From positions 1 through 57,924 of the forward strand of contig JAGCUV010000079.1 in NCBI GenBank assembly GCA_017962705.1: a DNA stretch of 57,924 bases, in the 5' to 3' direction. The position numbers and the translations under genes are program-made. Origin of the DNA: Bacteroidales bacterium. GTDB lineage: Bacteria > Bacteroidota > Bacteroidia > Bacteroidales > UBA932. Each line of letters opens with the position of its first letter. Position 1 is the first letter of the stretch. This document shows positions 1 to 57,924 of this stretch, piece by piece. The notes under the pieces were generated by a model. The model was not told where the DNA came from and ran no database searches. It worked only from the letters and a program-made list of their open reading frames with translations.

Positions 1-7
1 CGGCCGC

Positions 8-100
8 CTAGATTCGGAGCCATTTGTCTTCTTCGGCAAATGCTAGATCATAGCTCGCGCACAGGATCTTGATAATGATCAGTAAAACGCGTTTCATCAT
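8..100 (-). pseudogene. 30-codon signal-peptide-like ORF, probably 5' piece of a broken gene
   Basis: The start codon overlaps the TGA of the gene at 97-420 (ATGA), as expected for translational coupling in the same operon. The peptide begins MMKRVLLIIIKIL, a basic start and hydrophobic stretch typical of an export signal. It stops at a TAG at 8-10 after ...EEDKWLRI. The frame stays open beyond that TAG to the window edge, so a longer secreted protein cut by a nonsense change is possible. Too little sequence remains to name a family, and it could also be a chance ORF. Confidence 0.25.
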
Positions 101-420
101 TTTTTGAAGTACTTATTTGCAAATTGAATGTAATTATTCCAGTCGTATTCCGTGATATCATGTTTTCCGGTACGCAGGTGATAGGCGACATTCCCTTCCT
201 GCAACGGGTGTTCCGCTTCCGGCCAGACATTCGTCTGCAAGCCCCGGATACCAAGGAATTCATAGACTTTTGAGGCTTCCCAGGCTTTATAGTACAACTC
301 CACGAAAGAGGTGTCCGCCGCATATACCGGCTGGGGCACAATCGGACGCAAGCTTGATTGGGCCGGCAGATTGAGCGCAAGCATGCCGGTCAAAATCACC
401 AGAAACACGCATTTATTCAT
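97..420 (-). pseudogene. Chimeric remnant: signal peptide and glycosidase-like start joined to a CE15-like C-terminus
   Basis: 107 residues. Residues 1-22 are a signal peptide. Residues 25-46 (PQPVYAADTSFVELYYKAWE) resemble the mature start of Bacteroidota six-hairpin glycosidases. Residues 47-107 look like the end of a CE15 glucuronoyl/acetyl-xylan-type esterase: VYEFLG..GL, then GNVAYHLRTGKHDITEYDW, which holds the usual catalytic His in GKHD, then an aromatic tail. The nucleophile Ser of a CE15 enzyme (GxSRxG) is missing, and a real CE15 protein has about 400 residues, so no activity is expected. The likely origin is a deletion that fused the start of one gene to the end of another, with the junction near position 280. 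It overlaps the upstream GH28 gene by 8 bp, so it is probably still transcribed. The family assignments of both halves come from memory of motifs. Confidence 0.55.
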
Positions 421-1807
421 GGTTTCCGTAGGAAATGTTTTTAAGTTGTAAGCCCGCTATCCGGCCTGTCAGCTTCTTCCGGGCACTGATACCGCAGACA
501 TGGCAGTTGGAAATCACGACGTTTTCGACACATTCTTTTTCCGGCAGGCCATCTATGGTAACAAAGGTTTCACAGCTCTCCACGTTCATATTGTCTATGC
601 TCACGTTGCGAACCATCGGATAGAACCCCCTCGTCCCCAACTCATTGGGCGTGTAGATGAGATCGATGATAAAAGCCGATATCCGGCATTGGGCAACCTG
701 AATGTTGCGGACGTGAATGTTTTCGACAACTCCGCCGCGGCAGGTGTTGGTCTTGATGCGGACCGCGTTGTACATTTCCGGGCTGTTGACCGTACAGTTC
801 TCGGCGTACACATTCCTCACTCCTCCACTGATTTCACTGCCCATGGTTATGGCACCGTGCCCATCCTTCATGACACAATCCCGGATAATGACATCCTCAG
901 TCGGGATTCCCCAGGCGCGTCCGTCCTGGTTCCGTCCGGACTTGATGGCAATGCAGTCGTCCCCGGTGATAAAACGGCACTTTTCAATCAGCACCCCTTT
1001 GCAGGATTCGGGGTCGCAACCGTCATTATTGGGACCATGGCTGTCAACGGTAACACCTCGGACGGTCAAATTTTTGCAGAAAACAGGATGGATGACCCAG
1101 AATGGAGAATTAATAAATGTCAGTCCTTCTATAAGGATATTTTCTCCACCCATGATATTGACAAGTTGGGGACGCAGATAAGCGCCGTCTCCCATGATTC
1201 GTTGGTGATAATCCACCCCGTCCATCACTTGTTGGAAAAGCCATTTGCGGCCATGCGTCCAGGCGCTGGGCATCCCCTCCACATAGCCCCTCTTCTTGTT
1301 CCCGCACATCCACCACCAAGTCTCATTACTGGCGCTGCCGTCCACTACGCCACGCCCCGTAAGGGCTGCATTCTTGAGGGAAGCGCCATAAATCAGCGGC
1401 CGGTAATTATAGCAGTCATACCCTTCCCAGCGTGTCCATACGACGGGAAGGTAGTCTTCATAGCGGGGGCTGAAACGCAGGACACAGCCTTCACAAAGGT
1501 GAAGATTAACATGGTCTTTCAGCACAATCCCGGCCGTGTAGAACACGCCCCGGGGGACCTTTACCACACCACCGCCCCTCGCACTGAGGTCCGCTATAGC
1601 CTGATTGATGAGGGTATCATTGAGATAGTTGGCATCCCCTTCTTTCGCGCCCAGAGCCAGAATATCGAGCGTATCTGCACGAAACACCGGGACCTCTATG
1701 GATGTCAGAATGCGCTCGTACTCTTTTTGAGTCCAATGCGCCTCCCGTTTACAAGAAAGAACGATGCCGACAATGGCGACTACAACAATGATTCGTTTCA
1801 TAGACAA
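413..1807 (-). CDS. GH28 family polygalacturonase-like lipoprotein
   Basis: 464 residues, normal for GH28. A lipoprotein signal ends at Cys19 (VGIVLSC), so the enzyme is probably membrane-anchored in the periplasm or at the surface. The right-handed beta-helix carries the GH28 catalytic signatures: NND at 260-262, GDD at 282-284, GHG at 316-318 and RIK at 350-352. The two Asp of GDD plus the preceding Asp are the catalytic acids in the family. The likely substrate is a galacturonan or other pectic backbone, hydrolysed with inversion; exo or endo action cannot be told. The start overlaps the upstream GH28-like gene by 10 bp. A second ATG two codons in (1801) is also possible. Last intact enzyme of the long minus-strand PUL. 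Confidence 0.88.
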   Translation of the reverse strand: MSMKRIIVVVAIVGIVLSCKREAHWTQKEYERILTSIEVPVFRADTLDILALGAKEGDANYLNDTLINQAIADLSARGGGVVKVPRGVFYTAGIVLKDHVNLHLCEGCVLRFSPRYEDYLPVVWTRWEGYDCYNYRPLIYGASLKNAALTGRGVVDGSASNETWWWMCGNKKRGYVEGMPSAWTHGRKWLFQQVMDGVDYHQRIMGDGAYLRPQLVNIMGGENILIEGLTFINSPFWVIHPVFCKNLTVRGVTVDSHGPNNDGCDPESCKGVLIEKCRFITGDDCIAIKSGRNQDGRAWGIPTEDVIIRDCVMKDGHGAITMGSEISGGVRNVYAENCTVNSPEMYNAVRIKTNTCRGGVVENIHVRNIQVAQCRISAFIIDLIYTPNELGTRGFYPMVRNVSIDNMNVESCETFVTIDGLPEKECVENVVISNCHVCGISARKKLTGRIAGLQLKNISYGNHE

Positions 1808-3231
1808 TCCTCCTTGACAAAAAGCGGTCTGGAATCCGGATAGGCAAAAGCAAAATCAACATGGTTGAAAACCAATCCTCTGACATGCCTAACATACATT
1901 CCGCAAGAAGGCATTACCCCAAACATTTTGGGGTCCGGATACTCATTTTCGATTTCCTTCACAACGGATATTGCATCTGCGGGTGTCATTCCACCCATAG
2001 AATGCAAAGATACATTATTAAATGAAACGTCGGAAACGTAATGGTCTTTGTATCCAGTAATGATGACCCCATAATCGGCCCTGGCGTCCGCCGATTCTAT
2101 GTTACTGAAAGCGAGATGGCTGATAGAGCCGACAGAGCGACCTTCCGGGGAACGCAAACGAGAACCAATCATCACGAAAATCGGACTGTCCGCACAATCT
2201 TTTATGCTTATGTGGTCATAGGACAGGCTGTCGATGACGGCACCATCCGTGCTCTCGACATGAAGGCCGCCGCAGTATTCCAACGTACAATGGGAAACCT
2301 TGATATTCCGAAAGTCTCCACTGCTTTCCGTACCACACTTGATGCGTCCGCTCGATCTTTTTTCTACCGAGGGGTGCTGCGGGCAAGGCTGAACGGGCAG
2401 GTGCTCACCCGAAAGCATCGTACCTCTCGCATATCCGTTGATGGAACAATGGCTGATGCGGATATTCTCGCAGGGAGCATAACGTCCCAAAGCATAGGAT
2501 GTCTTCATGACGAGGGCATCATCCCACGGCGTGTTGATCGTACAATTCTCGACGACGACATCCCGGCAGCCGTCAATATCGATACCGTCACGCTCGCTAT
2601 CCAGCGTAAGACCGGAGAGGGTCATTCCCTCGACACCGGTCGCAAGGATGCAGAAATGTCCTCCGTTATCAATCGTGATGTCTTTGACGACCACGTTTTT
2701 GCATTCTTTCAACGCAATCGCCTTGTTGGCAGTTCCCGGTTTGAGCCGGAAATCGCAGTCGATGACCGTCGAACCCTCCGCGTCCCGGAATCCGTCGGAA
2801 AGCAAAGCGCCGTCAATCTTCCCGACGCCGCAAATCGTGACATTTTCCAGTCCTATACCCCAGATAAGGCTGTTCTTCCAATGACTGTGACCGAAGTCCT
2901 GATAGGAATAGTATGCATTGGGCTCCGCTTCATCGAAACCGGCTTCATCCGTGTATTGCGCCGCCTTCAGAACCGCGCCTCTTTTCAAAAGGAGCGTAAT
3001 ATTGTCTTTCAGCCGGATGGAATAAGAGGCATATACCCCTTTCGGCAGCAACACCGTTCCACCCCCGGCCTGTGCGGCAGCTTCAATCGCCTGGTTGATG
3101 GCCGGAGAGTCAAGGGTTATTCCATCCCCTTTCGCTCCATAATCCCGGACATTGTACACATTCCCTTCTGAACACGACGTAAAAGACAAAAACGCCACCG
3201 CCGCCATACTGCAAAATAGATGTCTTCCCAT
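1798..3231 (-). CDS. GH28-like beta-helix glycosidase lipoprotein
   Basis: 477 residues with a lipoprotein signal (FLSFTSC, Cys20) followed by NVYNVRDYGAKGDG, the classic first strand of pectate-lyase-fold GH28 proteins. The catalytic region differs from the neighbour: RDGIDID (215-220) replaces NTDG, WDDA (236-239) replaces GDDC, and GRIKCGTESSGD (from 295) supplies the RIK-like strand. This variant (PWDDALVMKTSYALGR) occurs in Bacteroidota GH28 proteins thought to act on rhamnogalacturonan or other decorated galacturonides, so it probably complements the GH28 at 413-1807 rather than duplicating it. The ATG shares one base with the upstream stop (TAATG). Family confidence is good, specificity is inferred. 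Confidence 0.8.
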   Translation of the reverse strand: MGRHLFCSMAAVAFLSFTSCSEGNVYNVRDYGAKGDGITLDSPAINQAIEAAAQAGGGTVLLPKGVYASYSIRLKDNITLLLKRGAVLKAAQYTDEAGFDEAEPNAYYSYQDFGHSHWKNSLIWGIGLENVTICGVGKIDGALLSDGFRDAEGSTVIDCDFRLKPGTANKAIALKECKNVVVKDITIDNGGHFCILATGVEGMTLSGLTLDSERDGIDIDGCRDVVVENCTINTPWDDALVMKTSYALGRYAPCENIRISHCSINGYARGTMLSGEHLPVQPCPQHPSVEKRSSGRIKCGTESSGDFRNIKVSHCTLEYCGGLHVESTDGAVIDSLSYDHISIKDCADSPIFVMIGSRLRSPEGRSVGSISHLAFSNIESADARADYGVIITGYKDHYVSDVSFNNVSLHSMGGMTPADAISVVKEIENEYPDPKMFGVMPSCGMYVRHVRGLVFNHVDFAFAYPDSRPLFVKEDCL

Positions 3232-5876
3232 TACTTGGTTATTTCATAGTAGATATGTGCCTTGCCGTCTGTACCGCGTACAGAAATGGAAAAGCAAAGT
3301 TGGTTGTTATTCACCGTTGCCGGAATCTCACTGACACGACTGCCGTCCGCATCCAGCTCGTACACCTTGTAGGAAGCCGGACTGCTGAGCGACAAAGCGA
3401 TATCGGAGCGGCTGATCCGAATGTATTGGCCGGTTCCGTAGGCGACGGTCACTTTTTTGGTTTCATCCGTAAAAGTGGCATTGTTACCGGCGCAGTCAGT
3501 CATATTCACCAGCAACATCCGGCCCGAATCCGACAAATTCGCGCCGTCGAGCGAAGTGACCAGGAGCGTGGCTGGATACAGGCTTGTCGTAGCCGTCAAA
3601 AGGCCGGCCGTCTTCGTCCCCATTCCCTGCTTATAAAGGGCCACCGACTTGTTCGTGATGGCAGAGAACTCCGTCTCCGTGAATGCAATCTGACTGGAAG
3701 GAGCCGTTACGTCCCCTCGCAGGAAAAAGCTCATTACGCCGGCCTCGGAGGCTTTCATCACTTCATCTTTCGACACATCGAAGGAGTTGGGTGTATTTTC
3801 CGAATTATAATTGGAAACTCCTTGCGCATACGCAAAACGCCAGATTCCGTCCCAGCCTCGTTCACGCAGGAAAGCGCTGCCGTGAATGGCCCCAAGGGCC
3901 CTCAAGGCATTCGGAGTACAATGGTTCCATTCCGTCAAAGTATGGGGGACCCCGGATCTGCGGTTAAAGATATTGATCCAGTTGGTTGATGACGTATTGA
4001 CATAGGGAGGAAGATTGAGAAGCGGATTCTCGCCGTCAATGGTCCTCGCCGGCAGGTCTCCGGAAGGATGATCGACATAAGCATGGGAATCATGCACATC
4101 AAAAGACGACAAGCCGGACGCACCGTCTATATAACAACAAGAGTCATAGGCGACAGACAACAGCGACTTGCAATTTTTGGCGTTGCAGTACGCCACCATC
4201 CCGGCATATCCGTTGGACTGTAGCCACTGGACAAAAGTATTCCACATCGTACTTCCGATCGAAACACTGGACGGCGGCATGGCTCCGCTGCCATGACATT
4301 TACTCCAAGCATATTGCACCAAGGCATAATCATAGACCCTATTCTCCCAAGCCTTGCGGTACGGGGGTTCGTTCAGCACCGTCACCATAATGACGGCGGG
4401 CTCTGCGGAATATTTTTTGCCGGTATAAGGATTGGTATGGTCCAGTATGCTATCGGTAAAGTTGCACCAGTTCTGATAGACATTCAAGTAGCCGGACGAA
4501 GCCGCCTTTGAATCGCCGGACAGGGCCGCGCTCGCCAGCATGAGAATCTTGAACACATTGCCATCCATTTCTCCCGTCCCACTGAAGCCCAGGTCTGCAT
4601 AGGTAACTTTTCTCGCGGAGTGAAGGTCGAAGGTTATATACAAACCATTTTTTATCAATTCATTCACGAAATAGTCCATACGGTCCCTGTAGGAATCCCC
4701 CGCTTCATCATTTTCGTTGGCCGCCCACAGCGCATCGTAATGATGCAGGCGTACCGTGTTATAACCGATTCTCGCAAGCCTTTGGGCAAGGGCTGGCGCA
4801 CTTTCCTTGGGCGGAGCGCAAGCGGAGGTGGTAAGATTCGCACCATAGAAAATTTGCTCGACTCCGGCTCTGTTGGCAAATTCGAAATGATTTCCAACAG
4901 CTTTCAGAGCACCGTATTTGCCGGCCGGAGCGTCTATGGCGAAAGAAGAAAAATCCAAGGCGCTTCCCGCGACGATATCCCTTCTCTGGCTTAGTTTGGC
5001 CCACTTCTCACCACCCCTTACCACATACAATCCGGCATCCATGAAGGAAAGTGAGTTTATGGTTCCAAAATCACTGAGCACCCCTCCTTCCAGCGGGTTC
5101 TGGAGGAAATTGGTATATTCTGAGATTTTATCCTCACTATTGGTGAAAACAAATTTCAGCTTGGTCGCCGCGCAAGGTGAACAGAAGACATAGACATCCC
5201 CATTGATCACTTCGCCATCCCGGTAAATCGTGATTTCATCACTACCGCTGACCGAGACAGAGAGGGGGGCTGGAGTCAGAGTTATATTTCCGGCAATGTG
5301 GGTAGATTTGTCTGTATTATCCAAACCGACCACCGTGATGCTTCTCACATCAAGCCCGTCCTTGATACGGAATTTGATAATCGGCAGAAGGTTGGCGGGC
5401 GCGTCCGCATAGGAAAACGACAGATGCGCATCCGACCCACTTTTGGTCAAAGCGCCCGTATAACTGACATTGTAACAGCCAAAATCCGAAAGCAATCCGG
5501 ATTGTAAGGCGTGATTCTGAATCGTGACGCCGGAGTAACCGGAACTTTGCATCTGTACGGATGAAGCCGGATAAATGGCAAAGAGTTCCTTCGATATATC
5601 CAACTGACCTTGCGTCCCGGAGAAAAGGCTCTTATTTCCCGCACTTTCTGCGGTAAGCGTTGTAGAATAAGGCGTACCCTTCGACCAGACCAGAAGCGGA
5701 TCACCCGCGCTCCAAGTAATCTTGAGCGTAGAATCGTCCAATTGGGTTTTGGTACGAGCGCTTTCCAGTTCCAGGGTAATCCTGTTGTCAGAATATCCAC
5801 CCTCCTCCATCTCTTTTTCTTTCACACAGGCGCACAGCAACAGCATCAAGGCGATAATAGGGGCAAATCTCTTCAT
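3231..5876 (-). CDS. Fimbrillin-like domain fused to a clan GH-A glycoside hydrolase, lipoprotein
   Basis: 881 residues from the start at 5876; a longer frame back to 5954 runs inside the upstream gene and is rejected. Lipoprotein signal with Cys16 or Cys18 (LLLCAC). Residues ~30-275 are fimbrillin/Mfa-like (ARTKTQL...ITWSAGDPLLVW). Residues ~285-735 form a GH5-like (beta/alpha)8 barrel: LNEP with acid/base Glu503, and TEWN with nucleophile Glu649. A tail of ~145 residues follows. The block DAPAGKYGxLKxVGxHFEF is shared with the enzyme at 7332-9200, so the two barrels are paralogs. Placed among GH28 enzymes and surface lipoproteins it is probably a surface hydrolase for the same pectic or hemicellulosic glycan. 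I cannot place it in a numbered GH5 subfamily; it may belong to an unassigned family. Confidence 0.75.
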   Translation of the reverse strand: MKRFAPIIALMLLLCACVKEKEMEEGGYSDNRITLELESARTKTQLDDSTLKITWSAGDPLLVWSKGTPYSTTLTAESAGNKSLFSGTQGQLDISKELFAIYPASSVQMQSSGYSGVTIQNHALQSGLLSDFGCYNVSYTGALTKSGSDAHLSFSYADAPANLLPIIKFRIKDGLDVRSITVVGLDNTDKSTHIAGNITLTPAPLSVSVSGSDEITIYRDGEVINGDVYVFCSPCAATKLKFVFTNSEDKISEYTNFLQNPLEGGVLSDFGTINSLSFMDAGLYVVRGGEKWAKLSQRRDIVAGSALDFSSFAIDAPAGKYGALKAVGNHFEFANRAGVEQIFYGANLTTSACAPPKESAPALAQRLARIGYNTVRLHHYDALWAANENDEAGDSYRDRMDYFVNELIKNGLYITFDLHSARKVTYADLGFSGTGEMDGNVFKILMLASAALSGDSKAASSGYLNVYQNWCNFTDSILDHTNPYTGKKYSAEPAVIMVTVLNEPPYRKAWENRVYDYALVQYAWSKCHGSGAMPPSSVSIGSTMWNTFVQWLQSNGYAGMVAYCNAKNCKSLLSVAYDSCCYIDGASGLSSFDVHDSHAYVDHPSGDLPARTIDGENPLLNLPPYVNTSSTNWINIFNRRSGVPHTLTEWNHCTPNALRALGAIHGSAFLRERGWDGIWRFAYAQGVSNYNSENTPNSFDVSKDEVMKASEAGVMSFFLRGDVTAPSSQIAFTETEFSAITNKSVALYKQGMGTKTAGLLTATTSLYPATLLVTSLDGANLSDSGRMLLVNMTDCAGNNATFTDETKKVTVAYGTGQYIRISRSDIALSLSSPASYKVYELDADGSRVSEIPATVNNNQLCFSISVRGTDGKAHIYYEITK

Positions 5877-5880
5877 GGCG

Positions 5881-7335
5881 TTAAATTTCATTAAAGAAAG
5901 GTTGGCTGTCAGAACCCAGGTCTTCCGGAGAAGAAATGGAACCCGAACTGCCATTCGAACTATCCCAGCGAATCCTCCGGTCTACCCAATCGCCGGACGA
6001 AGTCAAGTAATCTCCGCCACAAGAGAGGGCCGCATAGGAAGAACCATTGTTATACTGTATTTTAATAATGTCTCCGGCTTCCACATCAATGCTTACGGAT
6101 GTCAAAATAAAATCTGTACTCGCATAAGAAACCGTATGCACCGGCGTTCCGTTCTTGAGGACACTGCTCGTATGGGAAACAATGCCCGGTTTGGACCAGA
6201 AAGAAAGGACACCCGTTCCGCTTTGGGCGGCTACGAATTCAAAAGAAAATTGACCGACCATCCGTTCATTGCCGGATGCGGAGGAGTTGATGGACGCGGC
6301 GGTCTTTGCCGTCGCCTTCGCCGTTACGACATCGCGGGTGTCATAAGTAGCCAGCCCGGCAAACGGGGTATTGGCGGAAAAACCGGCCGTATTCCACGCT
6401 TTCATAAAAGCCGTTCCCCAATAGGTGCCGAAGGGAGCGCCATCGGGATAATGCAAATCTGCCTTCGTGATGGTAAAGGTGCCGATATGGCTCAGGCTGT
6501 TCTTGTCAATCAGCAAAGGCGCGGTGTTGCAGGCTTCATAGTACGCGTCCGTCGTACAATACGCGCGGAAAAGCATATCATCCAACTGAAATTTGGACCC
6601 GTTGTTGTTTTTGACCGGCACCACCATATAGTAATCCGCCTTTCCGGCTCCGATTTCGCCGACCAATTTGATCTGAGTGCCCGAACCGCCTGAATACGAA
6701 ATTTTCAGCGCGCCGGCATCATCGTATTTCCAATAATTCTTGCAAACCATCGGGCTGGAAGAAGACAACGACAGCGTATCAAGGATCTTGCCGGTCTGGT
6801 TGTCTATGGTAATCTGAAGCAGGTTGTGCAAATTGTGAAAACGGAAAAACGGCTTTTCGGAATCCCCTGCCGTCCATCTGGCACCCAGGCCCATGGCTGC
6901 CGGATCATAACTTCCCGGCACGGCGGTCTGCTCCACCTTGGTAATGACCCTGGGACCTCTTTCGCCCCAGGGGTTCATTTGAGCAGACTCGTCATTGACG
7001 CCATTGACCTCGGCATAGAATTCGTTCTGGTTCGCATCCTGCGGGAGGAGAGCCGACAAAGACGCGCTACTGCCGGAGATGGCGTCAAATTGGGCCAAAG
7101 CCTTGTGGACAGCGCCCTCCGCATCCTTATACCAGACATACACGCTCTCATCCCCCGTCCAGTGGACGGCCGTTCCGTCCAAAACGGTCCGCACCTCTTC
7201 TACATCCGCCGTAAAAGAAACTTTGACATAAGCCTCGGGGGCATCAGAAGACGCTCCCGACGAGACGACGGAAGAGGCAGACTTCGAGCATGAGCAGAGA
7301 ATCACAGCCCAAACAATAGAAAGAATCTTTTTCAT
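5881..7335 (-). CDS. Fimbrillin-like surface lipoprotein with shared C-terminal module
   Basis: 484 residues. Lipoprotein signal (VILCSC, Cys14/16), then a fimbrillin-like domain (~35-290; VRTVLDGTAVHWTGDESVYVW). The C-terminal module (~300-458) starts PFGTYWGTAFMKAWNTAGF and ends RIRW. The same module closes the proteins at 9214-10662 and 11018-12463. No catalytic motif is visible. In PULs such lipoproteins downstream of SusD are usually surface glycan-binding proteins, which is the inferred role. The gene overlaps the enzyme at 7332-9200 by 4 bp (ATGA) and ends 4 bp before the next gene, so it is tightly coupled. Confidence 0.7.
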   Translation of the reverse strand: MKKILSIVWAVILCSCSKSASSVVSSGASSDAPEAYVKVSFTADVEEVRTVLDGTAVHWTGDESVYVWYKDAEGAVHKALAQFDAISGSSASLSALLPQDANQNEFYAEVNGVNDESAQMNPWGERGPRVITKVEQTAVPGSYDPAAMGLGARWTAGDSEKPFFRFHNLHNLLQITIDNQTGKILDTLSLSSSSPMVCKNYWKYDDAGALKISYSGGSGTQIKLVGEIGAGKADYYMVVPVKNNNGSKFQLDDMLFRAYCTTDAYYEACNTAPLLIDKNSLSHIGTFTITKADLHYPDGAPFGTYWGTAFMKAWNTAGFSANTPFAGLATYDTRDVVTAKATAKTAASINSSASGNERMVGQFSFEFVAAQSGTGVLSFWSKPGIVSHTSSVLKNGTPVHTVSYASTDFILTSVSIDVEAGDIIKIQYNNGSSYAALSCGGDYLTSSGDWVDRRIRWDSSNGSSGSISSPEDLGSDSQPFFNEI

Positions 7336-9200
7336 TTCTTGACTATCTCATAATAAATCCGGCCCATACCCATCGGATTATCGGTACTGACCGTAAAAGA
7401 AAGTTCATCCTCGTCCACCGATGTCTTCAATTTCCTGACGCGGGCTCCCGTCGTGTCCAGTTCCCAGACGGAATATTTGCGCGGTTGCGCTATCTTCAAG
7501 CAAATATTGGCAGAGCCGTTTTCGACAATGTGTCCCATCCCCCATCTCAAAAGCAGATTGCGTTCGTTCGTTTCATATTGGGTCCTATTGCCTTGCACGT
7601 CGGTAAGGTGCACCAAAAGCATTCTGGAAGAAGTCTCTATCGGATTTCCATCCAAAGAACTGATCCAAACCGTCGTAGGCAGATTATGGACGTAGGCGGA
7701 AAGAGGGCCGGCCGCGACATTGCCATAGGGAGCAAAGAAACCGCAGGTACGGGGTGTGTTCAAGCGACACTGGCCGGTCAAGGTATCAAGTTGCAAAAGA
7801 TCACCCAGTTCGGACAGATGACGACCGTCCACACGACCCGGATCGGCATCCCGACGCAGGAAAAGGCAGATAGCCGCCCGGTCTGTCGCCTGGGCTAGCG
7901 GGTCCCTCGCCAAGTCAAAATAGGTTGTTGCCACATCTTTGAATTTTGGGTCGTCGGCAAAGGCCTTGTTGTTGTGGGCATAAGCAAAGCGCCACATACC
8001 ATCCCAACCCATGAAGGAAGCCATGGATGCGGCAATGATACCACCCGACCCACGATAGCGGCCGGGACCGGAAAAACTCCACTCCGTGATAACCTGGGGG
8101 ATATCGTCATCCACCGCATACTCTTCGTAGAGCAATTTGGGATCTCTGGCTTTCACCGGATTTTTGTTGAGCAGCGTAGAAGGCAAACTCCAGCTCTTCT
8201 TGGGAAAACGGGGATGATCCACATAGAAATGACTGTCTATGTAATCAAAACCGGACGAGCTGCCCATTCCCTCTGCATCCCAGGCGTTGTTGTCGTTGGA
8301 CAGCAGGGCCTTGCAGCCTAGCGAACGCACATGGTCGGCACAGCGGCGGAAGGCTTTCCGCTGATACCAGCGGCTGAACTCTTTATAGGCCGGACTCCAG
8401 ATTTTGGTCGGTTTTTCCGGATCTTCACCGAACTCGGGATGCTCCTCGCAGAACTCTTTCCACCAGGCCAGAAAGCCCTCGATTTTCAGGAAATTCCCGT
8501 CGCGGTAAGCGGCCGAAATCTTGTTTTCATTCACCAGGGAAATCAGGCAGATAGCCGGCTCGTCCTTGTATGCGCGGCCGTTGTACTGATTGACATGTCC
8601 CAGGAAACTATCGGTAAATTCGCACCAATTTTTGAAATCCTGGTCATCACAGCCGACCAGCCCCTTGAATGTATCCTTCGGGATGATTCCGTCCCGATCT
8701 ACTCCTATCTCACGCCACTTGACGTCGCGGGACACATACAGGTCCGTGGTGATGTAGAAGCCCATTGCAATGGCGTTGGCCAGCAGATAATCCAACATTT
8801 CCTGATTGGCTTCATCCGCCCAGCCTTTGTCGTGGTGGTGGATACGGATGGAGTTGTATCCCAGCATTTTGAGTCGTTTGAGCAATTCGTCGGTCTGGGC
8901 ATGCGAAGGATAGTTCGCGCTGTTGCACAGGTTCACTCCGTAGAAACGCTGGTCCACGCCGGGAAGGCCCTCAAACTCGAAATGCCCGCCCACGGACTTC
9001 AACCATCCATATTTTCCGGCGGGCGCATCCAGAAGGCCCATACCCGAGAAATCCAGCGCGCTGCCCGGTTTGATGTTTTTCCAATACTCCAGGCGGCTCC
9101 ACTGGTCGTTCTCCTGCAGGACGACCCTACTCTCCTGGGCAAACGCCCAGGAGGATACGGTCATCAGAAAGATGCTTAGGATTGCACGATAATGCTTCAT
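7332..9200 (-). CDS. Clan GH-A (GH5-like) glycoside hydrolase, secreted
   Basis: 622 residues. The signal peptide ends in a signal-peptidase-I-like site (WAFAQ, ~22) with no lipobox Cys, so the protein is probably soluble in the periplasm. After a short N-terminal region, the barrel begins with DAPAGKYGWLKSVGGHFEF and QRFYGVNLC. Catalytic candidates are Glu225 in LVNEN (acid/base on strand 4) and Glu373 in TEWS (nucleophile on strand 7). The family-typical His-rich strand IRIHHHDKGW is at ~118-127. The C-terminal ~120 residues look like a beta-sandwich. It is a paralog of the enzyme half of 3231-5876 without its fimbrillin part: one copy anchored, one soluble, suggesting consecutive action outside and inside the outer membrane. 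Substrate unknown. Confidence 0.75.
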   Translation of the reverse strand: MKHYRAILSIFLMTVSSWAFAQESRVVLQENDQWSRLEYWKNIKPGSALDFSGMGLLDAPAGKYGWLKSVGGHFEFEGLPGVDQRFYGVNLCNSANYPSHAQTDELLKRLKMLGYNSIRIHHHDKGWADEANQEMLDYLLANAIAMGFYITTDLYVSRDVKWREIGVDRDGIIPKDTFKGLVGCDDQDFKNWCEFTDSFLGHVNQYNGRAYKDEPAICLISLVNENKISAAYRDGNFLKIEGFLAWWKEFCEEHPEFGEDPEKPTKIWSPAYKEFSRWYQRKAFRRCADHVRSLGCKALLSNDNNAWDAEGMGSSSGFDYIDSHFYVDHPRFPKKSWSLPSTLLNKNPVKARDPKLLYEEYAVDDDIPQVITEWSFSGPGRYRGSGGIIAASMASFMGWDGMWRFAYAHNNKAFADDPKFKDVATTYFDLARDPLAQATDRAAICLFLRRDADPGRVDGRHLSELGDLLQLDTLTGQCRLNTPRTCGFFAPYGNVAAGPLSAYVHNLPTTVWISSLDGNPIETSSRMLLVHLTDVQGNRTQYETNERNLLLRWGMGHIVENGSANICLKIAQPRKYSVWELDTTGARVRKLKTSVDEDELSFTVSTDNPMGMGRIYYEIVKK

Positions 9201-9213
9201 ACGTTAAAAAGTC

Positions 9214-10662
9214 TTATTCTGCCGCAGCTCGTTCCCATTTAATTGGGGTATCTGTTGAATTCCAATATAAATCTATTCGGCCCGCACCGGTGCCTGCTGA
9301 CTGATAAATCCGAATTTCATCACCTTTCACCACATCAAAGCTTACAGTCTTCTCGGTATCCTCAGTTACGTCAATTGTTCCATCAGGTTGAACAACATCA
9401 TTAAGCGTAACATATACAGGCGATGTTGTTTTCCCTGATTTTGCTGTATATGTAAGAGTGCCCCTTCCCGTATTTGCCACAACGAATCTAAAATCGAATT
9501 GTCCAGGTATCGAGTTCCCATACTGATTGGGCCCCGATGTACTTTTAATTAATCCTTTCGGGGTTACCATCCAATGGCTTGCGGTTGATGTCGCTTCAAG
9601 TTCGTAATCTTGTCCTGATTCATATTTCCCTGAATCGTACCATGCTTTTACAGCACCTTTTTTCCATTGAGTACCAAAAGGGATGACGGAAGAACCATTC
9701 ATCAAATCTCCCGACTCTATACTGAAAGCACCTAATTGTGATAATGTGCCACGAGATAGGGACAGTGATTTAGAATTAGAATAAGGGCATATTGAATTAT
9801 CATCAAACCAGAATACCAAGTCCATGTTAGAAAGTGTAAAACTTCCGGCATTATTATTATTTGTCGAAAGAACAAAATAATAATCACCATCAGCGATAGA
9901 ATCCCCACTCAAGGTAATGAATTTTGAACCCGTAGTCGATCCAGTTATTGCTGGTGTGTCATCATTCCCAATCGACCAATAGTTTTTACTTGCAATGGAA
10001 ACATCATTGCTCAGAACAATCTTTTTAAGTGTTTTTCCCGTGTTATTATCCACGGTTATCTTGAGCAGATTGACAAGATTCTTAAACCGGAACGACGGTT
10101 TCTCACCGCTCGTTCCGACCCATCTGGCTCCCATGGCATAGGCCGAAGGGTCGAAACTGCCTAGTGTAGCTGTCTGCGTAGCTGAGACATTGACGCGAGG
10201 CCGGGTGCTATCTTGGCCAAAAGGCAACTTGTCCGCATCCGAAACGCCATTGAGCTCGGCGATAAATTCATCCTTGGGAGCCGTTTCCGGAAAAACGGCA
10301 GAGAGGATCGCCTTCTTGCCGGAGTACGATTCGATGGTAGCAGCCGTATGCTGGACGGCGTTATTGGCATCTTTATACCAGATATTGATGGTTTCCGTTC
10401 CCTGCCAGACAACCGACAGGCCGCTCATGGCCATTTTGGTCTGCTGCTGAGGCATTTCCTCATCAGATGGCATGTACGCATCAAAATACAGCTTGACGTA
10501 ACCTTCCGGAACATCAGAGGCTTGTTCTGTTTCCGGAACATCAGAGGCTTGTTCCGTTTGGGAAGCGCCGGCAACCTGTCCTTCTGGAACAGAAGTCTTT
10601 GAACAGGAGATACATCCGGCAAGGGCCACGATGGCCAAGAGATAGTTAAAAGTCTTTTTCAT
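9214..10662 (-). CDS. Fimbrillin-like surface lipoprotein with tandem 9-aa repeat
   Basis: 482 residues. Lipoprotein signal (LAGCISC, Cys17/20). A linker at 36-53 holds two exact copies of TEQASDVPE. The fimbrillin-like domain follows (~54-325) and the shared C-terminal module runs from PFGTQWKKGAVKAW (~328) to PIKWERAAAE (end). Probably a surface glycan-binding protein. From about residue 195 onward (plus-strand positions below ~10080) base composition drops: a 120-base sample at 9601-9720 is 40% G+C, whereas the first part resembles its GC-richer neighbours. This points to replacement of the distal part by recombination. Function inferred from position in the PUL. Confidence 0.68.
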   Translation of the reverse strand: MKKTFNYLLAIVALAGCISCSKTSVPEGQVAGASQTEQASDVPETEQASDVPEGYVKLYFDAYMPSDEEMPQQQTKMAMSGLSVVWQGTETINIWYKDANNAVQHTAATIESYSGKKAILSAVFPETAPKDEFIAELNGVSDADKLPFGQDSTRPRVNVSATQTATLGSFDPSAYAMGARWVGTSGEKPSFRFKNLVNLLKITVDNNTGKTLKKIVLSNDVSIASKNYWSIGNDDTPAITGSTTGSKFITLSGDSIADGDYYFVLSTNNNNAGSFTLSNMDLVFWFDDNSICPYSNSKSLSLSRGTLSQLGAFSIESGDLMNGSSVIPFGTQWKKGAVKAWYDSGKYESGQDYELEATSTASHWMVTPKGLIKSTSGPNQYGNSIPGQFDFRFVVANTGRGTLTYTAKSGKTTSPVYVTLNDVVQPDGTIDVTEDTEKTVSFDVVKGDEIRIYQSAGTGAGRIDLYWNSTDTPIKWERAAAE

Positions 10663-10680
10663 AATTTAGTCCTCCTTTCG

Positions 10681-10836
10681 TTAAATCCATTCATCTTCTC
10701 CCGCAAAATCGATCTCCCGATAATCTTCCGTCAATGCGGATGCACAGACGATGTCCAAAGAATCCAAGGGGATAAGGGACAGCCTCGGAGCCAGATAGGC
10801 GCCAGATGCCTTGTTTTGACAGTTCATGGTTTTCAT
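10681..10836 (-). CDS. Small PUL peptide, 51 aa
   Basis: Reads MKTMNCQNKASGAYLAPRLS... and ends in FAGEDEWI. It has no lipobox or membrane segment, only a weak hydrophobic patch (LDSLDIVCAS). It shares a pattern with the ORFs at 10849-11007 and 40400-40549: Y-[LVI]-[AS]-P near residue 15, a hydrophobic middle, and E-[DN]-x-W near the end. Similar ~50-aa ORFs sit beside susD/susE-type genes in many Bacteroidota; their role is not known to me. Translation is supported by the conserved pattern and by fitting the gap between two operon genes (12 bp after the previous small ORF, 18 bp before the next gene). Confidence 0.55.
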   Translation of the reverse strand: MKTMNCQNKASGAYLAPRLSLIPLDSLDIVCASALTEDYREIDFAGEDEWI

Positions 10837-10848
10837 ACTTAACAATTA

Positions 10849-11007
10849 TTATAAAGTTATCAAATTCAATAACGTCCAATCATTTTCCCCTTCAAATACC
10901 ACATCGTTGAAAGAGTCGGTCGAAGCTCCCGGCGAAAGACAGAGCAAGCTCGGCAATGTCAGGGAAACACTGACAGATTTTGGTGAAACATATCGATTCA
11001 TTTGCAT
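10849..11007 (-). CDS. Small PUL peptide, 52 aa
   Basis: Starts MQMNRYVSPKS and ends ...VVFEGENDWTLLNLITL. It follows the FISUMP/BACON lipoprotein gene by 10 bp and precedes the other small ORF by 12 bp. It carries the same Y-V-S-P start, a LLCLSPGASTD middle and an E-N-D-W tail as its neighbour, so the two look like diverged tandem copies. A start at 11001 (second Met) is equally possible. Function unknown. Confidence 0.55.
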   Translation of the reverse strand: MQMNRYVSPKSVSVSLTLPSLLCLSPGASTDSFNDVVFEGENDWTLLNLITL

Positions 11008-11017
11008 AGAAAGAGGA

Positions 11018-12463
11018 TTATTCTGTTGTTTTTTGGGTCCAGGAGATGGGCGTCGTTTTACCGCAATAGAGCCTCGCATTGCCGGTCGCAGTGTTATAGG
11101 CGACAGTCACGATATCTCCCTTTTTAAGGGTCATCTCGCAGTTGATACTTGTATTCTGGGTATTAGTGCCCGGTGTGTACACCTCACTGAAGACACTGGC
11201 GCCGGCCCGCGTCGCACTGACTGTAAGGGTATGGGTAGCTGAACCCATGAGCACGGCAAACGACAAAATGCCGGTTCCGGACTGCGCCACGGTAAAACGG
11301 AAACTGAACTTGCCCTTGAGATATCCATTGTCTTTGCCGGCATTGGCAAGCTCGCTCGAAGCGGTAGCCGTGGCCGTCTCCGCCGTAAACGGCGTATTGG
11401 CCGTAAATCCTTCCATAGCCCACGCCTGCAGGAAACTGTTTGCCCATACTGTCCCGAATGGCGTCAACGGGCAAACATCCTGTTCGACAACGGCACGAAT
11501 CGTCCGAAGTTCCTCAGGAATCCGGGCATCCGCAGTGGTCAGTTCCACCCAATAAACGGTTTTTCCTTGTACACTCGAACTGGTGGGAAGCGTCACATTG
11601 ACGGTAGCGGCACCCGTTCCGGATGCAGGGCTTACAGAGGCCCCGGCCACGGCAGTGCCGTCTGGATATTTCACGCTAGCGCTCCAAGCCACATCGGCAC
11701 CCGCGACCAGTTCAAAGGAACAAGCCTCGGTATCCCATGCAATGGAAGCCGAAGCGCTGGCGAAGGAGAAATCAGGAGCAATCCCCCTTTTGACCGCCCG
11801 CACCGGATATCCGCACCAGACCAGGCCGCCGACTCCTTTGGGAGGCCTGTTGAGCCGCAATTCACTGCCGGATGTCACTTCTGTAAAAAAGGCGTTTACC
11901 GCCCTTGTGTCCGCATTGTCAACCACTTGGTTTGCCCAATACAACGCTTGCGCTACGACGTTATTGGTGGTGGTTCCGGCCCTATAGCCCGCACAAGGGA
12001 AGAAAATGCTTTTTCCCTCAAACCCCGCAACCTTGCTGGTAGCGACATATCCCACCGTGCCATTGTACGATGCCAAGGAAATGGAACAGTTATCGCTCAG
12101 TTCCTGCCAATCGGAAACAGAAGGGGTGTTCCAACCCTCCCCGAACACGGCGGTCGCCACATCTTTATCCGGAGATAAGCGTTGGCCTGCGGCAAGTCCG
12201 CCGGCATGGGCATAAGTGGATTCGCTATAATCGTCCTTCGGGCTCAGTTCGCCCCAGGCATAGTAGTTGCCGCACTGTGCCGGCTCGGCCGCACCCACAT
12301 TGTATCCGCACCAGAGCACGTTCAGGCCCAGATCAACTTCCTGCGATGTCTCGATAGTTCCAGCGAAAGCAGGAGCCTTAAGAGGCTTGACCTCGTTGTA
12401 ATCTTCCTTGTTGCAAGAAAAGGCCGACAAGAGGAAAATAGAGAGTATGATGGTTCGTTTCAT
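11018..12463 (-). CDS. SusE-position surface lipoprotein with FISUMP-like and BACON-like domains
   Basis: 481 residues. Lipoprotein signal (LSAFSC, Cys17). Residues ~40-225 resemble the FISUMP domain: VDLGLNVLWCGYNVGA, then GNYYAWGE, then GWNTPSVSDWQEL and a closing VRAVKR. Residues ~230-328 form a BACON-like beta-sandwich (ASIAWDTEACSFELVAGADVAWSASV). The C-terminal module (~333-481) begins PFGTVWANSFLQAW and is shared with two downstream lipoproteins. It lies directly after susD (6 bp gap), where a surface glycan-binding protein is expected. No enzyme motif seen. Domain names are from motif memory. Confidence 0.72.
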   Translation of the reverse strand: MKRTIILSIFLLSAFSCNKEDYNEVKPLKAPAFAGTIETSQEVDLGLNVLWCGYNVGAAEPAQCGNYYAWGELSPKDDYSESTYAHAGGLAAGQRLSPDKDVATAVFGEGWNTPSVSDWQELSDNCSISLASYNGTVGYVATSKVAGFEGKSIFFPCAGYRAGTTTNNVVAQALYWANQVVDNADTRAVNAFFTEVTSGSELRLNRPPKGVGGLVWCGYPVRAVKRGIAPDFSFASASASIAWDTEACSFELVAGADVAWSASVKYPDGTAVAGASVSPASGTGAATVNVTLPTSSSVQGKTVYWVELTTADARIPEELRTIRAVVEQDVCPLTPFGTVWANSFLQAWAMEGFTANTPFTAETATATASSELANAGKDNGYLKGKFSFRFTVAQSGTGILSFAVLMGSATHTLTVSATRAGASVFSEVYTPGTNTQNTSINCEMTLKKGDIVTVAYNTATGNARLYCGKTTPISWTQKTTE

Positions 12464-12468
12464 AGCGC

Positions 12469-14379
12469 CTATTCAATATAGAAGTCATTCTGCCCTGTTG
12501 CATAATCGAGGGCGGGATTGTTCAGCAATTCGTATTCGGGATATGCCATCAGGAGACCGGCACGGACCCTTGCAACATCCTCCTGGCGATCTCGCCCATA
12601 AAGGAACATGGGCGAATTCTTCCACAGACGGTAATTGGCCGGAGTATGCATAAAGGCATTAAAAGGTTTCACAAAATGATCGACATAATAGTTGGCTCCA
12701 TAGCGGCGGATATCGAAGAAAGTTTGGCTTTCATAATCCATCTCGAAAATCCGTTCCCACAGAATGGCAAGAACCAGTTTGTCTTTGTCGGCATAGTCCG
12801 CCACAGTCCACGCTGCCGGCGCAGCCGCCTGGGTGATATCTCCAAAAGCATGCGGATAGGTGCTGCTTGTATTCGTGGAATTACGTGCCCGGTCCAGAAC
12901 TTGGTTCACATAGCCCACCGCCTTATCCGGCTGTGACAGTTGGGCGGCAGCCTCCGCAGCCAAAAGAAGCACATCGGCATAGCGGAACAGATACATATCG
13001 GCGTCACCCCCCGTAGCCGTCCCCCGGTAGGATTTGCTGAAACCCTTTTTATAAATAGGCATACAATTCAAGGAAGCGGTCGTGTTGGCCGTGGAAAGAT
13101 CAGACGATGCGGTATAGGCCACACGGTGTGGGTACGGATAGCATCGGTTCGTCGTTTTGCTCCCTGTCGCCTCCACGCCGGTGTAGTAGGTCCCGGCGTA
13201 GTAGGACACGTCCATACGCGGATCCGGACAACCGGAATAATAAGAGTAAGTCCCCAGTTCCGCATCCTCTGCTTCTTGATAGTCGCTGGCGGAGCCATAC
13301 TTCTCGCACCAGGTCTGCCAGATAAGGCGGGAAGGGCGGATACGGAGTTTGTTTCCATTGTCAGTGCCGGTCTCAGCGGAGCCATAAGGCTGCTTGGGGA
13401 GACTCCAAGAGGCATATACATAGGAACCGCCGGTAACGCCTGACGACACGGGGATAACCAGTATGCGTTCTTTGGAAAGATAATCTTCCGGATGCTCGGA
13501 CGGCAGAAAACGGAACAGATTGGCATAGTCCGGTTCCAGTGCAAAAGGTCCTTCGTCGATCACTTTTTCGGCACAGGTCAGGGCCAGGGTCCAAGCTTTT
13601 CCAACATCATCCTTCGGAATGCCGCAGGCCGAGAAATCCGGATAACGTCCTTCTTTGGTCAAATCAAACCACTGGTCGTCCCGCCCTTCCGCAGCGCCGG
13701 TCATAAGGGACGCCATCTGCACATAGACTTTGGCTTTTAGCGCCGTTGCGGAATAGTTGCAGACATGACCTCGCTGAATTTCGTCGTCGCTTTGCGCAGC
13801 CCTGGTCTTGCAATGAGACTCCGCATAGGTCAAATCGTCAAGGATGGTCTTGTAGATGACAGGATAGGGCGTACGGCCGACCTCTGCCTGACTGATAGTC
13901 ACGATTCTGTCAAGGACCAGCGGAAGGTCTCCCCAGATGCGGGTCGCAAAGAAATACATCCAGGCACGCAGGAAACGGACCTGAGCGACAGCCTCCGTCA
14001 CCCATTCCCCGGGCAGTTGGGACGCCGTCGCATTATCGATGAAAGTATTGCATTTGGCAATCGCGGAATAGACATTATTGTATAATCTAGCATTGCCGGA
14101 GTCGTTGGAATATACAGTATTGTTGAACCACGAATCCTGTTGATTGCTTTGGTTATGCTGCAATACGGAGGAGCCCTGGATTTGATTCAGGAAAGCAGAG
14201 CCATACAAACCGAGAAGGCTTTGGTAACAACCTTCCAAGGCCGACTGCGAGGCCTCCATGCTCCCATACACCTGCTCTCCTACAAGATTGGAGGTCGGGA
14301 GCTCATCCAGAAAACGGCAGGAAGGTATCACAGTGGCGACAAGCGCTACAATAAGCATGGATATAGAAACCCTTTTCAT
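12469..14379 (-). CDS. SusD/RagB-like outer-membrane lipoprotein
   Basis: 636 residues, at the long end for SusD. Lipoprotein signal to Cys21 (ATVIPSC) followed by FLDELPTSNL, the usual SusD start. Further family features are QVRFLRAWMYFFATRIWGDLPLV, the SusD TPR region, and DMYLFRYADVLLLAAEAAAQL with ILWERIFEMDYESQTFFDIRRYG near the C-terminus. It forms the lid of the SusC transporter and binds oligosaccharide at the cell surface. It pairs with the SusC gene at 14385-17618 (5 bp gap). It ends in TAG, which shows TAG works as a normal stop in this genome. Confidence 0.95.
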   Translation of the reverse strand: MKRVSISMLIVALVATVIPSCRFLDELPTSNLVGEQVYGSMEASQSALEGCYQSLLGLYGSAFLNQIQGSSVLQHNQSNQQDSWFNNTVYSNDSGNARLYNNVYSAIAKCNTFIDNATASQLPGEWVTEAVAQVRFLRAWMYFFATRIWGDLPLVLDRIVTISQAEVGRTPYPVIYKTILDDLTYAESHCKTRAAQSDDEIQRGHVCNYSATALKAKVYVQMASLMTGAAEGRDDQWFDLTKEGRYPDFSACGIPKDDVGKAWTLALTCAEKVIDEGPFALEPDYANLFRFLPSEHPEDYLSKERILVIPVSSGVTGGSYVYASWSLPKQPYGSAETGTDNGNKLRIRPSRLIWQTWCEKYGSASDYQEAEDAELGTYSYYSGCPDPRMDVSYYAGTYYTGVEATGSKTTNRCYPYPHRVAYTASSDLSTANTTASLNCMPIYKKGFSKSYRGTATGGDADMYLFRYADVLLLAAEAAAQLSQPDKAVGYVNQVLDRARNSTNTSSTYPHAFGDITQAAAPAAWTVADYADKDKLVLAILWERIFEMDYESQTFFDIRRYGANYYVDHFVKPFNAFMHTPANYRLWKNSPMFLYGRDRQEDVARVRAGLLMAYPEYELLNNPALDYATGQNDFYIE

Positions 14380-14384
14380 TTTCC

Positions 14385-17300
14385 TTAGAAGCTAAGTTTT
14401 ACATCAAATCCATACGTCCTGTTGGCCGGGTACCCGCCCGCATCCACTCCGATTCTTTTGGATGAAATATTGTATGAATTCACGATAGGAGAAAAACCGG
14501 AGTACCGGGTCAGAATGAACACGTTGCTGACACTCAAGCCAAACACGACTTTCTTGAGATAAGATTTCTTGGGTAGATCCAGTGTGTAACTGAGCGACAG
14601 GCTGGACATTCTCAAATAGGATCCGTCCTCAACGTCCCTGTCCGTGATGTAGTTTTTCTCGCTGGTAGTCCAGACCAGATCGAACAAGGTGCCGTAGTAA
14701 CGGGTAGGGTCGACAATGCCGACATAGTAATTGGTCGGATTCACCACCGTCCAGGCGTTTCGCACCGAACTTCTCAGCACGTTCTGCGGGGAGGTCAGTC
14801 TATGCGTGTCCGCGTATAGTACTTTGTTGGCGTTGATAATCTGATTGCCATAAGAGCCCTGGAAGGCGGCTGAAAGTTTCCACTTCTTATAAACGAATTC
14901 CGTCGCGAACCCATAGGTAAAGAGCGGATTGGCATTTCCAATGATCGTGCGGTCATTGGCATCGATATAACCATCCCCGTTCATGTCCACATATTTGATG
15001 GAACCCGGCGTGGGATAGATACCGGCCTCATAATTTCCAGCGCTATACGGGATGCCGTATTCCCCTTCCTGCACCAGTCCGTCGGTCTTGTATCCGTAAA
15101 ACAGGCCGATCGGCTGGCCCAGCATATAAATATTGACCGGCTGCTCCGAGTGATATCCGCCGGAACCGATGTTCGCACCCGTATAATAGCGCTGCTCCGT
15201 CCGAACGCCCGGAGTAAAATAAAACGCGCTGGTGCCGCCTTCATATCCCAGATCGGTCAGTTTATTGCTGTTGAACGAGATATTTCCGTTCAAAGACCAT
15301 TCAAAATTCCGTATGCTCACCGGGACAGCCTGAATGGTGACCTCTATACCTTTATTCAATATAGATCCTTGATTGACATACATGTTCGCAAATCCGGAAT
15401 TGTAAGTGATAATCCTGGATTGCAAGAGATTGTATGTATTTTTATAATAGGCATCTACGACAATCGAAAGCCGCCCGTCCCACATACCATAATCAATACC
15501 TACATTCCACTGTCCTGTTGTTTCCCACTTCAAATTTTCGTTGGCGAGCACGCTAGGGCCCAAGGTGGTGATATATGCGGCTTCGTTAAAATGATAGCCC
15601 TCATACGCATGTCCATACGTCGTCATATACTGGTAAGGGCGCACGGAACAGTTTCCGACCAACCCCCAGCCGACTCTAAGTTTCAACATCGAAATGACAG
15701 GCGCCTTGAACCAGGGTTCCTTGCTCATACGCCAGGCGCCGGCAAGGGAAGGAAAACTCGAAAAGCGGTTTTTGGGCGCAAATCGGGAACTGCCATCCAC
15801 ACGGTAAGTTGCCGTGATAACGTAGCGGTCCGCATAATTATAGATAGCCCGGGCGAAGAAGGACATTTTCGACTCGTTTACTTCCGAGTAGGTAAATTTG
15901 GCACTCGGTGAAGAATCCAGGTTTTCCGCTCCCATTCCATATTGTACAATATCGTCCGCATAGACATAACTGGTGCTGTTACGATTTTGGCTCATGGAAA
16001 AACCTAGCATGCCGTCAATGTTGTGTTTCTTCGCAAATTTTTTCTTGATATTGACGGTGGTGTCCCAGTTCCAGTTGTAGAAGCGGGCATACTGCGCAGA
16101 TCCGGCAGCCGGCGATTTCGACACGGTGGGACCTTTGTATTTTGAGATTTCCTGCATGTGATAGTCCATGCCGGCCGAAGAAGTCAAACCAATCCACGGG
16201 GCAAACTGATAGGTCAGGGACAAATTGGGCGTAACGCGGATTTCATTCCGTTTCTGATACGAATCGTTGACCCATTTTGTAGGGCTGGAGGTATTCAGCT
16301 CCGTCTCGTCCTCGAATTGTTCATCCCCTTTTTCGGCCATGCTGACCCAAGGGCGGTAGAAAACGAGGGATTTGATGAATGAAGAACTGACTCCCTGGTC
16401 TTTTGAGCCGGCTCCTTGCATCATTCTTGAGCGTACGTATGCAAAATTAACTTTGCCTTCCAGTTTCAGTTTCTTGGTCAGTTTAGTGGATAGGTTTAAG
16501 CGCGCTGTCACTTGCTCGCTGCCGGTATTGGCAACAACGCCGTCAGACTTGTTATACCCGATCGAAGAAGCGAACCACATACTGCCCGGATGGCCGGACG
16601 CAGAAAAATAATACCGCTGACGAATTGAATTCCCAAGATAAAGATTCTGCCAGTTCTTGATGGTACCGGTCAACGTTTGTTCAGGAGTGCCGTAATTTTG
16701 ATAGATGGAGTTCAACATCGAAGTACTTGACGCATTTCCCATCTCACTGCGAAGTTGGAGATAGGAGACAAATTCATCAAATCCGAGGACATCAATCTTT
16801 TTGTAGGGCGTTTGCAGGTCAACGCCGGCATTGAAGTTGATTTTAGGCCGGTCATTATTGGCCTGGCGCGTGGTGATGAGCACGACACCGTTCGCACCGG
16901 CCGCTCCATAAATGGCGGTGGCGGATGCGTCCTTCAAAATCTGTATGTCTGCGATATCATTCGGGTTCAAACCCATCAATCCATTGACTTCCTCCGCCTC
17001 ATCAATCCCGTTTGAAATCGTATTGGAAGCCATGATGACACCGTCAACGACATAGAGGGGTTCGCTGGACCCGTTCAAGGATGTGATACCCCGGATGCGG
17101 ACGGAGACAGCGGCATCCGGAGCCTCCGATGCCACGATCGTCTCCACACCGGCAGCATTGCCGAGAAGCACCTGATCCAAGGAAGTACTGCGGAAAACCT
17201 CATCCGAGTTCATGCGCACGGCCGTCACCGCACCGGTCAAATCGGATTTGCGGATAGAGCCATAGCCGATGGCAACCGCTTCTTCAAGAACCTCCACATC

Positions 17301-17618
17301 ATCTTCCATCACGACATCCACCGTTGCCCGGCCGCCAACAGGAACAACCTGGGTTTTCATTCCAAGCATGGAGAAGGTCAATTCCGGATTCTGCTGCCCA
17401 TTCGGAATCGTTATCTGGTAATTTCCGTCTACATCCGTAATAGCGGGCGCAGCCTTGCCCATGGAAACAACGACACCCGGGACCGGATTGCCGGAAACAT
17501 CGGTAACGCGCCCCTTGACGGTCGAACTTTCCTCCGCGGCCAAAGCCGATGCAAGCGAACAAACAAGCAGAACTGCGACAAAACAGACTATATTATATAT
17601 TTTCTTCATAGGCGTCAT
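14385..17618 (-). CDS. SusC/RagA-like TonB-dependent outer-membrane transporter
   Basis: 1077 residues, normal for SusC. Signal peptide, then a carboxypeptidase-D-like beta-sandwich (~33-110; VKGRVTDVSGNPVPGVVVSM). The TonB plug has VAIGYGSIRKSDLTGAV, VRIRGITSLNGSSEPLYVVDGV and SATAIYGAAGANGVVLITT. The remainder is the 22-strand barrel, ending in aromatic F. Imports the PUL's oligosaccharides with its SusD. No STN domain is visible, so no link to an anti-sigma factor. A start at 17609 (MKKIYN) is also possible. It lies 3 bp after the stop of the short SusC-like gene. Confidence 0.95.
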   Translation of the reverse strand: MTPMKKIYNIVCFVAVLLVCSLASALAAEESSTVKGRVTDVSGNPVPGVVVSMGKAAPAITDVDGNYQITIPNGQQNPELTFSMLGMKTQVVPVGGRATVDVVMEDDVEVLEEAVAIGYGSIRKSDLTGAVTAVRMNSDEVFRSTSLDQVLLGNAAGVETIVASEAPDAAVSVRIRGITSLNGSSEPLYVVDGVIMASNTISNGIDEAEEVNGLMGLNPNDIADIQILKDASATAIYGAAGANGVVLITTRQANNDRPKINFNAGVDLQTPYKKIDVLGFDEFVSYLQLRSEMGNASSTSMLNSIYQNYGTPEQTLTGTIKNWQNLYLGNSIRQRYYFSASGHPGSMWFASSIGYNKSDGVVANTGSEQVTARLNLSTKLTKKLKLEGKVNFAYVRSRMMQGAGSKDQGVSSSFIKSLVFYRPWVSMAEKGDEQFEDETELNTSSPTKWVNDSYQKRNEIRVTPNLSLTYQFAPWIGLTSSAGMDYHMQEISKYKGPTVSKSPAAGSAQYARFYNWNWDTTVNIKKKFAKKHNIDGMLGFSMSQNRNSTSYVYADDIVQYGMGAENLDSSPSAKFTYSEVNESKMSFFARAIYNYADRYVITATYRVDGSSRFAPKNRFSSFPSLAGAWRMSKEPWFKAPVISMLKLRVGWGLVGNCSVRPYQYMTTYGHAYEGYHFNEAAYITTLGPSVLANENLKWETTGQWNVGIDYGMWDGRLSIVVDAYYKNTYNLLQSRIITYNSGFANMYVNQGSILNKGIEVTIQAVPVSIRNFEWSLNGNISFNSNKLTDLGYEGGTSAFYFTPGVRTEQRYYTGANIGSGGYHSEQPVNIYMLGQPIGLFYGYKTDGLVQEGEYGIPYSAGNYEAGIYPTPGSIKYVDMNGDGYIDANDRTIIGNANPLFTYGFATEFVYKKWKLSAAFQGSYGNQIINANKVLYADTHRLTSPQNVLRSSVRNAWTVVNPTNYYVGIVDPTRYYGTLFDLVWTTSEKNYITDRDVEDGSYLRMSSLSLSYTLDLPKKSYLKKVVFGLSVSNVFILTRYSGFSPIVNSYNISSKRIGVDAGGYPANRTYGFDVKLSF

Positions 17619-17621
17619 CTT

Positions 17622-20018
17622 TTAGAATTCTGCTTTGATACCCAAAAGGATGGTGCGCACAAGAGGCAATGCACCATAATCGATTCCGGCGAACTTATTG
17701 CCATCAGCGCCGAAGACACTCACATCCGGATTGACACCGGAATATGGGGTTATGGTGAAAAGATTGGTTCCCGTCACACTCAAACGGAGCGTCTTTATCC
17801 ATTTGACCTTCCTCACCGGAATATCATATCCCAGACTCGCCCGGGTCATGCGCAGATAATCCCCTTTCTCCACATAGTCGGCAGAATAGGCCGTCGCCCC
17901 GTCAACCAACATCTTATTCATATTATAAAGGTCAAAGCCGGAAGCACCGGAGAACTGCATTTCCACACTGACGCCGAAGAAATGGAAGTCGGTATCCAAT
18001 CCACCATATAATGAAGGGAATGGCTTGAACGTACTGATGGTATCATTCAGCATATAATGCAAATTCGAATGGCTTGTTGCAAGATTCAGGGATGCATTCC
18101 ACTGAAAATCGGGGATGGAAATGATCAACGCGGCAATCGTTCCTTCCAGGCCTCTGGTGAAGAAGGAGCGCGCATTTGAGACCAACGTCCACTTGGGACA
18201 AGTCTTCCAGACAAAACTGTCATCAAATCGCTGTCGGCCAAAGCCGAACACCGTAAATGTCTCTGTCGTCTGTTTGGACCAGTATGCCAGGTCCAGTTTG
18301 ATTCTGTCACTCAGAAAGCCCGCTTTCAGCCCGACATTCCATTCCGAACTCAAGCCATAATCATAGCCGTCAAAAAAATTGCCGAGGGTTGTCTTTGCAT
18401 CGGCATTATCGATGACGATTCCCTCTTGAAGGAGAGCGGCATCAATCAGGTTCTGCCCCATCGCCCTGCCAGACAACTGGTAGGGAAGGTAAGCGCGGTA
18501 ACCGGCCTTTCCCCATCCGCCTGTAAGTTCAAGGGCTGATACCGCCTGACTCTTCGGGAATGCGATATCGTGAATATTCACCCAGGCATTTGCGGCTGGA
18601 TAAACAAAGAATGAGCTGTCATAGCGAGGCTGTTTGTCTGCCGTACAGGAGGCAATGACACCCACAAAGGTTTTATACGCATAACTGACCTCTCCGCCCA
18701 ACGCCCAGGTGCAATAATCCTTGGAAATCTGGTGTGGAGTCGCGGCGCTTTCCCGCAGGCTGAATCCCTTTTCCCGCAAGGCATCCGTCATAAAATGATC
18801 GCCGCTCATCTTATTATATCTATTGATGTCCACATAAAAAGAGCCGGAGAGTCGAGCAGAAACTTTATGATAGACATTGATATGCCGTTCAAAACGAAAC
18901 GCCGTGTTGATCTGATAAGAAAACAACGCGTTGGCATCAATCGCGGCCGCTCTCGAAAATTGTTTCCCGAATTCGGTCCCCAGACCATACCAATTATAAC
19001 GTTTTGCATTGTTGATATCAAAGTTGACATCCGTTTTCCATTGGAAGAACTTCAAGAAATTCAGTTGCAGATAAATATTGCCATTGGAACGGAAATAATC
19101 AGCATAATCATCATGGTCGGTGGCCCAACCCTCAACGGAATTCAACTGGGCCGGTATCTGGATTCCCTGAAGGGCCAGTCCCATCGTCGGCACCCCATAA
19201 GATGCGGCAGCAGATTGCATGCTCTGGCGTCCCATGGCAGCAGAAGCATTAAACCCGAACCAAATAATTTTGTTGGTTTTCATATCGAAGTTCAACCTGA
19301 GTCCTCCGTTGCGATCGAAGCCGGAGCCGGAATAGGAACCTTGAAAATCGCGGTAGAAAGCAGAAAGCCGGAAGGCCAGTCTGTTTTTGTTGAATCCGAC
19401 AGACAAATCGTGATTGTGGGTCAGACCATTCTTCCAAGGAAATCCAAGATGGGTATGCCACACAACAGAAGGTTTCTCACTTTTTCCTTGTTTGGTAGTG
19501 ATGATGACGACACCGTTGGCGCCTCTCGTCCCATATTGTGCCGTTTCCGAGATATTTTTGAGGACTTGGATCTGCTCTATATCATATAAATTTAAAAAGT
19601 CCAGCTGGGAGAGTTTGGGGGTATAATTGAACTTTCCGTAAGTTTTGCTGTCGAAAGCGTCCAAAAACTGAAGGCTGCAATCGGACAGGACAACGCCGTC
19701 CACAATCCAGACTGGATTACTGGTAATATATGACGCATTGTGTCCCCGGACAGAGGTTGTGACAGCCCCTGCGATGTTGCCGTCAGTAGAAGTTACCTTC
19801 AAGCCGGAGACAGCCCCCTCAAGAAGATATTCGGGCGAGACAAAAACGCCCTTGGATAACTCCAGCGTATCATTTTGAGGGAGTGCGGCAAAGGAATCCG
19901 CTGCCGTAAAGAGGGATACACAGGATATAGAAAAAACGGCCAGAAACTTGAAAACCAAGTCTGGTTTTGAATTCCTGTGGAAAAATTCACTAAACTGAAT
20001 TAAAAAATCCATGGACAT
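17622..20018 (-). CDS. Short SusC-like TonB-dependent receptor without CarboxypepD domain or own SusD
   Basis: 798 residues, about 250 shorter than usual SusC. After the N-terminal signal region (~20-45) it goes almost directly into the plug: TSVRGHNASYITSNPVWIVDGVVL, then IEQIQVLKNISETAQYGTRGANGVVIITTKQG. A barrel with a C-terminal F follows. The carboxypeptidase-D-like N-terminal sandwich is absent. It is the first gene of the operon and is followed by a complete SusC/SusD pair; no SusD of its own is visible. It could be an accessory receptor for a different oligosaccharide or share the single SusD. Such short forms occur in other Bacteroidota PULs, so this need not be a truncation. Confidence 0.88.
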   Translation of the reverse strand: MSMDFLIQFSEFFHRNSKPDLVFKFLAVFSISCVSLFTAADSFAALPQNDTLELSKGVFVSPEYLLEGAVSGLKVTSTDGNIAGAVTTSVRGHNASYITSNPVWIVDGVVLSDCSLQFLDAFDSKTYGKFNYTPKLSQLDFLNLYDIEQIQVLKNISETAQYGTRGANGVVIITTKQGKSEKPSVVWHTHLGFPWKNGLTHNHDLSVGFNKNRLAFRLSAFYRDFQGSYSGSGFDRNGGLRLNFDMKTNKIIWFGFNASAAMGRQSMQSAAASYGVPTMGLALQGIQIPAQLNSVEGWATDHDDYADYFRSNGNIYLQLNFLKFFQWKTDVNFDINNAKRYNWYGLGTEFGKQFSRAAAIDANALFSYQINTAFRFERHINVYHKVSARLSGSFYVDINRYNKMSGDHFMTDALREKGFSLRESAATPHQISKDYCTWALGGEVSYAYKTFVGVIASCTADKQPRYDSSFFVYPAANAWVNIHDIAFPKSQAVSALELTGGWGKAGYRAYLPYQLSGRAMGQNLIDAALLQEGIVIDNADAKTTLGNFFDGYDYGLSSEWNVGLKAGFLSDRIKLDLAYWSKQTTETFTVFGFGRQRFDDSFVWKTCPKWTLVSNARSFFTRGLEGTIAALIISIPDFQWNASLNLATSHSNLHYMLNDTISTFKPFPSLYGGLDTDFHFFGVSVEMQFSGASGFDLYNMNKMLVDGATAYSADYVEKGDYLRMTRASLGYDIPVRKVKWIKTLRLSVTGTNLFTITPYSGVNPDVSVFGADGNKFAGIDYGALPLVRTILLGIKAEF

Positions 20019-20037
20019 TTACGCAATTTAACTGCCG

Positions 20038-20045
20038 CAAATATC
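20038..20045 (-). promoter_or_regulatory. Possible -7 box for the minus-strand PUL
   Basis: GATATTTG on the minus strand, about 20 bp before the first PUL gene, matches the Bacteroidota -7 consensus TAnnTTTG at all but one fixed position. No clear -33 TTTG is seen, so this is tentative. Confidence 0.35.
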
Positions 20046-20125
20046 CACAAATTTTCTTAAGCGAAATTCCACTTATGACGAAACCGCATTTCGAATTTGT
20101 TGAATAGCGAAAAGGGAGCACAGGT

Positions 20126-20160
20126 AAAAAATTTCGGGCCCCTTCGTTCGGGGCCCGAAA
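20126..20160 (-). terminator. Rho-independent terminator after the EF-G2 gene
   Basis: A perfect 11-bp stem (20132-20142 with 20150-20160; TTTCGGGCCCC) with a 7-base loop. On the minus strand it is followed by six T. It lies 36 bp past the EF-G2 stop and separates that gene from the PUL start. Confidence 0.9.
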
Positions 20161-20195
20161 ACTTTTTACTTGTGCGTGAGAGCCTTGTGCGAGGC

Positions 20196-22349
20196 TTACT
20201 CTTCCGTCTCGCTTTCGAGGTAGGCCTTGAGAAGTTTCTCCTGCACGTCGCCGGGAACGGGCTGGTAGTCGGCAAAGTCCATCGTGAAGGTGGCGCTGCC
20301 GGAGGTCAGCGAGCTCAGCGTCGTGGAGTACTTGTAAAGTTCGGCGAGCGGAACGCGGGCCTTGAGGGTGGAGAAGCCACGGTCGGTGCCCATACCCTCG
20401 ATGAGGGCGCGGCGGTTCTGCAGGTCGGACATACAGGCACCCATGTACTCGGAGGGAGTCATGACTTCGAGGTTGTAAATCGGCTCCATGATCTTCGGGC
20501 CGGCGTTGCGGAAAGCTTCTTTGAAGGCATTGCGGGCGGCCAGCACGAAGGAGATTTCGTTGGAGTCCACAGGGTGCATCTTACCGTCGTAGACATAGAC
20601 GCGGATATCGCGGGCAAAGGAACCGGTCAACGGACCTTCGTTCATCTTATCCATAATACCCTTGAGGATGGCGGGCATGAAGCGCGCGTCGATGGCGCCG
20701 CCGACCACGCAGTTGTAGAACTCCAGACGGCCGCCCCATTCGAGGTCTTTGGTCTCTTCCGTCTTGATGTTGAGCACCACATCCTTGCCGTTGATCTTGA
20801 AGTTGCGGGGTGTCTCGACACCTTCTTCGTAGGGGCAGACCAGCAAGTGAACCTCACCGAACTGACCGGCGCCACCGGACTGTTTCTTGTGACGATACTC
20901 GGCGGTAGCGATCTTGGTGATGGTCTCACGATAGGAAATACGCGGGGCGAAGGTCTCCATGTCGATTTTGTTCTCGTTTTTGAGACGCCACTTCACGATA
21001 TTGACGTGCTGCTCGCCCTGGGCCATCAGGATGGTCTGCTTCATTTCCTTGTGGTATTCCACGATAACGGTGGGGTCCTCGGCGGAAATTTTGGAAAGGG
21101 CTTCGCTCATCTTCTCCTCGTCCTTCTGCTCGGCGGCCTTGATGGCGCAACGATACTTGGGAGCCGGGAACACGATGTGCTCGTAGGACTTGTCAAAACC
21201 GGGCACGGCCAGGGTGGCGTCGGTCTTGGCGGTACGGAGTTTCACGGTACAACCGATATCACCGGCCTGCATCTGGGACAATTTCTCTTTCTTCTTGCCG
21301 GCCACGGAATATAAGGCGCTGATGAGATCTTTCTCACCCGTCTCGGGATTCTCGAGATCCTGGCCTTCATTGAGCGTGCCGCTCATCACCTTGAAATAGG
21401 CCACCTCGCCGAGGTGCTGTTCGACCGCCGTCTTATAAATAAAGAGGGAGGTCTTGCCGGAAGCGTCGCAAGCGACTTCGTCCCCTTCAACGGTCTTGGC
21501 TTTGCGCTCGGCGGGAGTGGGAGCCACATTGATGGTGAATTCCATCAAGCGTTTCACACCGATGTTCTTCTTTCCGCTGAGGCAGAAAATGGGCAGCACT
21601 TCGCCGCTGCGGATACCGATGCCCAGACCCTGGCGGATTTCATCTTCACTCAGTTCACCGGACTCGAAGAATTTCTCCATCAAGCTCTCGTCGTACTCGG
21701 CGGCACGCTCGATGAGTTCGTTGCGGAGATCTTCAGCCTGAGAAGCAAATTCGGCGGGAATGTCTTTGTCTTCCCGTTTGCCCATATCGTCGAGGAAATG
21801 ATAATAGCGCATTTTCAGCACATCGATGAAGCCGTCAAAGCCCGGACCGGGGTTCATCGGGAACTGGATGATGACGGGCTTCTTGCCGAACGCCTCTTTC
21901 ATTCCGTCCAGCGTACCTTCCCAGTTGGCTTTCTCACCATCCAGTTGGTTGACCGCGCACAAAAGCGGAATATTGTAGGTTTCGGCATAGCGCTGGTAAA
22001 TCTCGGTACCCACCTCGACACCTTGCTGGGCATTGACCACCAGGATACCGGTCTCGCAGACCTTGAAGGCGGAGATGGCACCGCCGACGAAATCGTCGGC
22101 TCCCGGCGCGTCGATGATATTGAACTTGGTGTCCATAAATTCCGCATACAGCGGAGTAGAAAAGATGGAACGCTGGTTCAGTTGCTCGACCTCGGTGTTG
22201 TCGGACACGGTGTTCTTGCCTTCTACGGTACCTTTGCGGTCGATGACTTTGCCCTCGAGGAGCATTGCCTCAGATAACGTGGTCTTACCGGATTTCGTGC
22301 TGCCGATGAGAACCACGTTGCGGATGTTTTGGGTGGAATACGTTTTCAT
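20196..22349 (-). CDS. fusA2: EF-G2-type elongation factor G paralog with altered GTPase motifs
   Basis: 717 residues with the five-domain EF-G layout. The P-loop GSTKSGKTT is at 16-24. The G3 motif reads DAPGA (80-84) instead of DTPGH, so the catalytic His of translational GTPases is missing. G4 reads NQLD (134-137) instead of NKxD. Domain IV and C-terminal domain signatures (SGGAGQFGEV; EPIYNLEVMTPSEYMGACMSDLQNRRALIEGM) are intact. This matches the EF-G2 paralog reported in Bacteroides thetaiotaomicron, which supports translocation without GTP hydrolysis and matters in carbon starvation and gut colonisation. It has its own promoter and terminator. It is not the main EF-G. Confidence 0.9.
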   Translation of the reverse strand: MKTYSTQNIRNVVLIGSTKSGKTTLSEAMLLEGKVIDRKGTVEGKNTVSDNTEVEQLNQRSIFSTPLYAEFMDTKFNIIDAPGADDFVGGAISAFKVCETGILVVNAQQGVEVGTEIYQRYAETYNIPLLCAVNQLDGEKANWEGTLDGMKEAFGKKPVIIQFPMNPGPGFDGFIDVLKMRYYHFLDDMGKREDKDIPAEFASQAEDLRNELIERAAEYDESLMEKFFESGELSEDEIRQGLGIGIRSGEVLPIFCLSGKKNIGVKRLMEFTINVAPTPAERKAKTVEGDEVACDASGKTSLFIYKTAVEQHLGEVAYFKVMSGTLNEGQDLENPETGEKDLISALYSVAGKKKEKLSQMQAGDIGCTVKLRTAKTDATLAVPGFDKSYEHIVFPAPKYRCAIKAAEQKDEEKMSEALSKISAEDPTVIVEYHKEMKQTILMAQGEQHVNIVKWRLKNENKIDMETFAPRISYRETITKIATAEYRHKKQSGGAGQFGEVHLLVCPYEEGVETPRNFKINGKDVVLNIKTEETKDLEWGGRLEFYNCVVGGAIDARFMPAILKGIMDKMNEGPLTGSFARDIRVYVYDGKMHPVDSNEISFVLAARNAFKEAFRNAGPKIMEPIYNLEVMTPSEYMGACMSDLQNRRALIEGMGTDRGFSTLKARVPLAELYKYSTTLSSLTSGSATFTMDFADYQPVPGDVQEKLLKAYLESETEE

Positions 22350-22395
22350 TTATTTAAATTTTAATGATTATCTCCCTTCAAATTGGGCGTGATTG

Positions 22396-22428
22396 CAAAT
22401 CTAATCATTTATTTTCGCAAAATCAATA
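22396..22428 (-). promoter_or_regulatory. Promoter of the EF-G2 gene
   Basis: On the minus strand TAGATTTG (22396-22403) matches the TAnnTTTG -7 box. A TTG lies 20 bp upstream (22424-22426), a reasonable -33. The -33 part overlaps the stop codon of the GH78 gene. Confidence 0.6.
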
Positions 22429-25038
22429 GTTTTTTTGCGTAAGCGTATAGTTTCCGCTCTCGTACAGCTTGGACACGGTCTCTCCCGGGAGGGTGACGGA
22501 AGCGACAGCATCTTGCGGAATGGTGAAATCCCAGACCCATTGGTCCTCTTCATAACGCCACGCGCTCTTGATCAGACCGGCGGCGGAATGGTATTCCGCC
22601 TTGATCCAGCCCAACCGCTTGTCGGGAACCGGCTTGAGCACGATGTGCTTGAAGCCGGCGCCTTCGGCCGTACAGGAGATACCGGCGGCCGTCTCCCAAA
22701 TCCATTCGCCGACGCAGCCGTAGGCGTAATGGTTGAAACTGTTCATTCCCTTCGGACCCATTCCGGACTCGATGGTATAACTGTTCCAGCGCTCCCAGAT
22801 GGTGGTCGCGCCATTATCCACGGAATAAAGCCAGCTGGGGTTCTTGCGTTGGAAGAGCAAGTCCCAGGCGATATCGGCCATTCCGTTGTCGGTCAGGGTA
22901 CTCATCAGGATGGAAGTGCCCAGGAAACCGGTCTGCAGGCAGCCGCCGTGTGCGCGGAAATTCTCGCGCAGGCGTTCTTTCATCGCCTCCAGCGCCTCTC
23001 CTTCGACCAATTGACAACGCATCGCAAACAGCGCGGGCGTCTGCATCGTATTGAGGATTTCCAATTTGAACAGACCCTTGTCCGTAAAGAAGGTCTTGCA
23101 CAGATAGGCACGGGCCTCCGCGACCATCTGCTCGTATCGGCCGGCATCCCGCCCGGTAGCCGCAGCCATGTCACGCATCATTTCGGCATCCATCAGCCAG
23201 TAGCAGCCCCCCATAAAATTCCAATATTCGATGGCCTCGGGGAGCGGAATCGTCTTCTTGCCCTTTTTGTCCGGACTGAAAGCACTCTTCGAACTGCTCT
23301 CCAAAGGCTCGTAGCTGAGCCAGTCCGCCCATTGGTAGTTCCCGTTGTCCTCTTTGACATGCTTATGCTCGTAACGCGTCTCGTTGAGATGGGAGACATA
23401 GCGTTCCATCGCAGCCCAGTTCTCATCCACGATGGCAGTGTCGCCAAACTGTTTCCAGACGATCCAAGGGACGATGACGCCGGCGTCCGCCCAACCGAAA
23501 CGGAAGGTATTGAAGCCGGACATCCCCGGCGGGCACACACCCGGGAAACCGCCGTTCGCGTGCTGGCAATCCCTGATATCCCGTGTCCATTTGTGGAAAA
23601 AACTGTCCGTATTGGCAAAGAAAGTGCCCGTCTCGGCAAAAACCTGGGTATCAGCCGTCCAGCCCAATCGTTCGTTGCGTTGCGGGCAATCGGTCGGGAC
23701 AGAAAGATAATTGCTCCGCTGCCCCCAGATCGCGTTGGAGATCAATTGGTTGATACTTGCATTACCCGTTTCGATCCGTCCTGTTTCCATTTCTTTCGAG
23801 ATGGAAGTAACGGGAATGGAGCGCACGGAACGAATCTTGACGGGAGCGTCAGCATATACGGCCATGTAACGATATCCGAAAAACGTGCATTGCGGGTGGT
23901 AGCGCACCCAACCCTTGCTTTTTCCAAAGGTGTAGTCCATACGGAAGCAATCCTTCGGGGTTCGGAGGTTCGTACGATGGACACTCCCTTCCGGACCGTC
24001 CATTCCGCGGCTTTTCGCGCCGCAGCCGTCATTCAGTATCTCCCCGGGCAACACGGTCAGGGTGGTCCCTTCCGCCGCCTTGAAACAGAACTCGGGAACG
24101 GCCGCCGCATTCTGGCCGAAATCCACCACCAGTTGCTCTCCGGGGTTGAGCACCATCGTTTCGCCGGGGGTGAATTCTTTGACGATATTCACCTTGCCGT
24201 ACGCATCTTCGCTGCGCTCCAGCGTATCTTTCCAGGTATATGCTTGTACGGGATTCAGGGCGATGTCCTTGCGGAGATAGATTTCCGCGCCGGACGTGTG
24301 AAGAATTTCTCCTTGGAATTCCCGGTTGACTTCGGGGGTAGAGAGGGAGTCCGGGGTCAAGTATCCCGGCAAGATGCGAGCGTCATATTCTTCGCCGTCG
24401 AAAATATCGGCGTGCCGGACCGGACCGGCGATACCGGCTTTCCAATGGAGGGTGTCTGTCCCGAACAATTGGACGCTGCCATCTTCGAAGCAGAGTTCCA
24501 ACACGCTGCGGAAGGCGCATTTGCGTCCCGTCATTCCGATTTGACCGGAACGGCTGACGATGCGGTCCGCCCACCAGCCGGGAGTCACCTGTGCCGCCAG
24601 TTGGTTGGTCGCGCCGTCCCCTTTCTTCAGCATCTCGCTGACATCATAGGTGAATGAAATCTTGGTCTTGGCGTAGTGCGTGAAGCCCGGTTTGAGGAAT
24701 TGTTCCTGTCCGACGGGCTGTCCGTTGAGATAGAGGGAGTAAACGCCCAGGCCGGCAGTCATCCAACGGGCGGAAACGACTTTCTTGTCGTTGGTCAGCT
24801 GCGCAACAAACCAGGACGCACCGTCCGCCGCACGGGAAGAACTCGTCCATCCACCGACTTTTTTCTCCACCACAGGAGCGTTCACGACAGAAATCCATTC
24901 GGAAACCGTCCAGGCGTCAGAAGCCAAAGACTCTGTCAAAGGAGCCTTCTTTTCATCACATTGGCACGCTCCGCATAGCAGGAGCAAAATAACGGCGGCA
25001 AACACCCGCATGGGCCGGAAGAGAAGAGTAGGTTTCAT
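22423..25038 (-). CDS. GH78 alpha-L-rhamnosidase, lipoprotein
   Basis: 871 residues. Lipoprotein signal (LLLLCGAC, Cys22/25). N-terminal beta-sandwich domains (~40-415) contain the GH78 features WFVAQL, YSLYLNGQPVG and LVVDFGQN. The (alpha/alpha)6 catalytic barrel starts around 420, with SVPTDCPQRNERLGWTADTQ at 447-465 and FPGVCPP further on. ATTIWERWNSY and NHYAYGCVGEWIWE mark the end of the barrel before the C-terminal beta domain. It releases terminal alpha-L-rhamnose, for example from rhamnogalacturonan or plant glycosides. It is transcribed in the same direction as the pectin-like PUL but separated from it by EF-G2 and a terminator, so it is probably regulated separately. Confidence 0.93.
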   Translation of the reverse strand: MKPTLLFRPMRVFAAVILLLLCGACQCDEKKAPLTESLASDAWTVSEWISVVNAPVVEKKVGGWTSSSRAADGASWFVAQLTNDKKVVSARWMTAGLGVYSLYLNGQPVGQEQFLKPGFTHYAKTKISFTYDVSEMLKKGDGATNQLAAQVTPGWWADRIVSRSGQIGMTGRKCAFRSVLELCFEDGSVQLFGTDTLHWKAGIAGPVRHADIFDGEEYDARILPGYLTPDSLSTPEVNREFQGEILHTSGAEIYLRKDIALNPVQAYTWKDTLERSEDAYGKVNIVKEFTPGETMVLNPGEQLVVDFGQNAAAVPEFCFKAAEGTTLTVLPGEILNDGCGAKSRGMDGPEGSVHRTNLRTPKDCFRMDYTFGKSKGWVRYHPQCTFFGYRYMAVYADAPVKIRSVRSIPVTSISKEMETGRIETGNASINQLISNAIWGQRSNYLSVPTDCPQRNERLGWTADTQVFAETGTFFANTDSFFHKWTRDIRDCQHANGGFPGVCPPGMSGFNTFRFGWADAGVIVPWIVWKQFGDTAIVDENWAAMERYVSHLNETRYEHKHVKEDNGNYQWADWLSYEPLESSSKSAFSPDKKGKKTIPLPEAIEYWNFMGGCYWLMDAEMMRDMAAATGRDAGRYEQMVAEARAYLCKTFFTDKGLFKLEILNTMQTPALFAMRCQLVEGEALEAMKERLRENFRAHGGCLQTGFLGTSILMSTLTDNGMADIAWDLLFQRKNPSWLYSVDNGATTIWERWNSYTIESGMGPKGMNSFNHYAYGCVGEWIWETAAGISCTAEGAGFKHIVLKPVPDKRLGWIKAEYHSAAGLIKSAWRYEEDQWVWDFTIPQDAVASVTLPGETVSKLYESGNYTLTQKNY

Positions 25039-25052
25039 CTATAGAATGGTTT

Positions 25053-26120
25053 TTATTTCGCAGATGGGTTGTTTTTGGGAGCCTGAGGCTGTGATTTACG
25101 TTGATTTTTCCACTTGTCACGGGCCAACTGCTGCATATCGACGACCGCATCGCGTTCGTCCACAATCTCATCGCCCAGAATGGTCTCGATGACATCTTCC
25201 ATCGTCACAATGCCTTGGAAAGAGCCGTATTCGTCGATGATGACCGCAATCTGCTCATTCTTCTCTGACATCGTGTCCCAAATCTGTCCGAAAGGAGTGT
25301 CTTCCGGAAAACTCTCGATGGGACGCTTGATATCCCGCAATGTCTTGTCGTATTTATCCTCGGCCATCAGTTGCAGGGCATCCATCCGAAGAATGTAGCC
25401 GGTGATATACTCATCGTTGCCATCGTAAACGGGAATGCGGCTGTGATGGTAATAACGGCGGTCTTTGTAGAACGCCTTGACCGTCATCGACTCGGGAGCG
25501 ATGGCTGCCACCACGCGCGGCGTCATCGCTTCGTAGGCCTTGATTTCGTCGATATTGATGACGTTCTGGATGATTTCGTTTTCATCCTCGTCCAACTGTC
25601 CGGATTCTTCGGCCACATCGGCCATCGCGCTCACCTCTTCTCGGGAAATGGTGTTGGCGTCCTGCTCCCGGGGCGTAATCCATTTTTGAAGGCTTTCTAC
25701 GCAGAGGACGATGGGATACAGGCAGAAAATCAGGCCCTTGATGATGATGGCGGTCGGCCCCATCAGGGATTTCCAATGGGTGGTCCCGATGGTCTTGGGG
25801 ATGATTTCCGCAAAAACGAGAATCAGAATCGTCGTGAGGGCGCTCACCAGCCCGAACCAGGCACTGCCGAAGAGGATGTTGGCTTGCTGGCCGACGCCCG
25901 CCGCACCGATGGTGTTGGCGATGGTATTGAGGGAAAGGATGGCCGCCAATGCGCGGGACGAATCCTGTTTGTAGTTCTTCATCAAGGAGGCCGGCCGGTA
26001 GCCTTCTTCCTCCCTCATGGTAATATAGGAAAGGGGCGTACTCATCAACGTAGCTTCCAAGATAGAGCATAAAAAGGATATGCCCATCGCGCCCAACAAA
26101 AATGCCAATAACAAAGTCAT
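25053..26120 (-). CDS. CNNM/CorC-type membrane protein (DUF21 plus CBS pair)
   Basis: 355 residues. An N-terminal DUF21/CNNM domain with three to four membrane segments (FLLGAMGISFLCSILEA; ALTTILILVFAEIIPKTIG) holds the family's EIIPKTIG motif. A CBS pair follows at ~200-325 (SRIPVYDGNDEYITGYI; IAVIIDEYGSFQGIVTMEDVIETILGDEI). The C-terminal CorC_HlyC domain is absent, giving a shorter protein than the ~420-residue CorC/TlyC type. Proteins of this family take part in magnesium or other divalent-cation export. It sits 12 bp downstream of the broken phosphatase gene, so the two may be cotranscribed. Confidence 0.9.
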   Translation of the reverse strand: MTLLLAFLLGAMGISFLCSILEATLMSTPLSYITMREEEGYRPASLMKNYKQDSSRALAAILSLNTIANTIGAAGVGQQANILFGSAWFGLVSALTTILILVFAEIIPKTIGTTHWKSLMGPTAIIIKGLIFCLYPIVLCVESLQKWITPREQDANTISREEVSAMADVAEESGQLDEDENEIIQNVINIDEIKAYEAMTPRVVAAIAPESMTVKAFYKDRRYYHHSRIPVYDGNDEYITGYILRMDALQLMAEDKYDKTLRDIKRPIESFPEDTPFGQIWDTMSEKNEQIAVIIDEYGSFQGIVTMEDVIETILGDEIVDERDAVVDMQQLARDKWKNQRKSQPQAPKNNPSAK

Positions 26121-26132
26121 ACTGATACCGGA

Positions 26133-27578
26133 CTAATGAATCGGATAAGGATATTTCAGGAGGGGTTGCGCGCGCAATTTCCCGTTTTCAATGCGAGGGG
26201 CCATATATTCCTTGAATACGGTCCAGTCATAGGTGCGGCCGCTAACCGCGGGAATCGGCAGCTCCAGTTCGCTCTCATTGAGCAGCATTTTGAAAAGTAC
26301 TTCGGGAGCGTCCTTCATCTTCTTGCTACCCGCAGACACGGCGTTCTTGCGATACAAGACCATTTGCAAGTTGGCGGCCATCGGGATGCGGGACAGGCTC
26401 CATTCTCCGAGCGTCTTCCACATCGCCTGCTCTTGCGTGAGGGTGTCACAGGCCTCCCAAACTTGCCAACCACGGACATTAAAGTCTTTGAGCGTTGCTT
26501 GCAAAATGCTGTCGTGCCCGAAACGGAGCCGGACGAAAGGCTTGCCGGCAGCCAGGTCTTCATCCACCATCCGCATAATTCTGTCTATCATAAAAATGTT
26601 CATCACGCTGTGGTGCAAGGTGGGGAAATACACTTCCACCAAATGACGCGACTTGGCGACCTCTCCGATTTGCTTCCAGGTCTGGTCGTCGAAAAGGGGG
26701 GCCTGCACAGGACGCATTCCCGTTTCCGTCCCGCTCACTCCGTCGATGGCATAGCGGAACGCCTCAACGGCTTGTGCGTCGCAATCATCCACATAGGGCA
26801 GCGAGAGATAGGTATTGCGCAAGTGTCGGGCGATGGTTCTCAGATGGTGGACACTGTCCTTACGCTCACCACAGAGCATTCTCCGAAAAGAATCCGTATG
26901 GAGAATTTTCTTCTCCCACTCCTTCTTCAACTTTTTCGACTGCTTCTTATAGTCTGTGATATTGTAGTAATAGATGTACTACTGCATAGCGGAGACTTCC
27001 CCCAGATAATACATACTGGCTTCCTGCGAGATTTCCACCTCCGGGCGGAGCCGTGCCAGCTGTTCGCAGAACGCGCTCATGCTCTCTATGCAACGGGGCA
27101 CCAGCGTACTCCGGGCGGACAGGTTCGCATCCGTCGTGAAAAGAGCGGGATAGTGATGGTACATCCGGTCCGCAATGCCCTTATGCTGCCTGCGGCCCAA
27201 TTGCACCAACTCCCCTTCCCGTCCGGCCAGATAGGGAACGAGCGCCTTGTAACTCTCATACACCTGTTCCCCCCGATCACTCAGGACGCCTTGCTGATGC
27301 ATTTCCTCCAAATAGCCGGCTATCTCCCGATACGATTCCGTGCAATAGCGGGAACCGTGACGGCCATAATGGCTGATTCCCACCACCTTATAGCCCTTGG
27401 GATCGGGCGTTGTCACTTTCGGAGCATTTTCGTCATAGACATTATATACCCCGCCATCCGTCTGACGCAGCACTTCCTGCTCGTCCTGCCGCACCGACTG
27501 TGCGAAAAGAGGAAACAGGTTGCCCGTCCCTACGAGCAACAAAAACGGCAAGAGAAAACAGCGATTCTTCATAGTCAT
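26133..27578 (-). pseudogene. Histidine-type (acid/phytase-like) phosphatase interrupted by one in-frame TAG
   Basis: One reading frame of 481 sense codons, broken by TAG at 26979-26981. The first part (start 27578 or 27572) has a signal peptide and SHYGRHGSRYCT, the RHGxR nucleophile motif of the histidine acid phosphatase family. The second part carries the proton-donor motif GHDS. The frame reads EVSAMQ-TAG-YIYYYNITDYKKQ, so a single C-to-T change (CAG to TAG) would explain it. TAG also ends this gene, susD (12469), icd and the GH36 gene, so recoding is unlikely. Without readthrough the enzyme lacks its proton donor. The neighbours, a CDP-alcohol phosphotransferase and a GtrA-like protein, suggest a former role in phospholipid or inositol-phosphate metabolism. 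A sequencing error is the main alternative. Confidence 0.8.
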
Positions 27579-28036
27579 CTTTCTTCTTTTTTTCTTTTGA
27601 ACAACCACCACTCGCCCATCGCAAAATTGAAACTTCCTGAGAAAATCAACGCGACGAGGTTGCAGATGACGACATCCCAATGGAACAGATTCTGGAACAA
27701 GAGCAGGAAGCCCATTTTGATAAAGAAGGCTCCGGTCGCCGTCAGGTTGTATTTCATATAATGGACCAAAAACCTGGAAAGGGTTTGCAGGCGCAGACGG
27801 CCCCGCCAGGTCAGGTAATAGGCGCAGAGGTAGTTGGTAAGCACCGCAAACTCAAAGGAAATAATCGGGGAAACGATGTTTCTGGAGAAATAGGGCGTCC
27901 AAATGTAGAACGTATCGCTGAAAACAAGGTGGGCGAACAACCAAAGAACAATGGTATCGACAATGGTACCCAGGATATTGGACAGGAAGAATTTGGAGAA
28001 AGTCTTCAGCAGGTCCTTGACTCTGACGGCATTCAT
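27575..28036 (-). CDS. GtrA-like multi-pass membrane protein
   Basis: 153 residues from the start at 28036 (MNAVRVKDLLKTF). The frame is open further upstream to 28114 but that part overlaps the preceding gene. Four hydrophobic segments are visible: SNILGTIVDTIVLWLFAHLVF; IVSPIISFEFAVLTNYLCAYYLTW; TATGAFFIKMGFLLLFQNLF; and VICNLVALIFSGSFNFAMGEW, followed by a basic tail. The spacing and NxxxxExWLFK-like end fit GtrA/DPMS-associated flippases, which help polyprenyl-linked sugars or lipids across the inner membrane. It lies 22 bp after the CDP-alcohol phosphatidyltransferase and overlaps the phosphatase start (ATGA). Confidence 0.82.
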   Translation of the reverse strand: MNAVRVKDLLKTFSKFFLSNILGTIVDTIVLWLFAHLVFSDTFYIWTPYFSRNIVSPIISFEFAVLTNYLCAYYLTWRGRLRLQTLSRFLVHYMKYNLTATGAFFIKMGFLLLFQNLFHWDVVICNLVALIFSGSFNFAMGEWWLFKRKKEER

Positions 28037-28058
28037 ACAGGGCGTTTGAGAAAAGGAA

Positions 28059-28781
28059 TTAGCGCTTGCCGAAGGGGCCGTCTCCATCCCCTGGAACAGG
28101 GTCCTCATCCGCATATTTCTTGCCGTCGCTGAGCAAACTGGAAATGTGCATCACGATGAGCACCACGAGCACGATGGCGGCAATGATGTCGAAGGTCCCG
28201 AAACAGAAATCCGCACCGAATACATTGAGATGCCCCTGAAAGGTCCGGAGCGGAGTCACATACAAGAATATCAGGTTGAAGATGAAGAGCACGACGCGGA
28301 ACTCCGTGGGACCGAGGTTGCCGTAGGTCAGTTTGAATTCGCCGCGCAGATGGGCGCTGATATAGACATAGATGCACAACAGCAGATACACCGCAAGCAC
28401 CATCAGGGCCAGCCCGATATGGATATAGGGAGACAGCCCGGCACCCAGGCAAATCATCGTCATTGCGATGCCGTCTACATTATGATCAATGAAAAATCCG
28501 TACAACGGACGCTGGGCGTTGCGAACGCGTGCCAATGTACCGTCCAGCGAATCGCCGTACCAGTTCAGGAAAAGGCCGAAACTGGAGAGCCACAGAAAGT
28601 TGGGATTGATCCAGCACAAGGCATAGCCGAGCCCCACCAGAAAAGCGCCGATCAAACCAACGACGGTCAAAAAATCTGAAGTAACCCATTTCGGCTGACG
28701 TTTAGCCAGCCACACCAGCACCTTTTTTTCCAAACCATTCAAGATAGATGTTTGTATTCTGACCGACTGTTTTCGCTCCAT
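28059..28781 (-). CDS. CDP-alcohol phosphatidyltransferase family membrane enzyme
   Basis: 240 residues. The full signature D-x2-DG-x2-AR-x9-G-x3-D-x3-D is present: Asp77, Asp80-Gly81, Ala84-Arg85, Gly95, Asp99 and Asp103. About six hydrophobic segments surround it. The enzyme transfers a phosphatidyl group from a CDP-activated lipid to an alcohol at the inner membrane. The alcohol cannot be read from sequence. The linkage to GtrA-like and phosphatase genes resembles clusters for unusual headgroups such as inositol in Bacteroidota; this is only an inference. Confidence 0.9.
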   Translation of the reverse strand: MERKQSVRIQTSILNGLEKKVLVWLAKRQPKWVTSDFLTVVGLIGAFLVGLGYALCWINPNFLWLSSFGLFLNWYGDSLDGTLARVRNAQRPLYGFFIDHNVDGIAMTMICLGAGLSPYIHIGLALMVLAVYLLLCIYVYISAHLRGEFKLTYGNLGPTEFRVVLFIFNLIFLYVTPLRTFQGHLNVFGADFCFGTFDIIAAIVLVVLIVMHISSLLSDGKKYADEDPVPGDGDGPFGKR

Positions 28782-28829
28782 AAATTCAAATTCTTTTGCA
28801 AAAAGTTTACAAAGTAACGAAAATTATAT

Positions 28830-28837
28830 TAAATTTG
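28830..28837 (+). promoter_or_regulatory. -7 box upstream of tRNA-Ser
   Basis: TAAATTTG fits TAnnTTTG and lies 48 bp before the tRNA. No clear -33 TTTG was found. Confidence 0.45.
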
Positions 28838-28885
28838 CACCCTCAATCAGAAAATAATGCCATTTTCTTTTTGATTGACAAGATT

Positions 28886-28973
28886 GGAGAGATGCTCGAG
28901 TGGCTGAAGAGGCACGCCTGGAAAGCGTGTGGTCGTCAAAAGCGGCTCGCGAGTTCGAATCTCGCTCTCTCCG
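28886..28973 (+). tRNA. tRNA-Ser (anticodon GGA)
   Basis: 88 nt with a 7-bp acceptor stem GGAGAGA/TCTCTCC. The anticodon stem CACGC/GCGTG encloses loop CTGGAAA, giving anticodon GGA. A long variable arm (class II, as in Ser) and a TTCGAAT T-loop follow. CCA is not encoded: the discriminator G at 28973 is followed by CAAAAC. It reads UCC/UCU codons. Confidence 0.95.
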
Positions 28974-28986
28974 CAAAACAAGGTCC

Positions 28987-29017
28987 ACAGCCGGCTGCGC
29001 AAGCAGCTGGCTGTTTT
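28987..29017 (+). terminator. Terminator of tRNA-Ser
   Basis: A 12-bp stem (ACAGCCGGCTGC with GCAGCTGGCTGT, one G-U pair) with a GCAA tetraloop, followed by TTT. It begins 14 bp after the tRNA. Confidence 0.75.
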
Positions 29018-29021
29018 GGTT

Positions 29022-29060
29022 GTTCGGGGTCTTGAAAGCTCGCTTTCAAAGGCCCCGGAC
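29022..29060. repeat. Imperfect inverted repeat between the tRNA end copies
   Basis: An approximately 18-bp near-palindrome (arms around TTGAAAG/CTTTCAA and CGGGG/CCCCG) with a CTCG centre. Further short hairpins follow up to 29156, including GGTCC/GGACC, making the 200-bp unit highly structured. From here to the cassette promoter (29298) no gene is recognised; an 8-bp GC stem is present at 29180-29198. Confidence 0.5.
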
Positions 29061-29297
29061 GGCCAAAAGAGACAATGGGTCCGTCAGGACCGGCGGCTGT
29101 GGCATCTTGTTTTGGTCCTATCAAGGAGTCCCACGAGATGCCGGAGCAAAGCGACGGAATCTCGCTCTCTCCGCAAAACGCCCCGCCTGCGGCGGGGCGA
29201 GAAATGGCCAGCCGCCAGGCTGGGCAAACCTCGCAGAGCTATCGGCGCCAGCCCGACGAAACCTCACCCTTCCTCTTCCCATTTTCAAAAAAATCCT

Positions 29298-29326
29298 TAT
29301 CTTTGCAAAAAGTAACGCTATAGCGT
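29298..29326 (+). promoter_or_regulatory. Cassette promoter -7 box and perfect 12-bp palindrome
   Basis: TATCTTTG (29298-29305) is a clear -7 match. ACGCTATAGCGT (29315-29326) is a perfect palindrome 7 bp before the ATG, in the early transcribed region. It is a plausible operator for the XRE-type protein of the second gene, as in autoregulated toxin-antitoxin operons. Binding is inferred. Confidence 0.5.
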
Positions 29327-29333
29327 CAGTTTT

Positions 29334-30032
29334 ATGAATGGAATCAGTGTATTTCACGGCTCCAACCATATTGTCGAGCGCCCGACGCCGACAGGCGGAA
29401 AGGTCCACAACGATTTCGGGCCTGGATTTTACTGCACGACGGACTTGGAACTGGCCCGGGAATGGGCCTGTGGCTGGGATAAGCCAAACCGCACATACGA
29501 AGCCATCGTCAACCACTACAGTCTTGAACCGAGCATTCCCCTGTCCATCTGTCGCCTGACGACCGACTACCACCCGCTGAACTGGCTGGCCCTCCTGCTG
29601 AAAAACCGCCATTTCGATGTGAAAGAGCCGCTCCCTGCCGGCATCAAAGCGTATATTTTAGAAAACTTTCTGCCCGATCTGTCGCATTATGACATTCTTG
29701 TCGGCTACCGGGCGGACGACTCCTATTTCGACATCGCGTCCTCGTTTCTTCGGGGCACCATCAGCCTGGAACATTTAGGCAAGGCGCTCAAACTCGGTAA
29801 CCTGGGTGAACAATATTTTCTTCATAGCGAACGGGCCTTTGAAGCGTTGACCTTGATTACTTTTCAATCGGTGGACGTTCCTTTGTACTATGCCCGCAGA
29901 ATAAAGCGGGACAGAGACGCGCGAGCCGCTTTTCGAAAAATGAAAGCAAACCATAAAAATTGGACAGAGGGCACCTTTGCCATCGACATTGTCCGAGGCC
30001 AATGGAGGAATGACGATGCACGCCTACGATGA
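29334..30032 (+). CDS. DUF3990-like protein, putative ADP-ribosyltransferase-fold toxin
   Basis: 232 residues, no signal peptide, so cytoplasmic. The N-terminus has VFHGSN (His8-Gly9) and DFGPGFYCTTDLELAREWA (28-45), the DUF3990 pattern that resembles the H and Y strands of ADP-ribosyltransferases. EHLGKALKLGNLGEQYFLHSERAF (~150-173) matches the family's C-terminal QYxFxxxxA block. It is followed with a 23-bp overlap by an XRE-type gene, the usual toxin-then-antitoxin-like arrangement. The target and whether it is toxic are unknown. Confident on DUF3990, moderate on ART fold, low on activity. Confidence 0.72.
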   Translation: MNGISVFHGSNHIVERPTPTGGKVHNDFGPGFYCTTDLELAREWACGWDKPNRTYEAIVNHYSLEPSIPLSICRLTTDYHPLNWLALLLKNRHFDVKEPLPAGIKAYILENFLPDLSHYDILVGYRADDSYFDIASSFLRGTISLEHLGKALKLGNLGEQYFLHSERAFEALTLITFQSVDVPLYYARRIKRDRDARAAFRKMKANHKNWTEGTFAIDIVRGQWRNDDARLR

Positions 30033-30642
30033 GATTTATCTAGAAACCTCCAAGGAAAAGCTGGGACTGATGCTCAGCTACGCGGTTAACAGGCTCGGGA
30101 TGCCGCTGCGGGCATTTTACGATCGCTTTCTGGTGAGTCGGGAAGCCCGAATGTTTGCCGACGGCCATCCCAAATATGTCGCCGGAATGTCGGGCATCGA
30201 ACTGGCCTTGTCGGTCTTGGACAGAGAGGAAGACAACACGGACACGGGGTGTGAGGTGGATGACATCTATTGGACCGGATGGGCCTTGGCGCAACTCCAG
30301 TGGTACTCCGAGCTGGATTTCGCGCAAATCGACCAAGTGTTTCCCGTCGAAGAAATCCGCCGGCTGTACTATCCGCTGCACGAGGCCGACATCACCCGTT
30401 TCTTCGCCGTGGCAGAACGGCGCTTGCAAGCCGCAAAAACACCCAGCCCCTCCCCTGTCAAACTCCTGCGCAAAACGCACGGCCTCACGCAACAAGCCCT
30501 GGCAGAGCGAAGCGGCGTATCCCTGCGGATGATACGCGCCTACGAACAAGGCTCACAAGACCTTTCGCGTGCGGAGTCTGACACCCTCATCCGCCTTTCC
30601 CACGCCCTGCACTGCCCGCCGGAACGCCTGCTGAACCCTTAA
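30010..30642 (+). CDS. XRE-type helix-turn-helix protein, putative antitoxin partner of DUF3990
   Basis: 210 residues if it starts at 30010 (MTMHAYDEIYL); the frame is open from 29977. The N-terminal ~125 residues resemble DUF3990-associated partner proteins (YEIYLETSKEKLG-like start; VEEIRRLYYPLHEADITRFF). The last ~63 residues are a standard HTH: VKLLRKTHGLTQQALAERSGVSLRMIRAYEQGSQDLSRAESDTL, then a PERLL end. It presumably neutralises the first protein and represses the operon via the palindrome at 29315-29326. Start choice is uncertain. A terminator follows directly. Confidence 0.7.
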   Translation: MTMHAYDEIYLETSKEKLGLMLSYAVNRLGMPLRAFYDRFLVSREARMFADGHPKYVAGMSGIELALSVLDREEDNTDTGCEVDDIYWTGWALAQLQWYSELDFAQIDQVFPVEEIRRLYYPLHEADITRFFAVAERRLQAAKTPSPSPVKLLRKTHGLTQQALAERSGVSLRMIRAYEQGSQDLSRAESDTLIRLSHALHCPPERLLNP

Positions 30643-30667
30643 AAAGCTCGGCTGGAGCCGAATTTTT
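30641..30667 (+). terminator. Terminator after the DUF3990/XRE cassette
   Basis: An AAAAA run, a TCGGC/GCCGA stem with TGGA loop and a TTTTT tail overlap the XRE stop codon. They isolate the cassette from the mannan PUL. Between here and the PUL promoter (30668-30814) no gene is seen. Confidence 0.65.
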
Positions 30668-30814
30668 CACTTCAGTTCGCCTGGAACGCACGAGAGGAGT
30701 ATAATAAAAATGTTCCTCCCGAGACCCATCGTGCTGGATTTCGCGGAAAGCAAAACGAGATTCCGTGCTCAGTCTCTCTTTTTCCGTTTTGTACAAGGAT
30801 TTGACAATAAAGTA

Positions 30815-30847
30815 TTTGTCTACAAACCGGCATAACCGATACCTTTG
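30815..30847 (+). promoter_or_regulatory. Promoter of the mannan PUL
   Basis: A -33 TTTG (30815-30818), 21 bp, then -7 TACCTTTG (30840-30847): a full match to the Bacteroidota consensus. It ends 16 bp before the first GH26 start. It is the only obvious promoter for the 14-gene run. Confidence 0.8.
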
Positions 30848-30863
30848 CAGAAAAATCAATTTC

Positions 30864-32057
30864 ATGAAAGCCGGAACAGTCATCCTCACCCTTGTTATCA
30901 CGATGCTATCTCTGGAAGCTTGTGATAAACAGCATTCTCAGACGGGTCCTACGCGGCCCCAAATCCGCCCGTTCCTAACGGACTCTTATGCCACCGCCCA
31001 GACAAAGGCCTTATGGGAAAATTTGGTGGATTTGCGTGACAAAGGAACGCTCTTTGGAGCCCAAATTCCCACAGAATACGGATTGACAGACGGAGTCCGC
31101 TGGGAAGATGACGGCAGCATGTCTCGATCCGACACCAAGGACCTTGTCGGTAGCCATCCCGCCGTCTGCGGCTGGGACATCTCCGGCATTGAGTTGGAGC
31201 ATGAAAAGAATATTGATGACGAGCCTTTCGTGACCATCCGTCAACACATTGTTGCCGCGCACAAACGGGGTGCAGTCAATACCATCTCCTGGCACTGCAC
31301 CAATCCCAAAACCATGGGAAATGCCTGGGATGCCACGCGCGCGGTATACCTTATTATTCCAGGCGGAGAAAGGCATGAGATGTTCAAACTCTGGCTCGAC
31401 CGGGTTGCCGCGTTTTTCAATTCCCTGAAAGATGAATCCGGAGAGCAGGTCCCCTTGATTTTCCGGCCCTGGCATGAACACACGGGGTCTGGTTTCTGGT
31501 GGGGAAAAGGCAATGCCTCCCGAGAGGAATTTGTCGCCCTTTGGCGTTTCACCATCGAATATCTCCGCGATACGAAAGGACTCCATCAACTCATTTGGGC
31601 CTACTCCCCTGATATGGTACACATTTCTTCGCGCGATAGTTATATGGAGTACTGGCCCGGCGACAACTATGTAGATATTCTCGGCCTGGATGCCTACGAC
31701 CGTGATGGACAAGACTATGGGCACAAGTGCCTTCAACTTTGTCGCTTGGGCAACGTCATCGCGGGAGAACGGGCTAAAATTTTTGCCCTGACAGAAACCG
31801 GACTGCAGAACAACGACCCTTCTTACTCAAAATACTACAACAAAAACTGGTGGACACGGATGCTATATAAGGTCATCAGCGGCGAGCGCATCAGTTTCGC
31901 CTTGGTATGGCGCAATGGAGGCCTGCCTCCCGCCGGAGAATATTTCAACGCGTTCAGAGGTTGTTATTCCGGAGAGGATTTTATCAAATTTGCCGCCTTG
32001 CCTGACGTCCTGTTGGAACGTGATCTTCCTGATATGTATCACTATGCGGCCCGCTAA
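30864..32057 (+). CDS. GH26 beta-mannanase lipoprotein (first)
   Basis: 397 residues from the start at 30864; the frame is open upstream across the promoter. Lipoprotein signal to Cys20 (LSLEAC). GH26 barrel: SHPAVCGWDISGIEL, ISWHC, FRPWHEHTGSGFWWGKG with acid/base Glu205, EYWPGDNYVDILGLDAYD, and LTETG with nucleophile Glu311. It cuts beta-1,4-mannan at the surface or in the periplasm. It is the most divergent of three GH26 domains in the operon (MHEMF.., TNPKTMGNAWD instead of ANPVTGGNSWD), suggesting a different cleavage pattern. The next gene starts 14 bp before its stop. Confidence 0.95.
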   Translation: MKAGTVILTLVITMLSLEACDKQHSQTGPTRPQIRPFLTDSYATAQTKALWENLVDLRDKGTLFGAQIPTEYGLTDGVRWEDDGSMSRSDTKDLVGSHPAVCGWDISGIELEHEKNIDDEPFVTIRQHIVAAHKRGAVNTISWHCTNPKTMGNAWDATRAVYLIIPGGERHEMFKLWLDRVAAFFNSLKDESGEQVPLIFRPWHEHTGSGFWWGKGNASREEFVALWRFTIEYLRDTKGLHQLIWAYSPDMVHISSRDSYMEYWPGDNYVDILGLDAYDRDGQDYGHKCLQLCRLGNVIAGERAKIFALTETGLQNNDPSYSKYYNKNWWTRMLYKVISGERISFALVWRNGGLPPAGEYFNAFRGCYSGEDFIKFAALPDVLLERDLPDMYHYAAR

Positions 32058-33348
32058 CATCATCCATTCTTTTTTACTGGCAGCAAGCGTCATCTCCTGT
32101 ACTCAGAACGAAATACAGGAGGTACGCCATTATATCTATCAATCTTGGGACGCAACAATCCGAAGCACTCCCCCTTACGATACGGCACACCTGCTCGCTC
32201 TGCCTAGGCCTTATACGGTACCTTGCATCGATGGTATGTTCGATGAATTGTATTACTGGGACACCTACTTCACCAATGAAGGACTGATTTTGGATGGGAA
32301 AACAGAGCTGGCCACCAGCAACACGGAAGACCTGCTAGCCTTGGCCAACCGTTTCGGATTTGTTCCCAATGGCAACCGGGACTGGTATCTCACTCGTTCG
32401 CAGCCACCCTATCTGGCCCTCATGGTTGATCAAATATGGTCCAGCAAGCAAGACACGGCTTTTTTGCAACGAGCCTTTCCCATTCTAGAACGAGAATATC
32501 ATTTTTGGATGCAGGAACGAATCACCCCCTGCGGGCTCAATCGCTACGGGGCCAACAGTCCTTCTCCTGATTTGATAGATGAGTTCATCACGACAGCCGG
32601 AAAGCGGCTTGGTAAAGATTTCCGATCAATGGGATGGAGTCAGGAGCGACTTGAAAAGTTGGCGATTGACTGTATCGCTGAATGCGAATCTGGCTGGGAT
32701 TTCAATCCCAGGTTCGACCGCCGTTGCTCAGACTTCTGCCCAGTAGACCTCAACGCCAATCTCTATGGCATGGAAAAGTTGATGGCACATTTTGCCTGTC
32801 TTACAAATAGGGACGCCACCCCCTGGATCGAGCGAGCGGAGAAACGCAGTGAATTAATGCACCAATTGCTTTTTGATCCCGTCCTAGACGGCTGGTATGA
32901 CTATGACTGGACGCAAGGAATGCGTTCACCCATTCTATCTGCTGCCGTATTTTCCCTGCTTTTCAACCGTGTGCTTACACAAGAAGAGGCTGGAAGCGTG
33001 CATAAAAGCCTAGCCCGTCTGGAATATCCATTTGGACTGTCCGTCTGTGAAGACCGGCCTTATGAATACAAGTATCAGTGGTCTTTTCCCAACGCCTGGC
33101 CCCCCACCACTTACATTGCCGTCCGTGGACTTGGGAACTACGGCTATCGTGAAGATGCAGTCCGCCTGGCCCGGAAATATTTGGACGCTACCATACGTCT
33201 CTTCCGGGAAAGCGGACAACTATGGGAAAAAACCAATGCACTTAACGGAGGCCTCCCGGACGAGAGTGAGTATGGGACTCCTGCCATGATGGGCTGGAGT
33301 GCCGGGACTTTCGTTTATATGAATGAATTTATTAAACAACAAATTTAA
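32044..33348 (+). CDS. GH37 trehalase-like glycoside hydrolase lipoprotein
   Basis: 434 residues from the ATG at 32044. Lipoprotein signal (ASVISC, Cys19). GH37 signatures: VPCIDGMFDELYYWDTYF (59-76, signature 1), AECESGWDFNPRF (212-224, with the expected catalytic Asp219), QWSFPNAWPP (345-354, signature 2) and EYGTPAMMGWSAGTF near the end. Signature 2 in true trehalases reads QWDxPxGWxP; Asp to Ser and Gly to Ala changes here point to another alpha- or beta-linked disaccharide or side-chain substrate. It is translated by coupling to GH26. Its place in a mannan PUL is unexplained. Confidence 0.78.
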   Translation: MRPANIIHSFLLAASVISCTQNEIQEVRHYIYQSWDATIRSTPPYDTAHLLALPRPYTVPCIDGMFDELYYWDTYFTNEGLILDGKTELATSNTEDLLALANRFGFVPNGNRDWYLTRSQPPYLALMVDQIWSSKQDTAFLQRAFPILEREYHFWMQERITPCGLNRYGANSPSPDLIDEFITTAGKRLGKDFRSMGWSQERLEKLAIDCIAECESGWDFNPRFDRRCSDFCPVDLNANLYGMEKLMAHFACLTNRDATPWIERAEKRSELMHQLLFDPVLDGWYDYDWTQGMRSPILSAAVFSLLFNRVLTQEEAGSVHKSLARLEYPFGLSVCEDRPYEYKYQWSFPNAWPPTTYIAVRGLGNYGYREDAVRLARKYLDATIRLFRESGQLWEKTNALNGGLPDESEYGTPAMMGWSAGTFVYMNEFIKQQI

Positions 33349-36300
33349 TGAACAGAATAATTCTAAGAGCGTTACTGCCGCTAATCCTGATGGCAAATGC
33401 ACAACTGTCCCTTCAGGGACAAACCCACTTAGCCAAGGGTACCGTTCTCGACACGGATGGTTCTCCTATGATTGGCGTCGCTGTATCGGTGGTCGGCACT
33501 GGAGTGGGTGACGTAACAGATATAGACGGACATTTTTCTGTAAAAGCCGCTCCGGGGGCTACTATCCGCTTTGAATTTCTCGGTTACGAAAATTCTGAAG
33601 TGAAATATAACGGAGCCGACACGGACCTGACCATCCAGATGAACCCTTCATTCGAAACATTGGCAGATGTGGTCGTAGTGGGATATGGCGCCGTCAAAAA
33701 AAGCGACTTGACCGGCTCGGTCGCGAGTGTCAAGATGGATGCCCTCGCAGACATCACCGCCCCCTCTGTGGATGGGCTGCTTCAGGGAAGGGCTGCCGGA
33801 CTTCAAGTGATCAACAGTTCGCAGGATCCGGGCGCGGGCTCAACCATACGAATTCGAGGAAATTCCTCCATCAACGGCTCCAACTCTCCATTGGTTGTCG
33901 TCAATGGATTTCCATTGGGCGATGCCGGAGCACTCACCCAAATCAACACGGCCGACATCGCGTCAATCGAAGTTCTTAAAGACGCATCGGCCTCGGCCAT
34001 CTATGGTTCCCGGGGTGCCAACGGTGTCATTCTTGTCACGACCAAGCAGGCAGACGAAGGACGCACGAATGTGATAGTTAAGCACCAGACCATCATCTCC
34101 CAACTTTCCGACCCGATAGACATCTGGTACGACCCTATGCTGATGGCCCAGGTGACCAATGAGGAAATGGTCAACGCCGGACTCAACCCTTTGTATATCG
34201 GACAAAGCATCGGCGGCATCTACTACCCGTCCCTGCAGGAAATCCAAAGCGGGGCATGGTCCAACACGGATTGGGCGAAACTCTGCCTGCGGACTCCGAT
34301 AACGAACTCCACGACCGTGTCACTCAACAGCGCCACGTCCCGCTCATCCCTGAACGCCAACCTCAACTATTACAATGACCAAGGTATCTACAAAAAAGAT
34401 GAGTATGGCCGTTTCAACGCCAATATCGGATACTCATACAAGATTCTGAAGAACCTGACCCTCTCCACCTATAATGTTTTCTCCATCTCAGACCGCAACG
34501 TAATGAATGGGTTGGAATATGGGCGCAATCCACTTTGGCCGGTCTATAATGAAGACGGCAGTTATTATTTAGCCGGCCCCACGGACTTCGGACACCCCCT
34601 TGTCCGCTTGCGGGACTTCAAAGACCATATCAAAGTGCGCGAGATTCTGGCCTCCGCCTCACTGGATTGGGAGATTATCAAGGGCTTGAAGTTGCACACC
34701 CAGTTTGATTACCGCTATAAGACTTCCGTCGAGGACCTGTATGAAGCACGGACCATCTCACAGGATGCCCACGACAACAATGGCATCGCCAAGATCAACA
34801 ACAGCGAATACAACGAATTGCTTTCTGAAACTTATTTGACCTGGAACCAGACCTTCGCCAAGATTCACAACATCTCGTTGATGGCCGGTCACTCCTACAC
34901 TTGGAATCTGAGCCGTGGACTTTACACCACCGCCCGCGGCTTCGTCAACGATATACTGGGCAACGAAAACATGAATGCGTCTGACCCCGCCCTGCGGCAG
35001 ATTTACAACGACGGATACGCCGAATCAAAACTGCTCTCCTTCTATGGGCGCGCCAATTATTCGTTAATGGATCGTTACCTGCTGACTTTCACGATGCGGG
35101 CTGACGGATCCACCAAGTTCGGAAAGAACAATAAATGGGGTTACTTCCCCTCAGGCGCCATCAGTTGGAAAATGCACAAGGAGGACTGGATGCGTGCCGC
35201 TCCATGGATCAGCGAATGGAAATGGCGTGTCAGTTATGGCATCTCGGGCAACCAGGGCATCAACCCTTACCAGACGCTGGACCGCTATGGTATGGAAAAA
35301 TTCTGGTACAACAACAATTGGACGACCGTAATCGGACCCGGATTTGAAGAAGGGCGGACAGGAGCCAACGATCGTTACTTCGTCTGGGGTGGCATTATGA
35401 ATCCTGACCTGAAATGGGAAACAACGGCACAGACTGACGCCGGTCTGGACTTAGCCTTCTTGGACAGCCGTCTTCGATTGACCGCCGACTTCTACTACAA
35501 GGAGACATATAACCTGCTCCGGGAGAAATATCTCCCCTTAAGTTCAAGTTACGACAAAATCTGGGTTAACGACGGCCGTGTGCTCAATACGGGATTTGAA
35601 CTCACCTTAGGTGGAGATATCATTTCAACGCGAGACTGGCATTTCAGTGCAGAACTCATCTGGTCTATGAACCGCAACAAGGTTATGAATCTGGGCGACG
35701 CCATCTCCAGCGGCCTTTCCCAAGATGAACTCAACGGATTCTATTACGAAGTCACCGGACCGGCCATCGCGATGTTCAACCAGAATGCCAGTATCCTGGC
35801 TGAAGGGAAGCCTATGAACATCTTCTATGGTTATCAAGTGAACGGCATCATCCAAGAGGATGAGAATCCGGGATTTATCGACCCTGCCGGATTGCTTGAC
35901 CGTCCCGGAGAACTCAAGTATGTTGATCAGGATGGAGACTATGCCATTACCTCCCGCGATCGCGTCATTATCGGCGACCCCAATCCCGATTTCACGGCCA
36001 GTCTGAACCTGCGCGTGTCGTGGAAGCAACTCAGTCTGTCTGTCTTTCTGTTCGGTGTCTACGGCAACGATGTGTTGTACAACGGATACACGTACAGCCC
36101 CCGCGTAAAAGCCAAACGCTGGACCCCCGATACGCCATCCAATCTTTTTCCCAGTTTGAACAGCATCCGACAAGATCATCTGTCCGATTATTTTATTCAA
36201 GATGGCTCTTTCCTGCGAATTCAGAACGTCAATTTGGCGTATGACTGGCAGATTGGAAAGAAATGGCTCAAGAGCATCCGATTCTTCGCAGCCATTGACA

Positions 36301-36419
36301 ATCTATACACTTTCACCCGTTTCGACGGATATGATCCTGAAGTTGGTTTGGACGGTATTTACTGGGGAGGATATCCCAAATTCCGCAAATATTCCTTTGG
36401 TATAGACATTCAATTCTAA
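33348..36419 (+). CDS. SusC/RagA-like TonB-dependent transporter of the mannan PUL
   Basis: 1023 residues. Signal peptide (~1-25), carboxypeptidase-D-like domain (AKGTVLDTDGSPMIGVAVSVVG, ~29-110), and the SusC linker VVVVGYGAVKKSDLTGSVASV. The plug has IRIRGNSSINGSNSPLVVVNGFP and SASAIYGSRGANGVILVTT. The barrel ends in a terminal F. It imports manno-oligosaccharides across the outer membrane with the SusD that follows 6 bp later. The ATG shares the last base of the previous TAA. No STN domain. Confidence 0.95.
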   Translation: MNRIILRALLPLILMANAQLSLQGQTHLAKGTVLDTDGSPMIGVAVSVVGTGVGDVTDIDGHFSVKAAPGATIRFEFLGYENSEVKYNGADTDLTIQMNPSFETLADVVVVGYGAVKKSDLTGSVASVKMDALADITAPSVDGLLQGRAAGLQVINSSQDPGAGSTIRIRGNSSINGSNSPLVVVNGFPLGDAGALTQINTADIASIEVLKDASASAIYGSRGANGVILVTTKQADEGRTNVIVKHQTIISQLSDPIDIWYDPMLMAQVTNEEMVNAGLNPLYIGQSIGGIYYPSLQEIQSGAWSNTDWAKLCLRTPITNSTTVSLNSATSRSSLNANLNYYNDQGIYKKDEYGRFNANIGYSYKILKNLTLSTYNVFSISDRNVMNGLEYGRNPLWPVYNEDGSYYLAGPTDFGHPLVRLRDFKDHIKVREILASASLDWEIIKGLKLHTQFDYRYKTSVEDLYEARTISQDAHDNNGIAKINNSEYNELLSETYLTWNQTFAKIHNISLMAGHSYTWNLSRGLYTTARGFVNDILGNENMNASDPALRQIYNDGYAESKLLSFYGRANYSLMDRYLLTFTMRADGSTKFGKNNKWGYFPSGAISWKMHKEDWMRAAPWISEWKWRVSYGISGNQGINPYQTLDRYGMEKFWYNNNWTTVIGPGFEEGRTGANDRYFVWGGIMNPDLKWETTAQTDAGLDLAFLDSRLRLTADFYYKETYNLLREKYLPLSSSYDKIWVNDGRVLNTGFELTLGGDIISTRDWHFSAELIWSMNRNKVMNLGDAISSGLSQDELNGFYYEVTGPAIAMFNQNASILAEGKPMNIFYGYQVNGIIQEDENPGFIDPAGLLDRPGELKYVDQDGDYAITSRDRVIIGDPNPDFTASLNLRVSWKQLSLSVFLFGVYGNDVLYNGYTYSPRVKAKRWTPDTPSNLFPSLNSIRQDHLSDYFIQDGSFLRIQNVNLAYDWQIGKKWLKSIRFFAAIDNLYTFTRFDGYDPEVGLDGIYWGGYPKFRKYSFGIDIQF

Positions 36420-36425
36420 GACACT

Positions 36426-37931
36426 ATGAAACAGCAAATATACCTTCTCTTGCTCACCGGCGTCCTCCTGAACGCCTGCTCCCTGGATGAAAAGCCTTAT
36501 GGATTCTATTCCGGAGATAACTTCTACCAGAGCGACGAGGACGCCGAATCGGGTCTGATGTATGCCTACAACGCTTTGAACTATCTTGAGTACCTGCGAG
36601 GTATCTGGTATGTGGGCGACATTCCGACGGACAATATGTACCCCAAATCCGACGAACCCGGAGACATTCATATGCTGGAAAATTGGACGGTAACTTCCAA
36701 TACGGAACTGACCCATTATTATTATAAATATTGCTATATCGGCATCAACCGGGCCAACGCGGTCATCAAGAAAATTTCAGGAGGAAATTTCACGCCGGCC
36801 GTTCGCAACCGGGTGGTGGGAGAAGCCCATTTTTTGCGGGCCTGGAATTACTTCAATCTGGTCCGCACATTCGGCATCTGTCCGATAACCACGGAACCCA
36901 TCTCTTCGCTTGAGCAAACGACGGCTCCTCTTGCCGGCAGCATCTTGCAAATTTACGAATTGATCATTAACGACTGTCTGAAAGCGGAGGAATTGCTACA
37001 AGTTAAGCGGGATTTTGGAAGAACGGACAAAGTTGCCGCCGAAGCACTACTGGCAAAGGTTTACTTACATCTGGCCTCATCCAAGCATTATCAGGCTCCC
37101 GGTTACAAAAATTTGCCTATCGATGCGGAGGAATATTACGCAAAAGCCGCGCTCTATGCCCGAAAAGTTGTCAACGACTATCCTGATGTATATGGATTTG
37201 ACAACAATCTCCGGCACATTTATGATGTCTATGCGCCCGATGGTCCGGAACATATTTTCATCATGGCGACGGACCGCAGCGGCACCCACGAAGGAATGTA
37301 TACCAAGATTCCTCTCCAGTTTCTGCCCAACAACAGCAGCGTCCCCATCTTCATCAAATATCCGGACGGCAGTCTGCAGCAAGGAAATGGCAACGGCTGG
37401 GGTGTGTTCCTGATCAACGATGATTTCGTGGAAGGTGCCTATCTGGCCACCGACAAGCGTCGTACAGAGTTGCTCCATCGCAGCATTTTCGACCAAAACG
37501 GCAACGAGATTCTTCCCTCCCCGGTACGTGGCTACTTCACATCCAAATATGTCGACCCTGATTTCATCGGGGAGCGGACCAGCGCACGGCCTTACCTGAT
37601 TCGCTGGTCTGACATCGCCCTGGTACTGGCGGAAGCGGCAGGACCGACGGAAGGATATCCCTTGGTTAATCGCATTCGCGGACGGGCCGGAATCGGCGAC
37701 CTGACTCCGGGTATGGACCTGGAAACCTTCCGAACCGCCGTCATCAACGAGAGGAAACTCGAACTGGCTTTTGAGGGCAACCGGCTTTTCGACTTGCGGC
37801 GGACGGCAAAAGTTACATCCACCGTACAGGAGGCATCCCGCTTGAGCGAGGAAGATGCCGCTTTTTATCCCATTCCCCAGCGGGAAGTAGACCTCAACCC
37901 GAACGTTCCGAATTCACAAAATAATTTCTAA
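36426..37931 (+). CDS. SusD/RagB-like lipoprotein of the mannan PUL
   Basis: 501 residues. Lipoprotein Cys18 (LLNACSLDEKPYGF). Typical SusD blocks: YIGINRANAVIKKISG, VGEAHFLRAWNYFNLVRTFG, AAEALLAKVYLHLA, YLIRWSDIALVLAEAA and NERKLELAFEGNRLFDLRRT. Surface capture of mannan oligosaccharides in complex with SusC. The next gene starts 2 bp after its stop. Confidence 0.95.
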   Translation: MKQQIYLLLLTGVLLNACSLDEKPYGFYSGDNFYQSDEDAESGLMYAYNALNYLEYLRGIWYVGDIPTDNMYPKSDEPGDIHMLENWTVTSNTELTHYYYKYCYIGINRANAVIKKISGGNFTPAVRNRVVGEAHFLRAWNYFNLVRTFGICPITTEPISSLEQTTAPLAGSILQIYELIINDCLKAEELLQVKRDFGRTDKVAAEALLAKVYLHLASSKHYQAPGYKNLPIDAEEYYAKAALYARKVVNDYPDVYGFDNNLRHIYDVYAPDGPEHIFIMATDRSGTHEGMYTKIPLQFLPNNSSVPIFIKYPDGSLQQGNGNGWGVFLINDDFVEGAYLATDKRRTELLHRSIFDQNGNEILPSPVRGYFTSKYVDPDFIGERTSARPYLIRWSDIALVLAEAAGPTEGYPLVNRIRGRAGIGDLTPGMDLETFRTAVINERKLELAFEGNRLFDLRRTAKVTSTVQEASRLSEEDAAFYPIPQREVDLNPNVPNSQNNF

Positions 37932-37933
37932 CT

Positions 37934-38830
37934 ATGAAAAAAACGTTATGGGCAGCCCTGCTGCTCCCTTTGATTTTCTCTTGTGAGAAAAACATTGACA
38001 AGCATATTGTCAGCAACGAATTTTCCCTGCTGGAACTGCGTGTCAAGGGCCAGATGGGAAAGGCCGTCATAGAACGGGACTTCGATGAAGCAAAGGCTAC
38101 CATTTATATTCTGGACAAGCCGGACTTTCCCTACTCTGCCGTACCCGTGGAGGGCATCGTGGTCTCCACCGGAGCCATACCCGGCATTAAGGTCGGACAA
38201 ACGCTCAATTTCAACAATCCGGAACGTCGGGCCCGCATCTCCGTTACGGCCGAATCGGGCAGGCAACTTGTCTGGAATATCTATCTGCAAGCCTATGATG
38301 CATTTTATGTGGGAGAGTGGGCCATCGTGGAGATAAAACTCCACTGTGACCAGCGAGTCAGCGGCGCCGGTACCGGCGTGTGGGACACCCAGATCAGCGG
38401 TTCGGAATTCGGCACTTTCGGCCTTCCGGAATACGATAATCACATCATTATCACGATGGATGATGAAGCAGGAGACAATGAACTGACCGGCACCATCACC
38501 AACACTCCGGGCAACGACGGAAAGTATGCTAATTTTTGGGGTGTACTGGCCCCTTATTCCGAGGATGCTCCGCTGGACATGAATCCCCGTCTCCGCTATC
38601 TGCTTCCTCCGGGAGAAGCCAAATGGAGGTTGGATCTGACCACCGAGCAAATGCGAATCACCAAAGAAAACATCACATCCACGATGATTTTCGGCAAGGA
38701 TGAGTGGGACAACACCCTCTTCCGTTTCATCCTTCCCGATGCGGGTAAAGAGCCCCCTCGGGACGGATTCTATGACAACATGTGGCGTAGTTCCACCGAA
38801 TTATACTATGTAATGAAAAAAATCAACTAA
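37934..38830 (+). CDS. Surface lipoprotein of unknown family, probable glycan-binding protein
   Basis: 298 residues. Lipoprotein Cys17 (LPLIFSC). The N-terminal ~100 residues look like an Ig-like strand repeat (SNEFSLLELRVKGQMGKAVIERDFDEAKATIYI), as in DUF5018-type proteins. The rest is a beta-rich domain with several exposed Trp/Tyr. I do not recognise a named family for the C-terminal part. Its position right after susD and before the SusE-like gene makes a surface glycan-binding role likely. Confidence 0.65.
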   Translation: MKKTLWAALLLPLIFSCEKNIDKHIVSNEFSLLELRVKGQMGKAVIERDFDEAKATIYILDKPDFPYSAVPVEGIVVSTGAIPGIKVGQTLNFNNPERRARISVTAESGRQLVWNIYLQAYDAFYVGEWAIVEIKLHCDQRVSGAGTGVWDTQISGSEFGTFGLPEYDNHIIITMDDEAGDNELTGTITNTPGNDGKYANFWGVLAPYSEDAPLDMNPRLRYLLPPGEAKWRLDLTTEQMRITKENITSTMIFGKDEWDNTLFRFILPDAGKEPPRDGFYDNMWRSSTELYYVMKKIN

Positions 38831-38842
38831 TCCTTTATCATT

Positions 38843-40393
38843 ATGAAACTCAAATTCAAATTGATGGCCCTTCTGGCCACTGTAGCCCTTGCGGGTTGCC
38901 AGAAACAAGAACAAACTCCCTCCGGAACCGATCCGGTAAATCCACCGGCTTCCCAAGGACTGACCGCACCCACCCTGCAGGCCAGCGTCGGGAACATCAC
39001 GCTCTCGGAGGCAACCGCTTCCCAGAACGTCCTCAGCCTCAACTGGACAGCGGCGACGACAGACGCATCCGTTTCCGTCAATTACGTCATCTATGCCAAT
39101 CTGTCCTCCCGGGACCTCTTCACCAACCCGCAGCAATTCACGCCCACCGGTCTCTCCCACAACTTTACCGGTGAAACGCTCAACAACCTGATGACCGCTT
39201 TGGGCGCGACCACGACCACGGGCATCAAGTTTGGGGTCTATGCTTCCGCCTCCGGGTTGGAATCCCGCCTATCCAACGAAGTGACCATCATTATTACCCC
39301 TTATCAGAAGAGTGTTGTTTTCCCGTCTAACCTTTATGTCATCGGAACGGCAACACCTTACCTCTGGGATTTGAATTCCGCATTGGCTATCCCCGGTGTC
39401 AATGGCGTGTATAGCGCCCAGAATCTTCCGCTGCGCGTAGAACCCGTCGCCAATAACCAGAGCATCAAGTTCGCCTTTTCACGTGACGGCTCCGACCCTC
39501 GCTTCGCAGGCCAGAAAGTCGGTGGCAACTTTGGCGATGTCACCATCGTAGAGACCGGAGAAGGATATGAATTTTTCCCGGCAAGACACTCTTACACGAA
39601 TGGACTTTACGACATCAGCGTAAACTTGAACACGCTGAAATTCACGATGACCCGCAAAGGCGACCTGCCTCCCGAGGAACTTCCTTCCACGCTCTATATG
39701 TTGGGCGGATGCTTCGAATGGGCCTGGACATTTACAGGAACGCCTTTGACGAAAGAATCTGACAACATCTACAAGGCTACCGGGGTCAACATGCGTTTTG
39801 GCACCAATGAAAACCCCAATGGGTTCAAGATTTTCCTTGCGGTAGACCGTTGGGCTCCTTACTATGCCATGACAAACGATTCTTCCATGGGCAATGTGAA
39901 AATCCAGCTGGTTGAAGACGGAGATGTTCCTCAGTTCTATCCCGGAAAACTCGGATACACCGACGGCGTCTACAATATCACGATGAATTTCTCTACCATG
40001 AAAGCCGAATTTGTCCGCACGGGCGACATTCCCGCCAGCGAACCCTCCGTGCTCTACCTGAACGGCGGATGCTTCAATCCTGTCTGGGATTTCAGCGACG
40101 ATTTGGTTCTCACCAAGACTTCGTCCGGTGTTTATGAGGGAGATGTAACCATCGTTGCGGCTGAATCCTGGGACGGATTCAAAATCTGGACAGACAAGAA
40201 CTGGACACTTTCCTATGGTGCTGCCGCCGAATCCACCCACGACAACATCATCATCGTTGATGTAGAAAAATACAAACAGGAGACAGGAGCTGCAGACGCC
40301 CAGATTTATCCCGTCACATTGGGGTACAGTCCCGGAACTTATCACCTGACACTCAACCTCAACACGATGCGTTTGACAATGACATCAAAATAG
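38843..40393 (+). CDS. SusE/F-like surface lipoprotein with three repeat binding modules
   Basis: 516 residues. Lipoprotein Cys19 (VALAGC). Residues ~40-155 form a SusE-type N-terminal Ig domain (LSLNWTAATTDASVSVNYVIYAN). Three modules of ~110 residues follow: 162-272 (LYVIGTATPYLWD), 282-393 (LYMLGGCFEWAWTF) and 401-516 (LYLNGGCFNPVWDF). Each opens with a Y-x-x-G-G start and closes with a FYPGxxGYxxGxYxIxxNxxT strand, as in SusE/SusF starch-binding modules. The sugar bound here is presumably mannan. No catalytic residues. Confidence 0.85.
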   Translation: MKLKFKLMALLATVALAGCQKQEQTPSGTDPVNPPASQGLTAPTLQASVGNITLSEATASQNVLSLNWTAATTDASVSVNYVIYANLSSRDLFTNPQQFTPTGLSHNFTGETLNNLMTALGATTTTGIKFGVYASASGLESRLSNEVTIIITPYQKSVVFPSNLYVIGTATPYLWDLNSALAIPGVNGVYSAQNLPLRVEPVANNQSIKFAFSRDGSDPRFAGQKVGGNFGDVTIVETGEGYEFFPARHSYTNGLYDISVNLNTLKFTMTRKGDLPPEELPSTLYMLGGCFEWAWTFTGTPLTKESDNIYKATGVNMRFGTNENPNGFKIFLAVDRWAPYYAMTNDSSMGNVKIQLVEDGDVPQFYPGKLGYTDGVYNITMNFSTMKAEFVRTGDIPASEPSVLYLNGGCFNPVWDFSDDLVLTKTSSGVYEGDVTIVAAESWDGFKIWTDKNWTLSYGAAAESTHDNIIIVDVEKYKQETGAADAQIYPVTLGYSPGTYHLTLNLNTMRLTMTSK

Positions 40394-40399
40394 TTACCC

Positions 40400-40549
40400 A
40401 TGAGAAACAATACCTCCTATATTTCTCCCGCCTTCGTTCTGTTTAATTTCAATGAAGAAGGTTGGTTGATGGCGGCCAGCGATTACCATCCTCAGGCATC
40501 TTTCTTTGAAGAGGATGCCTGGGATACCGGAGAAGAACTGGACTTTTAA
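40400..40549 (+). CDS. Small PUL peptide, 49 aa
   Basis: Reads MRNNTSYISPAFVLFNFNEE and ends FFEEDAWDTGEELDF. It lies 6 bp after the SusE/F-like gene and 12 bp before the next gene. It has the same Y-I-S-P start and acidic, Trp-containing tail as the two small ORFs at 10681-11007 in the other PUL. No signal peptide. Function unknown. Confidence 0.6.
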   Translation: MRNNTSYISPAFVLFNFNEEGWLMAASDYHPQASFFEEDAWDTGEELDF

Positions 40550-40561
40550 CACAGAAAAGCG

Positions 40562-42043
40562 ATGAAAAAGTTAGTATACATCCTCGCCTGCGGCCTGTTG
40601 TTCGCCGCCTGCGGAAAGTTCGCCGCGCCAGAATCATCCATTGAAGGCATTCAGGCCATGACAATCTATGCCTCCTTGCCTGATGAATTTGTGAAAGTTT
40701 CCATCTCGGACGACGGAGGAATCGCATCGTGGCAAAGCGGCGACCAGATTGCCCTGTACGATGGAAGCGATTTCGTCACATTTACCTTGAGCGACGCTGC
40801 CACAGGCGCGTTTACGGGGCCCTCGGGCGACTACACCGGATTGGCGGTCTATCCGGCGGCCATGGCCAACAGCGTCAATATCGATGGGGAACTTCTCCTG
40901 ACTCTTCCGGATCAATACAATTGGTCTTCTGCCTGCACCAACGCGCCCATGATTGCTGTTTCTACAAGCAACGCCTACACCTTCTACCCTGTGGGCGGCT
41001 TGTTCAAATTCACATTCAGCAACATTCCCGCGGGCGTGACGAAACTGCATTTCTCCTCCGACGGACAGAAAATTTCCGGCAGTTTCAATGTTGGCAAGCC
41101 CACCCCGGGAACCTCCGTTCTGCCGCGACAGAACGCCACCAGCGACTCTGAGAAAGCCGTGTCAATCAATCTGTCGGCAGGTCACGCCTCAACCATGAGT
41201 TTTTACCTCCCTGTACCTATTTTTGATGACCATTTTGCGGTATCGCTCAGTGGAGATGACGGCATCCCTTTCGCAGAGCTGAATTCCTCCATCGACGTCA
41301 CCCGATGCCAGATGAGACGTTACAAAAGCCAGGATTGTGCAGATGCCCTTCCCGCAAAAATCTATCTGATCGGCGGATGTCTGGACAACGGTTGGTCATT
41401 TTCTGATGACCATGTGTTGACCAAGGGCGCCAATGGGGTATATAGCGGTCTGGAAACTATCAGCGGAGGCGAGTGGGACGGATTTAAAATGTATATGGGC
41501 AACGATTGGAGCGCTACCTGGTTGAGTATTGACGAGGAAAATTCCACCCATGACCATCTCATTCCCTTCGGAGGTGAGGCTTACAAAGCGGCCCATGGAG
41601 TAGGTGACACCCAGATTTACCTTCACAATTATGGATATGAGAACGGGACCTACGCCATCACGTTGGATCTGTTCAACAAGACGATGACCCTGACACCGGA
41701 TCCTTGGTTGCCTCGTTACTTCCTGTCAGGAGCAGCGCTGACGAGCGGCTGGGGGTGGCCGGATCCTGCCGACGAACAATATGTCCTGCAACGGCAGAGT
41801 GCCGGGGTCTATACTTGTTCGGCCTATCTGTATCTTGACCATGACAATCGTGGCTTAAAAATTTACGGACAGCCCGGCTGGGGGCCGATCGTATATAGCG
41901 CAGATCTATCTTCCGGCAATGAATTCCGCATTCTTGTAAAAGACGACGAACAATTCTATCCTTATCGGTACGGTTATACCAGCGGCAACTATGAAATCAA
42001 AGTAGACTTTAACCAGATGAGGGTATTCTTTACCGCAGAGTAA
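40562..42043 (+). CDS. Fimbrillin-like plus SusE/F-like surface lipoprotein
   Basis: 493 residues. Lipoprotein Cys17 (LLFAAC). Residues ~30-255 are fimbrillin-like (VKVSISDDGGIASWQSGDQIALYDG; FYPVGGLFKFTFSNIPAG). Two SusE/F-like modules follow at ~265-375 (IYLIGGCLDNGWSF) and ~385-493 (YFLSGAALTSGWGWP). No enzyme domain. The layout equals the non-catalytic part of the next gene, so the pair arose by duplication. Probable surface mannan-binding protein. Confidence 0.78.
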   Translation: MKKLVYILACGLLFAACGKFAAPESSIEGIQAMTIYASLPDEFVKVSISDDGGIASWQSGDQIALYDGSDFVTFTLSDAATGAFTGPSGDYTGLAVYPAAMANSVNIDGELLLTLPDQYNWSSACTNAPMIAVSTSNAYTFYPVGGLFKFTFSNIPAGVTKLHFSSDGQKISGSFNVGKPTPGTSVLPRQNATSDSEKAVSINLSAGHASTMSFYLPVPIFDDHFAVSLSGDDGIPFAELNSSIDVTRCQMRRYKSQDCADALPAKIYLIGGCLDNGWSFSDDHVLTKGANGVYSGLETISGGEWDGFKMYMGNDWSATWLSIDEENSTHDHLIPFGGEAYKAAHGVGDTQIYLHNYGYENGTYAITLDLFNKTMTLTPDPWLPRYFLSGAALTSGWGWPDPADEQYVLQRQSAGVYTCSAYLYLDHDNRGLKIYGQPGWGPIVYSADLSSGNEFRILVKDDEQFYPYRYGYTSGNYEIKVDFNQMRVFFTAE

Positions 42044-42049
42044 TCCGAA

Positions 42050-44659
42050 GTGAAAAAGTTATTGATCCCTTTACTGATCCTGCAGGCAGTCTTAACAGGC
42101 TGCCTGCAAGACAGTCTGCCCCAAGGCGCGTCCCAGCAGGGAGAACCGATGGAAAAAATGACCATCTTCGCCTCGCTCGCCTCGGAAAGCCTTCTTCCGT
42201 CTGAAGAAGACGGAGATGAGGCCTCCACGCGGGTGAGTATTTCCGATGAAGGCAGTTCCCGATGGCAGGATGGCGACCAGATTGCCCTCCATCAGGCAAA
42301 CGGGTTTTACGCCTTCCAATTGAGCGATGCTTCGACAGGTTCCTTCACGGGGCCGAAGGGAAGCTATGACGGCCTGGCCGTCAGTCCCTGGGAAATTTCG
42401 CCAAGGATGGATGGCAACAGGCTTCTGTTCACCTTTCCCGGTAATTATAGCTATTCGCCGGGAAAGAGTTATGTACCCATGATTGCTTGGGGAGAATCAT
42501 CGTTCTATCGGTTCTATCCGTGTTCCGGCCTGGTGAAATTCTCTATTTCCTCCGTTCCCGCTACGACACGGGCGATGCGTTTTGCCACGTCCCACAAAAT
42601 CCAAGGGGAAATGATGCTGGGCACACCCGTACCAGGAACCAGCGCAGTTCAGCAAAGTCATCCCGCCAACGACTGCGAGAAGGAAGTTATCATTTCCATT
42701 TCGGGCGGATCCGTATCGACCGATATGGATTTTTACATTCCTTTGCCCGTCACTGCCGGTGAACAAACGTATGAGAGCATGTCCCTCTCTTTCCTGGACG
42801 GTGAGGGCCGTTTACTCTCCTCTATGGTCTCGTCACATCCACGGAGCGTTGCGCGCAAGCAGATGCTCCGTTTCAAAACCATGCCGGCCAGTATGCCCGA
42901 AAAAATCTACTTGTTGGGCGGTTGTTTCGAGACGGCGTGGAGTTTTGACAATAGGCTGACCTTGCAGCGAGGAGCAGATGGGAAATATCGGGGCTACGGG
43001 ATTGACTTCATCAACACCCAGGGATTCAAACTCTATCTGTCAGACCAATATATGGCGGAATGGTTCGGTGCCGATGCGTCAGGTCAGCTGATCAACGGAC
43101 CTGCGCTCAAGCGTAACCAGAATGCCTCTGCCGACACGCAGATAACCCCTCCTTTCATCGGAGCCGCAGATTTGACGGTTGATTTTGCGAACAACACCCT
43201 CACCATCGCCCCCCACTCCGACATCGTCTATCCCACTGCATTATCCATCCTGGGGGATGCCGTAGGAGGATGGGACGCCAGCAAGCGCGTCCGCTTTGCC
43301 CACCAAGGGAACGGCATTTACCGAGCGGCAGGCATCAATATGGATTTCGGCTCCTCCGGAGAACTGGGATTCAAAGTCTTTCCACTGGATAATGACAGTT
43401 GGTATCCGCAATATGCACAAGAAACGGACGGAGGCATCGAACCCAATGTCGATTTCGGGAAAGTGCATTACGTGGAAAGCAGTGGCGGAGATGAATCTTT
43501 GTTCTACCCCGGACGTCACGGATATGCTTCCGGGACCTATACGGTCACCCTGGACGTCGTCGCCATGCGACTTACGCTGAGTACAGGAGAAGGTGGTGAT
43601 GAAGGACATGTCGACGGAGCCACCCTTTTGGCGAACTTGGCCTCGTTGCGGAGCCGGGGAACGATGTTTGGCATGCAGATTCCGACCGAATATGGCTTGT
43701 ACGAGGGGGTCAAATGGTGGGACGACGGCACAATCAGCCGCTCAGACGTCAAGACCCTCTGCGGGAGTCATCCGGCCGTCTGTGGCTGGGACATTTCAGG
43801 CATCGAACTGGACAACTACGTCAACATTGACGGAGAAAACTTCAACACAATCCGCACCCACATCCAAGCCGCTTTCGGGCGCGGAGCCGTCAACACCATT
43901 TCCTGGCATTGTGCCAACCCGGTGACCGGCGGCAACTCCTGGGACAACACACCCGCAGCATACGCGGTTATCCCCGGGGGCTACCTTCACGAGAAATTCA
44001 AGGGCTGGCTGGATCGGGTCGCCGCATTTCTCAAGAGTCTGACAACATCCTCGGGAGAACAGATTCCTCTGATATTCAGACCCTGGCACGAGCACACCGG
44101 AAATGGATTCTGGTGGGGAAAGGGCAGCGCATCCCAGCAGGATTATATCGCTCTCTGGCAGTTTACAATATCTTATCTCAAAGAAACCAAGGGAGTGCAA
44201 AACCTGCTGACAGCCTATTCACCCGACGCCATCCATTTTATCTGGGACAGCAGTTGGAACTACCGGAACATTTACCTTGAGTACTGGCCCGGTGACAGTT
44301 TTGTAGATATTCTCGGCCTGGATGCTTATGATGGGGATGGACGAAAGTTTTCTGAAGTCGTTCCCACCCTTTGCTCTACCATTGCCGCCATCGCTGCCGA
44401 AAAAGGGAAAATCGCGGCGCTGACAGAAACAGGCTTGGAAAACAACAGCTGGAATGCCACTTGGTGGACACAAAAACTATATCCAGCCATTCACGGGAAA
44501 GGGCTTTCCTATGCGCTTGTCTGGAGAAATGGGGAAATTCCGCCGCGAGGCCATTATTTCGGTCCTTGGAAAGGTTGTGTTTCTGAAAATGATTTTGTTA
44601 CATTTGCAAATAACGACGACATCCTGTTTGAGCGGGATCTTCCGTCAATGTACAGATAA
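42050..44659 (+). CDS. Fimbrillin-like, SusE/F-like and GH26 mannanase fusion, surface lipoprotein
   Basis: 869 residues, starting at GTG (42050); no ATG fits before the signal peptide. Lipoprotein Cys18 (AVLTGC). Domains: fimbrillin-like (~35-275), SusE/F-like module 1 (283-388, IYLLGGCFETAWSF), module 2 (~395-510) and GH26 (~523-869). GH26 motifs are intact: RPWHEHTGNGFWWGKG with acid/base Glu681, and LTETG with nucleophile Glu793. The GH26 part is very close to the protein at 45847-46989. It would be a surface endo-mannanase carrying its own binding modules. Typical Bacteroidota surface GH26 enzymes are much smaller, so this layout is unusual. Confidence 0.88.
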   Translation: MKKLLIPLLILQAVLTGCLQDSLPQGASQQGEPMEKMTIFASLASESLLPSEEDGDEASTRVSISDEGSSRWQDGDQIALHQANGFYAFQLSDASTGSFTGPKGSYDGLAVSPWEISPRMDGNRLLFTFPGNYSYSPGKSYVPMIAWGESSFYRFYPCSGLVKFSISSVPATTRAMRFATSHKIQGEMMLGTPVPGTSAVQQSHPANDCEKEVIISISGGSVSTDMDFYIPLPVTAGEQTYESMSLSFLDGEGRLLSSMVSSHPRSVARKQMLRFKTMPASMPEKIYLLGGCFETAWSFDNRLTLQRGADGKYRGYGIDFINTQGFKLYLSDQYMAEWFGADASGQLINGPALKRNQNASADTQITPPFIGAADLTVDFANNTLTIAPHSDIVYPTALSILGDAVGGWDASKRVRFAHQGNGIYRAAGINMDFGSSGELGFKVFPLDNDSWYPQYAQETDGGIEPNVDFGKVHYVESSGGDESLFYPGRHGYASGTYTVTLDVVAMRLTLSTGEGGDEGHVDGATLLANLASLRSRGTMFGMQIPTEYGLYEGVKWWDDGTISRSDVKTLCGSHPAVCGWDISGIELDNYVNIDGENFNTIRTHIQAAFGRGAVNTISWHCANPVTGGNSWDNTPAAYAVIPGGYLHEKFKGWLDRVAAFLKSLTTSSGEQIPLIFRPWHEHTGNGFWWGKGSASQQDYIALWQFTISYLKETKGVQNLLTAYSPDAIHFIWDSSWNYRNIYLEYWPGDSFVDILGLDAYDGDGRKFSEVVPTLCSTIAAIAAEKGKIAALTETGLENNSWNATWWTQKLYPAIHGKGLSYALVWRNGEIPPRGHYFGPWKGCVSENDFVTFANNDDILFERDLPSMYR

Positions 44660-45850
44660 ATGATGGATTTGTTCAATAAAAGACTGCTCAGGCTACAAGA
44701 AGAGCACAAACAATTGATTGAAAAAGCCAATAGTCCGCTTTTGGGGAATGGCATTTTCGAGCGTTATCGCAACCCCGTTCTGACAGCGGCACATGCCCCC
44801 CTCACCTGGCGATATGATTTTTCGGCAGAACGCAATCCGTTTCTTATGGAACGATTTGGCATCCACGCGGTCATGAACGCCGGCGCCATCCTATGGAAGG
44901 GGCGACACTTGCTTGTCGCACGGGTCGAAGCGGCTGACAGAAAATCATTTTTTGCCGTGGCAGAAAGCCCCAACGGTGTGGATAATTTCCGCTTTTGGGA
45001 ACGTCCCATTGTGATGCCGGAGTACGGCGAACCTGCCACCAATCTGTATGATATGCGTCTGACAGCCCATGAAGACGGATGGATATACGGTATATTCTGT
45101 GTAGAACGAAAAGATCCCAACGCCCCTGAAGGGGACCTTTCGTCCGCCATCGCATGCGCCGGTGTGGCCCGTACCCAGGATTTTGTCCATTGGGAACGGC
45201 TCCCGGATATCCAAGCAGAGTGCCAGCAGCGCAATGTTGTCCTCCATCCCGAATTCGTAAATGGCCAGTATGCGCTCTATACCCGTCCTCAAGATGGATT
45301 TATTGATACCGGAAAGGGAGGAGGCATCGGATGGGCCTTGACGAAAAGCATGGAAAACACCGTGATTCGTAACGAGCGCATTATCAACCCCCGATACTAC
45401 CACACCATACGGGAACTCAAAAACGGAGAAGGCCCTGCACCCATCAAAACATCCTGTGGCTGGCTCCATCTGGCCCACGGCGTCCGGGGCTGTGCTTCCG
45501 GACTTCGTTATGTCCTCTACTTATATATGACCTCACTGGAAGACCCGACTCGCATCATCGCCGAGCCTGCTGGATTTCTGATGGCCCCCGAAGGAGAGGA
45601 AGAAGTGGGAGATGTGATGAATGTATTGTTCAGCAATGGATGGACTGTAGAAGAGAACGGAAGAGTGCTCCTCTATTACGCATCCTGCGACACACGCCTG
45701 CATGTAGCCGAGAGTTCCGTGGAGCGGCTGGTGGATTATTGTTTGCATACATCTCCGGACGGGCTACGGACCGGCCGCACCGTCGAAACACTCAACACAT
45801 TGATTGATCTGAATCAAGCGACCCTCTTTCACCAAAAATCATCTCAATGA
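44660..45850 (+). CDS. GH130 mannosylglucose phosphorylase-like enzyme
   Basis: 396 residues without a signal peptide, so cytoplasmic. Five-bladed propeller with GH130_1 features: FGIHAVMNAGAILWKGRHLLVARVEAADRKSFFAVAES, EYGEPATNLYDMRLTAHEDGWIYGIFCVERKD (with the catalytic Asp in YDMRL), and DTGKGGGIGWALTKSM, then HGVRGC and YYASCDTRLHVAES. It should phosphorolyse 4-O-beta-mannosyl-glucose to mannose-1-phosphate and glucose. The required epimerase is the C-terminal half of the regulator at 47001-49067. The ATG directly follows the previous TAA, and the next gene overlaps by 4 bp. Confidence 0.92.
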   Translation: MMDLFNKRLLRLQEEHKQLIEKANSPLLGNGIFERYRNPVLTAAHAPLTWRYDFSAERNPFLMERFGIHAVMNAGAILWKGRHLLVARVEAADRKSFFAVAESPNGVDNFRFWERPIVMPEYGEPATNLYDMRLTAHEDGWIYGIFCVERKDPNAPEGDLSSAIACAGVARTQDFVHWERLPDIQAECQQRNVVLHPEFVNGQYALYTRPQDGFIDTGKGGGIGWALTKSMENTVIRNERIINPRYYHTIRELKNGEGPAPIKTSCGWLHLAHGVRGCASGLRYVLYLYMTSLEDPTRIIAEPAGFLMAPEGEEEVGDVMNVLFSNGWTVEENGRVLLYYASCDTRLHVAESSVERLVDYCLHTSPDGLRTGRTVETLNTLIDLNQATLFHQKSSQ

Positions 45851-46989
45851 AAATTCGTGTGCTTTTTCTACTGTTGGGCGGTCTGCTGCTGAGCGGATGT
45901 ACCGACACCGTCAATACGGAAGATACTTCCATTTTGTTGCAGAAAATGGACTCCCTTCGCCTTCGCGGGACCATGATGGGTATGCAAATCCCCACCGAAT
46001 ATGGCCTGTCGGGTGGACAACGTTGGGAGGATGATGGCAGCATCCGCCATTCTGACATTGAGATTCTGACCGGCAGTCATCCCGCCGTCTGTGGCTGGGA
46101 TATCTCCGAGATTGAATTAGACCATCCCCGCAACATCGACGGAGAAGAATGGAATGTGATCCGACGCCACATCCGGGCCGCCTACGAACGCGGCGCCCTC
46201 AACACCCTTTCATGGCATTGTGCCAATCCGGTGACCGGCGGCAATTCTTGGGATAACACACCAGCCGCCCACACCCTCATTCCCGGCGGGGAACATCACG
46301 GTTTGTTCTGTCTTTGGCTGGATAAAGTGGCGGCCTTCCTTCAAAGTCTGACTACTCCTTCCGGGAAACTCATTCCCCTGATTTTCCGTCCCTGGCACGA
46401 GCATACAGGCAATGGTTTCTGGTGGGGCAAAGGCAGCGCGACAAGGGAAGAGTACGTCGCGCTCTATCGGTTTACCTTCGACTATCTACGCCAAGAAAAA
46501 GGACTCACCAATCTGTTGAGCGCCTATTCTCCCGATGCCATCCATTTCATCTGGGATCCGGAGGAGCGCCACCGCGATATCTATCTGGAATACTGGCCCG
46601 GTGACGAATACGTGGACATTGTCGGGTTGGACGCCTACGACGCCCCGGGAAGACGTTTCGACGAAGTCGTGCCCAGCCTCACATCCATGATTTCTGAAAT
46701 TGCCAAAGAGAAGAAAAAAATAGCCGCATTAACGGAAGTGGGATTGGAGAACAACAGTCCCGAGCATTCCCCGTACTTTCGCAAGAACTGGTGGACGGAA
46801 CAACTCTACCCTGTCATCCAAGGACGCGGACTCTCCTTTGTACTATGCTGGCGCAACGGAGGGTTGCCACCGTCCAGCCATTACTTCGGACCCTGGAAAG
46901 GCTGCTATAGCGAAACTGACTTTATCCTTTTTGCTTCCCAAGCCGACATTTTGCTTGAAAGAGATCTGCCCACTTTGTATTTTCAATAA
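45847..46989 (+). CDS. GH26 beta-mannanase lipoprotein (third)
   Basis: 380 residues. Lipoprotein Cys18 (LLLSGC). Catalytic motifs RPWHEHTGNGFWWGKG with acid/base Glu185 and LTEVG with nucleophile Glu297; EYWPGDEYVDIVGLDAYD lines the site. It is nearly a stand-alone copy of the GH26 domain of the fusion protein (long shared blocks such as ANPVTGGNSWDNTPAA), suggesting recent duplication. Likely acts on imported or surface manno-oligosaccharides, possibly releasing mannobiose for the epimerase/GH130 route. Starts in ATGA overlap with GH130. Confidence 0.95.
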   Translation: MKIRVLFLLLGGLLLSGCTDTVNTEDTSILLQKMDSLRLRGTMMGMQIPTEYGLSGGQRWEDDGSIRHSDIEILTGSHPAVCGWDISEIELDHPRNIDGEEWNVIRRHIRAAYERGALNTLSWHCANPVTGGNSWDNTPAAHTLIPGGEHHGLFCLWLDKVAAFLQSLTTPSGKLIPLIFRPWHEHTGNGFWWGKGSATREEYVALYRFTFDYLRQEKGLTNLLSAYSPDAIHFIWDPEERHRDIYLEYWPGDEYVDIVGLDAYDAPGRRFDEVVPSLTSMISEIAKEKKKIAALTEVGLENNSPEHSPYFRKNWWTEQLYPVIQGRGLSFVLCWRNGGLPPSSHYFGPWKGCYSETDFILFASQADILLERDLPTLYFQ

Positions 46990-47000
46990 CCTACTTACGA

Positions 47001-49067
47001 ATGACCAACAAGCCTATCGCCGAGATTACTCCCCTGTCTGACAAAGATTGTATCTATATTGCAGACCGGCACAAGTCTGAATTTACTTTTCCGCTCCATA
47101 CGCATCTGGAGTTGGAATTGAATTATTTGGAAAATGCCGACGGCGCTGTCCGGGTCGTCGGGGACCGACGAGAAATCATCGGTAAGGAAGATTTGGTCCT
47201 TATTAGCGGAGAGAATATTGAACACGCCTGGGAACAAGGAACCTGTGATACGGGAGACATCCGGGAAATAACCATCCAGTTTTCACGTTCCATCTTCTCG
47301 GAAGAGTTGATGTCGCGAGCCCCCTTCATTTCCATCCGTGACCTGTTCTACCGAGCCCAGAAAGGCTTGACATTTTCAACATCCGACATCGGTAAAATAC
47401 GTGGCCTTCTGAATGAACTTTCCGATACAAAAGATGATTTTTTCCGCTATCTAAAATTTCTTCATATTCTGTATCTGCTCAGTCTGTCCACAGAAGCCAG
47501 GGAACTCTCCAGTTTCGCTTCTTCCGAGATCAATTCAGAAAGCCGAAGAGTCACTAAGATTAAACAATATGTCCGCGATCACTTCGCCGAGGAACTGAGC
47601 CTGCCGCTGCTGGCGAACATGGTCAATATGACACCGTCTTCTTTCAGCCGTTTTTTCCAACACCGCGCCGGAAGATCTTTGGCAGATTACATCGCTGATG
47701 TCCGTATCGGACACGCTGCCGAAATGCTTTCCGGAACTTCGCTATTTGTCTCGGAAATTTGCTTTCAATGCGGCTACAACAACATTTCCAACTTCAATCG
47801 CATTTTTAAATCCAGAAAAGGGATGACGCCAAGCGAATACCGCAGCCTTGTACAGATAAAGCCCAAACAAGACAAGGTAAAAAGCAGCAGCGATAATTTT
47901 TTGCATGAAGTCCAAGAAACCTTGAATAATAACATCCTGAACTGGTGGTTGGGCCTGAAGGATGCCCGGGGAGGCTTCATTTCTGAAGCCGACTTTTGGG
48001 GAAATCCCATCTCGGAAGCGACACGGGGAGTCATTCTGAACGCCCGCATCATCTGGAGTTTTTCGGCAGCATATCGCCATCTGGGGAAAAAAGAGTACCT
48101 ACTGGCTGCCCGGCACACCGGAGAATGGTTCCTGCGTCATTTCTGCGACCATCGCTATGGAGGCGTTTATTGGAGCGTCAATGCAAATGGACAAGCACTG
48201 AATCGGAAAAAGCAACTTTACGCCCAGGCTTTCGCCATCTACGGAATGAGTGAACTTTACCGGGCCAGCAATGATCAGGAAGCCCTCAATACAGCCATAC
48301 AACTATTCCGGACCGTGGAGCACTATTTTGCCGATCCTGTGTATGGAGGATATTCGGAGGCCCTTGACAGAGAATTCTCTCCGCTGGAAGATATGTCGTT
48401 GAGTACACATGACATTAACGCAGAAAAGACGATGAACTCCCATCTTCACTTATTGGAAGCCTATACCAATCTGTACCGTGTCTGGCCGGATGCCGCCCTG
48501 AAAGAGTCCTTGTCTTCTCTGCTGGATTTGGTTTGCATGCGTATGGTGGGAAGCAATGGGCATCTGCTCCTATACTTTACCCGCGACTGGCAGGTTTTAC
48601 CCGGGCCCATCTCTTATGGGCACGACATCGAGACCTCATGGCTGGCTTTGGAATCTGCGATGGCGCTCAAAGATTTTGAACGGTTTGAGCAGATTAGATG
48701 CACGGCGGAACGGCTGGCACGTTCTGGAAACGAAGGCTATCTGGAAGACGGTTCATATCGCTATGAAAGGCTATCCAAGGATGGAAGTTTCAGTTATGAT
48801 GACACGCGCCAATGGTGGGTACAGGCAGAAGCCATCGTGGGAAACTTGTGGCTGTGGAAATACCACGGAGACCCCAAAGGTCTGGAAAGAGCCTTCTCTT
48901 GCTGGAAATATGTCAAGACACATTTCCTCGATTATGAGCACGGAGAATGGTATTATAACATTCTGCCGGACGGACATCCCGACCCGTCTCTCCCCAAAGC
49001 GGGATTTTGGAAATGCCCTTACCACAACACCAGGATGTGCCTGGAGGCATTGAAAATCTTTGATTGA
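47001..49067 (+). CDS. AraC-family regulator fused to a cellobiose/mannobiose 2-epimerase (AGE family)
   Basis: 688 residues, one uninterrupted frame, no signal peptide. Residues ~1-110 are a cupin-like sensor (FTFPLHTHLELELNYL). Residues ~183-283 are the double HTH of AraC regulators (LPLLANMVNMTPSSFSRFFQHRAG; ICFQCGYNNISNFNRIFKSRKGMTPSEYR). A charged linker (286-298) leads into a full-length epimerase (~300-688). It keeps the family's key residues: RGVILNARIIW (Arg349), MNSHLHLLEAYT (His481/483), SYGHDIETSWL (His541), QWWVQAEA and WKCPYHNTRM (His675). The epimerase should convert mannobiose to mannosylglucose for the GH130 enzyme. Genes 5' and 3' belong to the same pathway. No other regulator or epimerase is present in the PUL. 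Confidence 0.9.
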   Translation: MTNKPIAEITPLSDKDCIYIADRHKSEFTFPLHTHLELELNYLENADGAVRVVGDRREIIGKEDLVLISGENIEHAWEQGTCDTGDIREITIQFSRSIFSEELMSRAPFISIRDLFYRAQKGLTFSTSDIGKIRGLLNELSDTKDDFFRYLKFLHILYLLSLSTEARELSSFASSEINSESRRVTKIKQYVRDHFAEELSLPLLANMVNMTPSSFSRFFQHRAGRSLADYIADVRIGHAAEMLSGTSLFVSEICFQCGYNNISNFNRIFKSRKGMTPSEYRSLVQIKPKQDKVKSSSDNFLHEVQETLNNNILNWWLGLKDARGGFISEADFWGNPISEATRGVILNARIIWSFSAAYRHLGKKEYLLAARHTGEWFLRHFCDHRYGGVYWSVNANGQALNRKKQLYAQAFAIYGMSELYRASNDQEALNTAIQLFRTVEHYFADPVYGGYSEALDREFSPLEDMSLSTHDINAEKTMNSHLHLLEAYTNLYRVWPDAALKESLSSLLDLVCMRMVGSNGHLLLYFTRDWQVLPGPISYGHDIETSWLALESAMALKDFERFEQIRCTAERLARSGNEGYLEDGSYRYERLSKDGSFSYDDTRQWWVQAEAIVGNLWLWKYHGDPKGLERAFSCWKYVKTHFLDYEHGEWYYNILPDGHPDPSLPKAGFWKCPYHNTRMCLEALKIFD

Positions 49068-49086
49068 GCAGAACAAATCCTGAAAG

Positions 49087-50478
49087 ATGGCTAAATTGAC
49101 AGAAAAAATAGGATATGGACTCGGTGATATGGCATCATCGATGTTCTGGAAGATATTTTCCTATTACCTTCCTATCTTCTATTCCGATGTTTTCGGGCTC
49201 AAACCCGTACACGCCGCCACCCTCCTGCTGGTCACCAAACTTTATGACGCCGTATCCGATCCTTTTATGGGCATCATCGCAGATCGCACGCAGACCCGAT
49301 GGGGAAAATACCGCCCTTATCTTCTATGGATGGCTCTTCCGTTTGCCGTCATCGGCATTTTTTCTTTCTATGTTCCGGATGGTTCATACGAATTCAAGCA
49401 TTTGTATGCCTATGTGATGTATATTCTGATGATGACGGTTTATACGGCCGTAAATGTGCCTTACGGAGCGATGTTGGGTGTAGTAACGGACAATTCGCGC
49501 GAGCGAAGCGTATTTTCTTCTTTCAGAATGTTCTTCGCTTATGCCGGAAGTTTTCTCGCTATGGGAATCTTTTGGTTGTTCGAAAAATCCATCTTTGGAG
49601 CGACGAATTCCGCAGGAAAAATGATTCGAAGTGTGGGAGATGCCGACGCAGCACAATGGACCGGTGTTATCGCTCTTGTCGCTCTGCTGTGCGCCCTATT
49701 TTTTATCGGTTGCTTCTTGCTCACACGGGAAAATGTAAAAGTGGAACAGGGTCTCCAGAGTGGGTGGACATCCATCCGGAAGGATCTAAAAGCGCTCGCT
49801 TCCAACGGTCCCTGGTGGCTTTTACTCGGTGCCGCTATCAGTCAGTTGTTGTGTCTTTCCATTCGAGGTGGAGCTGCGGCCTATTATTTTGCAAACGTTC
49901 TCGATATTCATCCGCTACTGACATGCGCCGTCTTTCTGACCCTTGGCGAAATCGGACAGATGGCAGGCGTCGTGTTCGCTGTACCCGTTTCCGAGAAATT
50001 GGGCAAAAAGCAAAGTTTCATGTTTATGCTGGCCATCGCCGCCGTCTTAAGTTGTGTCTTGTGGTTTTTGCCGACGCAAGTTAAAGGAATTTGGATGCTG
50101 ATGGCCTTACAATTAGTAATCAGCCTAAGCTTTGGTGTGGCGGCCCCTTTGGTATGGAGTATGTTTGCAGATGTGGCCGACTACTCCGAACTTCGGCACG
50201 GAAGCAGTTCTACAGGTCTGATTTTTTCATCATCTTCCATGGCCCAGAAATTTGGCGGAGCTATTGGAGGTTTTCTGCTACTGAGTATTTTGGGTATCTT
50301 CGGTTATGACCGGGAACTTGCCATCCAGGCTCCCGAGACAATCAATGCCATCAAAGCATTAATGAGTTTCATCCCAGCCGCCAGCGCTATCCTCGGCATT
50401 GTTTTTCTTGCCTTTTATCCGCTCAACATACAACGTATGACAGAAATCCAGCAACAGCTGAAAAGACAGCGCGGATAA
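49087..50478 (+). CDS. GPH-family (MelB-like) sugar:cation symporter
   Basis: 463 residues with about 12 membrane segments. The GPH start LTEKIGYGLGDMASSMFWKIFSYYLPIFYSDVFGL and loop DAVSDPFMGIIADRTQTRWGKYRPYLLW are typical. It should import mannobiose or other short oligosaccharides from the periplasm across the inner membrane. Its place between the epimerase and the alpha-galactosidase fits a mannan pathway whose last steps are cytoplasmic. 19 bp after the regulator gene. Confidence 0.92.
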   Translation: MAKLTEKIGYGLGDMASSMFWKIFSYYLPIFYSDVFGLKPVHAATLLLVTKLYDAVSDPFMGIIADRTQTRWGKYRPYLLWMALPFAVIGIFSFYVPDGSYEFKHLYAYVMYILMMTVYTAVNVPYGAMLGVVTDNSRERSVFSSFRMFFAYAGSFLAMGIFWLFEKSIFGATNSAGKMIRSVGDADAAQWTGVIALVALLCALFFIGCFLLTRENVKVEQGLQSGWTSIRKDLKALASNGPWWLLLGAAISQLLCLSIRGGAAAYYFANVLDIHPLLTCAVFLTLGEIGQMAGVVFAVPVSEKLGKKQSFMFMLAIAAVLSCVLWFLPTQVKGIWMLMALQLVISLSFGVAAPLVWSMFADVADYSELRHGSSSTGLIFSSSSMAQKFGGAIGGFLLLSILGIFGYDRELAIQAPETINAIKALMSFIPAASAILGIVFLAFYPLNIQRMTEIQQQLKRQRG

Positions 50479-50502
50479 GATCCTATCCATTTTCATCGTA
50501 TC

Positions 50503-52746
50503 ATGAATCCATTCTACAAAAGCACCTATCGGACGTTTGCCACCCTGCTTATCATCGTTGTCGCCCTTTTCTCCGGAAGCCGGGACGCCTCCTCCCAGAC
50601 CATCTTGAATACCAAGAGTACATCACTCTTGCTACAAGTCGAAAAAGGCAGTCGTCCTCAATTTGTCTATTATGGCGCCCGTCTGTTTGAGACGGATCTG
50701 CCCGCTGCGCTGGCAAATGCCGGAAAATGCTTTGACGCATATCCCGCTCGCCTGTCCAATACGGCCCATCCCGATGCCTTGAGCGTAATGATGCCGGATG
50801 GCGGTGTAACGACGGACCTGCAAACCGAGAGCGTACAAGAGGGAACCTGGGATGGCGGACATACGCTGGATATCGTGTGCAAGGATCCGCTCTATCCTTT
50901 CTTTCGGGTTACGCTCCATTATCGCAGTTACACCGAAGAAGACATCATTGAGATGTGGACGGATATCTTCAATTCCGGGAATAACAACATTATGTTGCAC
51001 CGCTATGATTCTGCCTTTCTTCCTATCCCGGAAGGAAATGTCTGGATGTCGTCCCTGCAAGGTGGATGGGCTGATGAATGTCACGTATACGAAGAGCCGT
51101 TGACTCGGGGAACACGGGAAATCAGCGAACACAACGGGGTACGCAACAGCGCCACCGCCCATAGCGAAGTCATGTTTTCCTTGGATGGCAAACCGCAAGA
51201 AAACGAGGGGCGGGTTATCGGCGCAGTCCTTTGCTACGGAGGTAATTTCGAAATGAGGATTATCACCCGCTATGACGGATATCACCGTTTCTTTGCCGGC
51301 ATCAGCCCCCGCGATGCCTGGTACACACTATCCAAGAGGGAAGTTTTCACCACTCCGAAAGTGGCATTTACCTATAGTGAAAATGGACTGGGAGGTGCCA
51401 GCCGGCACTTTCATCGATGGGCTCGAAAATATATGCTCTGCCACGGCGGACAGCCGGGTGACATCCTGCTCAACAGTTGGGAAGGTGTCTATATGAACAT
51501 CCAAGAAGATCAAATGGAACAGATGGCACGTGACATCGCCGACCTTGGTGGAGAGCTTTTCGTCATCGATGACGGATGGTTCGGCAGCACGAAATACCCA
51601 CGAGACCACGATAGGCAGGGATTGGGAGATTGGGAGGTGCTTTCCCAGAAGCTTCCCAATGGTTTGCAAAATATGGCGCAAAGATGCCGTCAGGCCGGTG
51701 TCAAATTCGGCATCTGGATTGAACCGGAAATGGTCAATACCCAGAGCGAATTGTATGAGAAACATCCTGATTGGGTGTTGAACGCTCATGGGCGGGAACT
51801 GGCCGCTGGACGCGGAGGGACGCAGATGATGCTGGATTTATGCAATCCTGCCGTTCAAGACTATGTCGTATCCGTTGTAGATAAGATTCTTCGGCAAGCG
51901 CCGGACATCGCCTATATCAAATGGGATTGCAACAACTACATGCGCTCTCCCGGTTCTCCCTACCTGAAAAACCCCAATCATCTCGCCATTGAGTATATGC
52001 GCGGACTCACCCAAGTGCTGAATCGCATTCGCGCTGCCTACCCAGATGTTGCCATGCAGTTATGCGCCGGGGGTGGGGCCCGTGTCAACTGGGGATTGTT
52101 GCCCTGGTTCGATGAGTTCTGGACTTCCGACAACACAGATGCGCTCCAGCGACTTCGCATTCAATGGGGAACCTCTTTTTTCTTTCCTGCGGAAGCAATG
52201 GCCTGCCATGTCAGCGCGTCGCCCAATCACCAGACAGGGCGGATTATCCCCCTCAAATATCGCATAGATGTGGCTATGACAGGACGTATGGGCTTTGAAT
52301 TACAACCCGCCGATATCAGTCAAGAAGAACGTGACATCTGCCGTCAGGCTGTTTCAGACTACAAAACGATTCGTCAGACCGTCCAATGCGGAGACCTCTA
52401 TCGACTGGTATCTCCGTTTGACAAGAAAGGAATAGCCTCTTTGATGTACTGCAGCGAAGACAAGAAACAGGCCGCATTTTTCTGGTATCGTACCGAGTAT
52501 TACCGGGGCGATCACCCGGCGCAGGTCCCTCTGCGAGGACTCAATCCCGACCTCTTGTATAAAGTGACGGAACTCAACAAAGTCGATGGAAACCCAGTAT
52601 CGGCTCTGGACGGCAAAATCGTGTCGGGGCAATTCTTGATGAGCAACGGCTTTCTCTTTCCTGAAAAGGAGAGTTACCAGGGTGGTCATAACGACTGGCA
52701 CAGCCACGTTATTCGTTTGGATGCCATAATCAGTCTGAAAAAATAG
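50503..52746 (+). CDS. GH36 alpha-galactosidase, secreted
   Basis: 747 residues, usual length. The signal peptide (~1-30) ends GSRDASSQ without a lipobox, so it is probably periplasmic. GH36 motifs: LNSWEGVYMNI, FVIDDGWFG, KFGIWIEPEMV, YIKWDCNNY with nucleophile Asp475, LCAGGGARVNWGLL, and FWTSDNTDALQR with acid/base Asp543. It removes alpha-1,6-galactose from galactomannan oligosaccharides before their import. Last gene of the mannan operon; it ends in TAG. No clear terminator is visible before the convergent icd gene 15 bp away. Confidence 0.95.
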   Translation: MNPFYKSTYRTFATLLIIVVALFSGSRDASSQTILNTKSTSLLLQVEKGSRPQFVYYGARLFETDLPAALANAGKCFDAYPARLSNTAHPDALSVMMPDGGVTTDLQTESVQEGTWDGGHTLDIVCKDPLYPFFRVTLHYRSYTEEDIIEMWTDIFNSGNNNIMLHRYDSAFLPIPEGNVWMSSLQGGWADECHVYEEPLTRGTREISEHNGVRNSATAHSEVMFSLDGKPQENEGRVIGAVLCYGGNFEMRIITRYDGYHRFFAGISPRDAWYTLSKREVFTTPKVAFTYSENGLGGASRHFHRWARKYMLCHGGQPGDILLNSWEGVYMNIQEDQMEQMARDIADLGGELFVIDDGWFGSTKYPRDHDRQGLGDWEVLSQKLPNGLQNMAQRCRQAGVKFGIWIEPEMVNTQSELYEKHPDWVLNAHGRELAAGRGGTQMMLDLCNPAVQDYVVSVVDKILRQAPDIAYIKWDCNNYMRSPGSPYLKNPNHLAIEYMRGLTQVLNRIRAAYPDVAMQLCAGGGARVNWGLLPWFDEFWTSDNTDALQRLRIQWGTSFFFPAEAMACHVSASPNHQTGRIIPLKYRIDVAMTGRMGFELQPADISQEERDICRQAVSDYKTIRQTVQCGDLYRLVSPFDKKGIASLMYCSEDKKQAAFFWYRTEYYRGDHPAQVPLRGLNPDLLYKVTELNKVDGNPVSALDGKIVSGQFLMSNGFLFPEKESYQGGHNDWHSHVIRLDAIISLKK

Positions 52747-52761
52747 AGGTTCAAGACAGTC

Positions 52762-53973
52762 CTACGCGCCGAGCCGTTTGCCCAGGCGCTCGCGGATAGC
52801 GGCGATAAAGGCGGCGGAAGTGACGCTCACGGGCGTAACACCTTCCATCAGGGAGACCAAGTCTTTGGTGGCGATGCCCTCGTTCAGGGTATCGAAGCAG
52901 GCCGCTTCCAGTTGGTCGGCATAATTCACGAGGTCCTTCAGGTCGTCGAGTTCGCCGCGTTTGCGCAAGGCACCGCTCCAGGCGAAAATGGTGGCCATCG
53001 GGTTGGTGGAGGTCTCCTCCCCTGCCAGATACTTGTAATAGTGGCGCGTGACCGTCCCGTGGGCCGCTTCGTACTCATATTTTCCGTCGGGACTGACCAG
53101 TACGGAGGTCATCATCGCCAGGGAACCGAAGGCGGTCGAAACCATATCGCTCATCACGTCGCCGTCATAGTTCTTGCAGGCCCAGATGAAGCCGCCTTTG
53201 GAACGGATGACACGGGCCACCGCATCGTCGATTAGCGTGTAGAAATAGGTCAGGCCGAGTTGCTCGAAACGCTCCTTGTATTCCGCATAGACCTCGTCGA
53301 AAATCACGCGGAACTGCGCATCGTAGATCTTGGAAATGGTGTTTTTGGTGGAGAACCAGAGGTCTTGTTTGGTGTCCAGCGCGAATTGGAAGCAGGACTT
53401 GGCGAAAGAACGGATGCTCTTGTCGGTGTTGTGCATGCCCTGGATGACGCCGGCACCCTTGAAGTTCTGGATGACGACTTCCTGGTGCGCGCCGCTCTCC
53501 CCGTCGAAGACGAGTTTGGCTACGCCCGGCTCTGCAGCCCGCAATTCCACGCTCTTATAGACATCGCCGTAGGCGTGACGGGCAATCGTGATGGGTTTTT
53601 CCCAATTTTTCACCGCCGGCTTGACGGAAGGAAGCAGGATAGGGGTACGGAAGACGGTTCCGTCCAAAATCGAACGAATGGTGCCATTGGGGGACTTCCA
53701 CATCTGGTGAAGATGGTACTCGTCCATCCGCTGGGCATTCGGGGTGATGGTGGCACACTTGACGGCCACGCCGTACTTTTTTGTGGCCTCCGCAGAATCG
53801 ATGGTGATGCGGTCTCCGGTCTCATCCCGTTTGGGCAGCCCCAAATCATAGTACTCGCTCTTGAGGTCCACGAAGGGAAGGATCAATTCATCCTTGATCA
53901 TTTTCCAAAGGATGCGGGTCATCTCATCCCCATCCATCTCCACGAGCGGAGTCGTCATTTTGATTTTTTCCAT
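52762..53973 (-). CDS. icd: NADP-dependent isocitrate dehydrogenase
   Basis: 403 residues from the start at 53973. The longer form from 53985 would leave almost no leader behind the -7 box at 53996-54003. It begins MEKIKMTTPLVEMDGDEMTRILW and has the eukaryote-like (homodimeric) IDH features: NGTIRSILDGTVFRTPI (the phosphate-site NGTIR), ITIARHAYGDVYKSVE, and IWACKNYDGDVMSDMV with the metal-binding Asp residues. YEYEAAHGTVTRHYYKYLAGEETSTNPMA is the NADP-binding region. It oxidises isocitrate to 2-oxoglutarate in the TCA cycle. Monocistronic and minus strand. Confidence 0.95.
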   Translation of the reverse strand: MEKIKMTTPLVEMDGDEMTRILWKMIKDELILPFVDLKSEYYDLGLPKRDETGDRITIDSAEATKKYGVAVKCATITPNAQRMDEYHLHQMWKSPNGTIRSILDGTVFRTPILLPSVKPAVKNWEKPITIARHAYGDVYKSVELRAAEPGVAKLVFDGESGAHQEVVIQNFKGAGVIQGMHNTDKSIRSFAKSCFQFALDTKQDLWFSTKNTISKIYDAQFRVIFDEVYAEYKERFEQLGLTYFYTLIDDAVARVIRSKGGFIWACKNYDGDVMSDMVSTAFGSLAMMTSVLVSPDGKYEYEAAHGTVTRHYYKYLAGEETSTNPMATIFAWSGALRKRGELDDLKDLVNYADQLEAACFDTLNEGIATKDLVSLMEGVTPVSVTSAAFIAAIRERLGKRLGA

Positions 53974-53995
53974 ATGTTTTTGCATTTTCAGAGCG

Positions 53996-54003
53996 CAAAG
54001 ATA
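53996..54003 (-). promoter_or_regulatory. -7 box of icd
   Basis: TATCTTTG on the minus strand, 22 bp before the 53973 start. No good -33 was found. It supports the shorter start. Confidence 0.55.
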
Positions 54004-54013
54004 AGCATTTTTA

Positions 54014-54044
54014 CAAAAAACGGGACCGGCTGAACCAGTCCCGT
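54014..54044 (-). terminator. Terminator of fba
   Basis: Stem ACGGGAC/GTCCCGT (54020-54026 with 54038-54044) plus an inner GG/CC pair. On the minus strand six T follow. It lies 21 bp past the fba stop. Confidence 0.85.
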
Positions 54045-54065
54045 CTATCCGATAAAAACCTCGAC

Positions 54066-55067
54066 TTAGAGGGCTTTGCCGTCGGAACCGAGCACGTTGA
54101 CGATCTTGTGCATATAGAGTTTCTTCATCTCGTCACGGGCGGGGCCGAGGTACTTGCGGGGATCAAACTCGCCGGGCTTGTCGTTGAAGACCTTGCGGAC
54201 GGCGGCGGTCATCGCCAGGCGGCTGTCGGAGTCGATGTTGATCTTGCAAACGGCGCTCTTGGAGGCCTCGCGGAGCTGCTCTTCGGGAATACCTACGGCG
54301 TCGGGCAGTTTGCCGCCGTTGGCGTTGATGATGTCCACATACTCCTGGGGCACGGAAGAAGAGCCGTGGAGAACGATGGGGAAACCGGGCAGTTTCTTCT
54401 CAATCTCGTGGAGCACGTCGAAAGCGAGCGGGGGAGGTACGAGGCGGCCGGTCTTGGGGTCGCGGGTGCACTGCTCGGGTTTGAACTTGTAAGCCCCGTG
54501 GCTGGTACCGATGGAGATGGCCAGCGAGTCGCAGCCCGTACGGGTGGCGAAGTCGATCACTTCTTCGGGACGGGTGTAGTGGGATTCCTCGGCGGAAACC
54601 TCATCTTCCACACCAGCGAGCACGCCGAGTTCGGCCTCTACGGTCACATCGTACTGATGCGCATAGTCCACCACTTTCTTGGTGAGGGCGATGTTCTCCT
54701 CGTAAGGGAGGGAGGAAGCGTCGATCATCACGGAAGAGAAGCCCATGTCCACGCAACTCTTGCAAAGCTCGAAACTATCACCATGGTCGAGGTGAAGCAC
54801 GATCTGGGGTTTCTCCCAACCGAGTTCCTTCGCATATTCGACAGCGCCTTCAGCCATATAGCGCAGAAGGGTCTGGTTGGCATAGTTGCGGGCGCCCTTG
54901 CTGACCTGCAGGATCACGGGAGACTTGGTCTCGGCGGAAGCCTGGATGATGGCCTGGAGTTGCTCCATATTGTTAAAGTTGAAAGCGGGGATAGCATATC
55001 CGCCGGCGACGGCCTTCTTGAACATCTCTCTGGTGTTGACAAGGCCAAGGGTTTTGTAAGATACCAT
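54066..55067 (-). CDS. fba: Class II fructose-bisphosphate aldolase
   Basis: 333 residues from the start at 55067 (MVSYKTLGLVNTREMF); the frame extends to 55121 but that part is upstream of the conserved start. Class II motifs: IPAFNFNNMEQLQA, LHLDHGDSFELCKSC (zinc His), SVMIDASSLPYEENI, VEAELGVLAGVEDE, SIGTSHGAYKFK, VLHGSSSVPQEYVD and NIDSDSRLAMTAAVRK. It cleaves fructose-1,6-bisphosphate in glycolysis. Transcribed from the divergent promoter at 55128-55147. Confidence 0.96.
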   Translation of the reverse strand: MVSYKTLGLVNTREMFKKAVAGGYAIPAFNFNNMEQLQAIIQASAETKSPVILQVSKGARNYANQTLLRYMAEGAVEYAKELGWEKPQIVLHLDHGDSFELCKSCVDMGFSSVMIDASSLPYEENIALTKKVVDYAHQYDVTVEAELGVLAGVEDEVSAEESHYTRPEEVIDFATRTGCDSLAISIGTSHGAYKFKPEQCTRDPKTGRLVPPPLAFDVLHEIEKKLPGFPIVLHGSSSVPQEYVDIINANGGKLPDAVGIPEEQLREASKSAVCKINIDSDSRLAMTAAVRKVFNDKPGEFDPRKYLGPARDEMKKLYMHKIVNVLGSDGKAL

Positions 55068-55127
55068 AATATTATTGGGAATTAAATAAATTCTATACGC
55101 TTTTGACTTTCGGTTCGTCAAAATCGT

Positions 55128-55147
55128 GCAAAAATAGTTATTTTTGC
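55128..55147. promoter_or_regulatory. Divergent promoter: back-to-back -7 boxes for fba and gmk
   Basis: GCAAAAATAGTTATTTTTGC is a 20-bp inverted repeat (9-bp arms around GT). Each strand reads TATTTTTGC, a match to TAnnTTTG: the right arm for gmk (55139-55146) and the left arm for fba (55129-55136). Polymerase could probably occupy only one side at a time. Confidence 0.6.
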
Positions 55148-55186
55148 AGAAATATTAAAGTGTTCGGCCAGAAATTTTTGAAATTT

Positions 55187-55759
55187 ATGCAAGAAAAAGT
55201 CATCATTTTCACCGCCCCGTCGGGCTCCGGAAAGAGCACCATCATCAACCATCTGCTTGAAATTCATCCCGAATTCGAATTTTCCATTTCCGCCACTACC
55301 CGCGCACCGAGAGGCCGCGAACAAAACGGCGTGGAATATTATTTCAAAAGCGGGGAGGAATTTGAGCGGCTGGTGCGCGAAGACGCATTTGTCGAGCACG
55401 AGCAGGTCTATGCGTCCGTGTATTATGGAACGCTCAAAAGCGAGATCCGGCGCATCTGGGACAAAGGAAATGTGATTATTTTCGATGTGGATGTCAAGGG
55501 GGCCTGGAACCTCAAACAGTATTTCGGGGACAAGGCCCTGGCCATTCTGGTCAAGGCGCCTTCAGCCGAGGAATTGCGCCGCCGGCTGACGGCCCGGGGC
55601 ACGGACTCCCCCGCCGCCATCGAGGAAAGGCTCGCCAAAGCCCGGACCGAACTGGATTTCGCTGCCGGCAAATTTGATGTCACCCTGGTCAACGACAAAT
55701 TGGAAGACACGTTCGCCGAAGCAGAAGCGCTGGTAGACCGGTTCCTGGGCGCGGAATGA
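55187..55759 (+). CDS. gmk: Guanylate kinase
   Basis: 190 residues from the start at 55187. P-loop FTAPSGSGKSTI (8-19), GMP-binding SISATTRAPRGREQNGVEYYF, VIIFDVDVKGAWNLK, and RLTARGTDSPAAIEERLAKA. Phosphorylates GMP to GDP. Overlaps nadD by 4 bp (ATGA), so the two form an operon. Confidence 0.97.
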   Translation: MQEKVIIFTAPSGSGKSTIINHLLEIHPEFEFSISATTRAPRGREQNGVEYYFKSGEEFERLVREDAFVEHEQVYASVYYGTLKSEIRRIWDKGNVIIFDVDVKGAWNLKQYFGDKALAILVKAPSAEELRRRLTARGTDSPAAIEERLAKARTELDFAAGKFDVTLVNDKLEDTFAEAEALVDRFLGAE

Positions 55760-56346
55760 GTGAAAGTCAGCTCATAAACGAGGGCCGGGCGACCGTTGTT
55801 TTCAGCGGGTCGTTCAATCCCCTGCACATCGGACACCTGGCCATCCTGCGCACTTTGTGCGAACGGGCTGGGGTCGACCGCGTGCTACTGGTCGTCTCCC
55901 CCAAAAATCCCCTGAAGGACAGCATCTCCGCCGACTCGGCTCCTGCACGCCTGAGGGCCGCCCGCGAGGCCTTGGAGCGCTATCCAGAACTGGCCGGAAA
56001 AGTCGGAATCAGCGATATCGAATTCCGTCTCGGCGCACCCCATTACACCATCCGCACCCTGGATGCACTGGCGGGGGAAACGGACCTCGACACAGGCCTG
56101 CGCCTGGCCATCGGCGGTGACCAGTTGGCGGATTTCCGGCGCTGGAAAGACTACACGCGCATCCTGCTTGAATATGGCCTGCTGGTCTATCCCCGCGAAG
56201 GGTTCGACAGCGCCGCTTTGCGCGACGACCTTTTGGCCGAAAACCCGTCCTACCGCATCACCCTGCTCGACGCCCCCCAAGTGGACATCTCCTCCACCGC
56301 CCTGCGCAAAGGCCTGCTCTCCCGGCCCGAAGAATTCTTGATGTAA
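55756..56346 (+). CDS. nadD: Nicotinate-nucleotide adenylyltransferase
   Basis: 196 residues. Nucleotidyltransferase motif GSFNPLHIGHL near the N-terminus and ISSTALRKGL near the end, with IGGDQLADFRRWKDY between. Adenylates nicotinate mononucleotide in NAD synthesis. Translationally coupled to gmk. Between its stop and radC lies a 140-bp gap holding the radC promoter. Confidence 0.96.
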   Translation: MSESQLINEGRATVVFSGSFNPLHIGHLAILRTLCERAGVDRVLLVVSPKNPLKDSISADSAPARLRAAREALERYPELAGKVGISDIEFRLGAPHYTIRTLDALAGETDLDTGLRLAIGGDQLADFRRWKDYTRILLEYGLLVYPREGFDSAALRDDLLAENPSYRITLLDAPQVDISSTALRKGLLSRPEEFLM

Positions 56347-56427
56347 GCCCAATCCACGGCAATTACCCCACAAAAAGTCCGGAAAAAGAAAAATTTTTTC
56401 TGTTTTGTGAATTTGCAAATCGATTTA

Positions 56428-56459
56428 TTTGCAAAGGCGCGGCAGCAAATGCATCTTTG
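56428..56459 (+). promoter_or_regulatory. Promoter of radC
   Basis: A -33 TTTG (56428-56431), 20 bp, then CATCTTTG (56452-56459), close to TAnnTTTG. It lies 27 bp before the radC start. Confidence 0.5.
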
Positions 56460-56486
56460 CGATTGTCACTGAAAACTTGTTGTAAA

Positions 56487-57173
56487 ATGAAAATCGCTCA
56501 AATGTCCAGCGAGGAAAGGCCTCGCGAAAAAATGATGTACTTCGGCGCGAAGGGCGTGACCAATGCAGACCTGATTGCCGTCCTGCTGCGGACGGGGACC
56601 CGCCAGGAAAGCGCCGTGGAAATCGCTCAGAAAATGCTCGCCGACTGCGATGGCTTCCTGACCGAACTATCCACCCGCTCCATCGAGAACCTGTCCGCCA
56701 TCAAGGGCATCGGCACGACCAAGGCCATCACCTTATGTGCTGCCTTCGAACTGGGAAGAAGAATGGGAGAAGAAAGATTCCGTTACCGCAAACAAGTCAT
56801 CACGAACGCCCGTGAAATCTATGAGATCTTCGGGCCCGTCCTCAAAGGAACCGCTCGCGAGGAGTGCTGGGTAGCCTTCCTCAACCGTTCACAGTATCTG
56901 ATGGGCAAGGAAAAAATCACGCAAGGAGACGACATTTCTACCATTTTTGATGTCGGCCGCATTGTCAAACGCTGCGTTGAGCGGCAAGCAAGGAAACTCG
57001 TTGTCGTCCACAATCACCCGTCGGGCAATCCCATGCCCGGGAAGGCGGACCTGACGGAGACGCAAAAGTTGAAAGAGGCGCTGGCTCCCTTCAACATCAA
57101 ACTGATTGACCACGTCGTCATCTGCGACGACTGCTATTACAGTTTCTGTGACGAATGCGTCTATCCCGCATAA
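56487..57173 (+). CDS. radC: RadC family JAB/MPN-domain protein
   Basis: 228 residues from the start at 56487 (MKIAQMSSEERPREKM). N-terminal helix-hairpin-helix region (LSTRSIENLSAIKGIGTTKAITL) and a C-terminal MPN domain with the metal site VVVHNHPSGNPMPGKAD (E-x-HxHPSG-type). The family was once linked to DNA repair, but its function is unsettled. Monocistronic; the convergent gene at 57184 ends 10 bp away. Confidence 0.95.
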   Translation: MKIAQMSSEERPREKMMYFGAKGVTNADLIAVLLRTGTRQESAVEIAQKMLADCDGFLTELSTRSIENLSAIKGIGTTKAITLCAAFELGRRMGEERFRYRKQVITNAREIYEIFGPVLKGTAREECWVAFLNRSQYLMGKEKITQGDDISTIFDVGRIVKRCVERQARKLVVVHNHPSGNPMPGKADLTETQKLKEALAPFNIKLIDHVVICDDCYYSFCDECVYPA

Positions 57174-57183
57174 GCAGGCCCGC

Positions 57184-57924
57184 TCAGTTCGCCTTTTTCG
57201 CAAACGCTCTTTTGATTTTGTTACGGAAGCGCAAAAACAAATCGCCGATAGAGGTAAACAACGCCGATAAGGAGTTGCGGGGCGATATGACGAAATGGCG
57301 CAAGGAATGATAAGAAAAAGTTTTGATGCCGATGAACAGATTCTGAAGATAGTGCTTGCGGCCTTTCCTGTCCCAATTCTGCCCGAAATTTCCGTCCAAC
57401 AGTACATACCCATTCAGCGTCTCCGCTTTTTTGCGCCATTTCGGGCTCGGATCATAGAGAGGGATGCATGCCGGGTTCATTCCCAGGAAATGGACGGCCA
57501 AAGATGCGAAGGTCTTCCATTCGCGCATCAATCCCATTTTCGTAAGACGCTCTTGCAGTAGCGGGGCGTCTATGTTTTCATGGAAAGCAAACAGCAAACG
57601 ACACCAATCGCAAATCTGCCTCAAGCCTACACCCCCGATAAAAGTATGCTTGAGGATATGCGTAAAAACAAAAATAACATCGTTATTCGGCTCCGGAATA
57701 CCAACGGGAACGCCGTCATTCATCCAAGTCCTCACCTGGTGACATTCGAAAGTTTTCTGAAAAACCTCGCGTACAACCCGGTCCACCCGATTGATGTAAT
57801 GAACATCCAGCGTCCCGTGCAGTTCTACGGTCCAGCCTCCTATGTCAAAACTGATGTGCAGGTCGCGGTCCCTTTCGTTGTCGAAAGATGTCGCTATGCG
57901 TTTAAGCGCCTGAACCGCCTTTTC
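57184..57924 (-). CDS. Nucleotidyltransferase-like family protein (PF14907-type), partial
   Basis: Runs off the right edge: the frame is open from 57924 to the stop at 57184, 246 codons visible. The start is therefore outside; the GTG at 57786 is not needed. The part at the edge reads DLHISFDIGGWTVELHGTLDVHY, like the VELHW strand of the 'uncharacterised nucleotidyltransferase' family. Later features are IFVFTHILKHTFIGGVGLRQICDWCRLL and a basic C-terminus. Such genes often occur in surface polysaccharide clusters, so a glycan-synthesis region may lie beyond the edge. Family call is moderate. Confidence 0.65.
   Translation of the reverse strand, partial: EKAVQALKRIATSFDNERDRDLHISFDIGGWTVELHGTLDVHYINRVDRVVREVFQKTFECHQVRTWMNDGVPVGIPEPNNDVIFVFTHILKHTFIGGVGLRQICDWCRLLFAFHENIDAPLLQERLTKMGLMREWKTFASLAVHFLGMNPACIPLYDPSPKWRKKAETLNGYVLLDGNFGQNWDRKGRKHYLQNLFIGIKTFSYHSLRHFVISPRNSLSALFTSIGDLFLRFRNKIKRAFAKKAN

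Follow-up and report, generated by a model that had tools for sequence, protein, structure and literature searches.

PutA, BirA and NadR combine a DNA-binding domain and a metabolic enzyme in one chain, and in these proteins the enzyme part is linked to DNA binding. To our knowledge, fusions between a DNA-binding regulator and a catabolic enzyme are uncommon. In the part of PMC6385246 on which we draw, B. fragilis and B. ovatus are described as processing GH26-made mannobiose through the joint action of an epimerase and a GH130_1 phosphorylase. Similarly, the portion of PMC9860051 considered here describes a beta-mannan locus of Muricauda which contains an AraC-type factor (FG28_RS02325), an epimerase and also an HTCS regulator.

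Here, we analyse a 57,924-nucleotide stretch of Bacteroidales DNA (hereafter, the window), which comes from a single draft genome (79.6% complete, 146 contigs). The initial annotation had assigned an AraC regulator and an AGE-family epimerase to one reading frame, and the 688-residue frame with Pfam matches in both halves bears this out. The gene is organized as follows.

47001 to 49067, plus strand: AraC-AGE fusion gene, 688 amino acids, ATG start, single open frame with 0 internal stops
47001 to 47549, plus strand: N-terminal sensor domain (residues 1-183) with a cupin-like HxHxxxE...H pattern
47610 to 47843, plus strand: AraC double helix-turn-helix, HTH_18 at residues 204-281 (Pfam E 1.1e-21)
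47856 to 47894, plus strand: fusion linker (residues 286-298), approximately where separate AraC relatives stop and separate epimerases start
47877 to 47879, plus strand: lost start codon GTA (V293), at the position of the epimerase ATG in separate relatives (alignment with the relatives' N-termini)
47895 to 49064, plus strand: AGE-family domain of the cellobiose/mannobiose 2-epimerase type (residues 299-688; Pfam and structure alignment)

A chance open reading frame was considered for 47001-49067 and rejected because two complete domains are contained in 688 open codons. At the gene level, enzyme and DNA-binding domain thus share one chain, read as one open frame. In PutA, BirA and NadR, which belong to other families, the link between enzyme and DNA binding is established, whereas the likeness here is one of one-chain gene architecture only. 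FG28_RS02325 can be compared by type and locus only, as an AraC protein in an epimerase-bearing mannan locus; in the part of the description used here it is a protein of its own and an HTCS regulator is also present in the locus, whereas the AraC protein of the window is fused. The explanation that we favour, and consider probable, is a lineage-specific in-frame fusion of adjacent, overlapping genes for an AraC activator and a disaccharide 2-epimerase, with both functions kept.

The DNA-binding region of the AraC half is clear. HTH_18 matches residues 204-281 with 77.3 bits (cut-off 33.6) and HTH_AraC matches residues 250-281 (E 9.3e-12). Nineteen aligned AraC proteins, the AraC half of the fusion included, form one family, and a profile built from them matches the AraC, RamA and SoxS structures over the helix-turn-helix half. 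The cupin sensor of the initial annotation stands in part: H33, H35, E39, G48 and H75 are invariant across the 19 rows and also in a 12-row alignment, but residues 1-191 are without a Pfam match, even with the threshold relaxed to E 10. This invariant His/Glu/Gly pattern would fit a metal-type cupin motif. The possibility of another close AraC paralogue in this assembly was rejected, as the remaining 12 same-genome matches to the fusion cover the helix-turn-helix region only, with at most 34% identity. Likewise, PF07221 matches only once in the 79.6% complete assembly. The claim that no other epimerase or regulator is present therefore holds within that assembly.

The epimerase half is complete as well. 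GlcNAc_2-epim covers residues 325-666 (E 3.9e-41, 141.9 bits against a cut-off of 23.4) and positions 1-336 of the 347 in the profile. Over residues 303-685, a sequence search gives the cellobiose 2-epimerases 9l8i (317.4 bits) and 3wkf (316.8 bits) as the closest solved structures. The presumed catalytic residues of 3wkf, R66, H200, H259 and H390, align with R349, H483, H541 and H675 of the fusion, and E262, W322 and W385, which we take to be further functional residues of 3wkf, align with E544, W606 and W670. Arg349, His541 and His675 of the initial annotation are confirmed, and its ambiguous 'His481/483' becomes His483, since H200 of 3wkf aligns there and not with His481. The fusion thus shares with the 2-epimerase 3wkf a full-length domain and its catalytic residues, and differs from it by the N-terminal AraC regulator and the lack of its own ATG. 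The NCBIfam equivalog for the cellobiose 2-epimerase EpiA scores 287.8 bits, far under its cut-off of 800. Judged from these matches, the AGE half is a relative of the EpiA family outside that equivalog, and its exact substrate is not fixed by family models because the EpiA match lies well under the cut-off.

The genomic surroundings are those of a beta-mannan utilization locus.

30864 to 32057, plus strand: GH26, first locus gene; ATG 30864 is probably the true start
31915 to 33348, plus strand: trehalase/MGH1-like glycoside hydrolase, second locus gene (ORF list)
33348 to 37931, plus strand: SusC and SusD homologues (Pfam)
42050 to 44659, plus strand: SusE-like N-terminal part and GH26 domain in one protein (Pfam)
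44660 to 45850, plus strand: GH130 of the mannosylglucose phosphorylase type (3was match, 618.5 bits)
45847 to 46989, plus strand: GH26 (Pfam); its stop lies 11 nt before the fusion gene
49087 to 50478, plus strand: GPH-family sugar symporter (family-model match)
50503 to 52746, plus strand: GH36, alpha-galactosidase-like (Pfam)

SusE-like proteins are also found among the locus genes, between SusD and the GH26 protein at 42050 in the gene order. From its listed start, the trehalase/MGH1-like frame (31915-33348) shares 143 nt with the GH26 frame before it. The GH130 at 44660 is a near relative of the solved 4-O-beta-D-mannosyl-D-glucose phosphorylase 3was, presumably the enzyme from B. fragilis. 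The GH26 enzymes, SusC/D, the GH130_1-type phosphorylase, the GPH symporter and the GH36 agree with the mannan pathway proposed initially, and the GH26, GH130_1-type and symporter neighbours are shared with AGE 2-epimerases of such pathways. Furthermore, the GH130 type matches the epimerase and GH130_1 pathway as presented in the part of PMC6385246 used here. Given the 11 nt gap, the fusion gene and the preceding GH26 gene probably belong to one operon. Just upstream of the mannan locus, 29334-30642 (plus strand) holds a gene for a DUF3990 protein followed by one for an HTH_3 protein; at a guess, this is perhaps a toxin-antitoxin-like pair.

The closest relative found, G415, carries the same locus with two separate genes (locus L038 on JAGCXP010000035.1, yak rumen MAG RGIG10215, 81% complete). 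It belongs to the same genus and its locus order matches that of the window, with identities of 89% for SusC, 86% for SusD, 81% for GH130, 79% for GH26 and 79% for the symporter. Its AraC and AGE proteins are 77% and 68% identical to the respective halves of the fusion. Their genes lie in different frames and overlap by 17 nt: the AGE ATG is at L038 position 10869 and the AraC stop TGA ends at 10885. Between the conserved end of AraC and the conserved start of the epimerase, the linker of the window shows a net gain of 2 nt relative to G415; later gaps in the DNA alignment cancel, which confines the frame difference to the linker. We regard the overlapping pair of G415 as the likely state preceding the fusion. 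The precursor genes were probably translationally coupled; small indels in a linker free of constraint then probably joined them.

The same comparison raises the alternative of an assembly or sequencing error, in which the true genome would resemble G415, with two overlapping genes that are joined only artificially by a missing linker base. The two genes of the nearest relative and the origin of the window in a single draft genome speak for it, as does a stop at 47894 in the +2 frame of the window, near the position of the G415 stop. However, a broken frame leaves the epimerase without its ATG. Where separate epimerases have their ATG, the aligned codon of the fusion is GTA; from M275, which lies within the helix-turn-helix, to the enzyme core the AGE frame contains no ATG, and TTG 47901 is the closest other start. 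Met is found within about 10 residues of this point in the separate epimerases inspected (59 of the 99 collected), and the linker differs by more than one indel. We consider an error of this kind unlikely, and a real fusion is favoured, though not proven, because a single-base assembly error leaves the enzyme without a normal start. As a counterpoint, two genes would result if a one-base linker error were combined with initiation at TTG 47901, an unusual start codon.

The internal start codons are also relevant to a further alternative, which is compatible with a real fusion, as the alternatives weighed here are not all mutually exclusive. One frame could yield two products, the full-length fusion and a free epimerase initiated internally at M275 (ATG 47823) or TTG 47901. 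Both codons are present in frame, but ATG 47823 falls within the conserved second helix-turn-helix, and the codon at which the separate relatives start has been lost; we rate a second product as quite improbable. The full-length fusion protein is predicted to be about 78 kDa.

How far the fusion extends among relatives was examined in several overlapping samples of Bacteroidota with different E cut-offs. Matches to the 688-residue query were obtained in 117 of 299 genomes at the family level (E 1e-20), 171 of 400 at the genus level (E 1e-100 or better), 55 of 295 at the order level (E 1e-60) and 25 of 335 at the class level (E 1e-50). Among the matches listed for the family, genus, order and class samples, the window's protein is the only one to span residues 1-688. 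In the phylum sample, 148 of 395 genomes match PF07221. No AraC match occurs in eight of the eleven other PF07221 frames of at least 593 aa among the phylum matches listed (all but those of G695, G690 and G749), and no AraC domain in eight of the twelve other AGE frames of at least 654 aa among the family and genus matches listed (all but those of G099, G088, G063 and G028). When the AraC half was compared with 166 genus genomes of at least 90% completeness, a set outside which G415 lies, one of the 166, the window's own, passed 1e-105. At the DNA level, 47500-48300 was compared with 101 relatives and, besides the window's own, no match crosses the linker. A scan of IMG/VR found no relative. 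An AraC-epimerase fusion was not found in literature titles and abstract openings, a coverage from which subscription journals are mostly absent.

AGE domains are joined to other partners in several Bacteroidota genomes.

L142, 1215 to 3596, minus strand: AGE-GH26 fusion
L140, 920 to 3454, minus strand: AGE-CE2/GDSL esterase fusion
L141, 3032 to 6898, minus strand: GH9-AGE fusion
L099, 1798 to 5283, plus strand: AGE-GH3 fusion

In all four, as in the fusion of the window, AGE is joined to a likely glycan-breakdown partner; however, their partners are hydrolases or an esterase, whereas that of the fusion is a transcription factor. With the AGE half of the fusion, the AGE domains of L140-L142 share only about 30% identity. 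AGE domains thus occur in several fusions, and a regulator partner is seen only in the window among the frames searched, which adds a regulator to the AGE partners found here (GH26, CE2, GH9 and GH3). The AraC-AGE fusion looks real and is new as an architecture within what was searched; it is not a new kind of system. In addition, frames of about 1000 aa in L100 (3270-6320, plus strand), L111 (3531-6587, plus), L112 (1128-4196, minus) and L116 (3110-6112, plus) have an N-terminal AGE domain followed by about 600 residues without a clear Pfam family; a GH30 match is barely above the cut-off in L116 and under it in L112. In L098 (1756-4014, plus), an open stretch of about 367 residues, counted from stop to stop and with no Pfam match, precedes the AGE domain.

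A regulatory role of the AraC half within its own locus is suggested by gene linkage. Among the matches listed, 60 family genomes have a match to each half, AraC and AGE; the two lie on different contigs in 20 of these genomes, which are uninformative. In 36 of the 40 same-contig genomes, again among the matches listed, AraC and AGE are within 35 kb: 15 pairs are divergent within 2 kb, 21 are between 2 and 35 kb apart, and the other 4 are further. The AraC gene is upstream on the same strand in 20 of the 21 pairs at 2-35 kb. This linkage supports a common function, which makes it probable that the AraC half regulates the locus in which it is encoded. An AraC gene directly before a same-strand epimerase is found in none of the 40 same-contig family genomes, and among the loci checked from the family and genus searches (L009-L037, L071-L095) only in G415; in the genus search (E 1e-100), weaker-scoring AraC relatives beside epimerases in genomes beyond these loci would not show.

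The region upstream of the first GH26 gene contains the candidate regulatory elements.

30795 to 30812, plus strand: AAGGATTTGACAATAAAG, candidate operator, largely kept in G415, just upstream of the promoter
30815 to 30847, plus strand: TTTG-N21-TACCTTTG, Bacteroidota-type promoter; the G415 counterpart is TTTG-N21-TATCTTTG

We take TTTG-N21-TACCTTTG to be a Bacteroidota promoter pattern; as a promoter candidate it is based on two genomes. The block 30791-30875 is conserved with G415 (72% over 88 columns). The initial proposal that the protein switches its own operon thereby gains indirect support, from the conservation of the promoter region in G415 together with the AraC-AGE linkage. No operator motif with fewer than three mismatches occurs in the stretches compared from G272, G034 and G212, whose AraC proteins are more distant (about 51-56% identical to the AraC half of the fusion). 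The best matches there have three mismatches, a level also reached 15 times elsewhere in the window. The candidate operator at 30795-30812 remains a guess because the motif is not recovered in these three genomes. At the promoter, 30795-30824 (plus strand) contains two similar blocks, AAGGATTTGACAATA and AAGTATTTGTCTACA, 15 nt apart, which are a possible candidate for a direct-repeat binding site. No Rfam family reaches its gathering score over the window.

Under the favoured reading of a fusion with both functions kept, the protein would be made as one chain. The AraC half would bind the conserved promoter region at about 30795-30847, be switched through its own N-terminal domain by a ligand derived from mannan, and activate the mannan locus. 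The epimerase half would work as in its relatives, presumably turning Man-Man into Man-Glc for the GH130_1-type phosphorylase. Since the gene apparently lies inside the operon which it would activate, regulator and enzyme would stand at 1:1 and rise together on induction. Without any new biology, the fusion would thus provide a 1:1 stoichiometry, an autoregulated amount and an enzyme carried to the promoter by the bound regulator. The tethering to the nucleoid suggested in the initial annotation would follow trivially if the AraC half binds DNA.

A more elaborate suggestion was that of a trigger enzyme, in which the epimerase active site or mannobiose turnover controls DNA binding by AraC, for example by consuming the inducer beside the sensor. 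Two predicted activities on one chain, intact active-site residues and the idea that the presumed inducer may be the substrate of the enzyme are consistent with it. However, the AraC half retains its own sensor domain with the invariant columns of its relatives, those relatives are not fused to any enzyme, and the enzyme half shows a single conservative change over 66 highly conserved columns. Because the 18 other aligned AraC proteins are complete without an epimerase, there is no need for sensing by the enzyme half, which would have to be a novelty of this lineage. Such control appears very doubtful to us, and an active-site sensing role is possible but unsupported. It is also conceivable, though unlikely, that the fused epimerase converts the mannobiose which its AraC domain senses, such that catalysis would reset or damp the operon. 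If true, this self-consuming sensor would be a new built-in feedback in a polysaccharide utilization locus, of which a related species keeps the pre-fusion state.

Lastly, one half could be a passenger, the chain working as an epimerase only or a regulator only while the other half decays. In a tree of the best 45 of 112 collected AGE rows, the window and G415 are sisters (100/99) and their branches are indeed long: 0.55 and 0.47, roughly fourfold the median of 0.12 for end branches. However, the unfused gene of G415 shares the long branch, so the fusion need not be the cause of the faster change of AGE. Both halves retain their conserved residues, no stops are present and the assembly yielded no other epimerase. 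Decay of the enzyme half was rejected: the fusion keeps 65 of the 66 AGE columns that are at least 97% conserved across 95 relatives, the exception being Val for Ile at 638. A passenger half is accordingly judged quite improbable.

Between the window and G415, pN is 0.141 for AraC and 0.206 for AGE, while pS is 0.77 in both and saturated; these values give no split of constraint before and after the fusion, and its age is not datable from them. In both halves, the two genomes are about equally distant from the outgroup. Both halves are, as far as substitution patterns tell, constrained. In the AraC tree (19 rows), the window and G415 are nearest neighbours without a well-supported joining fork, and their AraC halves do not look fast, unlike their AGE halves (47895-49064 and L071).

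With G415, the likely pre-fusion state is still found within the genus: locus and order are as in the window, but the two functions lie in two genes with a 17 nt overlap. This natural before/after pair allows testing whether joining a regulator to a pathway enzyme alters induction, noise or feedback. The reversed order was seen in L045, L047, L054 and L055 (about 9.9-12.3 kb) from rumen-type Bacteroidales/Bacteroidaceae MAGs, where the epimerase comes first and an AraC relative second on one strand, either no more than about 130 nt apart or as overlapping open frames.
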